Shown here in pieces: positions 1 through 64,000 of a stretch of DNA of 64,000 bases. The notes beneath the pieces are model-generated. The model did no database searches and was not told the origin of the DNA. It saw only the letters and a program-made list of their open reading frames with translations. The first letter of the stretch is position 1. Each line of letters begins with the position of its first letter. The stretch is from the NCBI GenBank assembly GCA_030272155.1, contig CP126197.1, forward strand, positions 5,262,001-5,326,000, written 5' to 3'. The translations under genes were made by a program, and so were the position numbers. Origin of the DNA: Tetradesmus obliquus (Eukaryota > Chlorophyta > Chlorophyceae > Sphaeropleales > Scenedesmaceae).

Positions 1-64
1 CTGCCCAACCATGACATAGCCGGCGCTACAGGCAGGCATTACGACAAATTGTGGCATGCGGCTG

Positions 65-2601
65 TTATAGCTGCACGCCCTGCACCCCATGCAGGGGCAG
101 ATCGCGTCGTTTGAGGAACCTGCTGGTATCCACGCCCTGCTGTGGCACCACCAGGGCCAATGCAGCAGTAGCTACATGGCTGTACACAGCAGCATCAACA
201 CCATCCAACATCCCAGCAGCTACCGGCTTGACCATGCGGGCAGTTCAGACTGCCAGGTAGAAGCGTACAGCAGCGTAGTTAAGACTGGCACTCTGTCCAT
301 AACCCATGCATTCTAGAAGTTAGCATTCACTCTGCCGGTACTCACCGTACAGAGCCATGCCAGCAGTAGCAGCTGCACCCAGCAGCATTCCAGGCCCAAG
401 CAAGCCTGCTGCCTTGATGACTGTTTGATCGTCATTGCTGCCTGCTGCAGTTGCTGCGCCAGCCAGCTGGGGCTCAAATGTAGAGTTGGTTGTTACGTTG
501 GGGTTTGGAAATATGTGCGCCTTCGCATTGTCGTGCTGCAGCAGCAGAGGAGTTGAACAGAAGATCAGCATTGGTTTGATGGCCTCAACTTGTTATTATC
601 AAGGCTGCCCAAATGCATCAAGGTCTGTGCAGCTTTCAAAAACATGATGTGTGTGTTTGCCACCAAGCAACAACCACCAGCACAGCCTCACCTCTGCTGC
701 CCATGTGCTGCTGTAGTCAACAGTCCAGTCAGCGGCTGCTGCTGCTTCCCGCCCAGCAATGCTCTGCGGGCAGCTGTCAGTGCCAGTAGCTTGTGGCTCC
801 ACTGACAGCTGCGCCCAGGCGACTGCAGGGCGGCGGCTGTAGCTGCTGCTGCTGCTGCTGCTGCTGCTGTCACTGCTGACCATGCTGGGCAGTGCCAGGT
901 AGATCTGCCCGCCTGCCAGCACCGCCTGCACAGTACCAAGAAAGATAACATGTGCGACATAACAACAGTTTGGCGGCACTGGACAAAGCAGACACAAGCA
1001 ACGCATGATGCATGCAGCTGACGGCTAGCACCCTCAGCAACCTGCTGTCTTGCAGACCAACGCGCAGCTGGAACTGTTACTGAGAATGCGCATGATGACC
1101 ACAGTAACGCGCACCGCTCCATTCCAGAATCCAAGCGGCCTAGAGCCCATCTGCAGCGCAGGCGCGCCGCCAGGCTGCCGCAGCAGCAGCCCCGTAGGGG
1201 GTGCAGCAGGGCTGGCAATGGCTGCCTGCTGCACTGCCAGCAGCGGGGTGCTAGTAGGGGACCCCGGGCCTCCCCACTTCCAGAGGGTGGCGGTGTCGAG
1301 CAGTGCGGCTACTGTGATGGTGCGCGTGTCGAGTGACGCGCTGATGACTGGAGCCATTTGCTGTGGGTGAGTAGGAGTGAGGGTCCACCACAGCAGGCAT
1401 GACCATTAGGTGCAGCTACATGTTCTACACAAAAAAGAAAGTTGCTGCATGACCTTCTTGCGTTGAACTATTGCATCTTGCAGCTGAACAAGGTAGTCAC
1501 AGAAGCAGCAACATCGAAACGCAAGCCTTACCTCGCATACAAAGTAGGCAGTGCCAGCAGCAACATCGCCCGGCCCTTGCGGCCGCACAGGCTGCAGCTG
1601 GCTACACGGCCCTGCTGCTGCTGCGGTGCCAGCCGCCGCTGCTGCTGCTGCTGCCAGCTCTGCTGAGGTGTAGATCGCATAGAAGAAGTTCACTATGCCC
1701 ATGTATGCTGCATGCTTCGGCAGGGCCAGCAGCCCGATGCCGTTTGCTGTTGCGTTGGAGGGGCAGAGGGACTTGTAGGTCACAAAGATGCTGTCTGCAT
1801 TGTAGCTGACCTGGACAGGAAAACAATACGCGTTTACTGTTGAATTAGCAGCATGTTGCATGCTTTACTTGTTTGGTGTGCTGTGCTTTGGTGGTATCGA
1901 AAAAGTGCTCAGCAATGCCTGAATGCATCATGTCAGCCATGCTGCTGCTGCATACACAACCAAGCACCAGGCACCCTGTCCTGCAACTATCCTTGCTGCT
2001 GGCAGCTCTGTGAGCACCAGACAACACATGCATTGACTGTCAACTGTGCGCATACATGCAATGATCTGCTGCTATATGCTCGAAGTCTGACTATCACCAC
2101 CACAGTACTGTTGCTGTTCAACTTCTGGGTGTGGCAGCAGCAGCACACCTGTGTGTAGTCCACAATTGCCGACTCCTGCACTGGCGCCGTGCACGCCAGC
2201 GAGGTGTTGGCACCATCCGCAACTAGCCCAAACACAAACCAGCTGCCATTTGCATCGCTGCCTGTGCTCGCTGCCAGCAGCACCCGCCCCTGCCCGCCGC
2301 ATGTAGCTGTCACAAGGAATCTTCCCGCTGCATGGTCAAACACTGCTGACGGGTCAAACACGTCATCACAGTCTGCTGCTGCTCCTGCCATGAGTGAAGC
2401 TAAGCGCACTGTCCGGCTGCTGTTTGATATGCGTGAGCCGGTGCTGCTGCTGATGTTTGTGATTGTCAGCAGTGCACCAGATGCCTGCAGCAGGTGGTTA
2501 GGTCCTGCAGCTAGAGCAGCAGTGCCTGCAGGGGTGGGGCTGCTGATGCCTTCAAAGCCCTCAGCAGCTGCAGGCATGGCAGTTGACTGCTGCTGCAGCC
2601 G

Positions 2602-2638
<37 letters not shown>

Positions 2639-2851
2639 CTAGTGTTGTGGCGTTGGCTGTGAGGTGTTAATGTTGGCCCATTCAGGCCTGCTTGAGTTGC
2701 ATATCCAGGTACACCGCCAAGAGCAGCAGCAGCATCACCAGCAGCAGAAACAGCAGGCTGTGCAGTACGCTGCAGTGTTGGCCTTGACAATCCTGGACTT
2801 GCAGGATAGCCAGCTGCGCGCAGAGCTGCTGCGGCTGAAGCAGACGGTAAA

Positions 2852-2884
<33 letters not shown>

Positions 2885-3261
2885 ATGCTGCTGCTGTCAG
2901 TGACCGGTGTCAGCTGGCTCATCTCCAGCAGAGCCACTGCATGCAGTAGTGTAACAACCCACACGTGTGCGGCCATGTGTGCATTATCTGCGCCGTCTTC
3001 TTCACGGCACGCACAGCCACTGGCAAAAGCCAGCTGAAGTGCAGTGATAATTCTGGTTGAAACAGTACAACATTGAACTCGAACACACTGCCACACTTGA
3101 AACAGTGTATCATGAGGGTGCTGCTGCTTCTGCTGCTGCTCGCCAAAAATCACTTTCTCACCGTACTGTGGCGATGCACCGCTTGGTGCTGTTATCTGGC
3201 AGGTGCATAGTGTCGTTAAGCTGAGCAAAGTTATGGCTAATGCTCCTGAGTGCCAGCGCAT
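65..3261 (-). CDS. Secreted beta-propeller-like glycoprotein, 663 aa, seven exons
   Basis: Exons on the minus strand are 3162-3261, 2149-2936, 1532-1810, 1115-1360, 692-925, 346-535 and 65-219. They join in phase with GT-AG introns to 664 codons, with TAA at 65-67. The N-terminus (MRWHSGALAITLLSLTTLC) is a clear signal peptide. A Ser/Gln-rich stretch follows. Then comes a region with the pattern FDPSAVFDHAAGRFLV, a small-residue loop, GSWFVFGLV and a YNADSIFVTY strand. This recalls the DPxVxYD...RW...W...Y layout of secreted beta-propeller-like proteins known mainly from bacteria; I infer the fold from that resemblance only. Several NxS/T sites suggest N-glycosylation. A Gly/Ala-rich hydrophobic segment near the C-terminus (around GLLGPGMLLGAAATAG) could be a membrane anchor. 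The donor chosen for exon 4 (GTGCGC) is the least certain junction. Function unknown. Confidence 0.7.
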
Positions 3262-4058
3262 CCTTTTCCCGCTCTACCTCCGAACACTCTTTTGCGACCG
3301 GCGAGCCGTGGCATGTGCCAGCAATCACAACGCAAATGCAAAACCCAGATTCACATAGCCGGTATTGATATTTTAAAAGTCGTGTATGCACGTGTGTCCG
3401 TAAGTGTCCGGCAGCTCCGCCTAGTGTCTGTGCTAGCAAGGGATGTCGATTCTGTGCAGCGCGTGCTTCTTTAGCATAAGTCGTGTATGGATTCTGGTGC
3501 GGTTGCAGTTCGGGCGCCAAACTACTCAAAGTCACGCTTGTGAGTGACCGTGTATCTGACAGGCCTGCTTCAGCTGACTGCTGTACTGTAGAGCGCCCCA
3601 GAGCTACGCCAGACAACGTGCTGAGCGCACGATTACTACGTCAAGCGCCTCCAATTGAATGTTGTCGCATGTTTACGTGTCAACAGTACCCAGCTCGCGC
3701 AGCAAGGCTTGCTCAATCTGCAGCCGCACAGCAGGAGATGCAGATGAAAAACAGCAGTGCGCATATGCAAAGTTGGTGCCACAAAACGCTGCGGTGCTGT
3801 GTGTGGCAGCATACGCTGCACCATAACCACCGCTCTGAATGCCATCAAAAGCAGCATCCCTCAAACGTCACAGGCAAGCACGCTGCAACCCTCAGGCAGC
3901 AGAGCTGACTTGCAACAAATCCAAAGGCAGGATCGGGCCCAGCAGCCTGCTGCCAATCCATGGCGTTGCTGCTGGCCATGCACAACGGCCTGATTGTTAT
4001 GCTCAAGTTCTCTGGCCATGATGCAGATGGTGACTCCCCACGTTGCCATGCAGCATGC
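3262..4058. other. Intergenic, no gene seen
   Basis: Lies between the start of the secreted-protein gene and the stop of the WD40 gene, both on the minus strand. It should hold the promoter of the first and the 3' UTR of the second. Short open frames occur but none shows a conserved motif or a closing splice model. Confidence 0.4.
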
Positions 4059-4221
4059 TCAGCGCATGCGCGCATACACAAGGTTTCCAGAAGCAGCAAA
4101 GCCAGCCAACACATCAACCCCAGCTGCCTTAGACACACCCAGCCACCTTGCATCACCCCGGAAGGACACACCAGCAGCAGCACCTGCTGCAGCACCACCC
4201 TCAACACTAGCCCCTCCATCC

Positions 4222-4253
<32 letters not shown>

Positions 4254-6303
4254 GCCCCGTGTCCGGTCTCCGCTGCCAGGCGCACCAGGTGCTGCTGCTG
4301 CTGCTGTCACCTTCACTGCTGCTGCTGCTGCCTCGCCGTCTTCCGCGGCTGCTGCTGCTGATGTCTGGAAGGCCCGTGCATTGCTGCCCGGCTTGTCCCA
4401 CCTGCCACACAGCACTTCTAGATCTAGCCCTGCCAGAACAGCATAGCGCGGGTCCGACTGTAGGAATGACAGGCTGTGTATGGCCAGGCGTGTTGCGCCG
4501 CCCCACTTGCTGAGTAGCTTCCACTTGCGGGGCTCCGTGAGGAAAAGTGAGCGCTCAGCGCCAGCACTAAAGGGTGCAAGAGATATGCAGAGCAGCAAGA
4601 GGTGCGAGCAGGCAAGTAAAGGAGGGTGTTGCAAGAGCAGCAATATGGCACCCGTATTGCTGCTGCAAGTGGTGCAGGTGCAAGCAACGCAGAAAGGCCA
4701 GGTGACGAGGGAGGTGTGAGGCGCAGTAATGCACTTCTGCCAAAGCGAGTGGGGCAAGTGTTGCGCCACCTCATGTGCTGAGCAGCTTCCACTTGCGGGG
4801 CTCTGTGAGGAACAGGGAGCGCTCAGCGCCAGCGCTGCAGGGCGCAGGGGTGTGGCAGGGTGCAAATGGTGTAGACGAGGTGGGAGTGGTGCAAGTACAC
4901 TTAGCACTGCCAGGCAGATGGATGTGGGGAAAGAAAGTAGGCGCCCTAAACCTCTATCTCAGAAGCGACGCAAGCGTGATGTTGGAGGCATGTGCAAGCA
5001 TGGCTCACCAGCTTGCCATGTGCATCATTCTCACCTGCCAAGCAGCCCTCCCTGCGCCCCACACCAGTCCAGCGCATACAGTGGCTGCCCCACTGTGGCA
5101 GTTACTGCTGTTCCTTAGCTCAATCGCCAACCAGCTCAGCAACACATGCTGTACATCTCAGCCATGATGCATGTTGCCAGCAAGCTCAGCCAGCCCTGCT
5201 TGCTGCCCGGCCAGCAACTTGACACCAGCTGGATAAACCCAGTAAACCACACACCATTTGTAGCATATGCTAAGCATGCTAATCTCTCACCTGCCAAGCA
5301 GCCCTCCCTGTGCCCCACACCAGTCCAGCGCATACAGCGGCTGCCCCACTGTGGCAGTCGCCAGTCGCTGCACACAGCCGCCCGCCGCACCTGCTGCTCT
5401 CGCATCCCACAGTGACACCATGTGTGACTCAGCAACAGCGAGTAACTGACCCTCAGTTCCAGCTAGCCCAGGCGGCAAGAACCTTAGGGCATAGGGGTTT
5501 AGTGAGGTGCTGTAGGTGCGGATCAAACCGCCTGATTCAACATCGTACAAGCTGACGTCTCGCGCAAAGCCCCGGGCTGTTGCCAGCAGCAGGCCGGCAT
5601 CGCTGCCGCTGCTGCTGCTGCTGCTGCTGAAGCAGGCTCCCGCCCAGCCTCCTTCCCTGCAGGAATCCTGCGGGGAGAAGCGCAGCTGCGCCAGCAGTGC
5701 TGGTGTGCCTGCTGCTGCCGCTGCTGCTGCTGCTGCCTCGCTGCATTGGTCCTGCAGATCTAGCTGCATCCGCACAATGCTGCCTGCACCGTATGCGTCT
5801 ACACTTGCTAGCAGCAGCTGCGGGGATTGCTGGCCCTGCCCATCTGCCTGCTGCACCGCACACTGATGCAGCGCGAGCGCTTGCACCTCGCCTGCATGTG
5901 TTAGCTGCTGCAGGTGCAAAACGGGCTGCGCCTGCAGCCTCACAGGCAGTAGGATGCCTTCTTTGCCCTGCTCTGGCTTTGCGTTCTGCTGCAGAGCTGA
6001 CACCTGAGACCAGTACACACGGGAACCTGTTGCTATGGCGCTGCAGTAGACAGATGATTCTGGGGCGTCCTGCAAGGCCCATGCTGCGATCCTGCAGCCA
6101 TGCATAGCTCCAGGTGAAGGCTCCCGCTGCAGACCAGCTGGTATTTGAAATAAGGCCTGCATATCAGGTCCGGGCTGCTCATGCTGCTCGGGCTGCACGT
6201 GCTGCTGCTTTTTAGGCTGCTGCTGGTGCTGCTGCTGCTGGTGGTCTGCTGCTGTCTGCTCTGCGTCATCCAGGCGAGGTCGCTTCGAAATTGGCTCTTC
6301 CAT
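4059..6303 (-). CDS. WD40-repeat protein, 506 aa, two exons
   Basis: Exon 1 is 5291-6303 and exon 2 is 4059-4566, together 507 codons ending in TGA at 4059-4061. The ATG at 6303 opens MEEPISKRPRLDD, whose KRPR could be a nuclear signal. A Gln/His-rich stretch follows. WD-type blades can be seen: DVSLYDVESGGLIRTY, then HMVSLWDARAAG, QPLYALDWCG, RYAVLAGLDLEVLCGRWD and ARWLGVSKAAGVDVLAGF. Poly-Ala and poly-Ser runs interrupt the blades. The intron (4567-5290) holds degenerate copies of the end of exon 1 (about 5035-5110, shifted 256 bp) and of the start of exon 2 (about 4770-4850). WD40 proteins are interaction scaffolds; I cannot assign an orthologue. Confidence 0.75.
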
Positions 6304-7300
6304 GCTAATGATTGCTGCTGATGAGCGATCAGCTTTGATAGCCGGCTTGTCGGTCTAGTCACCGGCCGGTCAAGTGTCGGGGTGCTTCACACGTCTGTTG
6401 AGCACAAAGGCTATTAATCCTCGCGAAAAGGGGAAACTTAATTGACATACTGAAGGTGACTTCACTTTCAATGGACGGTTTGCTGAGCAGCAACAGCACG
6501 TGCATGTCAGAGGTGTTACATGTCCAACCAGTTCCTCAGGTTGAACCTCATGCCCAAGCCTTCTTCCCTGCAGAGCACCGCACACTCACCAAATGAAAAT
6601 AAACAACGAAGAGAGGCTGTGGGGCGATGAAGCGTCAGATTGTCATATGCAGTTGAAAGGATAAAATCAAGCCTGTGATGGCACAGCAATGACGCTGACA
6701 CCGACGCTGAGCCTCAGACACCTGCTGAGACGAGGCTGTCTCAATTGTGTCTTATGCTCATACTGCATCCAAAAGAGAACACGAAGAACTAACACAATGA
6801 CTCCCATACACCTGCCAATCACATCTGAACTTGGCAGCCTGGCCTATATCATCTAAAGGATCACGTTGGTCCTCGTCTAACACACAACAAAAGCGCTTAG
6901 TGCATGTGATGATTCTAGGTAAATACCTGTGACATCTTTACAGTGGAATTTTCCAGATGCAGGCGGCCTGTTGTTTGTTGCAAATGCAACACCACCAGCA
7001 CAAAGCGTACAAGGCATGGCCTGCATCAGCACAGAACTTAATACCTGGCACAGATCAGCTGCAGCACAGCACCTTCATGAATCTACCTCAATCCTCACCA
7101 ACTACCTGTCTACACGCAACTACCTGCAACCTCACAGTCACGTCACCTAAACTGACATCGTGATCGATCATGTCCTGCGCCTGCCTGAAGGTGAAGCCAC
7201 ACAACTCCTACATGCTACCTCTGCATCTGCCCTTCCCACCACGCCCCACGAGTCACCCTCCCAAAACAGCCAGCCCAACCACCACTCAGCCCTCCCACCC
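6304..7300. other. Intergenic, no gene seen
   Basis: About 1 kb between the WD40 start codon and the stop codon of the large membrane-protein gene, both on the minus strand. It is less repetitive and more AT-rich than its neighbours. It is the likely promoter of the WD40 gene and 3' UTR of the other. No open frame here has recognisable similarity. Confidence 0.4.
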
Positions 7301-8174
7301 CTACCGCCGGCCTCCCCTGGCCTCAGCACTCGCATCAACAACAGGCTGCCACACAGCCCCACGCGCCTGCTCAGGCCCATGCCCAGGAGGCCCCAGCAGC
7401 GCCTTCAACCCCACACCACTGCCACTGCGCAGCTGCGCCACCTCAGCAGCAGCAGCCCCCAGCCCCACAGCAGGTGATGTGCAGCGGCTGACATCAGCCT
7501 GCCAGCCAGCCTGCACATCGCTGTCCTCTGCAGCTAGCACTGCCGCTGCAGCTGCTGACTCGCACTGCAGACCTGCTCCAACAGCCGGTCCCCGCTTGCC
7601 AGGACTCTTAGGGGGCGGGGAGCCGCCCGCTGCATTGCTGGCCACGGCCAGCCGCGCCATACCGCTGCCGCCTGCTGCTGCTGCTGAGGTCACCGCAGAG
7701 CTATCAGGGGTGCTGCGGCCGCTGCCTGCGCCTGCGCCGATCTCTGCCACAAACTGCTTCACGCCTGCCGTCTCAATGACCGTGCCGCTCTGCGTGACGG
7801 TGAAGGTGCGGCCCTTGCTGGCGCTGCTGCTGCTGGGCGCCGCATCCACGCTGCACTGAATGTCGCAGTCGGGGTAGTACGAGTCAAACGACTCCACTGC
7901 GTACGCGCTGCTGCCTGCGCCATAGTTGCCAGCACTGCCGGCTGCGTGTGCAGTAGTAGCTGCAGGCGGCCTGCCATGCACTGCAGGGATGCTGCCGCCC
8001 CCGCTGACTGCACGCGCTATGCCAGGCCTGCTCGGCTGCCGCATGCCCGGCTGCTGGCTGCCGCCCCGCTGCAGCAATGCACTCTTCAGCGGGCCTGCTG
8101 CAGCAGCCGCCTGGCTGCCAGCAGCAGCAACTGGCTGCGCTGCTGCTGCGCCTCCCAAGCGGCCAGCTGTAGAG

Positions 8175-8209
<35 letters not shown>

Positions 8210-11200
8210 CATGCTCATGCGCTGCTGCTGCCGCCGCATCAGCATGCCCTGGCTGCTGCTCTTGCGGCTGACCCCACCAGCACCCTGCCGCTGGATCGAC
8301 TGCAGCATGGACTGCTGCTGCTCTGAGGCTGCTGCTGCTGCCGACAGCAGCCGCTGCGTGCCTTCCTCTTGACCTGCTGCCTCCTCCTCTTCACTCAGAG
8401 GCTCTGCCAAGTTGCAGATGTCACTCATCATCGTGGGGTAGAACGGCTCATCACCGTCTTCACAGCCGCCACCAGCTGCTGCTGCGCCAGCCGCTCCACT
8501 TGCTCCACTGCTGTTACCTGGGCCAGCATACACATCTGACTCACGCTGCTGCTGCTGGGCTGGTGGCTGACGCTGCCCTGCAAGCTGCCGCGCAGCAGCA
8601 GGGTTTGCAAACGCCAACCTCGCCAGCTTGGCCGCAAGCTCTTCCTGCGAAGCTGTCAGCTGCTCTGTGCTGCTGGTGCCAGTCACAGCAGCAATCATCT
8701 CCCTGTCTATCACCCTCCTGCTGGCGGTGTTGCCTCCACCACCAGCAGCACTTGCTGCCGCTGGAGCTGCAGCTACTGCCTGCTGCTGCTGAGACCTGCT
8801 CGCAGCTACCGCTGTTACATCAGCAGCACTGCCAACCTGTTGCTGGCCGGCCCAGCTGCCCTGCAGCCCACTGCTGCCGCCAGTGCTGCTGATGCTTGCC
8901 GCAGCCACTGCCGCTTGTGCTGCTGCGCCAGGTGCAGCTGACTCTGCTGCAGTCCCGCTGCTGGAAGCTGGCCTGCTGTCCAATGTTTCATGCAGCGTAG
9001 ATGGCGGGCTGGGGTTGGCATCAGGCCAGCTGCCAGATGCAGCACGTGCCCTGCCAGGCAGCTGCTGCTGCTGCTGGCTGCTGCGCACGCCTCCCTTGGC
9101 ACCAATACTGCTGCTTCTGGCGGCAGTGCCAGCAGCAGCATCAGGCTGCACCTGCTCCTCCTCCTCAGCTACTGCTGCCTCCTCATACCCTTCCTCTACA
9201 AGCCTCCCAAGTGCAGCTGCTAGCCCTGTGTAGGTGCTGCAGTTGGCCTCGAATGACCCCCCCAAGTTGCACATGTCGCTCATGTAAGCCCAGTCCGACA
9301 TGCGTGCCCGCGCTGTCCCGCCACCTGCCTGCGCCAATATGCTGCTGCCGCGCTGCTGTGAGCCTGCTGCTGTCCTTGATGCAGTCTTCTTACCGGTCAC
9401 AGGGCTGCTGCTAACTCGTGTTGCTGCAAGGCTACTTGTAACACCTGCCAGCAGCACCCCAGAGTCCTGCCGTGCCGGCGGCTGCAGCTGCTGCTGCTCA
9501 TCATCGCTCGTCAGACCCAAAGAGGAGCCTCGTGACAGCTGCTGCTGGGTCTGCTGCTGCATTGCTGCTGCCGCTGCTGCATCTAGCACCTGCTGCGGCT
9601 GCCCTTGCTGCATGCTGTCCTGCCGCGAGGGTGGCTGCGAGCTGCTCTGCTGCCGTGACATGCCAGCTGATGAAGATCTCTCCATCCGAAGCTCAGCTGT
9701 GCTCATGCCGGCACCACCCAGCCAGCTTGCGTAGTTGCAGATGTCTGACTGCACGGTAGCATACTGCGGGTTCACCTGCGCTGCTGCTGCCGCACCATGC
9801 TCCGCAGCAGCTCCACGGCCAGAGTCACCAGCATGGTTCGTCTGCGCCTGCTGCTGCTCGCTGGCATGCTTGTCACCGCTATCAGTGCCGGCCGCACTAC
9901 CTGAGTGCCGCTGCCAGCTGCCTGCCAGGCCAGCCTTGCTCAGCGTGCCCCTGCTGCTGCTGAGGCCTGTGCCCATGCCCCTAGGGGCCCTGCCAGGGGT
10001 GGGCTTGATGGCCATGAGGGGCACATCCTCCTGGCTCAGCTGCAGCTTCACTGATGCAGCACCAACAGACAGCCTGCTGGCTGACAGGCTGTCACCCGAG
10101 CCGCCAAGGCCGGTCAGGCTACCGCATGCCGACAGCCTGCGCTGCTGCTGCTGCTGCTGCTGCTGCTGTGGCTCGGTGTAGTCCAAGCTGCTCCTGCCTG
10201 CTGCCGCTGCTGCTGACACTGGCTCGATGCCAACACTTGCGCCACCAGTGCTCAGCCGCAGCCGGCTGCCCTGCGCCATGCCTGCTGCTGCTTCGTCTGC
10301 GCAGTGTGAGGGCTCTGGGCTGAGCGTGGGCTGTGGAGCAGGAACTGCACATGCAGCAGCAGCGGCAGCAGCAGCAGCGGCAGCAGCAGCAGCGGCGGCG
10401 CTGACAGGGGCGTGGCCGCCACCAGTGCTGGCTGCCCTGGGAGGCAGCCCGTTCATGCTGCTGCGGGGCTTAGGAGGCAGCCCTGCTGCCCTGCTGCTGT
10501 GCCCTGCTGCTGGCGCTGCAGCGACAACATGCTGCTGCTGCTGGTGCAGCCGCCGGCGAGCAGACAGGGGCCCTTCCTCAATCGCTGCAATGGCAGCCGC
10601 AACATGGCCGCCTCTGCTGCTGGGCCGAGGGCTTGCAAGCCTGCTGTTGCAGGTGCTCCTGGCTGGTGTGCCCATATGCAGCGGCCCCTCTGCATGAGAT
10701 GGGTGCAGCCGGCTGCTGCTGCTGCAGTTCTCCAGCAGGGGCGCAGTTTGTGCCTCGTTGTGCTGCGAGTGCGCTGCTGCTGGCGTGCCTGGTGCACAGG
10801 GCGCGGCATCGTCATCCTCAGACTCTTCAGCTCCTATCTCTGAGCCTGCATCGTGATGCACAGCAATCAAGGCGCAGGACATCAGCAGCAGGACAGCTGT
10901 CAACAGCACACACCACTGCTCAAGCTGCCCACACATTGCTAAGGACACAAACAGCACGGCTCTGCGGTGTACAATACAAGTGACAGCCGCGTTTGCGGCG
11001 CTTGCATCCACATCCCTCACCCGGCTGCGGCTGCCCATACGGGTTGTCCACCACGCCGGATGACGTGTCGCTGCTGATGCTGTCGGCCAGCCTGCTGCCG
11101 CCAGCCCTGGTGTGATGCGCCACGCTGTCGCTGCGCGTGGACTGTGTGCGTACCGCGCGCATGACGCGCGAGGTGCTGAGGCCGCTGGTGAGGGGCCCTG

Positions 11201-12914
11201 GCAGGCTGGGCGCCTGGCTGGCGGCGTGGCTGATCATGGACGACTCTGCGGCCACTGCGGAGGAGCAACACAAAGCAATACTAGGTCAGCACAAAGATGC
11301 GGCCAGCCAACACGCATGGTACAGGAGAGACTGGCAGCACGTTAGGTTTGCTGCCATGTTGCGCACCCATCAGCAAATGTCCCCTGGCCCATCAGTGATT
11401 GTGCTGATAGTGCTGCTGCTCACGACTTGACAATCACTCACCAGCGACCATCTGCTGCACTTGCGGTGCCTTGTACGGCGCTGCAGCCTGGCACTGCTGC
11501 TGCTGTTGCTGCTGCATCAGCGCGTGCATCTGCAGGAGGCTGCAGGGATACAGTGCTGCTGTAACCCAGGAGTCCCCTTCATGGTCGCTGACTGCATGCT
11601 TTGCAACCACGCGCTGCCGCTGCGCAAGTGTCAGCCACGCCACCAGCGGCAGGCCCAGGCACATGCTGCAGGTGGCAGGCAGTACAGGTGGTTAGTACTG
11701 CTAATCATATCTAGTTGTACATATGGAGGCGCAACAGGCATGCTGGTCTTGCTGCTGCAAGGCAGGCTGCGCACATAAGCAGTACTGCTGGTCGGTATGG
11801 GTGGCATTCAATAACGCTGCAGATGTGCCGTGCTGCGCAGCTTGCTGTGTAAGCCTTTGCTCACCAGCTGCATGCAGCCTGCAGCAGGCAGGTGTGCACG
11901 CACAGCTTCAACCCCTCATTGCCCAGTCCGCAGAGCTGTGCGTTCAGCTCCCTGCAATAGCATGACGGGCTGTTTGAGCAGGGCAAGAATGGCATGCAGC
12001 ACAAGCAGCTGGAAGGCTGTCGCATGTGCAGCGTGCTGTACCGTTCAGTAGTGCACTGTGCAATCAAGGCAGTTTGCCTTGAGCATGGCCTTTCTTTCAC
12101 CAGCACTGCTGAGACCTTGTCTGGCCTCAAGCTGGAAACTGGATACATTCTGCAACACCTAGGCCATTGTGCTCTTCTGTGAAACTGACAAGAGATGCTG
12201 TTCACCAGCTGCAACATGCATGAGCAGTGCGCACCTGCAAGTGGGGCCGCACAGCGAGCGCGGCTGCAGGCAGCAGATGTCTGCGGGCTCCTCTTCTTGG
12301 AACAGCGTTTCGTTCTGCCCAAGTGCAGCTGCTGGGAACAGCAATGCCTGCATGCAGCAGAGGTGGCTGCTGTCAAGCTGCCTTTCAGAGAGGAAATGGT
12401 GCTTCACGTTGTTGGTGGTACCGGCTATGCACAGAAAGAAGTTGGCAACTGGTGTACTGCTACATGTCAAGGGTGAGATTTGGTGAGCAGTATCATTTCA
12501 CTGGAAGCACTCTTGCACTGCTACATTTGCTCACCTTGACGAAAAACCATGGCCACGACCCCTGCAAGCACGCACGTCGCAAAGTAAGCATCTGCAGCAG
12601 CGGCAAGCTGCCAGGCTTGCATAATCAGTAGCAGTCAGTGATGTGCATCAGACTCACCTGGGTTGCAGCAGACAGCTGCTCACTTTCCAGGCATCCAAGC
12701 AAGGACACTGCAGGCCCCACAGTGCAGAAGTCAGCACAACAGCAACACAACAAAACAACCATGGCTGTGTAGGGTGGAGTTCCAGCGCACCAGGCCACTG
12801 TCTCCGTTCTAAAGCAGCTGTAGGTGCTGCTGGAGACCCAGGCTGCCCCTGATCCGTTGACATTGCTAAACGGCAGCTAGGTACTGCTGTGCTGCAGCTG
12901 TCCGCCCATGACAC
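7301..12914 (-). CDS. Multi-pass membrane protein with long SDICN-motif tail, 1581 aa
   Basis: Eight minus-strand exons close in phase: 12684-12914, 12535-12607, 12235-12448, 12101-12149, 11865-11947, 11442-11665, 11021-11254 and 7301-10938 (1582 codons). The N-terminal third has about five hydrophobic segments, including WLFCCVAVVLTSALWGL, AYFATCVLAGVVAMVF, CMCLGLPLVAWLTLA and WCVLLTAVLLLMSCALIAV. The tail of about 1200 residues is low-complexity (Gln, Ala and Ser runs). It carries a recurring short motif: QSDICN (near 9735), MSDMCN (near 9270), MSDICN (near 8420) and a weaker PDCDIQC (near 7875). Acidic or aromatic residues flank the motif. The layout suggests a receptor or channel-like membrane core with a large cytoplasmic scaffold tail, which is inference. 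No family recognised. The start could instead be the second Met of exon 1. Confidence 0.68.
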
Positions 12915-13571
12915 GACTACAAGCTATTGCGTCTTGTAAAACATTGATGCGGAGTAGCCATTTAATTTGTTTTTGTCAATCGTGAGCGACGGACGCTGAG
13001 CATCGGTGGCGACAGACGAGTCAAATAAAAAGTCATTCTATACTTTGCCCACACGCAACCTCATCTGCGCTCAAAACCGTGCAGACTGCACATGTTCAGG
13101 CACATGTGGGCCCAAGTTCGCTGGGTTCTGGATTGATGTTGGTAATCAGTTGCAACTGACACAGGCATCGCATCTGCAGCCAGAGCTATTGCGCAGCTTG
13201 CATAAAAGCAGCGCCATAAATATGAATGTCTCACAGAGGTGCCTGTACCGCAACAAGCGGTGGACAACAGTGCAGTACTACTTCTGGCACTTTCAGGCAG
13301 TACTGCCACCGCATCTTGCAGCGCAGCGCACACTGGTTGCCTGCAGTGGTCGAAACATACATATATCAGTCATCAGCATGCGCCATGCCCCACCAGAGAA
13401 CATCAGCATGCGACATACAGCAGCATGCGTCACACAGTGATGCACCATGCACTGCCTGCGGCAGTGCCGCACACAGTGACGCACAGTGATGCCGCATGCA
13501 CTGCGGCCATGTCAACTTGACACTCAGGCCCAGTAGAGCCTTCGTCACCAGCCTGCACTGCTTCTGTGACA
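12915..13571. other. Intergenic, simple-sequence rich
   Basis: Between the large membrane-protein gene and the delta-tubulin stop codon. Around 13370-13500 there are short degenerate CAGCATGCG / CACAGTGATGC repeats. No supported gene; it probably contains the delta-tubulin 3' UTR and the promoter of the neighbouring minus-strand gene. Confidence 0.4.
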
Positions 13572-13924
13572 CTAGCAGAGGCCCAAGTAGGCTTCTGCCT
13601 GGTCATACGTGCCGTCTGCAGCAGCCATTATGTCATGCCGGCTGCAGCCGTACTGCTCGTACCTGCAGCAACAGCAGCAGCAACAGCAGCAGCAGTACAG
13701 GAGCATATCAGCTGGAGCTGCAGGGCTCTGCTCCACTGCCAAGAGCAGCACATGACGCATAAGCTATGCATGCTGCACGCACTCTCAAACTGCTGCTGTT
13801 GCGAGCCTCTCACCAGTGCATGTATGCACCAGCCTGGCACAGCCGCAGCGTGCTCTCAGCAGCAGCCCGCATGAAGCTGCCAGTGCTGCTGCGCCGCACA
13901 GCAGCAGTCAGCGACGGCTCACCT

Positions 13925-13956
<32 letters not shown>

Positions 13957-16900
13957 CTCAGCATGATAGGACAGCGAGCACTTGCTATGCATGACCAGAT
14001 GCTCAAAATCAGACAGTCCACTACCTTCTAAAGCTGCACAGAATGCTCATATGGTGTGTTGATCTGCTCCACTTACAACACCTTTCTGAAGTTTACCTAA
14101 CTCAGACTTTGAGCATCTTTTTATATGCCGCTGAATGCCAGAGCAGAATGCTTATACGCGCAGCAGTGACCTGCTCACAACAAATGTGACATGCCTTACC
14201 TTGCTGGCCTCTGAACCCTGCAACAGTGACAGGAGAGCTACCAAGGTACACATTAGCCACACTGCCAGCGAAGTTGGGCCAAGCACTGCACACACTGCTG
14301 CACAGCTCCCTCTGCCACCTGCTGCTGCTGCTGCTGCTGTTGCCAGCTGGATCATATCCCAACACTGCATCTGCAGCTGAACCACTTCCAGGGCCAGAGC
14401 CAGCCCAGTAGCAGTTAGCGCTGCACCAGCTGCTGTCCAAGCATGCCTGCAGGGGTCTCAAATTGCTGCTGCTGCTGCTGCTGCTGCACCTGCTGCTTGC
14501 GGCTGCTGGAGTGCCCGGCACACCCCTGGCAATCAGGAGTGCTGCTGATGTTATAACCGGCTGACTAGGGTTGTGCAGGTCAAACTTAGGCAAGCGCGAG
14601 GACAGCTGCCTGCAGCAGGCATTACTCAGCAGCAGCAACAGGCAACTTGCGTGACGCCAAAGTGGAGAGAGATGAAGTAGAGTGCAGCAGCTGAGTTGCA
14701 GTGACTGCTAGCACAAAGAGCTAGAGCAAGTGTGCATGTAGACACCACACCGTGTCCTTCTTGTGTTCATGCCGTGCCCTGCAACCCTGGCATGCCAACT
14801 ATGCAGCCTTGAAACAGGCACAGTTCTACAGGGTCAAAATGTTGCAGCGACACGAGTTCCAAATGGATGCCTTTGCTTGTGCTGGCGATGGTTGCTCACT
14901 TTACTCTGTTGCTCCATGTGTCATCTGTGCTGCTCCAGGCAGCAGCAGGCCGTGATAAGCTGCACACCTCAACACATTTTGTCAAGGGGTCTGCGCACAC
15001 TGTTGCAACCTGCAACACAAGCGGCCACGTAAGCAGCAGCTAACCACGCCATGAGCTTGCACATATTCAGCAGGCCACAGCGTACCATCTCTGCACAACC
15101 AGGGACTGAGCACAGCAGGGAGCTGCGTGCTGCTGCAGCTTCTGCCTGAACAGGTAACTGATGCATCCTTGGGTGGCACCACCACACTGTGCAGCCTGCG
15201 CTCACTCGATGCTTTATAAACCAAGTGCACACGGCTAGTTTGTTTGAATGGCCGTGCATGTATTTGACCTATTGACACGTCTGCCTATGCACGGTACAAG
15301 CCCTCAGCGCTGCACATCCTCCACTCACCAGCTGCCGTACGCTGCTGCGGCCCGCCAGCGCATCCTGCTGACTCAGCGGCCACAGCTGCTGTACATGTTT
15401 GTTGCTGACCATCCTAAACGAGTACAAGCCCTCAGCGCTGCACACCCTCCACTCACCAGCTGCCGCACGCTGCTGCGGCCCGCCAGTGCGTCCTGCTGAC
15501 TCAGCGGCCACAGCAAACCCGCAAGCGCCTCAGCAGCCAGCCTGTTGACACCCGCCAGGCAGGCACCCCTGAGCACTGCTGCTGCTGCTGCTGCTGCTGG
15601 TGGTGATGGCGCATTGCCTGGCACATCCAGTGATGCAGCCATACCACGAGTTGCTCGGGTCAGCGAGTGCTGATGAGTTTGCAGCTCAAGAGAGGGCACG
15701 CGCAACAGCTCAAGCTTTTGAAACAACACCCCTGGCAGCAATGCCCAAGCATGAACTCCTTGCAACAGACCTGGAAGCTCGGTGCAAGACGCAGTCCTGT
15801 CAGCACCAGACTTGCTGGACCTACTGGCAAGCAAGATTATGTCCGTAACAATCTCCATGCTAGCAGGTCGATGCACCAAACAATTGGCATGCTTGCCCTC
15901 TCATGCTGTCCTGGTGCGCAGGGCAGCAGGGCAGCAGGGCAGCATTCATTACTTACCTGCAGCACCAGCTGGCTTGCGTACCAGCCGCGGCTGACCCTGG
16001 CTGGCCGCACTGCTGCTGCTGCTGCTGTTGCTGCTGCTCCTTGCTTCGGAGGACAGCTGGTCCAGCAGTGCTTGGTTGTCCAGCAGCAGCACTGCGTGCG
16101 CGTGCTGTGACAGGTGCTGCATGGCCAGGCAGCTGTTGATGCTTTGGACCGGGCTGTCACCTGCACAGCGCAGCAGCAGGTACAGCGAGTTGTGCATGCA
16201 GCAGCAGCAGCAGCGGAAAGGCAAGAAGCGGAGAGACTAAGACATGTTTGAGCAGCAAATGACTGCAGCTCCCAAGGCTCAAAGCGGCCCTGCGGAGCAT
16301 GCTGCAAGGAAAACAGTTCAAGTACATACGCGCCCATGCAACAACAGCACATATACACCAGCAGCAGACACAAGAAATTAACAGCGTATTGCATGCGCAA
16401 ACTGTGCAGCTAGCTACCTGTCCTGCCAGGCGCAACAGCCACTGCTGCCAGCGTGCTTGCAGGAAACTGATCGGCCAGCTCCTGCAGGAGCGCGCTGCCT
16501 GTGCCGCTGCCAGTGCCGCCGGCCAGTGACGCAAGCAGCAGGAAGTCCACTGCGCCTGCAGCTGCTTCAGCCTCACGCCTGATGCCTGCAGTAAACATGA
16601 GACGCAAGACAGCAGCGGCCAACAGGGTGTGTTGTCGACATAGGATTGCATCAGTTGCATGCAAGCAGGCTTATGAAACATCCAAGAAAGTTACAGTAGA
16701 CGCTTTTTTTTGTGACGTTCGGGTGTTGTGTGCAGCATGCGCACCGTGCCTCGAGGACTGCCACAAGTATCCTAGGCAGTAATGTGAACCAATGTATGAT
16801 GATCCAACAGATGCATGCTCAATGATGACCTCATCAACGTAGTGCTTGAGGCAGCAGCAAGTGGTATGCAGTGACCTGCAGGCGAGAGCGCTGCATAAGG

Positions 16901-17828
16901 CTTGCAGTTTGTCAGCGCACACCTTCCATCACTTGCTCCACCCGAGAGTTCTGGTGCTCCTCAGTACTGCTGGACCACGCAGCACCCCTGCGCATCCAAG
17001 CAAGAAAAGCCTCAGTCTACAAGATGCAGATGCAGACATCAACAAAGCCATAAAGCCAAGTACGCAAGCTGGCGGCTGTGTCACCCATGTTTAGTGTCTG
17101 TGCCACAAACGGTTTGCCTCACAGGGGTCTTCTGGTCAAACCTCTGGTCAACCAGATGTGCATGTATGGCACCAGGCAGGTGATGCCTTGCTGCCACATC
17201 ATGCTAGCTGCTTCACTGCTCACCGCTGCTTGGGCTTGCTGACCCCAAAGTGGTAGCCGCAGGCCCTGCAGGAAGCGGGGCAGTTGCGTGTGAGGTGTGG
17301 ACACGGTGCATGTCACATGTCGAGTGTGATGTGCAGATGAGATGCACTCCCGATGCCTAAGGCATGCTTACATGTTGTGCCAGCTTGGCATCTGCTATCG
17401 CTGAATTGTGCCTGCACTTAAGACGCAGCTAAGAGCCCTATGGTAGGTGTCTGCACTGCACTAAAGTACTGCTGTCGACACCCGCGCCGCACATGCAGCA
17501 CAGCTGTCAGACGTTTGGATGCATCATGTGCCTACCAGTTGTTGCCGCAGCCTGCATGCCCCAGGATGTGTAGCTGGTGCGGCGCAATGCTGCTGCTGCT
17601 GCTGCCGCCCCAGCTCTCAGCCACTTTTGCTTCACTGTCTACACAGATCAAGCGCGGGTACAGCAGCGGCTCGTTGCTGCCGCTGGTTGCTGTGCTGTGC
17701 CGCTCTGCAAACCACTCCCTGGCCAGCAAGCCATGGCCCAGTTGCTCCTTTTGCCGCTGCAGCAGCTCCCAAAAGGTATTGCCAAGCTGATTGCCGCATT
17801 GTCCCACTTGCAGGGTGATGGTGGGCAT
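13572..17828 (-). CDS. TUBD1: Delta-tubulin, 536 aa, ten exons
   Basis: Exons are 17536-17828, 17224-17265, 16923-16987, 16418-16585, 15957-16160, 15457-15575, 14900-15009, 14200-14609, 13814-13922 and 13572-13662, joining to 537 codons. The start MPTITLQVGQCGNQLG is the tubulin N-terminal nucleotide loop. GCGNNWACGYHFG follows. The GTP-binding signature GGTGSGTGS lies near residues 155-164, and DSPVQSINSCLAMQHLSQHA with AVLLLDNQ match tubulin helices. FDLHNPSQP and the C-terminal AGAYMHWYEQYG also fit. The opening TLQVGQCGNQLG favours delta over alpha, beta, gamma or epsilon. Delta-tubulin is needed for basal-body triplet microtubules and flagellar assembly (UNI3 in Chlamydomonas). Poly-Ser/Ala insertions make it longer than usual. 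Intron 6 holds a copy of the 3' end of the preceding exon, shifted 128 bp (15329-15392). Confidence 0.92.
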
Positions 17829-18179
17829 GATGGTGCTGTTGCTGCAACAGCATCATGAGCTGCTGCTGTATCTCAGACGGCTGCCTGAACTGCTGTCGTG
17901 GTTCACGTACGTGTATGCCCTTGAACCAAACGAGGATGCCGACGTGTGCGTGGGTTGAGCTTACAGTACGTTTAAAAACCTTGAAGCCCACCTGCCTAAC
18001 AACCAATGTAACACTGTACGGTTCACTTGTGGTCCTAGGATGCTACTTGTCTGTCTGAGATACGTCCAAATAAACCACAGTCAAAACTGTTTCCGTAGAC
18101 ATTTGCAAACTCCGTCGCTGACCGGCTCGATTCGTGCCACGTTCCTCCAGCAGCAGTACAGAAGACGACAAGGCAGCAA
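17829..18179. promoter_or_regulatory. Divergent promoter, delta-tubulin / SETD9-like
   Basis: The 351 bp between the two start codons must contain both 5' UTRs and both promoters, since the genes run in opposite directions. No TATA box or named element can be identified with confidence. Assignment is by position. Confidence 0.45.
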
Positions 18180-21100
18180 ATGAGCAGATTCTTCGCTGGT
18201 CTGCAGCGTTCCTTGAAACTTAAGCTAAAGCGCGCCTTCTTCGATGGCGGAGCGAACAGGCAACTGCAGGAACAAATAGACATTCACAGGTAACAAACTG
18301 CTGCTGCTGCTGCTGCTGCTGGTGCTGGTGCTGCTGCTGCTGGTTGTGCCTGCAGTTGACAGCAGGGCCCTGAGAACCAGCCTTCTTACAGCCTGCCGTC
18401 AAGTGTCAACAGCCGCAGCTGCAGAGAGCCTGGGTTCACCACATGGCTGCCAATCAAGCAGCATGCAGCGCATGGCTCTTCAGGCTGGCAGCAGTGAAGC
18501 TGATCAGCAGCAGCAGATGATGCACAGGCATCCACTTACAACTCTTTTCAGGAAGAAGAAGAGCAACACAGCATTGTGCATGCGCATGCTGCTCATATTC
18601 CCTGGTGCAGGCTGTTCCTGTTCACCAGCCTGCATGCACAGAAGCAGCTGCTGGGTGGCCGCCTGCCTGACGGCTTCACTGAGGGCCTCATCGAGCAGGT
18701 CAGGGCCAATCAACTGTTACATGTTATGTCACATATGTTGCAAACGTAACATAATGGTTGCTCAGCAACCGCAGTGCGCCACCTCGCAGTACGTCATCTC
18801 GCATCTGCCGGTGCTAGTCAGCTAGCACTATGGGGACACTCATCAGTCCTTTCTAGCAGCTGGTGCTTGTATGCACTGGTGCAGAAACCCACAAATTGAT
18901 GCAGCAGCAGCAGCAGCAGCAGCATTTTGTAACTGAGGTTGATGGTCTGTTTCAACTTGCTTAGCGCCCCCACCAACAGGGCATCACTCATGGTGTGCTG
19001 CACCATATAAGCGTGCAGCTGCTCTGCCTGTTTGCTTGCTTTGCAGGCCAAGACCCTCTCATTTGAGCAGCAGTGGCACTTTGTGCACCAGCAGCTGCAG
19101 CAGCAGCTCGTGGACATAGCTGGCAGCATACATGAGAGCTTACTGCAGGTGGGACAAAACTGCAGACTGGGGGTGTAGGTATCGGTGTAAAAAATATGTG
19201 GCGTTCAAGCAGGCTGATAGTGCTGACAGCACACAGTAAGGCTGAGGGCATGTCAATCAGCAAGCAGCAACTGATGCAAGCAAACACAACACACGTGAAT
19301 AAGCGCAGTTGGTGAAGTTGCAATGCTGTGGGGGACGTGGTGTTTCATTGCTACTGGACGTGGCCGCAGAAACGCAGTGTGCCTGAGGGCACGTCAGCAA
19401 GCAGCTGCTAATGCCAAGAAGCAGCAGTGCACATTGCTGCAGCTGCCACTTTAAGCATCATCTTTGCATCTCAGTGGCAACGTCATCACCCTTGATCAGA
19501 GTCACTAGTCATCATGCACTGTTCAAGCATCAAGATGTGCTGGTTACTCTCAAACAAAGTGCATCCTACGTGTGTACCTGTGATGGTTGCAGGCGCACGA
19601 CCCTAGGCCTGCTGCCACTGCCTTTGAGCAAGCCTGGCAGCAGATGCACCCACAGCTACACAGCAGCAGCAGCAGCAGCAGTTCAGGGGCGTTGTTGAGT
19701 CAGCAGCAGTTGAGTGAGCTGGTGCAGCAGCGGCTGGGTTACAGCCTGTCTGTGCAGCCGTCAAAAGTAGCACACCAGGAAGCAGGTGCGTTGGACCACA
19801 CGTTGCAGCGAGAACCACCCCAGGTTAACGAGGATATCAATGCAACATCACCACGCAATTGCATGCAGCATTAGACACTTATTTACTGCAGTAACAGGAT
19901 GCTGTCTGGGGTCAAATAAACAACTGCATGTTCCCCCACACACAACGTCAGCTGCACAAGCTAGCCGTCTCTCATTAAACCACCATGCCGCCTTGTGCCC
20001 CTCAATCAATTGCGCATCTCCCAGGCCAAGGGTTTTCACCGACGCAAACCTCTATGCACTCTGGATTGCAGGCATGGGTCTGTTCCTGCAAGGCGCTGCC
20101 CTGCCTGGCTCGCTGCTGGCCCTCTTCCCAGGCCTGGTGTACCACAAGCCAGTCTACAGGTGCGAAGTTTTGAAAAGTCAAGGGAAATTGGTTGAGGTTG
20201 GGGCTGCACTGAAGGTGCAATATTGCGGAAGCTGCCTTCGGGATTCCACCTCATGTTTGCAACTGTGGCTAGGCATGCATGACAGTGCTGATGGGCTGCT
20301 CTCCCTATTGCTATGGCCGCTTCGGTAACATGACAGTGATGACATTGATGGCAATGGCCATTGATGGGCGCCCCCCGCCGCCGTGAATGCTGCTGCTGCT
20401 GCTGCCGCTGCTGCTGCTGCCTGCAGGCGCATGCCAGGCTACCCCTAGATCGACGTGGGCAACCCCTACCCTACTGCGCGCGATCACGGCATTACTGAAT
20501 CATCATGTTGTTGTACCGTACTGATGTAGTCTACCGTACTGTCATACAGGCGCATGCCGGGCTACCCCCGCATCGATGTGGGCAACTCATACCCCACTGC
20601 ACGCAACGACCACGTGATAAAGTCACTGATGCGGGAGACACACCAACACTGCTGCTGCTGCTGCTGCCTGCAGGCGCATGCCTGGCTACCCCCGCATTGA
20701 TGTGGGCAACCCGTACCACACTGCTGACCAAGACACCCTTACTTTGGTGATCATGCGATGTACGGCATCACTGTGCTGCCTGCAGGCGCATGCCGGGCTA
20801 CCCCCGGATTGACGTGGGCAACCCGTACCTCACTGCGCGCTATGACCACGGCATTGTGGACAGCCTGCCCTGGGGACGGGGCTGGCCAGCAGGCAGCGGG
20901 GTGAGCTGAGCGCAATGTGGATAGCAGCTGGTTTGATCAATAGGTCATGGTTCATAGTGCAGGGGGGTCGTATTCAGCTTTCTTGCATCTGTCATCATGG
21001 ACAGCCTGCCCTGGGGCAGGGGCTGGCCGGCAGGTGCCGGGGTGAGCTGCGCACGCCGGGGAGGGATCGGCCTGTGGCCTGCATATTGCTGCACTTTTGC

Positions 21101-22894
21101 TTCATCTGTCAGCTGCATGCAGGACCAACCTGCTTTGCTGTGCATTTTCGACCAACATGCAAGCGCCCAGTTGATTTGACAGTTGAATTCGACGGAGCCG
21201 CAGCCCTTGTTGGTGCGTACAGTATGCACATGCAACGCGTGCATCCCTGAAGTGCTGATGCACCCTTGTCTTTTGTGTGGCATGTGCGTGCAGGTGTCGG
21301 CAGCAGCGGTAGCAGCAGCAGTTGCTGCACCTGCCAGCAAAGGCCTGATAGGCCGCATGGTAGCTGCCTCTGATGGCCCCCGCAAACCCATTCCGGAAAC
21401 CACCTGGGTGCACGCCACCACAGCTGGTGAGACACTTGTACTGGTTTGAAGTTAGTGCGGTACCTGGCATTACTTACTATCCTTTAAGCTGTCAGCTGCC
21501 AGGCCCCTGCAGCTAGCAATGGACTGGCTGCATGCCACTACCGCTGTTGAGACATTTGTGACGGTCATATCGGGTAGTACTTTATAATCACTTGCAGCTT
21601 ATGACGCCAAGTCATCTGCTGCCAGCCGCCGTTAGCCACTAAAATGTATAACGTCCCGCTGTGCGACTGCTTCTTGCCGTGTGAAATGCTGTGCAAATGC
21701 AAACATGCAGAGGCGGCGCAGCTAGGGTTGCTGGAGGGCAGGCACATGCTTATCATGACACCATGGTTTGACACCTTTCGTCCCACTGTCCAACACATCA
21801 TTTCATGCCAACTGCTGTGCAAATGCAAACATGCAGAGGCAGCGCAGCTGGAGATGCTGGAAGGCATGCATTGCATCTCGTCAGCACAACAATACCGCTT
21901 CACACCTTTCGTCCCGCTGTCCAACATATTCTCCCATGCATATTGCTGCGCAAACATGCAGAGGCAGCGCAGCTGGAGATGCTGGACGGCCAGCACGCGC
22001 CTAGCACGACAGCACGGTTTACACCTGTCGTTGCATTGTCCAACACATCCTTTCATGCCAACTGCTGTGCAAATGCAAACATGCAGAGGCAGCGCAGCTG
22101 GAGATGCTGGAGGGCCGGCACCCCCTGGCACTGGCACACTTTGCCAACCACCCGCCAGCTGGCGCCGCCCCAAATGCAGTCATCGCAAACTTTACATTCA
22201 AGCTGCCAGCTGCTGCTGCAGCAGCTGCCAAACCCAGCAGCAGCAGTGATCAGGCAGCAATGCAGGAGTCAAAGAGTCAGGAAAGTAGCAGCAGCAGCAG
22301 CAGCAGCGCAGCGCCCTGGCTGCGGGCCTACGTGCCTAACATTGACTACGTTGAAGAATGCAGCCAGCAGCACCTGCTGAAAACAGTGAGTCTCAACAGC
22401 ACCAGAGGCATGTCTGAATGCAGCACACAAGCAGGAGTCCTCAGGCTGTTTGCAGCTGCATGTTCAACTCGCAGTGCATGGCATGGTTGGTCTGCGTAAA
22501 AGGTGCTGTATGTGACTGCAGCTGCTGCTGCTGCTGCAAGCCAGTCTGCAGGATCCCTTGGCTAGCTCTCCAGCGCTGTTCAACTCCCAGCTGCTGCTGC
22601 TCTGTCTGCTGTTGCACTGCCAGCCAAGCTGTCTGCTGCCTGTCACTGCTGCTGCTCTGTATGTAAGTCTTTGCAGGAGGTATCTTGTGTGGGCTTGGTG
22701 GCAGTTGCTCCGCTGCAATTGGGCTCAGAAGTGCTGTTCAACTACAGGCTGAGTCCTGCGCTGCTGCTGCTGCTGCTGCGGCTGCTGCTGCTCCCCCTGT
22801 CATGCTTTGCAGGAGGTGTCTTGTGTGGGCTTGGTGGCAGTTGCTCCGCTGCAATCGGGCTTAGAGGTGCTGTTCAACTACCGGCTGAGTCCCG

Positions 22895-22951
<57 letters not shown>

Positions 22952-23119
22952 CCCTGTCATGCTTCGCAGGAGGTGTCTTGTGTGGGCTTGGTGGCAGTTG
23001 CTCCGCTGCAATCGGGCTCAGAGGTGCTGTTCAACTACCGGCTGAGCCCCGCGCTGCTGGGGCGGCCAGCCTGGTACACGCCTGTGGACCAGAATGAGGA
23101 GAACATGCGCTGGGCCTGA
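18180..23119 (+). CDS. SETD9-like SET-domain protein, 458 aa, ten exons
   Basis: Exons are 18180-18289, 18363-18402, 18552-18698, 19047-19148, 19593-19785, 20072-20159, 20786-20900, 21294-21426, 22087-22385 and 22970-23119 (459 codons, TGA at 23117). The layout follows animal SETD9. QQRLGYSL leads into MGLFLQGAALPGSLLALFPG (residue about 198) and VYHKPVYR. Then come GYPRIDVGNPYL, IPETTWV, PLALAHFANHPP...PNAV (about 326), YVPNIDYVEE, and VGLVAVAPLQ with LFNYRLSP (about 432). HFANHPP and LFNYRLS sit where SET enzymes have the NHxxxPN and ELxxxY motifs. It is a possible protein methyltransferase; substrate unknown. Exons 7, 9 and 10 are each preceded by degenerate tandem copies of their own 5' ends. 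Exon 2 is the least certain. Confidence 0.87.
20427..20730 (+). repeat. Three degenerate tandem copies of SETD9-like exon 7 start
   Basis: Copies start at 20427, 20550 and 20674, ahead of the real exon at 20786 (spacing 123, 124 and 112 bp). Each carries a CAG acceptor and about 60 bases matching the exon start (CGCATGCC then GGCTACCCC). The first copy has an in-frame TAG. None has the rest of the exon or its donor. Confidence 0.85.
21711..22010 (+). repeat. Three degenerate tandem copies of SETD9-like exon 9 start
   Basis: Acceptor-plus-exon-start copies begin at 21711, 21837 and 21962; the real exon starts at 22087. The spacing is almost exactly 125-126 bp each time. All share AACATGCAG before the junction and GGCxGCGCAGCT after it. 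The repeated unit includes intron sequence with TCCAACA and CATGCCAACTG. Confidence 0.85.
22677..22900 (+). repeat. Two tandem copies of SETD9-like exon 10 start
   Basis: Copies start at 22677 and 22813, before the functional exon at 22970. Each repeats the TTTGCAG or TCGCAG acceptor and about 90 bases of exon encoding EVSCVGLVAVAPLQ through FNYRLSPALL, with few differences. Both run into CTG repeats instead of GGGCGGCCAGCC. The near-identity suggests recent duplication. Confidence 0.87.
22896..22949 (+). repeat. (CTG)18 microsatellite
   Basis: Eighteen uninterrupted CTG units inside the last SETD9-like intron, starting where the second exon-10 copy diverges from the real exon. It is one of the longest pure tracts in the window. 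Confidence 0.95.
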
Positions 23120-24456
23120 TTGATGCCTTATGAGGCGCTGCAGCGGGTTGACAAAGAGATTGCATTGTAAAGATGGACAGTCTAGCATGAAAATGCAAAG
23201 CTGTGCACCTTCAAGCATTGTGCTTATATGCGCTGGGCCTGATTGATGCATCTTGAAGTGCTTCAGCGGGTCGACAAAGAGCTTGCATTGTGCTTATGTG
23301 CTGGGCGTGATGCCTCTTGCCTCTTGCCAGCATGAAGGGTGGAGCAACAGGCTGCTGCGGCCACGAGCCTGCTGTGTTGCTGCAGCCTCAGCAGACTGTT
23401 GCTACGAGGTCCATTTTATGCTACATGGTATTTGAGCTGCGTGTTTTGGGCGACAAAGTGCAGGCGCCTGCAATTTGGCTGGCAGGCCTTGAGTGACTGA
23501 AGTACATATGTACACACATGTGCTGGCAGCGTACCGCTGGACTTGACCAGCACTATCCAACGCCTGTCATGTGCAACGTATTAAACTTATCTTAACTTTG
23601 CCAGTGTGTATGGTCTGTTGCCGTGTCATTGACACAAGTGACCTTCTCCTTCCAGGCCCTCAGTGCCTAGTGCCTACATGTACAACGCTGCTCCCTGCCC
23701 GCATGCCAGGACAACCTGGACTGCACCAAGGTCATTCATTTGAACAGAAACAAGATAATGACGGAAATTTGCAGCCGTCTACCCTGCAGCAGCTGTGTGC
23801 AGCAAGCCGAATCCTCCCGTATCCTTCTGAGCGTCATGTAACCAGCCAGGGCGAGCATCATTGGGTCGCCGGTCCGGCACCAGACGACCGCAAGACAGCG
23901 CAATACCAGCGTCGTAAGATTACCAATACTGTTGGGCGGTGGCTGCGTCATCTTGGATGTTCCTCAGAAGCGTGTGCTCACAACTCTGTCGGCTTACGCC
24001 TTGGGTGTTTCGTGTGTAGTGCACCTGTCAAACTTTGACCGAGCGAACATCTTTGGGAATAACAAAGTAGCCGTAACACATGCACGAAGGTGAGCATTGG
24101 CTCTCATCAATAGGCAACAGCCAGCACAGCAGCACAGGTGCAGAATGCTCGTTGGAGTCAGCCACAAGAACATTCGTGTGCTGATGCTACCATACTGTGA
24201 ATGTTGAAGGTTCGTTCACGCCCGTGCTGGTCTGTTCTAGCACTGCATACCCAGCAGCTGAAGCAGCAGCAGCAGCAACAGCACAGGGTGGCGCACCACC
24301 TATGCGCTACAGCCTTACTGCAAATCATCACAGCCTTTACAGCCCACAACTGACAACAATCAATCAACGCTCATCCTGCCTGCTGTCACTGCCCGCATGC
24401 AGGCCAGCAGCAGCTGCAACAGCAGAGCAGCCTAGCAGCAAGCGGCACTTGCAGGC
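23120..24456. other. Intergenic, no confident gene
   Basis: Downstream of the SETD9-like stop. A TGTAA at 23166-23170, 47 bases after the stop, matches the polyadenylation signal typical of green algae and may mark the transcript end. Around 23105-23140 and 23227-23290 a segment with GCGCTGGGCCTGATTGATGC is repeated, a further copy of the gene's 3' end. An open frame of 155 codons at 23571-24038 shows no known motif and looks like chance. Confidence 0.45.
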
Positions 24457-24705
24457 ATGCCGCGCAGGCGCCGCGCGCGCCCAGCAACCAAGGCGCAGCG
24501 CCGCAGGGGTTTAGGGGTGCTCATTGATGGCCTGACCAGTGAGCTAGAAGAGCAGCAGCAGCTGCTTAAGGAGCTGCAGCAGGAGCACTGGCAGCTGCGC
24601 AGCTCACACGACATACTGGTCGGGTACTGCGACGCACTTGAGTTTGGGCGGGAGCTTGAAACAGCACGGCGCAGCAGCACAGCGCGATCACGCAAGAGCG
24701 GCAGC

Positions 24706-24750
<45 letters not shown>

Positions 24751-27700
24751 GCTGCAGCAGGTGGTGGTGGGAATGGGATTACACAGCAGGGGCTGCAGGA
24801 GAGGCTTGCAGGAAGCAGTGGGTTGACTAAAAGCAGTGAGGTTGAGCAGCAGCTGCTGGCACAGCTAGCGCAGCTGCACTACAATGCTCAGCCACTGTGC
24901 CCACAGCCAGAGATAGCTGCAGGACAGCAGCAGCAGCAACAGCAGCAGCACCAGCAGCAGCAGCAAGAGGATGCGGCGGAAGGCGAGGCCGTTAGCAGGA
25001 AGCAGTCTGCGCCGTCCAGCAGCAGCAGCAGCAGCACAACGTACCGCAGCAGCGAGGCGGCCGCAGACAACCGCATCTGCCCGCCAGAAGACCAGTTCCT
25101 GCTGTTCCGTTGGCTGATGGCACAGGTGCGAGCAGCAGGGATTTGTAAAGTACAATCTGCTTGTCATCGGTCAGTGCTGAGTAATCAAGCAGCTGCTGAC
25201 AAGCATAGTCAAAGTTTTGCTTGCGTGTAGCAGCTGTGTCCATGCAGCTGGCGTCCCTGACACATTTGCTGTGCTACAGTACATGAATAGCACAGGTCTC
25301 TCAGCAAGTGCATGAACCAACAAACATTGCAGTCACCTTTCCTGCAAGTTCAATGTACAGTCTGCTAAGTTTGCTGCTACCTGCGGCCGCTGCTGCTGTG
25401 CTGATCATACCTACTGCCACCCTGCAGCCTCTGCGCCCTGATGCTGAGCAGATGACAGCAGCAAGCTTGTCAGCAGACTACAAAAAGGTGACGACAGCTG
25501 GTGCTGCAGCTGCTCCTGCTGCTCAGCCCAAGTTTCTGACCAGGGAGCATTGTGTGTATCATGCAGTACTTTCTATGCGAAGGTATAAGCAAAGTATGCG
25601 ACATGGTGGTTCCTGCTGCTATGCCATGCCTCCGTTTGCTTGCTTTACGTCGCCTTGCAGCAGCAGCAACAGCAGCAGCAGCAGGAGCAGCAGCGCGAGG
25701 GTAAATGCTGTGATATGACGTGAAGCAAGCAGCCCACTCATGCAAACCTGAAGTTGCGGCTGTTGCTTTTCCCCCTCCTGCTTCTGCTTCTGCTGCTGTC
25801 TGCAGACTATGTGTGCAGTGCCACTGGTGTTGCTGCAGCTAGGGGAGATCACGCCAGCACAACAGCAGTCTTGGAACCAGCAGCAGGACCAGCAGCAGCC
25901 GCCGCAGCAGCAGCAGCAGCAGCAGAAGCAGCAGCTGTCACTACAGCAGCAGCTAGAGCAGCAGCTGAAGCTGCAGCCAGGACTGCAACTGCAGCAGCAG
26001 CAGCAACAACAAACTGTCACGCAGCAACCCCTTCTGCAGCCGTGTACCGCAGAGCGGCAGCAGCCAAAAGTAACGCATGACGCAACGCATCCTCAGCGGC
26101 AGCAGGGCATGGTAACAAGCCTGCAGCTGCCTAGCACACCACAAGAGCAGCAGCAGCAGCAGCGGCAGCGGCAGCAGCTGACAGGCGAGCTGCAGCAGCA
26201 GCAGCAGCAGCGGCTGACAGACGAGCTGCAGCAGCGGCGGCGGCTGACTGACGAGCTGCAGCGTCTGATCAGCCGCCACGTGTGGCTGCTGATGTCCCTG
26301 GTGCGTCTGGGGCGTGGCCACCTGGTGAGCCAGATGTGCATGACCAACACGGTCACTGGGGAGCTCATGAAGGAGTGCTGCCTGGATCACTTCAAGGTGA
26401 GGGGCGAGTCACATCATATCATTGGTGCAGTAGGTTCCAAATTGCAGTAGATTGCCTGGGGCAGTACAGTAGATTGCATGCTCACTGGGAAGCTCATGAA
26501 GGAGTGCTGCCTGGATCACTTCAAGGTGAGCTGCGAATGCATACATGGTACTGTAAGTTTCAAATTCAGTAGATTGCCTGGGGCAGTAGAGTAGATTGCA
26601 TGCTCACAGGGGAGCTCATGAAGGAGTGCTGCCTGGAGCACTTCAAGGTGAGGAGTGTACATGTGTGGTGTTTCCTTGGTCACATGGTGCTGCAAAGATC
26701 ACATGCTGCTGCCAAAATCACGTGGTGCGGTACAGTAGATCACACGTTCACCAGGGAGCTCATGAAGGAGTGCTGCCTGGATCACTTCAAGGTGAGGGGT
26801 GGATCACATGGTGCTACCTGTAGAACGTGATACTGCCTGAAACACGTGCTACTGTGAGCCAGATATGTGCATGACCAACACCTTCACAGGGGAGCTCATG
26901 AAGGAGTGCTGCCTGGAGCATTTCAAGGTGAGGGGTGGATTGCATGTATAGTGCAATAGATTTCACATGGTGCGGTGCAGTAGATCATGTGGTGCTGCCC
27001 AAGCCCGAATCACATGCTATGGTACTGCAGGTCACCTGGTGCTGTGTAAATTTCGATTGCCCAAGTAATGAAGGAGGAACTGGGTACCTTTCCAACCTTC
27101 ATGAGTGGTAGATCGGCTCGCTGGGCTTGTGCCTGAGGTGGGTCTGTCCCATACTTTGGTATTGGTATTGGTATTGGTAAATCACATGGTGCTGCCTATA
27201 AGTCACATGGTACAGCACAGCATATCTTGTGCTCACCGGGGAGCTCATGAAGGAGTGCTTCCTGGATCACTTCAAGGTGCAGGTGTGCTGCGTGGTGCTA
27301 TTCATCAATGCGGCAGAATCCTGTGCATGTAAGAACCGCACGCAACACGCAACGAGGGAGAGCGAACACATGGCGTGCAAACTGTGTTGTGGCTACACGT
27401 TTGTCATGGCCAACTCTGGGGCACTCCATCCCCGACTCTGTTAACCATGTGAAAGTCTGCACTTGCGTCTCTCTGCTGCCTGCAGGCGTGTGTGCAGCAG
27501 CTGGGCCTGACGCGGCAGCAGCAGCAGGACATCAGCCTGGCCTGGTCTGTCTTCCAAAGCATCCATGCAGCAATCCTGCAGGAGGTGTGCCAGCTGCAGC
27601 AGCAGCTAGGCCTAGCGGAGCTTCCGGCAAGCAGCAGCATGCTGAGCCACCTCACGCGCTGCGCAGATCAAAATGCGCAGCTTGATCGGCTGCTGCTGCT

Positions 27701-27983
27701 GCAGAACAAGGGCTCCATGCTGCGCAACTGCTTTGCGTACCACATGTTCGGCTGTATGAGCTGGGCGCAGTGGGGTAAGCTGGGGGTACTGCTGGCGCCG
27801 TTCACACCTATTGCGACGGTGGTTGCGCAGGCGGTGTCGCAGATTGATGCAGCGGAGAGGGAGCAAGCGGCAGAGCTGCAGCGGCAGCAGCAGCAGCGGC
27901 GGCGGCAGCAGCAGCAGCAGCAGCAGGAAGAGGAGGAGCAGTTGCGGCGGCGAAGCAGCGATGGCACGGAGGTCCTCGAGTAG
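24457..27983 (+). CDS. Gln-rich basic coiled-coil protein, 614 aa, five exons
   Basis: Exons are 24457-25125, 25428-25487, 25661-25700, 25819-26396 and 27486-27983; they join to 615 codons with TAG at 27981. An in-frame TAG lies 18 bases upstream of the ATG, supporting the start. The N-terminus is very basic (MPRRRRARPATKAQRRR) and is followed by a heptad-like helix (LIDGLTSELEEQQQLLKELQ). This resembles a basic/leucine-zipper layout, though the canonical bZIP Asn-x7-Arg signature is not obvious. Long poly-Ala and poly-Gln tracts follow. A conserved-looking helical core then reads HVWLLMSLVRLGRG, MCMTNTVTGELMKECCLDHF, and QDISLAWSVFQSIHAAIL. The C-terminus is Gln/Arg/Glu-rich. A transcription-factor role is inference. 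The end of exon 4 with its donor is repeated five more times in intron 4. Confidence 0.7.
26361..27276 (+). repeat. Six tandem copies of exon 4 end plus donor
   Basis: The segment encoding GELMKECCLDHFK, followed by a GTGAG or GTGCA donor, ends at 26396 (the exon used in the model), 26525, 26647, 26791, 26927 and 27276. Intervals are 129, 122, 144, 136 and 349 bp. The unit includes intron sequence such as CACATGGTGC and AGTAGATTGC. The exon portions stay nearly identical and in frame while the spacers diverge. Confidence 0.88.
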
Positions 27984-30900
27984 CACCTGCCCTTTTATGG
28001 TGGTACGTGATAGGACCAATTGGCAGCTTGCTTGGCAGCAATGCACGCCACCAGTGTTACGTCAGGCTGCGCCGGTCGTTGTTTTGCTGGGTGAGTTTTG
28101 GGGTCCGCACCAATGCATGAAGTTCTTTTTATGCATGGAAGGCTGCATGTGTGCGCATGTGGGCTGTGCGCGCCTGCGGCTGTTTGAAGGTACTGCCAAC
28201 TTGTGACATCACTGAGAGGTGTTTTGTTTTGCGAGACGACACGCACACTAGGATCCTGCAGCCTGCTGCTATGACTTTTCCTGCAGCTTGTGTGGCATAG
28301 ATACCTCACTGTTCGGCATTAGGTGATCGGTGTAGTGCTCGATTGCAGTCCCGTGCACGCCCTGCGCGCCTGCGGTTTGCCATTGTTGAACCTTTATAAC
28401 GCTGCTGCAGGAATAGTTATGCTGCAGCTGGCATGGGCTCGCTGCCACTATCAACATGTGCAGCACGCCACCTTTCATACTGTTGTGTTTCGTTTGTTTA
28501 ACTTGCATTTGGCACTGTGGAAAGATCGTGGTGCAGCAGCAGAATGTGACCACCTGCTTGCATGCACAGTTGCTTGCAGCAGCAAACTTGGTGCCTCACC
28601 CAGCACAGCATTACCAAGGCTGGGAGTTGCTGCGCTACTGCTGGGCAAAACTCAATGTATCGGATGAGATTGCCGCTGCGTGGTGGCTTCAGTAGCGCCA
28701 TGCATGCGCAGCTGTTGTTGCGCTTGCAGTCATCACACTTGTCACTTTTGGGTATTGCAGGTATCTTCTTGGGATAACCTCTGTTGAGTTGCTTTCAGCA
28801 GGACAGAATACTCTCGGCAGCTTGCAGTGTTGCAACCATGCTGCCGTGCGGCACAGGCTTGAGACACACAACAGCAACAGTGAGCCGTGCAGCTGTCAAC
28901 TTGCCTGCGGAACCATGGCTGTTTTGTGTTTGTGCGCGCACAACGTTGTTTGCAGGTTGCATGTGATGTGACTGATTCATTCAGCGGCGGTGTTTTGCGA
29001 TTGTGTGCTGCTGGCGGCACCATGCAGGGCCTGATCTTTGGCCTGCTGTGCTCTGGCTGTTCACCGCAGCAAACTTGTGTGGTGCCTTTTGGGGTGTCTC
29101 TGCAGCTGGGTTAGCTGCTGCTTTGCACCCTCAGCAGATGGGGCAATGCTGCAGCCTCTGCATGTGTTTGTGGCGTGTTTTTTTGCACTATGTGATGTTT
29201 GCGTCTGCGCTTGATAAGTTGGCGAGTGCTTTGCAGTGGATGTGGCGCAGCCAGTCAGGCATGGCAGTGCTGTTTGTTGCCGCCACAGCTGCAGACGTCA
29301 TAAGATGCGTGCTGCGCGCATTGGCGGTATGGCTGTCGAACGGTCTTAGCAGCGCCGGGAGTCTCTTTCCGCCACAGCAGCTGCGCATTGCTAATCGCAG
29401 AACAGTGCGCTGTCATCAAACACACACTGGGAGAGTGCAGAACGCAGGCTGTTGAACGGCAGTGGTGCGGCATTGCATCACAGCCTCAACCTGCAGCAAG
29501 AACTTGTTTTTTTTTTGTGGCAGGTGTGAATCTGCTGGTTTGCAGCCCGTCTGGGTTTGCTTGTTGTACTTCGGCCGTTGGTAGCAGCACTATGTACCTG
29601 TAGTTGCTGCTGCTGTTGAAAGACGCCTGTGGCTTGCTTAGGTTATTTTTCCACAACTGGCACAGCTTGCATGTCCGGGAGTTTGTCCAGCCTATCACCA
29701 CACGAGCATGCCAGCCCTGCTGCACTGCTGTGTTTTCTTTGAAACTTGGCGCTGCTTGCATGCACGAGACACACACCTGCTGTGCATAACACACTGTGGT
29801 ATTGTGGCTCACCCCTGGTGTCTCTTGCGGTGAATCTGAGACGCCTCTTGTTGTGGTGTTGCTGCTCAGCACTGACATGTGAGTTTGAGGTTGGATTGTC
29901 CCTTTTTGCAGTGGAAAGTTGCACCTGTTTGTGCAGCACAACGCAAGGTGCTGCCACCCGTGCTTTGCATGGCTTTCAGTGCTTGGTAGAGCAGCGCAGC
30001 TGTGCTTGCAGGCCAGCTAAAATATCTCATGTTACGGACGGTTATGATGATAACGATGTTGCTGATGACAAAGGTGTCTGTGCAATGCAATCAGTTGGAG
30101 ATCGCTGTATGCACCAGATCAAATGGCTTTGTAGCATGTGTGACTGTGTGTGACACAGTTACATGTCGGAACACACACAGCATGGCATATGGAAGGATCT
30201 AGCACTGCAGGCGTGCACATGAGATGCCACCACCCAGGCACCTGCCCGCATGTGTGCGTAGCATATCATCCTAATTCTTGTGCGTGGTCTCAACCTAGGT
30301 TGCAGGCCTGCGTTTTTTTTGTACTTACTAGCAAACTGGTAGTGCGTAACACATTGGTACCGCCAGACAGCAACAGCGCTGCCACAGGTGCTACAGTTGC
30401 TGTTGCGTCCGGCCCTGCCTGCAGGGGTACCCAGTCCAATTTTTTTGCATTGGTATCACTAGACAGCAATGCCGATGTCACGGTGCTGCAGTGGTTGTGT
30501 CACCGTGACAGGTGCTACAGTTGTTGGGCCGGGCCCCGCCTGCAGGGGTGCACAGTCCATTTGTGCATTGGTATCACTAGACAGCAACGCCGATGTCACA
30601 GGTACTGCAGCTGGTGATGTCACAGGTACTGCAGCTGGTGATGTCACAGGTGCTGCAGCTGGTTATGTCATCGTGAGAGGTGCTGCAGTTGGTTATGTCA
30701 CAGGTGCTGCAGTTGTTACGTCACAGGTGCTATAGTTGTTGGCAGGTTGTTGTTTGGCCCTGCCTGCAAGGGTACCAGCAGTGCTGATCAGCACTGGTCA
30801 TGACCAGCAGTGGCAGCCAACTATCGGTATGGGGATCTGTACAGATCTGTCAGCAGCAACCTTTTCCGTTTGGCTTCTGCTGCCTCCTGAGCTTCACCGC

Positions 30901-31776
30901 ATTGCCACCATGCACACGGCGTAGGTGCAGTTACAAGGCATCATGCTAGGCGTGCTGTCTTCTGCAGATCTGCTGTGTCTGTTTGCGCAGCAATTTATGC
31001 CTCATGTTGTTATGTTGTTATGTTGTTATGTAGCCGCCATGCGCCTGGGGCTGGGTATTGCGGCCAGTGGCGGGCTTGATTCCAAGGCCAGCCACCAAGC
31101 ACTTTTTGGCAACCAGCCAACCCCCTTGCCAGGTCTTGCAGGCACTGGCCCCATCACCAGTGTGATTGTTGCCACGTGGCGCCAAGTAGGACGTATGCGC
31201 ACATGCGCCTTCGGGGTCCTGGCTTTGACTTTGGCTTTAGAATTCGTCAATTTACATGCGCCCTACTTTTCAGGCCCAGGTACCGCAAGAGGTGCCCTGC
31301 ACCTGCACCAGTATCAGCAGAGGATGTGAACCTCTCTACACCCTACTTTTTGTGAGCGGGGTGGCTGTGGCTGTTGGTTGCATACGTGCTTGGACTGTTG
31401 ACTTTGTAACCGTCCAGCATGAGCAAGACCGTCGAGCTGAGGTTGCCAGGGACATCCACTCCACAGCCTGATGGTCCTGATGTATACTGTACAATATTAC
31501 AGTATGACGGCTGCGGCGAGCCTGCCGCATGCATTTGTCCCTGCATGCTACGGGTTCTGCTTGGTGACAGCGCATTGCCCTTGGCGAGGACCGTTACGCT
31601 AGTGCAGTACCGGTTGAGTAAGCACTAGCACGTGCCGCACTGTTGGCAATTTTATACTGTTGGCAACAGTGCATCACACCCATGCCGCCTACTCAGCTTT
31701 ATGCTGTAACATCTTGCCGCCATGCTACGTCACCAATTCTATCACGATGAGTCGGTGCACGATGCACATGCAAATG
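27984..31776. other. 3.8 kb without a confident gene
   Basis: This stretch is relatively rich in T and G on the plus strand and has many short frames, but I could not close a splice model. A frame at 31038-31328 encoding LGLGIAASGGLDSKAS and GLAGTGPITSVIVATW looks protein-like. It may be an exon or a gene relic, with no family recognised. A hydrophobic frame at 29003-29455 is weaker. A minisatellite occupies 30416-30740. Confidence 0.35.
30416..30740 (+). repeat. Minisatellite of GTCACAGGTGCTGCAG-type units
   Basis: Imperfect units of about 27 bp containing GTCACAGGTRCTGCAG and TTGGTTAT or CTGGTGAT recur from 30594 to 30735. They are preceded by two copies, about 125 bp apart, of a longer unit (CTGCAGGGGT ... 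TTGGTATCACTAGACAGCAA) at about 30419 and 30540. Confidence 0.75.
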
Positions 31777-33280
31777 TGTCATGCGGAAATGGGGTACACT
31801 GCCGAGAAAGGGACACAGGCAGGTGTTGCACTGGACTACCCCCCCTCTGGGGCTCTGGGGCTCTGACTGCACGTTACCACTCTAGCAAGGCGACACACTG
31901 CAGCAGATCGACTGTAGAGATCTGCCGCAGTACCTGACACTGACACTGACACTGTAGAACAAACAAGACAGACGCAGCACTGTCACACCAACCGTGGAGA
32001 GAACCAGACAAGAAGAACCAGTAGATGGAAGGACCAGAAGACCAGACAAGCCAGACACCACTGAGCACTGCGTGCAGCAGACAACAGTGATGTCAGTAAC
32101 ACACAGAGGGAGAGATCTACTAAGCACAGCACAGAACAGGCTGCATGCAGCACAGCAGAAGATAATCTGCTGCACTCAAGACAAGACAATGCAACTAAGC
32201 AGGTTTAGACGGTGCTGTGCCTGCAAGCTGGCCTACACAGGGAAGGTATTACGAGCAACCTGTGTGGCAGTAAGATGGTGTGAAGATCTGACAGTGCTGG
32301 GTCTGGATTCAGCCCAAATTGAGAGAGACAAGTTGAGAAACAACAGCTGTGCACTTGCTGACCAAACAGTACGGATAGAAGCGTCTGCTGGCTGGCAGTC
32401 TGGCTCAGAATAGGCCTTTTGACAGGAAGGTATTACGAATAACCTGTTGACTGCCGATACAGCTGATGCGAGAGAAATCAAGCTGCACAGCAAGGGCTGT
32501 CGAGCTGCTGGGCACTGACCGAATTGGACAGTGGGGCTGAAGTCGCGGGCCGGGCCTTGTTTGTAGGACGTTACACTGCTGATAAAGAAGGCAATGTGTC
32601 ACAACAATACTAGAGCACACGAGCATCAACGCGAGCCGGCGACAAGCAGGGCTCGCGGACCATTTGAGCAGTCGACAAACCACCAACAGGACCAACAGGT
32701 CTGTCGGAGAATGGGACTGCTTCCTGAAAACAAGGCACGACGGCAGCAAACCAGGCTCAATCTACTAACAACCAACTAATAATGCTGCCCGGACAAAGCA
32801 ATAGACCAATTCTCGCCTGCGTGAGGGTGTCAACCACGCAACCCGCCTTGCATCGCAAGGCGGCAACTGGCGACTTGACCAACAAGCAGGATGACACATG
32901 CCATATCAAGAGCAAAGGTGCACGAGAAGATAGCACGTAGCATTTAAACACTTGCTGAGCACTTGAGACAGCTGCTTGGCTGTGCACGGTGCTGCAATAC
33001 GCAAGTGTAAAGCGGAAGCAGACAATCACCGACAAGCAGCGAGGTGATAAAAATCCCTCGTGCATTTTATTAATACAAACAACGTTCTCGTGCAGGCATA
33101 CGGCTGGATGCAGCTGCCAACACAGCAAACCACTGCAGATGCATAGTTCACTGTGCACTTCACAGCTGCCTAGCTGCAGCTGCGCAGTTTGAAGTCAGCG
33201 CATAACCGGCCGTTGCTGCTACACACAGCTGATTGCAAAAGTAACACATGTTCGGCAAAGCACTCATGTTCGGCATGACA
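31777..33280 (-). repeat. 3' LTR of the retrotransposon
   Basis: The core at 31857-33280 (1424 bp) matches the 5' LTR. The outermost 80 bp (31777-31856) are not present in the 5' LTR. They include a 68-bp segment (31777-31844) that is repeated just inside this LTR at 33283-33350. The outer end is followed by the target duplication. Confidence 0.85.
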
Positions 33281-33653
33281 GCTGTCATGCGGAAATGGGG
33301 TACACTGCCGAGAAAGGGACACAGGCAGGTGTTGCACTGGACTACCCCCCTCAACTTTTCAGCACAGCGGCAAAGTTGACAAAAGGTGCACAACTGCTGG
33401 TGGCAATCAGCACTGCAATGAACACCCCCCCATATACCATCGTGTACAAAAACACTGCTGATGATGCTGTACGCCTACCACGGCTCGTCGGCTACTACCA
33501 CATCACGTGACAATGCACTTGCACTCAATGCTACTGGGCAGGCATCCCTAGTCAACCAGTTCTACAGCTGATGCTGCCGCATAGTAACAATCTCACACAC
33601 ACGCACATACAATGAACACACACATACCAGCGCCAGTAGCCTGACGCCAGCAA
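33281..33653 (-). other. Retrotransposon region between pol and 3' LTR, with LTR-LTR-like junction
   Basis: Positions 33275-33290 read GCATGACA, GC, TGTCATGC around the LTR edge: a palindrome made of the two LTR ends with two extra bases. This is what a two-LTR junction looks like. A purine run (minus strand TTGAGGGGGG) at about 33345-33354 is a candidate polypurine tract. Confidence 0.6.
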
Positions 33654-36600
33654 TCACTCTGCCAGAAAAACAAACGACTGCTGCATACGATAAGGTGCAG
33701 ACAGGTGGCGCAAACGCCAAGCTGCAGAAGCAAACACACACAACCACGTGACGCAGCGATGACTTTCATCATGCGGATGCGGCACGCTGCCGACAATGAC
33801 CTGCAACCTTCCTTTTGCTTGCAGATCGCGTAGCCAAGCTACACGCGGATGAGGGGCGTCCGTGGTGTAAGCATGAGGCACCAAAACACACACACAAGGA
33901 ACGTGAAGGGTCATGAGAGGAAGAGCAAGGTCCAGGAGGCACGGCGGCACACAAGTGACAACAGCATCAGGGCGGATGTAACTGGACAGATAGGTGGTCC
34001 AGAACGCGGGCTGAAGGGCATCAAGGTGCAAATGTGCAAGCACATCAGGGCTGCTGGAGTTAATCGTCACGGCCGCTGCACAACTAGAACCAAGCTGAGC
34101 TGACACGCCACCATGTGGGCTGCCAAACGGATCAAGCACATTGCACCATGCAGTTGCTGCCAACACCTGCAGCAGCGACTGCGTCTCACAACCAGTAGCA
34201 AGGATATCGTCAGGGTGCATGGTGGATGGTGAATGATACCATGTGTGAATGTCTGCATGTAAGTCGCGAATCAACACATCTGACCAATGCCCAGGCATGA
34301 GCTGCTGATGTGCGGCCAACAGCTCTGACTGAACACACAAATTCCAGCGCGCAGGTAATGCAGCTGAGACATGCTGGGTGACAGTGGCAGCAGAGGTAAC
34401 AGGCGGCGTGATGACAACGCTGGCAGGTGGCTGAGCATTGACGCCTTGCAAGTATGGACGCACACCCTTCAAAGTGCGTTCATACCATGCACCAGTAGGA
34501 TAGCACACACGCAGACAGTATGGATAGCTGTCTTCACCCAAAAACTGAACCAAGCCCCAGGTGGGCACCTTCGTTCTACCCGGCCCAGGCAGTGGATAAA
34601 TGACATAACGACCATGCAAGGATTGGGCTTCCAACAACAGTCTCTGTCGCCTCTTAGCAAACAGCGGGGCAACATCCTTGACTGCAGTGGACTGAGCAAG
34701 CTCATTGACAGCTTGCCTAGCCCTCACCTGATCTAATGTGACTCCCACAAGCACACAATATGGACACAACCAGTGGCCGCGTGGCACTGCCGTCAGCTTG
34801 GGCGTCAGGCAGTCCAAGTGCCAGCCAGTGTTGCAGTTGTCACACAGCAGCATTTCCCCTTCTCTGTCGGGAAACCTGCACACTTCACAAGGGTGGTCAG
34901 CAGACACACGTGCAAGTGTAGGGTCGATGGTAGGATCGATGCCAGGCAAATGACAAGGCGCCAGGTTTTTGATGTTATGATGAATTGTACTGCCACACTT
35001 GCCCTGCAGGATTGCTACTCCGCCAGGTCGCAACTCAACAACACGCAGGATTTGCGGATACGCTGGGATCTGCAGGGTGTTCACAACATTGCTGCGGCGC
35101 ACATACACAAATTGGCCAGGCCAGAACTTGACCAAAGAGGGTTTGTACTCACCGCTGCGTATCATGGCGTACCTCAAGGTATCCCTGTGTTGCGCAACTT
35201 GCAAATTGCTGCCGGCCTCAACACACAACTGCTGCACCAACGCGGCACGTTGCAACAAAGACTCAGCTGCTGCTGCTGGGTCATCAAAGCACAGATGCTG
35301 CTCAGAGATACGCTGCACAACAGCAGGTGGCACAGTGCAAGGTCTGGCATGCAGCAGCTCGTAGGGTGACAGCTTTGTGGATGCCTGTGTAGACGCATTA
35401 TAACCAAGTTGCACCCAGTAACAGTCGACGTCCCAATTTCGCACATGGCAAGACTGGGCGCAGTGCTTACGCAAAGCTTGCTTCACACTCTGCACACAGC
35501 GCTCGGCCAGGCCATTGGCAGAAGGGTTGTTAGGAGCTGTCACACGATGCGTGATGTAACAAGATTCTAACAAGGCTTCAAAAGCACCACGAAACTCAGA
35601 CCCTCCATCTGTAACACACTCTGCACACGCACCAAAAGCACTGAGCACTGAGCTGAGGAAGGCGTGCGCCACTGTCTCCGGCTGCTTGTCTGTGAGGGGC
35701 ACAAGCCGCAGGGTTTTGCTGTAGTGCTCCACAAAAACAGCGATGTAACGGTTGCCCCTAGCAGTGGGCAAGAACTCACCACACAAGTCAGCACTCCAAC
35801 GGTACATGAGGGACATGATGGGCAGCGGACACAACTCAGGGGGTTTAGCATGAAAACTGGAGTTGACCTGACGGCACAGTTCACAACCTTTGACAACTGC
35901 ATACGCATCCTTGTACAACGAGTACCACCACACAGATGACAGAGCCATATGTATAAGCCGCTTCTCACCCCAATGACCTGTGCGTTCATGCATACCTGTG
36001 AGAATGGCGGTCCTTTCTGCTGGGGGCGGCACGACACGCATGGAACCATCAGACATGCGGCGATGCAGCACACCAGTACCACCCACAACAGTAAATGAGT
36101 AATGCTTTGCACGCTGCTTTAGGCGACGCAACTCTGTGGGTGACAACTCAGCAGCGCCAGTAACACCTTCACACACGTACTGCAGAAGCACAGGGTCTCT
36201 CCAGATGTCACGCCGTTGGTGAGCAGAGCACAAGACTTCTTCATCCATGGCAGCCATGCAATGCAGGGTGTTGGCATAGTGAGGATTGCCTTCATGCACT
36301 GGGACAACCTGGTGCCAGCTGTAAAACGCAGTGCTCTCAGAAGGAGCTGGTGCACAATGCGGGCTTTGAACAGACCACTCCTTACAGGCAGTGCTGCGAC
36401 ATGCTGCTGCAGAGACACACACAGTGGATGAACACGCAGTAGACAAGGCAAGGCAAATGGCCAGCAGACTAGACACAGCATTCTGGTCCATCGCCTTACC
36501 AGTGATGGCGTGACGACTGGCTTCTGTGACACGGGCCTGGCCAGGAGCATCAGCAACTTGAGTTGTGCCAACATCGTAACCCATTGCAGCTTCACGCTCG

Positions 36601-39600
36601 TCAGGGCATGGCTCAGTCCACTCTTGACGGCTGCTGTCCCAGACTGCACCAGCTGCACCAAATGTGAAACCACGTGAACGATGAAATGCCACAAAGGTAG
36701 GGAAAGCAGACCTGGGTTGGCCTGACTGGTTGCAAACATAGAATGGCGCGCGGTCACTTTGCTCAACAGGGAACACCAACCGGTTAGGCAGCATGATGGA
36801 GGACACTTGCAGACCAGGAGACCTTTGCACGTGCTTCAACACTGCCTGCAGTCGTTCGGCAGCAGCGAGGTTGGTCCAGTAATGGCGCATGCGATGTGCA
36901 TAACTGTCGAATTGAGCAGCATCGCAGGCAACCGGCTGACCAAAGCTGCTGCAAATTAGCTGCACATTTTCAGACAGCGTGCGGCGGATTCTGCCAAAGT
37001 CAAACCCTAAGAATGTGTTTTCCACAAAATAACCTGGGGGCTTCTGCTGCTGCAGCTGCTGAATGGCCCCTAGGATGGTGCGCAGCGCAAAGAAGGTATT
37101 GGAATGATCACCACGCACCCCTTTGCCACTGCCAGCTGGACTCAAATCTTGACACTCAAAGCCAGCCACAACACACCATTGGCTGCCATCACACAAACCA
37201 GCACGCACCAAGGATGCTGAGTCAACTTTCCACACGTTTTGCGGCAACGAGGTGAACGCGTTCTGATATGCAGCAGGACTGAGCAGAGCAGGGTATTGTT
37301 CTGTCAGCCTGTACAAGCGGTGTGCAGCTACACGACGAACAACAGGGCACACGTCACAATAGACATAACGATGGACTTTGATGCCGTTGCGCAGCAACAT
37401 CTCCAGGCCAGCACACATGCCGCCAAACAACTCAAGCACACAAACGCCATCAGCCAATGCATTGCTGAAAAACTGCTCACCAACAACGTGGGTGCAGATG
37501 CTGCCAGTTGGGCGCACGCCATGACGATCTCTCACTGGTTGACACTCCTTGCCTTTGCGCATAATGCAGGCAGGCCGCCAGGCATGGTAATGGGACGGCT
37601 CGCTTTGGCAGCATTGCACGTCAGCGAATGCAGCTGTACACCACTGAGAAGCACGTGCACGCAAGGAACAGATGCGCTGCTCTGCAATTGCTGAGTTGGC
37701 AGCTGGCACCTGCTGCGTGGTGCTGGCATGAGCACAAACAGTCTCATCTCCATAATCATCACACATCGAGAACGCTGAGGAATTTGGTGGCTGTGACAGG
37801 GCATGCTGCATAAGGGCAAATGAATGAAGAGCAGAGTCAACAAGGTAGGATGGCGCGCAGGCAGCACTGTCGCAGGTGTGGTGAATGTGGTGCGTGACGA
37901 GGCCACAGAATGACTCAAGGGGGCTACATGACAACATACTACCAAGAGCTACAAGTGACGGACTGGGCACAACACTGCTGCTGACAGCAGGCTCAACAGG
38001 GACTATGACGCAACGACCAGAACACACCACGCATGCACACACCTCAACATCCAAACGGGCGCCGCTGACATCCTGGGCGCTATCCAGTGGCAAACGCGAA
38101 AGTGCATCGGCATTAGCATGAGTTGTGCCAGGCCTGTGCACTATGTCAATGTCATATTCCGATAAAATGGCACGCCAACGACCGTACTGCCCATGCAGGT
38201 CCTTGCTGTTGATGAGCCAGGTCAAGGGAGCATGATCAGTGACAACAGTAACTTTGCGACCGTGGATAAGTTGGCGCAGAGTCATACAACCCCACACAAC
38301 AGCAAGCAACTCACCCTTGTAGGAGCAGTAGTTTCTCTCGTGAACATTTAATGACCTGCTGATGCAAGCACACAAGTGTTCAACGCCATCACCATCCAGC
38401 TGAGCAAGACAACAACCGATGCCTTTCACAGACCAGTCACAGTAAAGTATTAAAGGCAAATCTGGATGCACGCGCTTCAAAGCCAGACCTTCGGTGGTCA
38501 GCACACGTTTTAGCTCGTCAAACGCAGCCTGCTGAGCATCACCCCATTGCCAGTCAACACCCTTGCCAAGCAGCTGATTCAGCGGCGCAGCAGTTGCGCT
38601 GAAATTTGGCACAAATCTCCGATAATATGACATCAACCCCAATACGGATCTCACCTCCTCAACACAGGTGGGCGGCTTCAGCGCAGTAATAGCAGCAACC
38701 TTGGCCTGGTGAGGTGTCAGCCCATATTTGGACACGTTGAACCCTAAGTACTCCACAACGTCACACGCAAACAGGCTTTTGTCTGGGTGCATTTTCAAAC
38801 CAACGGCATGCAGTGCTGTCAAGACACGACGCACATGCTCATTATGCTCTTGTGGTGTTTTGCTGAATATGAGGATGTCGTCTATGAATGCTTTTGCAAA
38901 ACCAGAGCAACCAGCAGCAGCAAGCTCCTGATCCATCAGTCGCTGCCATTGCTGGGGTGCATTGTGTAAGCCAAACGGCATGCGCGTGAACTCAAACAAC
39001 TGCAGCTCACCGGTCTTTCGACGCCACCAGAAAGCAGTGCGTGACCGGTGCTCAGGCAGGATCGGCCATTGGAAAAAACCAGACCGTGCATCCATCTTGC
39101 TGAAGATGCAGCAATCTCCAATGGCTTCAAAGATTTCATCAGCCAGTGGCAACCTGTAACGATCAATCTCCATGCACTTGTTAACAGGCACCAAGTTAAC
39201 ACAAAACCGCTTATCGGTCCACAGACCTGTCTCTGCGTCCTTCTTAGCGGCGATCACAACTTCACTCGCAAAACGGGTTTGCTTGCTGGGTTGTATGATA
39301 CCAGCGTTGAGCATTTCCAGGCATTTTTCATCCTGTACTTCACGCTCTATGATTGAGTGAGGCCTGGCCTTCACCCACACGCTCTTATCCTCACAGTCTG
39401 TACGAAACGGGATAGAAAAATAGCCTAAGGTGCCTGTGTAACCAGTTAATTCAGACATGCTGTATGCGAAACAATGTTTCAAACCAACTAGCAGCTCCTG
39501 CAGTTGTGCGGTGTCTGCAGGCGTGTACAAAGGATGATGGCCAATGATCCAACCATGCTCGGTCTTTTCATACTTGGCCTCAGGCACTGGAGATTGCTCT

Positions 39601-40814
39601 CCATGGGGCAGCATGCTGTCAATAGCAGATGTGCAACACGTGACATTACCATAATCAACGTCAACGCAAGCAGGACCACAGCAGCGCAGCAACTGCGAGT
39701 ACTCTGCAGGTGACAACGTCGCGCTAGCGTGTGCACACCACAGCGCGTAGTCAGCCGCCATACTTGAGCTACTCTCGTGTAGGCTTGGCAGGATCCACTG
39801 GTCAAACACAGGTGACATAGCAGGCATTTCAACCAAACCACACGAAACAGGCTGATGCAAATCCCACACACACACCGCGTTGCCAACCCCCCTGCATGTG
39901 GAAGGACCGCAAGCAGGACACACCTCAGCGCCAGATAAGAAACCTTCTAGGCAACAATGCAATCTGCCTTGACAACAATCCAGCTCTTCGTTGCTGCAGC
40001 AGGACTGCTGTTCAGCTAGGAGCTTGGCCTGCATTGACTGCGCTTGCTGCGACACAAAGGCCAATGCAGGACTGGTGTTAACCACACAATACTGCACCAA
40101 CAGCACCAGCACAGCATGCAGGACACTCAGCAGGCGGTGCAGCGGCACTGCTGCGCGCTTACGTGGGGCAGTCTGGGCACGTCTTGGGGCGTAGACAGGT
40201 GCAGGAAGCGCAGCAAAATGTGCCATCCAGAACTCATCATCATGAACACTCACACAACCAGGCTGCGCACTGCAACTGCCACCCCCCGGCCGAGAGGTGA
40301 CCGGAACAGCAGCCTCACCAGCGCTGGCATCACACTCCACAACAGTAACAGGCTCAGGTGGATGGGGCAGCATGTCGAAGCGGTAAATAGGACTGAAGCA
40401 AATGGGAAGCTGGTCTGAAACTGCGAAGCACTCGGCATAACCACGCGCACACACACGGCCGTCAACAAATGAAGCCTTGGCCTTACTTGCACAGGTCGCT
40501 GTGAAGGAGGCCCCCAGAGATAACAGTGCAGGGTAGTTGTCGGTAGGTGTACAGGTAGGTGATGAGACTGAGAAGCCAAAAGGCGGAAGCGAAAACGGTG
40601 GAGCCAAGGTTGTGATGTTTGAGGACCGGCGTGGGAGATTACCAGTTGGCGGGAAATGGAGGGCGTGGAAAGGAGCTAGATGGCGGCACAAGCGGCACCC
40701 CCCAGGGCGCGGTTGGCACGTTGTGGGCTGGTAGGCCGGGCATGCTGGCTTGGATGCTGGCCAGCACGGTGAAGAGCTGATGCAGCTGCTGCTGCTGCTG
40801 CTGCTGCATCTCAA
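33654..40814 (-). CDS. pol: Retrotransposon Pol: RT, RNase H, DNMT3-like MTase, integrase, PHD, 2386 aa
   Basis: RT lies at about residues 470-700, with FIDDILIFS as its catalytic box near 645. RNase H spans about 785-910 (LILYCDWSVKG, CSYKGELLAV, VVTDHAPLTWL). The cytosine-C5 methyltransferase spans about 1115-1455: motif I LELFGGMCAGLEML, motif IV region GFECQDLSPAGSGKG (catalytic Cys present, usual Pro replaced by Glu), motif VI ENT, DNMT3-type AHRMRHYWTNL, then EREAAMGY and AITGKAMDQNAVSSL. Integrase follows: HERTGHWG and CELC zinc site (about 1610-1640), then SADLCGE, VTDGGSEF and NPSANGLAE as the DDE triad (about 1675-1770). A C4HC3 PHD finger lies at about 1975-2018 (CEVC, CDNC, GWHLDC, CPYC). 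The C-terminal part has LDPFGSPHGG and VTCVPPCLLD, weakly like DNA-methyltransferase motifs. The first part overlaps the previous ORF in another frame, so the true start is probably by frameshift. Confidence 0.93.
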   Translation of the reverse strand: MRCSSSSSSSCISSSPCWPASKPACPAYQPTTCQPRPGGCRLCRHLAPFHALHFPPTGNLPRRSSNITTLAPPFSLPPFGFSVSSPTCTPTDNYPALLSLGASFTATCASKAKASFVDGRVCARGYAECFAVSDQLPICFSPIYRFDMLPHPPEPVTVVECDASAGEAAVPVTSRPGGGSCSAQPGCVSVHDDEFWMAHFAALPAPVYAPRRAQTAPRKRAAVPLHRLLSVLHAVLVLLVQYCVVNTSPALAFVSQQAQSMQAKLLAEQQSCCSNEELDCCQGRLHCCLEGFLSGAEVCPACGPSTCRGVGNAVCVWDLHQPVSCGLVEMPAMSPVFDQWILPSLHESSSSMAADYALWCAHASATLSPAEYSQLLRCCGPACVDVDYGNVTCCTSAIDSMLPHGEQSPVPEAKYEKTEHGWIIGHHPLYTPADTAQLQELLVGLKHCFAYSMSELTGYTGTLGYFSIPFRTDCEDKSVWVKARPHSIIEREVQDEKCLEMLNAGIIQPSKQTRFASEVVIAAKKDAETGLWTDKRFCVNLVPVNKCMEIDRYRLPLADEIFEAIGDCCIFSKMDARSGFFQWPILPEHRSRTAFWWRRKTGELQLFEFTRMPFGLHNAPQQWQRLMDQELAAAGCSGFAKAFIDDILIFSKTPQEHNEHVRRVLTALHAVGLKMHPDKSLFACDVVEYLGFNVSKYGLTPHQAKVAAITALKPPTCVEEVRSVLGLMSYYRRFVPNFSATAAPLNQLLGKGVDWQWGDAQQAAFDELKRVLTTEGLALKRVHPDLPLILYCDWSVKGIGCCLAQLDGDGVEHLCACISRSLNVHERNYCSYKGELLAVVWGCMTLRQLIHGRKVTVVTDHAPLTWLINSKDLHGQYGRWRAILSEYDIDIVHRPGTTHANADALSRLPLDSAQDVSGARLDVEVCACVVCSGRCVIVPVEPAVSSSVVPSPSLVALGSMLSCSPLESFCGLVTHHIHHTCDSAACAPSYLVDSALHSFALMQHALSQPPNSSAFSMCDDYGDETVCAHASTTQQVPAANSAIAEQRICSLRARASQWCTAAFADVQCCQSEPSHYHAWRPACIMRKGKECQPVRDRHGVRPTGSICTHVVGEQFFSNALADGVCVLELFGGMCAGLEMLLRNGIKVHRYVYCDVCPVVRRVAAHRLYRLTEQYPALLSPAAYQNAFTSLPQNVWKVDSASLVRAGLCDGSQWCVVAGFECQDLSPAGSGKGVRGDHSNTFFALRTILGAIQQLQQQKPPGYFVENTFLGFDFGRIRRTLSENVQLICSSFGQPVACDAAQFDSYAHRMRHYWTNLAAAERLQAVLKHVQRSPGLQVSSIMLPNRLVFPVEQSDRAPFYVCNQSGQPRSAFPTFVAFHRSRGFTFGAAGAVWDSSRQEWTEPCPDEREAAMGYDVGTTQVADAPGQARVTEASRHAITGKAMDQNAVSSLLAICLALSTACSSTVCVSAAACRSTACKEWSVQSPHCAPAPSESTAFYSWHQVVPVHEGNPHYANTLHCMAAMDEEVLCSAHQRRDIWRDPVLLQYVCEGVTGAAELSPTELRRLKQRAKHYSFTVVGGTGVLHRRMSDGSMRVVPPPAERTAILTGMHERTGHWGEKRLIHMALSSVWWYSLYKDAYAVVKGCELCRQVNSSFHAKPPELCPLPIMSLMYRWSADLCGEFLPTARGNRYIAVFVEHYSKTLRLVPLTDKQPETVAHAFLSSVLSAFGACAECVTDGGSEFRGAFEALLESCYITHRVTAPNNPSANGLAERCVQSVKQALRKHCAQSCHVRNWDVDCYWVQLGYNASTQASTKLSPYELLHARPCTVPPAVVQRISEQHLCFDDPAAAAESLLQRAALVQQLCVEAGSNLQVAQHRDTLRYAMIRSGEYKPSLVKFWPGQFVYVRRSNVVNTLQIPAYPQILRVVELRPGGVAILQGKCGSTIHHNIKNLAPCHLPGIDPTIDPTLARVSADHPCEVCRFPDREGEMLLCDNCNTGWHLDCLTPKLTAVPRGHWLCPYCVLVGVTLDQVRARQAVNELAQSTAVKDVAPLFAKRRQRLLLEAQSLHGRYVIYPLPGPGRTKVPTWGLVQFLGEDSYPYCLRVCYPTGAWYERTLKGVRPYLQGVNAQPPASVVITPPVTSAATVTQHVSAALPARWNLCVQSELLAAHQQLMPGHWSDVLIRDLHADIHTWYHSPSTMHPDDILATGCETQSLLQVLAATAWCNVLDPFGSPHGGVSAQLGSSCAAAVTINSSSPDVLAHLHLDALQPAFWTTYLSSYIRPDAVVTCVPPCLLDLALPLMTLHVPCVCVLVPHAYTTDAPHPRVAWLRDLQAKGRLQVIVGSVPHPHDESHRCVTWLCVFASAAWRLRHLSAPYRMQQSFVFLAE

Positions 40815-43800
40815 ACAGGTACTGCATGGGGTGCTGCGCGGGCGAGGGCACGGACTGCTGCACAGGCTGCTGAATGGGCTGCACAGGTTGCGGCACAGGC
40901 GGCTGCACAGGCTGCTGTACAGGCGGCTGCACAGGTGGCGGCTTCACAGGCGGCTGCACAGGCTGCTGCACAGGCTGCTGCACAGGCGGCGCAGCAGGGC
41001 TGGCAGGAGGCTTAGACACCACACTCAGCTGCTGTTTGCCAGCCAGGCCCAGTAAAGCCTTGAGAACTGCTGCAGCAGCGTCAGGGCTGCTGCACTCACT
41101 TGAGCTGCGGCTGCAGCTGGCGTGACGGTGGTTGATGGTTGGCTTGGGAGAGGGAGGTGACGCAACAGATTTGTTGCCAGGGCTGGAGTTGGAAGATGGC
41201 GTAGTGAAGGTGGAGGTGAAGCCAGTAGACTTGTTGGCGCTGGTGGTGGCGATGCGAAGGCCGTTGCTTGAACTGGAGCCGCGCGCCTTGAGAGTGGCGT
41301 AGCACCCAATGCCAGTGTCAGAGTAGGCGGGAGCGTTCTCTGCGTTGGAGGATCGGGACATTACGTTGCATGCGGTGCGACCAGTCACACGGTCGGCGCA
41401 TGCTGCCACAACCAATGGGTGCAGGGGATGAAGGTAGTCGGTTGTGGTTGCAGGGTTGCCGCGCAGGTGGCTGGCGCAGGTGGCAGCATCCATGAGGGTG
41501 CCATTTACTTGGTGGCACAGGTGGGACTGCACAACCAAACCACATGTTTTGCAGCCTGTGATGTTGGGCAGGCACTGGTAAAAAGTACCATCTAATTTAG
41601 GGTCCAGCCACGTGCCGGCAGCAGTGTAGACCCAGGCTGGAGCGGAGAGCAAGCCGTCCACACTTGACGCGATAAGTCGTTTGTACCACAGGTGAATGGC
41701 TTCGCCACCAAACTGCTGGTGCAGCGCGCCAGTCACGCTGAACACAGTGCTGATGCACATGAGGAAGATGCCAGCAATGATGTTGGCCATGCTGCGGCTG
41801 AGGGTTGTGTCAGCAGTAAAGGGCACCATGACTCCCAGGCAGATGACTGCAATGCTCAGCAGAGTGTGCACCATTGTGCACAGCAGGCCAAAGAAGAAGT
41901 GGCAGATGGAGGAGGTTGAGCTGTCCCCAAGAACAGCGCGGAGATCGGCGGCGGCCTCAGAGACGGTGGTGAAGGATGGCGCGCCATTGGGCCCATCGTA
42001 GCCCGGCAGGCCGGCCTGCCCTGGACGACCAGTGAACTGGATAGGCCCCGCAACAGCGGCGCTGTAAGACGTGGTAGTCATGGTGGCCTTGCAGATGAAG
42101 GTAGGTTCGGCTGACTCCCAGAAGGCGAGGTCGGTGGCAACGGGGGCCTGATAGGTGGAACCAGTAGAAGTGAAGTGAGTGGCGGCAACGGTAGGCGTGG
42201 TGGAAGGCATGGGGCTGGCATGTGTAGGCTCGCTGGTAACCACAGGCACATTGAATGAGGTGCTGCTGTCGTTGTGCATCCACCAATGGGGCCTGATTGT
42301 GAGCACATTTTCAATGAAGCAGAGCCGTGCACCAAGGATGCGCAAGATGGGTGTGCCAATGATCATGTCATAGGGAAGTGAATCATCATCAAGCACAGCA
42401 AAGGTGGCCACAACCGTATGCTGGTATGATGCGCCCTTGCCAAATGTAAGATGCGTGTGCTCAGTCACCACCAGCGGCTGTGAGCGGACGCCACACACAG
42501 TGCTCATGCGCATGGTGCTGTCACCAACTTGCTGCGTGCGCACACCACACAACTTAGCTGCGGAGGACCTCACAAAGCAGCCATCACTGCAAGTGTCAAG
42601 GAACACCACACGCAACAACTTGTATGAATCATCGGAAGCGCGCTGCGCTTTCCACCACATGCACATTCCAGGCTGAGCGGCTGGCTGCAGCAGCCGGGTA
42701 ACACTTGGCTTGCCACGCGCGGGAACAGTAACCGTGGTGGATGAAGTGGAGAAGCACACGTTGGAACCAGTGGAGGACGCATACACAGGAGACACTGCTG
42801 CCGTGCCAGGTGCACTGCTAGCTGCTTGGGTTACAGCAGCAGCTATTTGCAGCGGCACCTCGGCGCCTGGGCTAGGTGAACCAATGCCAAGCTTTTTCAC
42901 GCACGGTTGCATCAAACAATCCAAGAGCATTGTGCACGGGAACAATAAACCACCCACTAGCAACGTCGGTGGTAGATGATGATGATGATGGTGGTGATGG
43001 TACGGCCGACTGAACAGCAGAGGTGCCAGGGGCAAAGGTAACAGGGCCTTTGGATGTAGAGGGACCAGGGTTGGAAGAGGTGCTAGGCTGCTTGAGGGCT
43101 GAGGGTAGAATGGAGGCAGTAGCCGGGGCTGGGCTCTGCTGAGCAGCTTGGTGACGGGTGGTGACGCCATTGCAGGTGGTTGCTGACTCAACAGCCTTGC
43201 GGAAGCCAACAGGCATTTGACCAGAGTACTTAGCGGCAAATGCTTGCAAGGCAGCAGCATCACCAGCAGCTGTACCGATGACACAGCCAGGGCCTTGGCT
43301 GGGGCAGCGCCAAACAGGCTCACCATACTGCTCGTGTGATGAGTTGATGACGAGGTCACAGGGCTGACCACACTCGCACTGCAGGGCGGCGGCTGGTGTA
43401 GATGGTGACGATGAAGCGGTTGTGGAGGTGGTGGAGGTAGCCATGCTGCACATAGTGGTGCCAGGTGTATCGCCAGTGGGGCTGCTGTGTACAGCAACGT
43501 AGGGCGTGTAGTTTCCAACCAGGACGCAGTAGTTGCTGGCACCATGGTCACGGCGAGGCAGCAGCGCGTCTGCACCAGCAGGCTTGGGAAGCACAGGTAG
43601 GTTGATGTTGTGTGCCTGACAGTTTGACTCCAGCAAGGCACGGAGTGGTGGCGACAAAGTATCAGCAAAAGAGGCCAAGTGTTGAGTGCTCTTGCAGATT
43701 TCAGGAAACAGCACCCAACACTCGTTGGTATGGTGGCCCATTGACTTGCAGCAGCCACACGGCTGGCGCCCACGGTAAGGACTTTGATGACGGCGATCTG

Positions 43801-44226
43801 ATAGGTGGTCACGGGTGAAGCCATTGTGGGGACGCTGCAGGCCAGAGGAGCGGTTGTCATACCTGCCTTGCGTTGCAAGAGCAGTAGTGCCCATTTCCAC
43901 AGACTGGTATTGAGGGAGCATGAGTGAATCCAATTTTGAAGACAGGGAGTTGATGGCTGACTGCTGAATGGCACACAGGCGGTCCAGGTGGAGGTGCAGG
44001 TCGGATGTGGTTGAAGAAGAGGCAGCTGACTGGTCAGGGCAGCTGTCGGTGGTGATGGTGGCGTTGACGTTGGCACGGTGTTGGTGTTGATGGGCAGGAC
44101 GGGGCTTGGACTGCTGAGAGCTGCGCAAGGGACACTCGGACCAAGTGTGCAGCATACGGTGATCTGCGACTGTACACAAACCTTTGGGTGCAATGATGGC
44201 CATGACTTGAACACGCTGAGCATCAT
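40639..44226 (-). CDS. Retrotransposon protease plus transmembrane domain ORF
   Basis: The frame is open for 1195 codons, but the part overlapping gag is probably not used; coding likely begins near the gag stop (about 42,990). A retropepsin-like domain shows VVFLDTCSDGCFV (Asp-Thr-Cys-Ser instead of Asp-Thr-Gly-Ser) near residue 540, and YDMIIGTPILRILG near 620. Next come two strongly hydrophobic segments, FFFGLLCTMVHTLLSIAVI (about 773) and NIIAGIFLMCISTVFSVTG (about 808). A Cys-rich stretch with NIT and NGT glycosylation sites follows. The C-terminus is a Pro/Gln/Val repeat and a Gln run. It lies +1 relative to gag and -1 relative to pol. A membrane domain between protease and RT is unusual for Ty3/gypsy. 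Confidence 0.78.
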   Translation of the reverse strand: MMLSVFKSWPSLHPKVCVQSQITVCCTLGPSVPCAALSSPSPVLPINTNTVPTSTPPSPPTAALTSQLPLLQPHPTCTSTWTACVPFSSQPSTPCLQNWIHSCSLNTSLWKWALLLLQRKAGMTTAPLACSVPTMASPVTTYQIAVIKVLTVGASRVAAASQWATIPTSVGCCFLKSARALNTWPLLLILCRHHSVPCWSQTVRHTTSTYLCFPSLLVQTRCCLAVTMVPATTASWLETTRPTLLYTAAPLAIHLAPLCAAWLPPPPPQPLHRHHLHQPPPCSASVVSPVTSSSTHHTSSMVSLFGAAPAKALAVSSVQLLVMLLPCKHLPLSTLVKCLLASARLLSQQPPAMASPPVTKLLSRAQPRLLPPFYPQPSSSLAPLPTLVPLHPKALLPLPLAPLLFSRPYHHHHHHHHLPPTLLVGGLLFPCTMLLDCLMQPCVKKLGIGSPSPGAEVPLQIAAAVTQAASSAPGTAAVSPVYASSTGSNVCFSTSSTTVTVPARGKPSVTRLLQPAAQPGMCMWWKAQRASDDSYKLLRVVFLDTCSDGCFVRSSAAKLCGVRTQQVGDSTMRMSTVCGVRSQPLVVTEHTHLTFGKGASYQHTVVATFAVLDDDSLPYDMIIGTPILRILGARLCFIENVLTIRPHWWMHNDSSTSFNVPVVTSEPTHASPMPSTTPTVAATHFTSTGSTYQAPVATDLAFWESAEPTFICKATMTTTSYSAAVAGPIQFTGRPGQAGLPGYDGPNGAPSFTTVSEAAADLRAVLGDSSTSSICHFFFGLLCTMVHTLLSIAVICLGVMVPFTADTTLSRSMANIIAGIFLMCISTVFSVTGALHQQFGGEAIHLWYKRLIASSVDGLLSAPAWVYTAAGTWLDPKLDGTFYQCLPNITGCKTCGLVVQSHLCHQVNGTLMDAATCASHLRGNPATTTDYLHPLHPLVVAACADRVTGRTACNVMSRSSNAENAPAYSDTGIGCYATLKARGSSSSNGLRIATTSANKSTGFTSTFTTPSSNSSPGNKSVASPPSPKPTINHRHASCSRSSSECSSPDAAAAVLKALLGLAGKQQLSVVSKPPASPAAPPVQQPVQQPVQPPVKPPPVQPPVQQPVQPPVPQPVQPIQQPVQQSVPSPAQHPMQYLFEMQQQQQQQLHQLFTVLASIQASMPGLPAHNVPTAPWGVPLVPPSSSFPRPPFPANW

Positions 44227-45514
44227 CCAGGTGATCCAGGTTTAAGCCAGAGGTGGAGGTGTTAGATAGGATGGTATTGGAAGCAGGTTGCGGAGCAAGC
44301 AATGCACCATGAGCGGTTGGTGCAGGTAGGAGGAACTGCTGTTGAGCAGGCAGGCCAAACACGGAACCACCAGCATTCATGAATGCAGCAGCATCAGTGT
44401 CGTGCTCCATAGCCATTCTCTCAAGCTCATTGTTCAAGTTGACGAAACTGTAGTTGCCTCCGTTGACAGCAACACCATTGGGAAGGGCTGGCACGGATTG
44501 AAGAGCAGCATGAAGGCCGTTGGCGACGTTGGCAAGGGAGGAGCATTGGAGCTTGTACAGCAGGCGACGTACTGCGGCGTCTTCTGGAGGAATGGCTTGA
44601 ACATTGGTTAGGGTGTAGAGCGCGCGAAGCTTGATGACAAGGCTGCGCACGGCGTTGATGTCAGGGCAGGACGTCTGCAGGAGGTTGTAGAGCTCAGCCT
44701 GGGTGGCCTTGCAGAAGGTGGCGCGGTAGTCGTTAATGGCAGCTTGCCACAGCTGGTCAGCAGCCTGGTGAGCATGGTTCCTGGCAGCTGTAGTGTTGAG
44801 AGGACCCGAGTTGTCGATTTGTGTGAGGATGGGATTCACCTTGTCCAGCGCCCAGTTGTGGAAGCGGGAACCAGCGTTGGCGTAGGAGTCGGCAAACGCT
44901 TGGAGCTGACTTTGTAGACGGGACAGCTGGTCGGTGGAGCCAGGCAGCATGGAGCGTTGGAACTTGAAGAACTGCTGCAGATGCTCTTCAGCTGCCAAAC
45001 CAGTTGCATAACCATCAAACTTGGACTCAAAACGATACATGCTTGCGGAGACACACACTACAATGGATGAAGGATCAACGTCAGCAGATGCTGCAACAGG
45101 CTGCGGCACAGCAAATGGATTGAAGCCAAGCTGACCAACAACAGCAGCAAAGGGATTGCAACTGCTCACAGGCGACTCAGCACCAGTATCAGAGCCCTCA
45201 CTGACAGCAGCAGCGGAGCTCTTGACAGGTGAATCAAGTGAAAGATCACTGGCTGTGGGACTGCCGTACACACTACTAAATGACAATCGACAAGCAGCGC
45301 TGGGCCTGCTCACTACGCTGCGCTCAGACCAGACAGGATTACTAGTAAAACGTGCAAACTGCACCGGTGATGCAGCAGGCGCAAATGGGTCAAACCTGGA
45401 CACCGGTGAGCTGCTGTTACTGCCAGCAGACTCCGCGTAGCGCTGAAATGAACCAACAGCACTAAGTGACAATCCAAGGCTAGGCGCGCCAAGAGGCGAG
45501 CCTGGCCCTGTCAT
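42872..45514 (-). CDS. gag: Retrotransposon Gag, 880 aa, with zinc knuckle
   Basis: The N-terminus is Ser/Pro-rich, followed by a helical region (FDGYATGLAAEEHLQQFFKF through LNNELERMAMEHD) fitting a capsid-like domain. A CX2CX4HX4C zinc knuckle (CGCCKSMGHHTNEC) sits near residue 584, as expected for nucleocapsid. A second Cys cluster (CECGQPC ... WRCPSQGPGC) lies near the C-terminus. The leader between the LTR core and this ATG is 564 bp. The ORF stops at 42872 inside the open frame of the protease ORF. Confidence 0.85.
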   Translation of the reverse strand: MTGPGSPLGAPSLGLSLSAVGSFQRYAESAGSNSSSPVSRFDPFAPAASPVQFARFTSNPVWSERSVVSRPSAACRLSFSSVYGSPTASDLSLDSPVKSSAAAVSEGSDTGAESPVSSCNPFAAVVGQLGFNPFAVPQPVAASADVDPSSIVVCVSASMYRFESKFDGYATGLAAEEHLQQFFKFQRSMLPGSTDQLSRLQSQLQAFADSYANAGSRFHNWALDKVNPILTQIDNSGPLNTTAARNHAHQAADQLWQAAINDYRATFCKATQAELYNLLQTSCPDINAVRSLVIKLRALYTLTNVQAIPPEDAAVRRLLYKLQCSSLANVANGLHAALQSVPALPNGVAVNGGNYSFVNLNNELERMAMEHDTDAAAFMNAGGSVFGLPAQQQFLLPAPTAHGALLAPQPASNTILSNTSTSGLNLDHLDDAQRVQVMAIIAPKGLCTVADHRMLHTWSECPLRSSQQSKPRPAHQHQHRANVNATITTDSCPDQSAASSSTTSDLHLHLDRLCAIQQSAINSLSSKLDSLMLPQYQSVEMGTTALATQGRYDNRSSGLQRPHNGFTRDHLSDRRHQSPYRGRQPCGCCKSMGHHTNECWVLFPEICKSTQHLASFADTLSPPLRALLESNCQAHNINLPVLPKPAGADALLPRRDHGASNYCVLVGNYTPYVAVHSSPTGDTPGTTMCSMATSTTSTTASSSPSTPAAALQCECGQPCDLVINSSHEQYGEPVWRCPSQGPGCVIGTAAGDAAALQAFAAKYSGQMPVGFRKAVESATTCNGVTTRHQAAQQSPAPATASILPSALKQPSTSSNPGPSTSKGPVTFAPGTSAVQSAVPSPPSSSSSTTDVASGWFIVPVHNALGLFDATVREKAWHWFT

Positions 45515-46078
45515 GCATCAATGCAGTATGCATACAAACACCCTTACATACTAACACACCATGCACGCTGCACAGCAGCTACATAAGATGCCACATCTCA
45601 CACGATACCAACAACAACAAGGATGCAGAACCACACCAAGCCTGACCCTACTGTGCTGGATGTGTTGAATGCCTGTGCCACTGTTTCAGCGCACTCACTG
45701 TGAAGAGGGAAACCACACAGTGGGTGTAGAACACAGGGGCTCGCGTTGATGATGGGGTAAGGATCAGGCGCACTGGATTGGACGCAGTGGCCGCCTTTGG
45801 GGCTCAACACAATCCTAGCAGCAGTGAGGGTTATACAGGCAGAGTGCAGCAATGCAAGATTGCACTGACTGGTTAGTAACAGAATAACATAACACACAGA
45901 CAAGGCGGGACAAGGAGCTATACTGTAGACAAGAACAAGAGGTAGAGACTGCCAGATTTAAATAACAACTGACAGCACAGCAGCAGACACAGCAGCTGTA
46001 CTCTACCAGCAACAGTGCAGATCAAGTGGAGCTGCACTGCACACTGGGGCAGGGTTATGATCAAGCAGCAAAATGCAG
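45515..46078 (-). other. Retrotransposon 5' leader
   Basis: Untranslated region between the 5' LTR core and gag. The first bases next to the LTR (minus strand CTGCATTTTGCTGC) do not obviously match the 3' end of a common primer tRNA. No further feature recognised. Confidence 0.5.
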
Positions 46079-46905
46079 GGGGCTCTGACTGCACGTTACC
46101 ACTCTAGCAAGGCGACACACTGCAGCAGATCGACTGTAGAGATCTGCCGCAGTACCTGACACTGACACTGACACTGTAGAACAAACAAGACAGACGCAGC
46201 ACTGTCACACCAACCGTGGAGAGAACCAGACAAGAAGAACCAGTAGATGGAAGGACCAGAAGACCAGACAAGCCAGACACCACTGAGCACTGCGTGCAGC
46301 AGACAACAGTGATGTCAGTAACACACAGAGGGAGAGATCTACTAAGCACAGCACAGAACAGGCTGCATGCAGCACAGCAGAAGATAATCTGCTGCACTCA
46401 AGACAAGACAATGCAACTAAGCAGGTTTAGACGGTGCTGTGCCTGCAAGCTGGCCTACACAGGGAAGGTATTACGAGCAACCTGTGTGGCAGTAAGATGG
46501 TGTGAAGATCTGACAGTGCTGGGTCTGGATTCAGCCCAAATTGAGAGAGACAAGTTGAGAAACAACAGCTGTGCACTTGCTGACCAAACAGTACGGATAG
46601 AAGCGTCTGCTGGCTGGCAGTCTGGCTCAGAATAGGCCTTTTGACAGGAAGGTATTACGAATAACCTGTTGACTGCCGATACAGCTGATGCGAGAGAAAT
46701 CAAGCTGCACAGCAAGGGCTGTCGAGCTGCTGGGCACTGACCGAATTGGACAGTGGGGCTGAAGTCGCGGGCCGGGCCTTGTTTGTAGGACGTTACACTG
46801 CTGATAAAGAAGGCAATGTGTCACAACAATACTAGAGCACACGAGCATCAACGCGAGCCGGCGACAAGCAGGGCTCGCGGACCATTTGAGCAGTCGACAA
46901 ACCAC

Positions 46906-46950
46906 CACTATGGTCACCGAGATGTCCAGCTGCATGTCCAGGCATGTCCA
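46906..46950 (+). repeat. Left terminal inverted repeat of the CACTA element
   Basis: 45 bp identical to the reverse complement of 49604-49648; similarity continues with one mismatch for about six more bases. It contains three TGTCCA motifs. Confidence 0.93.
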
Positions 46951-49603
46951 ATGGCACCAAATCGTGTCCAGTTGGTGGGTTTGCATGTCCAGTTGCAGGT
47001 CACTGGACTGGCAGTCTGCCTGCAACTGGACATGTGCTGCTGCTGATGCATTGTACGCTCGAAACCCGGCTGAAACGCCGCAAGTAGATGTTATTGCATG
47101 TATGCCGCTTATACTGTGTCACTGAACAGCAAGCACGTCAGCTGGCCAGCCCATGGGCTTGCTGTAGGGTTTGTCGATATCACGTCCGCACCGGCTTGAT
47201 ACTCACACCAAAGTGTGCGAGATGGTAAAGTCTCTTCCTATTAATCAACAGTTATGGTGTCTTATGGCACGACAGTGCCTCACGGCGAAGATCAGCATGT
47301 CACTATAGCATTGCACCACTTCCCCGCTGCCGAAGCAGCAGCCTTTCCAAAACCATCGTGTACATCAAATGAAAAACGTTTAACGGCTCGTACAGCCCCA
47401 TTGCGTAATGCAGCAAGGTATGTCATGTGTTAAAATACAAAATGGCCAGATGGCATACGCCGTGAACTGTTCATCTACTGGCAAGCATACAGCTGCAAAT
47501 GATGATCAAATGATCACTGCTGACACATTACAGCGATCGCACCTGTGTCGCGCACTGCAGCTGCGTTGCATATGGTGCACGGGGCTGAAACAGACTGCGA
47601 GCGCGTGCCCACTGGCAGAGACCATCGCTGAAAGCGATCTTGAATAACAACAGATCAATGCGGTTATTGAGCGTTTGTCAGGCTGCAGATGCCTGCTCAT
47701 TGAGCAGCAGCAGTCCTTGAAGCACTATGCAGCTGCAAGGTTGATCCTGCAGGACATCAATGCTGTAGAAAGCGCATGGAGCTGCTACTGCTTATCTTGA
47801 TACTTTGATGACATGGTGAGCGACTCTTACCCAGATCAGCAGCGGCTGTAACGACAGCAACAGCCCTGCTGCTGCTAGGGCGCCCAGCTCACAGCAGCAG
47901 CAGCAGCTACAGTTGCAGCAGTGCAGCAGTACTGCCGCAGGAATGATCACACCATCACCAGATCAAGATCAGTATCAGATGCAGCAGCATCAGCCGTGCT
48001 ATGTCAGCTGTAGAGGCTGGGTGCATGCAGGCTGTCCACAGGTGCGTTGTGTGTTACCTGCGCTGCTGCTGCTGTGTGCAGGCTCCCGCCAGTTGCCCAT
48101 CTCCCAGCATCACAGGTAGGTCAGAATAGAAAACAGGTAGAAGGTCACAGCTGCTGCCGCTGCTGCTACTGCTGCTGCTGCTGTGAAGTGACAGCTCTCC
48201 CAATTAAGAGCATGTGGCTTGCTGTAGGGCTTGTCGTGATCATTCTTGGCAACGCGCACATGAACATACGCACGCAGCAGACAGCGTGCCCAGCAGGCCA
48301 GCAGTTGCATAATGTGAAACGTGCTTGCGACGCACTTCACACACACCATACTTGCTCGCAATGCCCCCCATGTGGTGTGCGCGCCACCCATCCAGCTGTT
48401 TCTCCCTGCGCGCATGGGTCCTACTTGATTGCAGTCAGCATGGCGCCACTGTATCTAGTGCAGCAGCAGACAGCCTGCTTGGAGACCGCATGTGCGATAT
48501 ATTGACTTGAGACCTCTGTTGGTGCGCAGACCTTCCCTGTAGGGACACAGGGGCCGACTGTCCGGCAGCGTGGCATGGCTGATGCACTTCCTGGTGAGCT
48601 TGAGCGGTGTATGGCAATGCAAGCAGTTTGCCTCATATGTGCGATTCAGCGGCAGCGATTATGTTGGTGCTTAAGACGCTGCTGCTCTGTAATGTTGCAT
48701 GTAGTGGTACGTGGCGGGCGCCAATCAACGCGCAAATTTGCTTTTGTTTAAACGCCGGTCGGCCCAGACCTTGATTAAGATAACGCCAACCTCAACAAGT
48801 GCCACATCCTACACTGCAGCATGCAAATCCAAGTGTAGCTGCTATGTTTCTGCTGCACTGCTGCAGGGGTGTTCTTTGAAACAACCGCTACACTTGTGAT
48901 CAATGCAGGCAGTGGCAGCCTGCCAACTCGCAGCTGCTGCCGGCTACGCAGACACCAGTGCGCGATCTGCAGCTGCTGGAACTTATATGTTTTCGTTGTC
49001 AGATGGTGGCATGCAGCAGTAGTGGCAGCTGGTGCATTGCTGTGCTGGCGCTGCCTGCAACAGGATGCACAGTAAATGCAGTTGCGCGTGTACTGCCATA
49101 GGCATAATCTGTACAAGTGGTAGAGACGCAGTCTCGTCAATGCAGTTCTTGGCAACTTTTCCGTGTGGTGTCCTCACTGCTTATGTTGTGATTGCAGCAG
49201 CTGGCCATGGGTGCCTTTGCTGTCATGCAGCAGCTGCGTGCTGTTGATGTTGCTGTGATTGCAGCAGCTGCCAGCTTCTGTTTGTGTTGCAGCAGCTACA
49301 TGCTGATTGTGTTACAGCCCATGGGTCACTTGCGCACTTAGCAGTTGCAGCTGCAGTGACTTGGTACCAGGGGGTCGAGGGCGCCAACCCAAGCACCTCG
49401 ACCTCGCTGTCCTGCCGCGAACACTTGTTTACTGCATCAAACACATTGAGATAATGGTAATATTGCAGTTTATGAAAATCCAGTTGCCGTGTCCAGTACC
49501 GTGTCCAGTCACCTACTCAATGTCCAGCAGCACACTGGACATGGCCATGTCCAGTCTCACACTGGACATGCCATGTGGCATGTCCAGTTGCACACCATGC
49601 CAC

Positions 49604-49648
49604 TGGACATGCCTGGACATGCAGCTGGACATCTCGGTGACCATAGTG
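49604..49648 (-). repeat. Right terminal inverted repeat of the CACTA element
   Basis: Reverse complement of the left repeat; ends ...CCATAGTG next to the CAC duplication. Inside it lies a dense array of inverted and direct TGTCCAGT copies that could form hairpins. Confidence 0.93.
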
Positions 49649-50252
49649 CACCAACAGGACCAACAGGTCTGTCGGAGAATGGGACTGCTTCCTGAAAACA
49701 AGGCACGACGGCAGCAAACCAGGCTCAATCTACTAACAACCAACTAATAATGCTGCCCGGACAAAGCAATAGACCAATTCTCGCCTGCGTGAGGGTGTCA
49801 ACCACGCAACCCGCCTTGCATCGCAAGGCGGCAACTGGCGACTTGACCAACAAGCAGGATGACACATGCCATATCAAGAGCAAAGGTGCACGAGAAGATA
49901 GCACGTAGCATTTAAACACTTGCTGAGCACTTGAGACAGCTGCTTGGCTGTGCACGGTGCTGCAATACGCAAGTGTAAAGCGGAAGCAGACAATCACCGA
50001 CAAGCAGCGAGGTGATAAAAATCCCTCGTGCATTTTATTAATACAAACAACGTTCTCGTGCAGGCATACGGCTGGATGCAGCTGCCAACACAGCAAACCA
50101 CTGCAGATGCATAGTTCACTGTGCACTTCACAGCTGCCTAGCTGCAGCTGCGCAGTTTGAAGTCAGCGCATAACCGGCCGTTGCTGCTACACACAGCTGA
50201 TTGCAAAAGTAACACATGTTCGGCAAAGCACTCATGTTCGGCATGACAAATG

Positions 50253-50963
50253 GTGTGTTGTCACGTGCACCACCCATCAACTGCAAATGTGGCAAACCAA
50301 CCATATCACCCATGTCTCCAAATCTAGAGTGCCCATGCAGCAGCAGTAGCAGCAGGTCATGTCCAAGCCGTCGTTAGATCCAACGTTCTTTGCCGCCCCA
50401 GGCGCACCACACGCGCCCCGCCACGCACTGCTGCTGATCTGCTTGCTGCTGCACAGCCACGAAAATGAACACCCGCCATCCTGCATCAAGCACATATCCC
50501 ACAAAGCAGCAGGCCCTTCGAGCGCCCGCAATCCTAAGTTAGAATGCCTGTGGCAGGCAGCGACGTCAACCACGCCGCTTTGAAGCGCTGATGCCCTGTA
50601 AGATACTCCCAACTAGCTCGCCCACATCCAACAACAACTGCACCCCTTCCCTCAACCCTACGCCCCTGCGCAGTCACTGCTCCGGCACTGGGCTGTGCAC
50701 TGCGTACACCAGCTGCTAGAGCCTCAGGCTTTAGGCTTCGCAAAACCACGGCCCTGCATAGCCAGGCATCAGCCTCAGTACCTGACAGGGCTGCCTGCTC
50801 AGTACTGTGCGCTGCACATCAGCTGCTGCAGCCTGAGGCTTTGCTTTGTCAGCCTCAATACTTGATGGGACCGCCTGCTCAGCACTGTGCGCCACACATC
50901 AGCTCTTGGAGCCTCAGGCTTTGAAAACACCACAGCCCCTCTTTGTCAACTTCCAGCTGAACT
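50253..50963. other. Flanking DNA right of the retrotransposon
   Basis: This is the 3' side of the four-TM gene. It contains short imperfect repeats of a unit with GCCTCAGGCTTT and CAGCCTCAGTACCTGA (about 50710-50980), which include the sequence around that gene's stop codon. No gene seen. Confidence 0.4.
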
Positions 50964-52731
50964 TCAGTATTTGATGGGGCCGCCTGCGCCACCGCGCAGC
51001 TTGCGGGGCCTCCAGCCCAGCAGGAAGATCAGTGCCAGGTTGTCCAGCGCAATGATGATCCAGCCGGTGGCGCACAGGCGCGAGTACACATAGTTGCGGC
51101 CACCCTGGAGCAGCAGCAGCGGCAGCGCCGGCGGCGGCGGTGGTTGCGGCGAGAGGTGCAGCGATCAGACAAGTTTGGCAACCAGCAGCCACAACAACCC
51201 TTGAAACACCCCATCCCAGCAGATTTGCTCAATCCCAATCGACATCTGAACCCACCAGGCCGTAAGGGATGTCCTTAATAGCCAGGAAGGTGTCAGCTTG
51301 GATGAACAGACGTGTGACCACATCTGCCAAGTGCAGATACATGCAGCACACTTGGAAAGCACGTACACCAAGGCCAGCTGCGTCTCTACACCACCAGGCC
51401 GTAGCCGCTGTCTTTCCTGGCCCACATGTAAACATAACGCATACACAACTTCATCAAATCCGAGTCCAACAACTCAATCTTTTAACATTTAAGGACCCAC
51501 CAGGCCGTAAGGGATGTCCTTGATAGCCAGGAAGGTGTCAGCCCCTTGGATGAACAGCAGCGTGAGCACAGTCAGCCACGCCAGCCAGCTCAGCGCAGAG
51601 GCGGCCAGCAGGCCCACAGCAGCCAGCACTGACAGGCCGATGAGGGTCACCAGCTCGAATGCCAGCATGAACCAGTAGTACCTGCGGGGCGGGCAGCGTG
51701 TACAACGGCAGCAAGGGGAACACAGAGACATCAACATATATGTGTGCATGTTTGATGACAGCCTGACGAGGGTCACCAGCTTGACTGCCAGCATTACACA
51801 AAATCCGGGGGAGCAGGGTGTGTACAGTATGTAATGTAATGTAATGTAATGTAATGTACAGCGGCAACAAGGGTGACGCAGCAGGCATGCACGAAGGCAG
51901 GTGGCTGCATTCGCCATGCATCACAGGCAACGCAGCCGCTGTGGGCTGACATGCAGAGGGAGCTGCATGAAGTGCAGACATGGAAGCGGTGGCTTGCTCC
52001 ATGACGAAGAATGATGGCAAGTTGCAACAAATGCATGCGTGCTGCACGCACTAATGTCTCTGGTGGCATGTCCATGCAGAGACAGATGTATACAGGCCCT
52101 TTTTCACGACACAGCTGGGTGTAAGGAAGCAAAGGCGGAAGACAATACTCACCTATAGACATCAGAGCACTCGAGGCTACGGTTCAAGCCTGCAGCAGCA
52201 GCAGCAGCAGCGGCAACATGAGCAGGCCATCAGCATACAGCAGTGGCAGGAGTCAGTGGCAGTGGACCAACAGCAGCATCAGCAGCAATCCCATGGCACG
52301 AAGCCAGTACATCTAACACTCCTGTGCATATCCAAGCTCCTGCTTGTAACATTGATGCATGCATACTGCTCTAGCAGAGGGCTTGCAGCTGCATGAGGTT
52401 ATGTCAAGCCTTGGACAACTGCAACTGGGCCCGCTGCCAGTCCCACCCCTACTGCCTGTTGGACCAGCAGGACGCTGCTGCTCGGCCTGAAAGACGATTA
52501 AGCAGCTGAAGACTCACCCCGGATGCCTGTGAGCGCCAGGTTAGAGGCAAATGGTGAGGTGGACTCTCCTCCTGTCGACAGTCCGCTGGTTGCCTGGCCC
52601 AGCGTCGAAATGTCGTAGCAGCTGCGCTGCAGGCCTGCGAGGCCGATGAGGGACAGGATCCATGCCATAAAGGCCAGGGCTAGAAAGGCGCCCAGCGCCG
52701 ACCTGATGGCTGCGAAACCTTCTTTCGCCAT
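50964..52731 (-). CDS. Four-transmembrane protein, 190 aa, four exons
   Basis: Exons are 52518-52731, 52153-52189, 51501-51681 and 50964-51104 (191 codons). Four hydrophobic helices are visible: ALGAFLALAFMAWILSLIGL near the N-terminus, FMLAFELVTLIGLSVLAAVG, WLAWLTVLTLLFIQ and GWIIIALDNLALIFLLGW. A short extracytoplasmic Cys/Ser loop lies between TM1 and TM2. The basic C-terminus is RPRKLRGGAGG. The topology resembles MARVEL/CASP-like or tetraspan proteins, but no signature decides. Parts of exon 3 are copied in the flanking introns: its 3' end near 51251-51308 and its 5' part near 51765-51795. Confidence 0.8.
51830..51857 (+). repeat. (ATGTA)n pentanucleotide repeat
   Basis: About five tandem ATGTA units in an intron of the four-TM gene. 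Read on the plus strand it contains several TGTAA words, the algal poly(A) signal, but the host gene is on the minus strand. Confidence 0.85.
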
Positions 52732-53040
52732 TTCGAAAAAAGTGTTCTGCTGTGCTGGTGTACTGCTTAACGCTTCTGTCGCAGCAGTGTGGGGGATAGA
52801 AAGATATGCCCTCTAGATGCCACAGAAAGCAAGCTACGAGATTAAGGGTGCCCGGCGCACGGATCGAGCTGCACAGTGATGGGTCATAGCATGTCAGAGC
52901 AGGTCACCCTCCTAACGCCAAGGTTTACTCGGGAGCACTCTTGTTGATGGAGGTGCTAGTCCCTCTCGTCTTGAAACTATATTTATATCATATCATGCGC
53001 CGATAAGCCACATCACTGCAGCGCCCATCGAGCGACCAAA
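52732..53040. promoter_or_regulatory. Divergent promoter, four-TM gene / 82-aa membrane protein gene
   Basis: The 309 bp separating two opposite start codons. Assigned by position. An AT-rich segment (TATATTTATATCATATC) at about 52978-52994 could be a TATA-like region for the plus-strand gene. Confidence 0.45.
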
Positions 53041-53720
53041 ATGTCTTTTCAGAGGCAACGGCCGCTGATTATCGCCGCATTGTGAGCGTTCAAACTCCGC
53101 TGATATACTTCTTGCAGAACAATTCTGAATCGATTCTGGCAGGGATGACCACACCACCTGAAGTCACTGCTCGGCCTGCTTGCTGGTGCTTGCTGCTGCT
53201 ACTGCTGGTGCAAGTAAACCAACCAGTGTAGCCATGTGGACCGCCGAATACAAAGTATATATGCTGACAGCAATTATTTTGGTGGAATGCCTGCAGCCTT
53301 GGCATCGCCATTGGGTACTACACATTTGATGAGCCTTTGAGGGTGAGGTGCAGCAGTGTGCATCACAATGCTGAACAGTTCTTCAGTCAGCTGTGTCGCA
53401 CATGCATGCATACTGCAGCTGACAGGCAGTGGTTCCTTTTCATGTACAACGAAAAACAGCAACAGTGCCTAATCATGCATCCCATGCAGCCCCCAGAGTG
53501 TGCTGCTTGTGCTCATGCTGGCCTCCATTGCACCTGACTTGCGTGCACCGCCATGCAGCAAATGGCAGCACAGCTGCCAGCGAAGAAGCAAAAAGAGGCC
53601 ACGGCTGAACCGGAGTGGCGCATTGCAGCAGCAGCAAAGAGAGCAGCAGCACAGCAACAGCAGCAGCAGCAGCAGGAGCAGCAGCAGCAGCAGCCTGATC
53701 AGCAGCAGGAAAGCAAGTGA
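53041..53720 (+). CDS. Small single-pass membrane protein, 82 aa, three exons
   Basis: Exons are 53041-53081, 53297-53342 and 53559-53720 (83 codons). The joined N-terminus has a hydrophobic helix (LIIAAFLGIAIGYYTF) after a basic MSFQRQR. DEPLRQMAAQLPAKKQKEA follows, with EPEWR next and then a Gln-rich tail ending ESK. The helix is built across the exon 1 and exon 2 junction, which supports the splice model. The size and N-terminal anchor recall small organellar inner-membrane subunits, but no family is recognised. The tail is encoded by a CAG tract. Confidence 0.65.
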
Positions 53721-55489
53721 CACCTGAGCAGCTGCAACACGGCATTGCCACATAGCAGTCACTACACATGGCCTGCTTGGCACAAACCCAGGTCCATGCA
53801 CATCTCATCCAGCCCAGATGCTGAGGCAGCTGCCCAACGTCTGCCTTTACAGTGTGTGGTGCCTTTTGTGGCCATCATCGTCAGTTTGGTATTCAGTGGT
53901 GACCAGAGCAGCGCTGAACTGCAGCAGTTCCCCACTTCACTGCTCCTGCAGTTGCATAGCAGCAGCAGCAGCAGCAGCAGCACCAGCAGCAGCAGCACCA
54001 GCAGCAGCGTTTGGAGAATCATGCGGCGCCATGCAGCTGCTGCATGCTGTCGCAACAGCGTCAGGCTGTCGCTGCGCACATTGGGCTGTGCCCATTCTGC
54101 AGTCTGGCGGCCTGGCTCAGCTACATTTGGCGGTTAGGGCTGCGGCAGTGTGTGGCACTTTTCAGCCCATGTTCCCAGGCGCCAGGCGGTACTGCATTCA
54201 TTATAGTGCCAATGACGCCATGGTGCTGCGTTGACCTGGTGCTGAGGCTTCAATCATGCGTGTGGACTGCGTGCCTGCGGTTACATGAGTAGCAGAGCAA
54301 GCGCAATGGAATTGTCCGGATCTGAGGTACTTCGTGTGTGCACGCACCTCAGCGCTGCTCTTGCGCCTGCTGAGGCGCTATGCCTGCGCTTGCTTGGCAG
54401 GTGGCACCGCGTGATCATAATGTGATCTTTCCTTATCATTGTTTTTGCCTATTGCACATTATGTGTAGATGGATGCTGGGTACCAGCAGTAGAATCCAGG
54501 CGTCTTGCTCTGCATTAACGTGAATCAGATCAGCATTTGCAATGTGCCTCGCCGAGATTGATGGTGCTGATTGAACCAGCAGCAACCGCATTGATGTCAT
54601 ATGTCGCACGCTGCAATGTTGCGACTTGTGTGTATGTCAGTTTAAATGAGATATCCGTCATGATCATCCTATGCAGCGTACACGCCTTTTTGTGCATGCT
54701 CTGTGTGCCACTGTCAGGGATGCATAGTAATACGTGAAGCATCATGCATCCATGATTGACATCCCACATGTGGCCACACCCATGGGTGCAGCGCGAAAGC
54801 GCTTACATGTACAGCTCTTGTAGGCTGGCAGTTGCAACATGCTGCTGCAGCTGACCACAGCTGCCACAAGTATGACGCTGAGATATGAATGCCGCGATGC
54901 CTAATGCAAGCATACCTGCACACGCACATGCGCAACCTTGAAACCGTACCAAACTCGTGGTGCCTGAACGTGCATCCTCATCTGATGCGTTGGACATTGT
55001 CACACATTGTAACATCCAAAATCTTCTCGCATGTGTATATCCCCCAAGGCTTGCAAGTGCTCCACACCAAGCACGGTGATCATCCACTGCGCTGCTGGCG
55101 GCGCTATGTGACAGGGCACCAGCTGGCATGCCAAACAGCTACTAGCTGTTTTAGTAAAGCCAGCCAGATGTGTGATGATGTACATACAGAAAAAAGAAAT
55201 GATTGTACATACCACCAAGCCGGTCATAGGACGGCAGTACTGACATACGACTAGTCATAGCAGGCTTGTCCAGAAGCCAATTCAGCCGTAAGCTACGCCC
55301 TGGACGCTCTGACGAGGCACTGCGCTGCACAGCACGTGCCAACTTGTGACCAGTACACGGCAAACATGACATCATAAACGGTGTGCGCCGCTGGCCCGCT
55401 ACCAGCATGGAAGCAAGCACAGAGGGTGTTGCTGAATACATGCCATCCTGCGTCCCGCATGAATTGGACACCACCAAAATCAAACGTGC
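53721..55489. other. No confident gene
   Basis: Contains CAG-rich sequence at 53955-54010 and several short frames on both strands without motifs. A 29-codon frame at 55408-55497 (MEASTEGVAEYM...) is possible but unsupported. Confidence 0.35.
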
Positions 55490-56140
55490 ATGATGCTGAA
55501 GGTAAGCATGCATGTGAAGGACGCCATCATCCTCTGCAACAATGGCTCGGCCATCTACCGCAAAGACAGCACACTTGTGCACTGCTGCACACATCATCTT
55601 GACTGGTTGCTGCAGCGGCAGGCAGCGGAGCAATTTACCCTGCCAGCCGGCAGCCCCCTGCTGCATGGCGGCCGCCAGCTCATGGAGGTGCTGCTGCTGA
55701 GCTGCTGCAGGGGTGCTGCAGTGCCGACTTCAATCAGCTGTCAAGCAGCACGCTGCTGCTGCATGGTTGCGCAAGTGCTTGAAGGTGCTGTGCTGCATGG
55801 CTGTGCTGACACATGGAATTGCTTGGCTGAGCCGCTGCAGTGGTGCTGCAGGCTGCCCTCAATTAGGTGCCAGGCAGCAGCCCCCTGCTGCATGGTTGCG
55901 CCAGCGCATGGAGTTGCTTTGCTGAGTCACTGCAGTGGTGCTGCAAGCAGTCCTCAATCAGGTGCCAGGCAGCAGCCCCATGCCAAGTGGCAGCAGTGCT
56001 GCATGCCTGCGCTAGCACATGGAATGGCTCTGCTGAGCTGCTGCAGTGGTGCTGCAGGGCTGCCCTGAATCAGGTGCCAGGCAGCAGGCTGCTGTTGCCT
56101 TCTTGTGCAGCAGCAGGTGTCACAGGCCATCACTGGTTGA
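55490..56140 (+). CDS. Possible small protein gene, 75 aa, two exons
   Basis: Exon 55490-55687 encodes MMLKVSMHVKDAIILCNNGS, AIYRKDSTLVHCC, DWLLQRQAAEQF and PLLHGGRQLME. Exon 56111-56140 adds QQVSQAITG and TGA, in phase. The intron contains about four imperfect tandem copies of the exon-1 end (CCCCTGCTGCATGG ... CATGGA), at roughly 55750, 55880, 55975 and 56080. Elsewhere in this window such copies flank real exon boundaries. No family recognised; the start codon and the existence of upstream exons are uncertain. Confidence 0.38.
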
Positions 56141-56567
56141 ACATGTCACATGTTTCCACTGAATGAATAGGTGGCTGGCTGGCTGGCTGGCTGGAAAAGG
56201 GGAGAGGTGCGGCTTGTGGACATCAAAGGTGATACTGAGGGTGGATGACCGTGGATGTCCCAACAGTCATTTTGGGTGCTATCCCGTTGTTAGTAACGGC
56301 TGCAGCCGGGGCTGCACAAATGCCGTTGCTGTCCTGCAGGCACTGCTCGGCCGTTTCCCTGAGTCACACGGCAGCTGCCAATGTGTGCCGCGATGATGCA
56401 CTGCTCAACACCAGCATAATGTGCGGCTGACGACAGGTGAAAGGGGCGCTGAAGGGCAGCTACAGAGCCTCTGTCTGCTGCCAAGGTTGGCTGTGACGCA
56501 ACGATGACGCTAGATGACGCTTGGATGGCTGCAGCAGCTGCAGTGTGCAGCGTCCTCTGCTGCTGCA

Positions 56568-58447
56568 TCAGCGTGTCCCGTTGAAGCCAATGCACGTGCC
56601 ATTTTGCCCACACACAGATGGACACACACCAGTTGTGCAGGGCTGGGAGATAGTGATAGTTCCGGATGTGGAATTCACACAACGCAGCCCGGCGTTGCGT
56701 GGCACCCTCAAACATGCACCATTCTGGGCATTGCAGTAAGATGACAGCGTGCAGAAGTCTGTTGGGACCACTACGCTGCATGCCGTTGAGGTAGTCGTCA
56801 GTCTCGACAGGCACCACTCTGAAGGCAGGCAGCACGACATGCAGGCAGCAGTGCATCGGCTGGTTACGATTGTGCGCCAAACAGACCAGTACAGCGGCAA
56901 TGCATGCCAGCATGCAGCCTGGCAGCAACAGCGGAAGGTGGAACAGCAAATATCATCTACTTCACAAGCACATGGCCTGGCAGTGTGAGCTTTTAGGAGG
57001 ACTTGCAAGCATACAAACCCCCAACGCACTCACATACCAATGACATGCCAACAGTATTGACAAAAGCATGCACATCAGCGTCTCACCTGAGCATATTGTC
57101 CGGGTGTTGTTTGCAGCGTCCACGTATTTTGAGCAAACACCGGCCGTGCCGTCAGTTGTGGTGCAAGTCCTGTTTGTGCTGAGGCTGGTAAAGTTACACT
57201 TCCCGGTGGTGTACAGGCATGTTGATATCTCACACACAGTGGTAGGAGGGCAGCTGGTGCGGTTGCACAGGTCTGCAGCCACACAACAATGACAGAATCA
57301 AGATGTAGGCAAACACTTTCATGTGAAAAAGCTGCACTGTCAGGCGGCTGGGCTGACACAACGCAGCAGCTGCACCAGTGCTGCCTCTGAGATCAAGGGT
57401 TTGCACTTCAAGCTACATGCTGCTGATCTAGACATGGTAAGCCATGACAAACGCGAGCGCTGCTTCTACTACTGCCGCCGCCGCCGCCGTCGCCGCTGCT
57501 GCTGCTGCTGCTGTTGCTGCTGTCGGCCCTGTCCTACATGCCGCCCTGCATGTCACTGCTGCCACCATGTGACCCACTGCCGCACATCAGTCGCAGTGTA
57601 CTGTTCTGCGCGCAGCAATTGCTGTGATCTACAGCATCATTGTCTGTGCATTGCTCCCCATGCTGTCCTCTGCTCACCAACGCACAGCAGCCATGTGACA
57701 CTCAAGCAGCCAGGCAGTAAGTAACTGCCTCAACACAACTGCACTATGGTACACTACCCACCCGGCGCCTGAGATATCCTCACTAGTGGTGCATCCCGCA
57801 GCTGCCCGTACCTGTGCACTGCAGGCTTGTGCCTGTGCTGCCAACCAGACACAGGCCAGTCACCACATGGCCTGTGGTGCGTGTGAAGGGGCACGTCCAG
57901 TTGAAGCGCCTTGCGATGCTTTTGTACTGACATTGGCTGAATGCATCACATCCAATGGGAGTCCTGCATACGTCTGGCTGGCAGCGGATGCCGCCGCATG
58001 CTGCAGCGCAGGCAGGCCGGCAGCGGCGGCAGCAGCAGCAGCAGCGGCATATCTGACATTTGCTCTTGCCAGCTTGTGGCAAGCTGCACCTGCTGTATGT
58101 TGCATAGATAAATGAAAGCAGCTCAGGCATAGTCATCTTACTGGTGATATTCTGTGCAGCCTCAAAAAGAACAGCAAGCAGTTCAAGTGCATTCTGCTGC
58201 AGTGCCTGAGTCACGCTGTTGCTGTCAGTTCCTGCAGCCTACGGGCAGCAGCAGCTGATGGTCCTCATGGATGCTTCAAGCCGAAATGCCACGTTTACTA
58301 GAAATTTTTCAACTTTAACAACTAATGGCAGCGCTCACTGATTGATGGCGTCCCTCCTCGGTCTGGGAAGACCAACACAACAGCTGCTGCTGTGAGTGCT
58401 GCCACCAGCCATGCATGGAACATGCCCCGCAGAGCAGAGCCTGCCAT
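56568..58447 (-). CDS. Secreted or membrane-anchored Cys-rich repeat protein, 258 aa, five exons
   Basis: Exons are 58339-58447, 58142-58231, 57812-58000, 57087-57272 and 56568-56770 (259 codons, TGA at 56568). The N-terminus (MFHAWLVAALTAAAVVLVFP) is a signal peptide or anchor. A helical segment (QALQQNALELLAVLFEAAQN) follows. Then come three Cys-rich modules of about 60 residues, one per exon. They have spacing like CxxxxxC...C...C...C, e.g. CNRTSCPPTTVCEISTC and CTLSSYCNAQNGACL, with several NxT sites. One module per exon with phase-1 introns implies growth by exon duplication. Likely an extracellular adhesive or cell-wall protein, which is inference. Confidence 0.75.
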
Positions 58448-58982
58448 TGCTGATGTATATACTTCTATGCTGTTATCTCCGTGACATGACTTGAAAGCCG
58501 AAGGTCCGCCGCATTTACAACTTGTCGTTTTCGGAAAGGAAAGAAATAGTATCAGCGGAGCTTTGGCAAAGGTGCTCGAAAGAGATGAACGTAATTTAAC
58601 CAATGTAATCAAACACACATCTGGGCTTTACACTGCGTGCGACCCTCTGATTACTGCTGTCACTCCTGTTGGCACAGCGTTGCATGTCACATGTTCTCCG
58701 TTCGTGAGCGATCTCCACCATAATCCTCGCAGACAATATCATCTTAATTTATGTCTAATTGTGAAACAAGTTACTTGTGGAACAGCAGGCTCACAGCCCA
58801 TGTCGCTGTCATGTCGCTTCCCTCGCAAAGCAACGTGCCTGTCAAATTCCAAATTTAATGAAGGCACAAACCCTCTTGAACATGTTAGTAAGTGTCATAG
58901 CTTGTAAAACACAAGCTTAGTAGGTCAGCTCAGAGAACAGCAGCAGCAATAGCAGTAGGGCTAGCTCAGCACCACACGACAG
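58448..58982. promoter_or_regulatory. Divergent promoter of two Cys-rich secreted protein genes
   Basis: 535 bp between opposite start codons, lower in GC and free of CAG tracts. Shared promoter inferred by position. No named motif is certain. Confidence 0.42.
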
Positions 58983-60666
58983 ATGCCCTGCGGACGCAAA
59001 ATAGCCCAAACAGGATGCATATGTGCGGTGCTAGTGATACTGTCCTTGCAACAGACGCTGGCAGCTCGTGCAGCAGCCCATCAGGACTCTGCACCTGTCA
59101 GCAGCCTGCTGGTCAGGCCTGGAGATGCAGCCAACAACCATGCAGTGCAGCGCCAGCTTCCCATGCCATTCTTATACCCTGCAGCTGAGCCCCAAGAATC
59201 CACAACAGCAGTAGCACATGATACAGGAGGGCGTCAGCCATCAAAGGGCAGGGCAAGCGGCAGCAGCAGCAGCAGCAGCAGCCAGAGCGGACACACTAAA
59301 CCAGCTGCTGCTGGTGCATTAGATGGGTTGCTCGTGCCGCCAGCATCTGGCAATGCAGCAGCACCTCCACCAGTAAAATCAGGCGGCTTTACTCCAGATC
59401 AAACTGGCCAGGGGAACCTTGGACAGGGCAGCAAGGGCGGCAAGCATGACAAAAAAAACAACAAAAACGACAAAGGCAAAGACAAGGGGCCGACAGATGG
59501 CCTCACAGGGGGAAGGCCGCCCCATGTGCCAGTGTGTGATAGCATCCCAGGCTGCCAGTACTGCCCCTTCAGGGGCCGCTGCCAGCAGTGCTTGTTTGAC
59601 GGATATGCAAAGTTCATCCGCAATGGCAGGGGAGGCTGCGGTGAGTACTGCAGTGCAGCAGCAGCAGCAGCTGGCTGTGTGAGTGTACTGTTGGCGCTGC
59701 AGCCAGCATGATGCATGCACAGGTGCTGCACACAGCCTGCACGCATTATTCAACAGCAGCTGTGTGCAAGCAGCTGCACGGACATAACCAGCATCATTGT
59801 AAACACAGCGCTATTGATTGCCATCTTTGTCTCTGGGCTCACCAAAAGCCCGGTGCGCTGCTGCTGCCGCAGAGTGCCCGCCAGGCTATGGCAGACTGCA
59901 AAACAGCACACAGCCGCCGCTGACGCGTGACGCGCCCTGGTGGGCAGACATGTGCTTGCCCTGCCCTCGCAACGCCTCGTCACCGGGAGGGCCTATCGGC
60001 CGTGCGCAGTGCCAGCCATGCAGAAGTGGCACAGCCACTGGCAAAGGGAAAGGCTGGTCCGCCTGTCTAGGTGAGTGCAGCAGCACATTGCTGGCTCGAT
60101 GGGATGATACACCAGCTGCCAAGCAGCGCAGTGCAGCAGCCAGCTGTGACCTTGCAGAAGTGGCACTGCCACTGGCAAAGGCAAGGGGTGGTCAGCCTGC
60201 CTGGGTGAGTGTGCTGAAGTGTGGATTGCAATCCTTGTTTGACAGTCCATTGACCAGATGCTGAATAGCTACAAGAAACAACAAAGCCTGAGCAGTGCAG
60301 CTGCAGCTGTGATCTTGCAACTGGTTTGATCCTGCACTTTGTGCTCTTATGGTGTGTCCAGATTGATCAGGTCAGTTGGGTTTGGAAGCTGGGTGACGGT
60401 TTCGAAGAGCTGCAGCAGCCGTGCTGCAATGCCTGTATGTGTTTGCACGTGTTGATGACCAAGATATGTATGTGCGTGCCGTGCAGTGTCCCCCACCTGC
60501 AGCATCGGGCAGCAGCCAGCAGCAGGGGCGCTGGGCTGCATGCCGTGCCCCATTGGCACCTTCCAGCCTGCTGCTGGCATGCAGGGCTGCTTGCCTTGCC
60601 CCGCAAACTACACCACGGCCGGCACTGGCAGCACCAGCATTCTGGAGTGCATAGGTGGGCGCAGGC

Positions 60667-60697
<31 letters not shown>

Positions 60698-60900
60698 AGT
60701 TGACGAGCAGCTGCCTCAACTGGCTGGCAGAGCACAGCAGGCCCATGCTGTAGCAGCAGTTAGTCTGTGCAGAAGCGGCAGCAAACGACGCGCACAGAGT
60801 GCAAACTCCTGCAAGTTGCAAGCAGCTGGTCGGGAGCTGCAGCGTCCACCTGCTGCTGCTCCTTGTGTCTGCGCTATCTGCAAACTCTGCTGTCTTAGCC

Positions 60901-60936
<36 letters not shown>

Positions 60937-62212
60937 AGTGCCGGTGTGCCCGCCTGGCAGTCAGCTAGTCAAGCAGCCCAACAGCCTCACCGGAGGCTTC
61001 GGCTACTGGTGCATCAACTGCAGCGGCCTGGATTACTCCATAGGGGGCCTGCCGGAGCAAGGGGAGAACCAGAGGGGGCTGTGCCAGCCATGCCCTCCGG
61101 GGCAGGTGCCCAACCTCACACGCAATGCATGTTACAACAGTGAGTGCTGTGTGTGAAAAGGCAGTTTTAGGCATGGTCAATGCATAACTGCGCACCTTCA
61201 AGCAATGCTGGACCAGAAGCCTCCCTGCCCAAAGGCTCTTGGCGCTCCGAGTGGGCTGATCATGCAGGCACAGCGGTCCAGCAGCACGGGTTCATGCGAC
61301 AGACATGCCTGTAGTCGCAAAGCAGGCGCAGCCTGTGTGTCTGCGTGTGCTGGTCATGTTATGTGACAGCTGCCTATGTTGTGTTTCAGACGCCACAGTG
61401 TTTTGCATCTGCTGCCTTTGTGCTGACACTTGACCAAGTGTGGTTAACCACTGCTATAAGCACGGGCAGCAGCCCGTTGACTTTTTGCGTGCCAATCAAG
61501 GTTGGGTTGTGCCAGCCGTGCCCTCCACGGCAGGTGCCCAACCTCACACGCAATGCTTGCTACAACAGTGTGTGCTGCCTTTGTTGCATCTGCTGGCGTT
61601 GCGATTCAGCTGCGGCTTGACTTTGCCACACTTCCATTAAATACCCGCATCATGCATGATGTACTGCTGCCGCTGCCGCTGCCGCTGCCGCTGCCGCTGC
61701 CGCTGCCGCTGCCGCTGCCGCTGCCGCTGCCGCTGCCGCTGCCGCTGCCGCTGCCGCTGCCGCTGCCGCTGCCGCTGCCGCTGCCGCTGCTGCTGCTGCC
61801 TGCAGACATCTGCCCGCCGCCGGACGCCTTCTTCATCTCCTGCAACTCCAGATTCCTACCAGCCAACCAGATTCCCTGCTCAGCATTGTCAGGCCCTGTC
61901 TCCCTGGATTCCTTCTGTTCAGCATACCCATTAGGAGCCCAGCTGACGTGGTTTAAAGGCTCTGCCTTAAACCCCCTGACGCCGGTGTTTGGCAGCCCAC
62001 TAAATCCGGCCATAATCCCTTTTCCATGTGATGACAGCGGCACAGATTTCTACTATCCTTTCATCACCAGCTGGCAGGGCTTCAGGCAGGACTGCCTGTG
62101 TGTCAGCGGTCAAACTAACTGTTATTTTAGTAACGGTGTGTTTCAGCCTGGGGTGACAGGCACACCCAACACGTTGGGCAATCCTGTGGTGTCCCTTCAG
62201 GTCATCCCGTAG
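58983..62212 (+). CDS. Secreted Cys-rich (ephrin-receptor/TNFR-like) protein, 543 aa, five exons
   Basis: Exons are 58983-59640, 59873-60070, 60487-60654, 60939-61139 and 61806-62212 (544 codons). A signal peptide (CICAVLVILSLQQTLAARA) leads a Ser/Gly-rich linker with a Lys/Asn/Asp-rich patch. Repeated Cys modules of the CPPG...C..CP type follow: CQYCPFRGRCQQC, ECPPGYG, CLPCPRNASSPGG, CMPCPIGTFQPAAGMQGCLP and CQPCPPGQVPN. These resemble the GCC2/GCC3 or ephrin-receptor-like repeats of algal cell-surface proteins. The last exon encodes a distinct C-terminal domain (DAFFISCNSRFLPANQIPC ... GQTNCYFSNGVF). All introns are phase 1. Copies of exon 2 and exon 4 ends lie in the following introns. Probably extracellular. 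Confidence 0.82.
60150..60206 (+). repeat. Intronic copy of the end of exon 2 with donor
   Basis: CAGAAGTGGCACxGCCACTGG followed by GGCAAAGG and a GTGAGTG donor matches 60020-60077, shifted about 126 bp. Confidence 0.85.
61500..61570 (+). repeat. Intronic copy of the end of exon 4
   Basis: Matches 61075-61145 (TGTGCCAGCC, CAGGTGCCCAACCTCACACG, TACAACAGTG) with about six differences, roughly 425 bp downstream of the original. Confidence 0.87.
61665..61793 (+). repeat. (CTGCCG)n hexanucleotide repeat next to a 3' splice site
   Basis: About 21 near-perfect CTGCCG units, then CTGCTGCTGCCTGCAG at the acceptor of the last exon of the Cys-rich gene. It is the longest pure satellite in the window. 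Confidence 0.95.
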
Positions 62213-62994
62213 TACATGGAGGGCATGAGCTGATATATATTTATCAGAAGCTCGTCGGAGGATATGTTTGTCTGTGGCTTGATTGAGAAGCCCTGTGGCA
62301 ACATCGCTGTTCAGCCATCCTGTCACACCACTGTGAGGAGGTTGTTTTTGTTTTGGGCGGCGCTTGAATTCAGCTCTTTGAAGAGCAAGCATGGTTTTCA
62401 TGTGCACGGTTGCAGCGCAATGCTAGTCTAAATGTATGGTGCGAGCCACTCCAGATGTCCCTCAGGGCCTGACAGGGCCTGTCAGGAGAAGCACGTGCTT
62501 CTGTGCACACCAGCAAACCTGAAGTTGAAGCAGCCATGGTGCCTCTGGGGGGCCCTTCTAGATATGTGAGTGAGCAATTGTTGCATGCTTTTGCAGAATG
62601 TATTGTCTTCCATGCATTTCTTTATGCCACGTGCCACGTGGTCCCAGTGGGGTGCTCAGAAAATCGATTTCGCAGAATCTTGGGGTGGGTCGCAGTGACA
62701 CATGTTGTTTCTCCATTGAATCTACTGCAAACGTTCATGCGAAACTATATCTTTTTGGTTGTGATGTTTACCGCTGCCATCGTGCTGGGGTTTGCTTCGC
62801 CAAGAGCGAACGCAGACTGCAAAGTCTGAGACAGCTTCCAAAGTCCAGGCCGTTTCACATTCTTCTTTCTGAACGTCATATGGTAAATCAAACTCGCACG
62901 GACCAGGATCGACGTCGATCATCGCTCCCTGCCGAGACGCTGACGTTAATAGGCAGGGACTTCGCTAGCATGTTTCAACACAAACTATAATACT
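62213..62994. other. Intergenic, no gene seen
   Basis: 3' region of the Cys-rich gene and promoter of the next. A 108-codon frame at 62503-62829 has a hydrophobic patch but no motif or support. Confidence 0.4.
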
Positions 62995-63575
62995 ATGTCT
63001 GCGCAGAAGTTGAAGGCGACGCTTGGGCAGGTGGGGCCGGCAGGAGCAAGACAGTGCTGCCATAGGTGGACATTGCTACTGCTGGAGGTTACCACCAGCC
63101 ACCCCTTTCACATTTGCAGCCCTGCAGCGCGCTGCACACCCCCCTGGCTCGTGCTTCATGTGGCCAACGTATTCTGTGCCAGTGCTCGGCCATTTCGTCC
63201 ACCCAGTGCAGCTGTCAGCAGCCACCCACTGCCCTGCTTGCTGCTCTGCTGATGTCCTGGTTCAAATCTGCACTGCTGCTGCAGCTTGAGCGCAAGCGTA
63301 CCAAGCGGCAGTACGTAGTACGCAGGCTGCAGGAGGAGCAGGACCAGCTGCTGCTGCACAGCAAGGCAATCGACCTGCTGGTGCAGCACCAGCACACAAT
63401 GGCCAGGTCAGCTGCACGCCATTTACAATGATTCGCAGGGTGCTGGCAAGCATGGTAAATAAACGTACAGCAGTGCTGTTGTCTCACTGACTTGCTCAGG
63501 TCGCAGCCTGCGCTGCAGATCGATGGCAACCACACCATCACCACCATCAGCATGGTCACCACTAGATCGAGCTAG
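62995..63575 (+). CDS. Small basic coiled-coil protein, about 77 aa, three exons
   Basis: Exons are 62995-63030, 63285-63406 and 63500-63575, joining to 78 codons ending TAG. The product starts MSAQKLKATLGQ, then a basic heptad helix (LERKRTKRQYVVRRLQEEQ, LLLHSKAIDLLVQHQ), then a polar tail (ALQIDGNHTITTISMV). The acceptor of exon 2 follows CTGCTGCTGCAG. Further exons to the right, or a skipped exon between 63030 and 63285, cannot be excluded. No family recognised. Confidence 0.5.
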
Positions 63576-63619
63576 CAGCAGCACCAGCGGTGCACATCAA
63601 CGCTCCCACATGCAGCAGC

Positions 63620-63800
63620 GGCATTGCACACACCAAAATGTCCCAGCAGCACTAGGCACACGCCAGGTAGCACCGCCAGCAGCCACAAGGCGCTTCAGAC
63701 ACGTGCAAGCAGGCATATGGCAGGGGCTGGCTTTCCTGCAAGCAGGCGTGTGGCAGCGGCTGGCTTTTCTGCAAGCAGAGATTTGGCAGGGGCTGGGCCC
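63620..63800. repeat. Short imperfect tandem repeat
   Basis: A unit of about 30 bp, GGCAGGGGCTGGCTTTCCTGC followed by AAGCAGG, recurs about three times (63714-63800). Related half-units lie just upstream. Confidence 0.6.
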
Positions 63801-63904
63801 TGCAGCAGCGCTTCCCTGCCAGCTGTTGTGCCTACGGCTGCCTGATATAACTATCACTCACAGCTGCAACACTGTCGGCTTTGCTTGTTGCTTGCTGCCT
63901 ACAG

Positions 63905-64000
63905 GATGCTGCACCGCTACTACCAGCCCTGCAGCAGCCCGCCAAGCAGCCTCGCAGATGATACCGGCCTGCTTCGGCCACTGCTGTTTCAGGATTGGCC
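63905..64000 (+). CDS. Possible partial exon at the window edge
   Basis: After a CTACAG acceptor the frame reads MLHRYYQPCSSPPSSLADD and continues GLLRPLLFQDW to the window end. It could belong to the coiled-coil gene on its left or to a gene running off the window. Confidence 0.25.

What the first reader, a model, noticed from the sequence alone, without database searches (positions are those of the whole stretch)
36480..37480. DNMT3-like cytosine methyltransferase inside a retrotransposon Pol
Between RNase H and integrase, Pol has about 340 residues that match C5-methyltransferase motifs in order: LFGGMCAG, ECQDLS, ENT, AHRMRHYWTN, EREAAMGY, AITGKAM. AHRxRYFWxN is characteristic of DNMT3. 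Retrotransposons carrying DNMTs have been reported in Symbiodinium dinoflagellates and the charophyte Klebsormidium. A chlorophyte gypsy element with a DNMT3-type insert between RNase H and integrase is not one I can recall. Such an element could methylate its own or neighbouring copies and shape host silencing.
Basis: partly seen in the sequence, partly recalled or inferred. Interest (0 to 1): 0.93.

Follow-up and report, generated by a model that had tools for sequence, protein, structure and literature searches.

The report
Algal retrotransposon carrying a DNA methyltransferase
A jumping gene in what is probably a green alga carries, inside its own replication enzyme, a complete-looking copy of the kind of enzyme that cells use to put silencing marks on DNA, and relatives of it occur in several other algae.

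Summary

Split repeats (B-ORFs-A-B-A) plus a DDE integrase match the description of KnitGypsy-Dnmt3 of Klebsormidium, so the kind is known. New here: a broad family in chlorophytes with charophyte (Closterium) cousins, a PHD finger, and a second, mostly decayed methyltransferase-fold domain. RT and DNMT trees fit one old DNMT-bearing lineage in two domain orders, so the published 'independent acquisition' needs retesting. Activity and benefit are inferred; no CpG depletion was seen.

The parts
31777..50248 (-). Whole element: split direct repeats, gag, protease-like frame, pol; ends TGTCATGC...GCATGACA; 4-bp target duplication AATG (31773-31776 and 50249-50252)
45750..50248 (-). 5' B repeat (about 1757 bp of element sequence) interrupted by a DNA transposon
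   Evidence: matched to the uninterrupted 1757-bp B of copy L056
46906..49648 (.). CACTA-like DNA transposon inserted in the 5' B repeat: inverted ends CACTATGGTCACCGAG, 3-bp duplication CAC (46903-46905, 49649-49651); not part of the retroelement
   Evidence: read by eye
31857..33280 (-). 3' B repeat, 1424 bp, 100% identical to the matching parts of the 5' B; about 333 bp of B missing at its outer end
33283..33350 (-). Internal A repeat (68 bp)
   Evidence: 100% identical to the terminal A
31777..31844 (-). Terminal A repeat (68 bp)
   Evidence: the A-B-A order is also seen in copies on C1, C10, C6 and C4
42872..45517 (-). Gag-like open frame (stop to stop, 881 aa); CCHC-like knuckle CGCCKSMGHHTNEC read by eye; no Pfam match
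40639..44241 (-). Middle open frame (1200 aa) with a weak aspartic protease match (Asp_protease_2, E 0.053, below cut-off)
33654..40943 (-). Pol open frame, 2429 aa
38079..39413 (-). Reverse transcriptase and RNase H (residues 511-955; FIDD at 686)
36429..37451 (-). DNMT3-type C5-cytosine methyltransferase domain (residues 1165-1505); catalytic Cys 1264, Glu 1308
35454..36029 (-). Integrase: H2C2 zinc domain (1639-1695) and DDE core with D1719, D1779, E1814
34746..34898 (-). PHD finger (residues 2016-2066)
   Evidence: Pfam 4.3e-10; best PDB matches CHD4, KDM5/lid, PHF12
33702..34187 (-). C-terminal class I methyltransferase-fold domain (residues 2253-2414), catalytic motif IV degenerate in this copy

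Best explanation
This is a young, apparently complete Ty3/Gypsy-type retrotransposon with DIRS-style split direct repeats. Its Pol polyprotein carries a catalytically equipped DNMT3-type cytosine methyltransferase between RNase H and integrase. It belongs to an old family in green algae. Most likely the DNMT travels with Pol in the particle and methylates cytosines of the element's own double-stranded cDNA, or of the fresh insertion. New copies would then arrive already marked, which may hide them from host sensing of naked DNA or limit their damage to the host, while the PHD finger helps the integrase read histone H3 at the target. Shown: anatomy, fold, conserved catalytic residues, purifying selection on in-genome relatives, shared history with RT and integrase. 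Inferred: catalytic activity, substrate, timing, benefit and PHD role. My split: identity and anatomy 0.95; self or cDNA methylation as the function 0.45.
For: Domains and open frame. DNMT3 affinity by profile (DNMT3A 6e-19, DNMT3B 3.3e-16, DRM2 1.3e-9, HhaI 6e-9, DNMT2 about 1.6e-3) and fold. Motif IV Cys and motif VI Glu-Asn in 77 of 77 proteins. DNMT between RNase H and integrase in 99 of 109 Pols with RT, DNMT and IN. In the own genome the 7 best RT matches (self included) all have a DNMT match 0.5-0.6 kb downstream; none of the other 51 listed does. dN/dS 0.09-0.19 in the 8 of 21 DNMT pairs with dS 1.6-2.7. DNMT distances follow RT-RNase H distances (Mantel r 0.71, 0 of 999 permutations, 107 proteins), as integrase distances do (0.65). 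Recent insertion: 1424 of 1424 bp identical between B copies, 4-bp target duplication. RT and integrase catalytic residues present. Published precedent: two SymbioDIRS-Dnmt3 DNMTs methylate CG de novo in yeast (PMC5890265).
Against: No activity data. The yeast test of the nearest described relative, KnitGypsy-Dnmt3, showed no methylation and was called inconclusive by its authors. The residue before the catalytic Cys is Glu, where Pro is usual (recalled), here and in 59 of 77. No CpG depletion: CpG o/e 0.573 in the element interior and 0.589 in the B repeat against 0.498 and 0.511 in the flanks, though the copy is too young for a strong test. All six dN/dS comparisons that include the window copy are saturated, and the two very close pairs give 0.27 and 0.50 on very few changes. 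RT-bearing elements without a DNMT match also persist in this genome (51 of 58 RT matches).
Confidence: 0.62

Rival explanations
1. The domain is a conserved fold that does not methylate cytosine: Glu in place of the usual Pro before the catalytic Cys marks a change of substrate or loss of catalysis, and it serves as a DNA- or RNA-binding module (scaffold, tRNA or cDNA holder) in Pol.
For: Glu replaces Pro in 77 of 103 readable proteins with the DNMT after RT and in 12 of 12 readable proteins with it before RT. The yeast test of KnitGypsy-Dnmt3 showed no methylation.
Against: The other catalytic motifs are held: Cys and Glu-Asn 77 of 77, the fixed sites of AHRxRxxWxN 75-76 of 77, motif X Asp 73 of 77. 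A binding module would not need them. Pro is kept in 13 of 77.
Confidence: 0.2
2. The DNMT acts in trans on the host or on competitors: it methylates other insertions or viral DNA, or feeds host silencing, and is kept because it lowers harm to the host.
For: A slowing of retrotransposition that benefits the host is proposed as a possibility in PMC5890265 (text part 4), and antiviral defence by transposon methylases in PMC6338049 (passages). The PHD finger could direct the protein to chromatin.
Against: Nothing here separates cis from trans action. RT-bearing elements without a DNMT match also persist in this genome (51 of 58 RT matches).
Confidence: 0.2
3. The DNMT modifies the genomic RNA or a primer tRNA, as DNMT2 does.
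For: C5-methyltransferases include RNA enzymes. An RNA role was suggested for SymbioLINE-Dnmt (PMC5890265).
Against: The profile ranks DNMT3 and other DNA enzymes far above DNMT2 (6e-19 against about 1.6e-3).
Confidence: 0.08
4. Chimeric assembly or a chance fusion seen in one copy only.
For: The DNMT DNA itself has one match in the genome, the window.
Against: Nine other diverged DNMT protein matches in the genome, most in long open frames. An 89% identical protein with the same Pfam domain set in an independent JGI record (P0005). 99 of 109 in the same place.
Confidence: 0.01

Closest known systems
KnitGypsy-Dnmt3 of Klebsormidium nitens (de Mendoza et al. 2018, PMC5890265; parts 1-4 of 7 of the text read; term search of the main text)
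   Same: Gypsy domain set; DNMT3-related DNMT in the Pol frame; repeats arranged as in DIRS elements (Fig. 4c legend); purifying selection on the DNMT.
   Different: Host lineage (charophyte against a probable chlorophyte). The word PHD does not occur in its main text, and no second methyltransferase domain is mentioned in the parts read. The position of its DNMT in Pol is in a figure not held. Its sequence was not found among my hits, so clade membership is untested.
Closterium sp. NIES-53/54 proteins P0097, P0138, P0139, P0170 and the DNMT fragment P0098 (database records)
   Same: DNMT of the same clade, in P0097, P0138, P0139 and P0170 joined to a Gypsy-type RT; P0138 and P0139 also hold RNase H and integrase.
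   Different: DNMT before RT; no PHD finger and no C-terminal methyltransferase-like domain in any of the 9 complete proteins of this order.
SymbioDIRS-Dnmt3 of Symbiodinium (PMC5890265)
   Same: DNMT3-type domain in Pol; A-coding-B-A-B repeats (Fig. 1 legend).
   Different: Tyrosine recombinase instead of DDE integrase, per the paper; dinoflagellate host.
Animal DNMT3A/DNMT3B catalytic domain
   Same: Fold and motif order; best profile and structure match.
   Different: 22-24% identity in the VIA alignments; Glu instead of Pro before the catalytic Cys; fused to Pol. Animal DNMT3s carry PWWP and ADD domains (recalled).
REM1 of Chlamydomonas reinhardtii (recalled; no sequence seen, and one search listed no paper on its structure)
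   Same: Ty3/Gypsy-type element of a green alga said to encode a PHD finger.
   Different: As recalled, its PHD lies in a separate reverse-oriented frame and no DNMT is described.

Membership tests
Ty3/Gypsy LTR retrotransposon | Pol order RT-RNase H-DDE integrase, Ty3-like RT | tested here: met
   RVT_1, RT_RNaseH, Integrase_H2C2, rve in order; best PDB match Ty3 Gag-Pol 8.1e-66; D, D, E with 35-residue spacing present
Ty3/Gypsy LTR retrotransposon | Simple pair of identical LTRs | tested here: not met
   Repeats are split: B-ORFs-A-B-A in the window (with a 333-bp deletion) and in the C1, C10, C6 and C4 copies; C14 has no terminal A match
DIRS/PAT-type element | Split direct repeats | tested here: met
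DIRS/PAT-type element | Tyrosine recombinase in place of DDE integrase | tested here: not met
   No recombinase family among Pfam matches of the three frames at E up to 0.1; rve and H2C2 present; 4-bp target duplications at two copies
Dnmt3-bearing Gypsy of the KnitGypsy-Dnmt3 kind | Gypsy Pol with an in-frame DNMT3-related domain and DIRS-type repeats | tested here: met
   searches compared with the description
Dnmt3-bearing Gypsy of the KnitGypsy-Dnmt3 kind | Same clade as KnitGypsy-Dnmt3 by RT and DNMT | not testable with these tools
   No Klebsormidium protein is named among the hits
DNMT3 C5-cytosine methyltransferase | C5-MTase motifs I, IV, VI, VIII, IX, X in order with catalytic Cys and Glu | tested here: met
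   (motif names recalled)
DNMT3 C5-cytosine methyltransferase | Closest to DNMT3 among solved C5-MTases | tested here: met
   profile; fold; no tree with DNMT3 reference sequences could be made
DNMT3 C5-cytosine methyltransferase | Pro-Cys at motif IV | tested here: not met
   Glu-Cys here and in 59 of 77; Pro in 13 of 77, other residues in 5
DNMT3 C5-cytosine methyltransferase | De novo methylation of DNA | not testable with these tools
   needs an assay
Amino (N6-adenine/N4-cytosine) methyltransferase, C-terminal domain | Class I MTase fold | tested here: met
Amino (N6-adenine/N4-cytosine) methyltransferase, C-terminal domain | Motif I DPxxG and motif IV [SND]PP[FWY]-like | tested here: not met
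   Not met in the window copy, which keeps a motif I-like DPFGSPHG but has CVPPC for motif IV; both motifs in 19 of 59 proteins with the domain

The most novel reading that the evidence does not exclude
A single, ancient capture of a DNMT3-type enzyme founded a Gypsy lineage that has spread with green algae on both sides of the chlorophyte/streptophyte split. KnitGypsy-Dnmt3 would then be one branch of it and not an independent acquisition. The chlorophyte branch became a chromatin-writing retroelement: a PHD reader, a 5mC writer, and originally a second, adenine- or N4-cytosine-type methyltransferase that has since decayed in most members, the window copy included.
Probability: 0.4. Interest if true: 0.75.

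Novelty: new variant of a known kind. Interest (0 to 1): 0.63.

Why it matters
Retrotransposons are normally the targets of cytosine methylation, and elements that carry their own methyltransferase were described as independent captures in dinoflagellates and one charophyte (PMC5890265). Here the same kind of element forms a large conserved family in chlorophytes. PF00145 is annotated on only 14 of the 76 relatives, so a survey based on that model, as in Fig. 1a of the 2018 paper, could miss most of it. That gives many natural replicates for asking why a transposon would write the mark that silences it. Ten DNMT matches in one genome, 41-58% identical to the window copy apart from itself, with 51 other RT matches lacking a DNMT match as controls in the same genome, make the question testable with long-read methylation calls.

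Tried and rejected
Chimera: rejected. Ordinary LTR pair: rejected. The two interleaved repeats first looked like crossed insertions; the 5-bp overlap and the uninterrupted copy L056 showed a split-repeat element with a DNA transposon in its 5' B.

Repeat order in other copies (17 loci): A-B-A complete on C1, C10, C6 and C4. Against: C14 has internal A and both B but no terminal A match; C3, C2, C11 and C13 show one B with a terminal A match and no internal A (perhaps single repeats); C8 is rearranged; C5 has only a short match.

CpG depletion as a footprint of self-methylation: looked for and not found. dN/dS with the window copy: all six pairs saturated.

DNMT2 is absent from the 50 VIA rows shown; this excludes nothing.

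Host DNMTs: PF00145 gave 13 matches in the genome, 5 of them on the retroelement loci. The C7:6103905 frame was read and looks DNMT2-like by eye (CQPYTT); the others were not assembled, so whether the host has its own DNMT3 is open.

C-terminal domain by profile in the PDB: nothing significant; Pfam MethyltransfD12 in 8 of 18 members at E up to 1, best 2.5e-4, not in the window copy; the fold decided it.

Literature: ten searches, nine of them on this question and on the host. None of the listed titles and abstract starts reports a DNMT-bearing Gypsy in chlorophytes; two searches listed 20 of 25 and 15 of 218 papers. Against this, PMC6338049 (passages) says in one sentence that DAM- and DCM-encoding Ty3/Gypsy and DIRS retrotransposons were found in, among others, green algae and charophytes, without separating the two enzyme types. 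Passages only were also seen of PMC12344493, PMC8226300, PMC12477816 (a search for its reference entries found nothing), PMC9033089, PMC10675990, PMC12542154 and PMC9998398. Subscription journals are mostly not held.
Full report
WHAT IS THERE. The finding describes motifs of a C5-cytosine methyltransferase inside a Pol frame. All six motifs are present in order in one open frame, but on the minus strand: the frame runs 40943-33654 without a stop for 2429 residues, whereas the plus strand of the same stretch has many stops. Pfam finds RT (605-737), RNase H (800-930), the integrase zinc domain (1639-1695), the integrase core (1714-1807) and a PHD finger (2019-2063, E 4.3e-10). The best solved relative by sequence is Ty3 Gag-Pol, 8.1e-66. 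RT FIDD and integrase D1719, D1779, E1814 (D-E spacing 35) are present. A Gag-like frame (45517-42872, no Pfam match) and a middle frame with a weak aspartic protease match lie upstream.

NOT A CHIMERA BUT A FAMILY. The DNMT region matches 10 places in the window's own genome (104.66 Mb, 17 contigs; counts are lower bounds): the window itself, two copies at 58%, five at 41-45%, and two fragments, most in long open frames. The RT has 58 matches there. The seven best (self and six at 39-65%) are exactly the loci with a DNMT match 0.5-0.6 kb downstream; none of the other 51 is. Three of the ten DNMT matches have no listed RT beside them. One, P0005, is 89% identical. Later searches added Closterium sp. 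NIES-53/54 and Monoraphidium neglectum; one hit named as a bacterial MAG (P0168) is probably mis-binned. Only 14 of the 76 carry a PF00145 annotation, which may be why surveys missed the family.

TWO ARCHITECTURES. Among 174 proteins scanned, 109 have RT, DNMT and integrase: 99 with the DNMT between RNase H and integrase, 9 with it before RT, 1 with another order. PHD is in 89 of the 99 and 0 of the 9; the C-terminal methyltransferase-like domain in 55 of the 99 and 0 of the 9. Two of the proteins P0131-P0136 that I read (P0131, P0133) put the DNMT after a protease-like stretch in a Gag-type frame.

HISTORY AND SELECTION. DNMT distances follow RT-RNase H distances (Mantel r 0.71, 0 of 999 permutations; RT against integrase 0.65) in 107 proteins (two of the 109 dropped for lacking RNase H or a full-length DNMT), and the DNMT changes about as fast as the others (mean p-distance 0.58 against 0.54 and 0.52). 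In-genome DNMT comparisons (7 copies, 21 pairs, own Nei-Gojobori script): 8 pairs with dS 1.6-2.7 give dN/dS 0.09-0.19; 11 are saturated, including all six with the window copy; two very close pairs give 0.27 and 0.50. For the pair C7b/C16 the DNMT gives 0.09, RNase H 0.15, integrase zinc region 0.15. The retroelement DNMTs stand apart from ordinary DNMTs in a quick tree (46 against 24, support 100) and a careful one (46 against 8 of those 24, 100/100). The before-RT plus Gag type is a clade in the careful tree (100/98; 84 in the quick one); the after-RNase H type is one side of a branch in the quick tree (85) but not in the careful one. Only part of the hits went into these trees (30 after-RNase H, 13 before-RT, 3 Gag type), and no DNMT3 reference was in them. 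In an RT tree, 44 DNMT-bearing Pols are one side of a branch (99) against 8 RTs without DNMT from this one genome (8 of 51 taken), with the two architectures separate (100 and 91). This fits one DNMT-bearing Gypsy lineage with one change of position; DNMT-free relatives elsewhere could still break it.

ELEMENT STRUCTURE. Repeats of 1424 bp (B) and 68 bp (A), each pair 100% identical, lie as B-ORFs-A-B-A on the minus strand. A second copy (C1, L056), with most of pol deleted, shows the complete form: B 1757 bp (99.9%) and A 61 bp (100%), with 2 bp between internal A and B and no gap between B and the end A. The same order is seen on C10 and, with shorter B matches, on C6 and C4; C14 lacks a terminal A match, and C3, C2, C11 and C13 show a B with terminal A but no internal A. 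Ends are TGTCATGC...GCATGACA with 4-bp duplications, AATG in the window and TGTG on C1. So DIRS-type repeats go with a DDE integrase, the combination reported for KnitGypsy-Dnmt3 (Fig. 4c legend, PMC5890265). The window copy lacks about 333 bp of its 3' B and has a 2.7-kb CACTA-like DNA transposon in its 5' B.

HOW IT PROBABLY WORKS. Shown: an in-frame, conserved DNMT3-type domain within the replication polyprotein of a recently inserted element, under purifying selection in its measurable relatives. Inferred: it methylates the element's own cDNA or fresh insertion. Two SymbioDIRS DNMTs methylate CG in yeast, but KnitGypsy-Dnmt3 did not, which its authors call inconclusive. CpG is not depleted in the element (0.573 against about 0.50 in the flanks), a weak negative because the copy is young. 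The PHD finger's best matches (CHD4, KDM5/lid, PHF12, BAZ2B, PHF21A) include several readers of H3 unmodified at K4 (recalled), as does the ADD domain of animal DNMT3s (recalled); that parallel is only a lead.

NOVELTY. The kind is known (PMC5890265). That paper calls the Klebsormidium case an independent acquisition, and the words chlorophyte, Chlamydomonas, Volvox and PHD do not occur in its main text; the 2025 survey PMC12344493 mentions retrotransposon DNMT3s of streptophytes and dinoflagellates, naming the LTR type as Copia (passages). Nine literature searches on this question listed no chlorophyte DNMT-Gypsy; one sentence in PMC6338049 lumps green algae with DAM/DCM retrotransposons. New here, as far as these searches go: the chlorophyte family and its size, the PHD finger, the second methyltransferase-fold domain, the Glu-Cys motif, and the case for one old lineage.

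Noticed in passing
window 46906-49648: A 2.7-kb CACTA-like DNA transposon with long inverted ends and a 3-bp CAC duplication sits in the 5' B repeat of the element.
   Followed up: partly
L056 (G000:C1:9765000-9774900) and repeat pairs on C10, C14, C6: Copies with the same repeats: L056 lacks most of pol (window 33636-39918) but keeps gag, and the C10, C14 and C6 B pairs start only 3.8-5.2 kb apart; probably mobilised in trans.
   Followed up: partly
G000:C7:4213000-4237000: Two DNMT Pol copies identical over 3.9 kb in direct order, with a 3.1-kb inverted duplication beside them; a recent rearrangement or nested insertion.
   Followed up: partly
P0131, P0133 (read); P0134-P0136 (hits of similar length): A third arrangement: Gag-type, protease-like and DNMT stretches in one frame of about 1330 aa without RT.
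   Followed up: no
window 34434-34634 (Pol residues 2104-2170): A stretch between PHD and the C-terminal domain, conserved by eye in relatives, that looks like a small chromatin barrel (LHGR...WG...Y.G....V.F.DG); no Pfam match.
   Followed up: no
window 7301-11233, minus strand: A 1310-residue open frame rich in Ala, Gln and Ser repeats, no Pfam match; coding status unknown.
   Followed up: no
window 33654-45517, minus strand: Gag-like, middle and Pol frames overlap in three different frames, each step being +1 (or -2) by arithmetic on the frame coordinates; frameshifting or splicing not tested.
   Followed up: no
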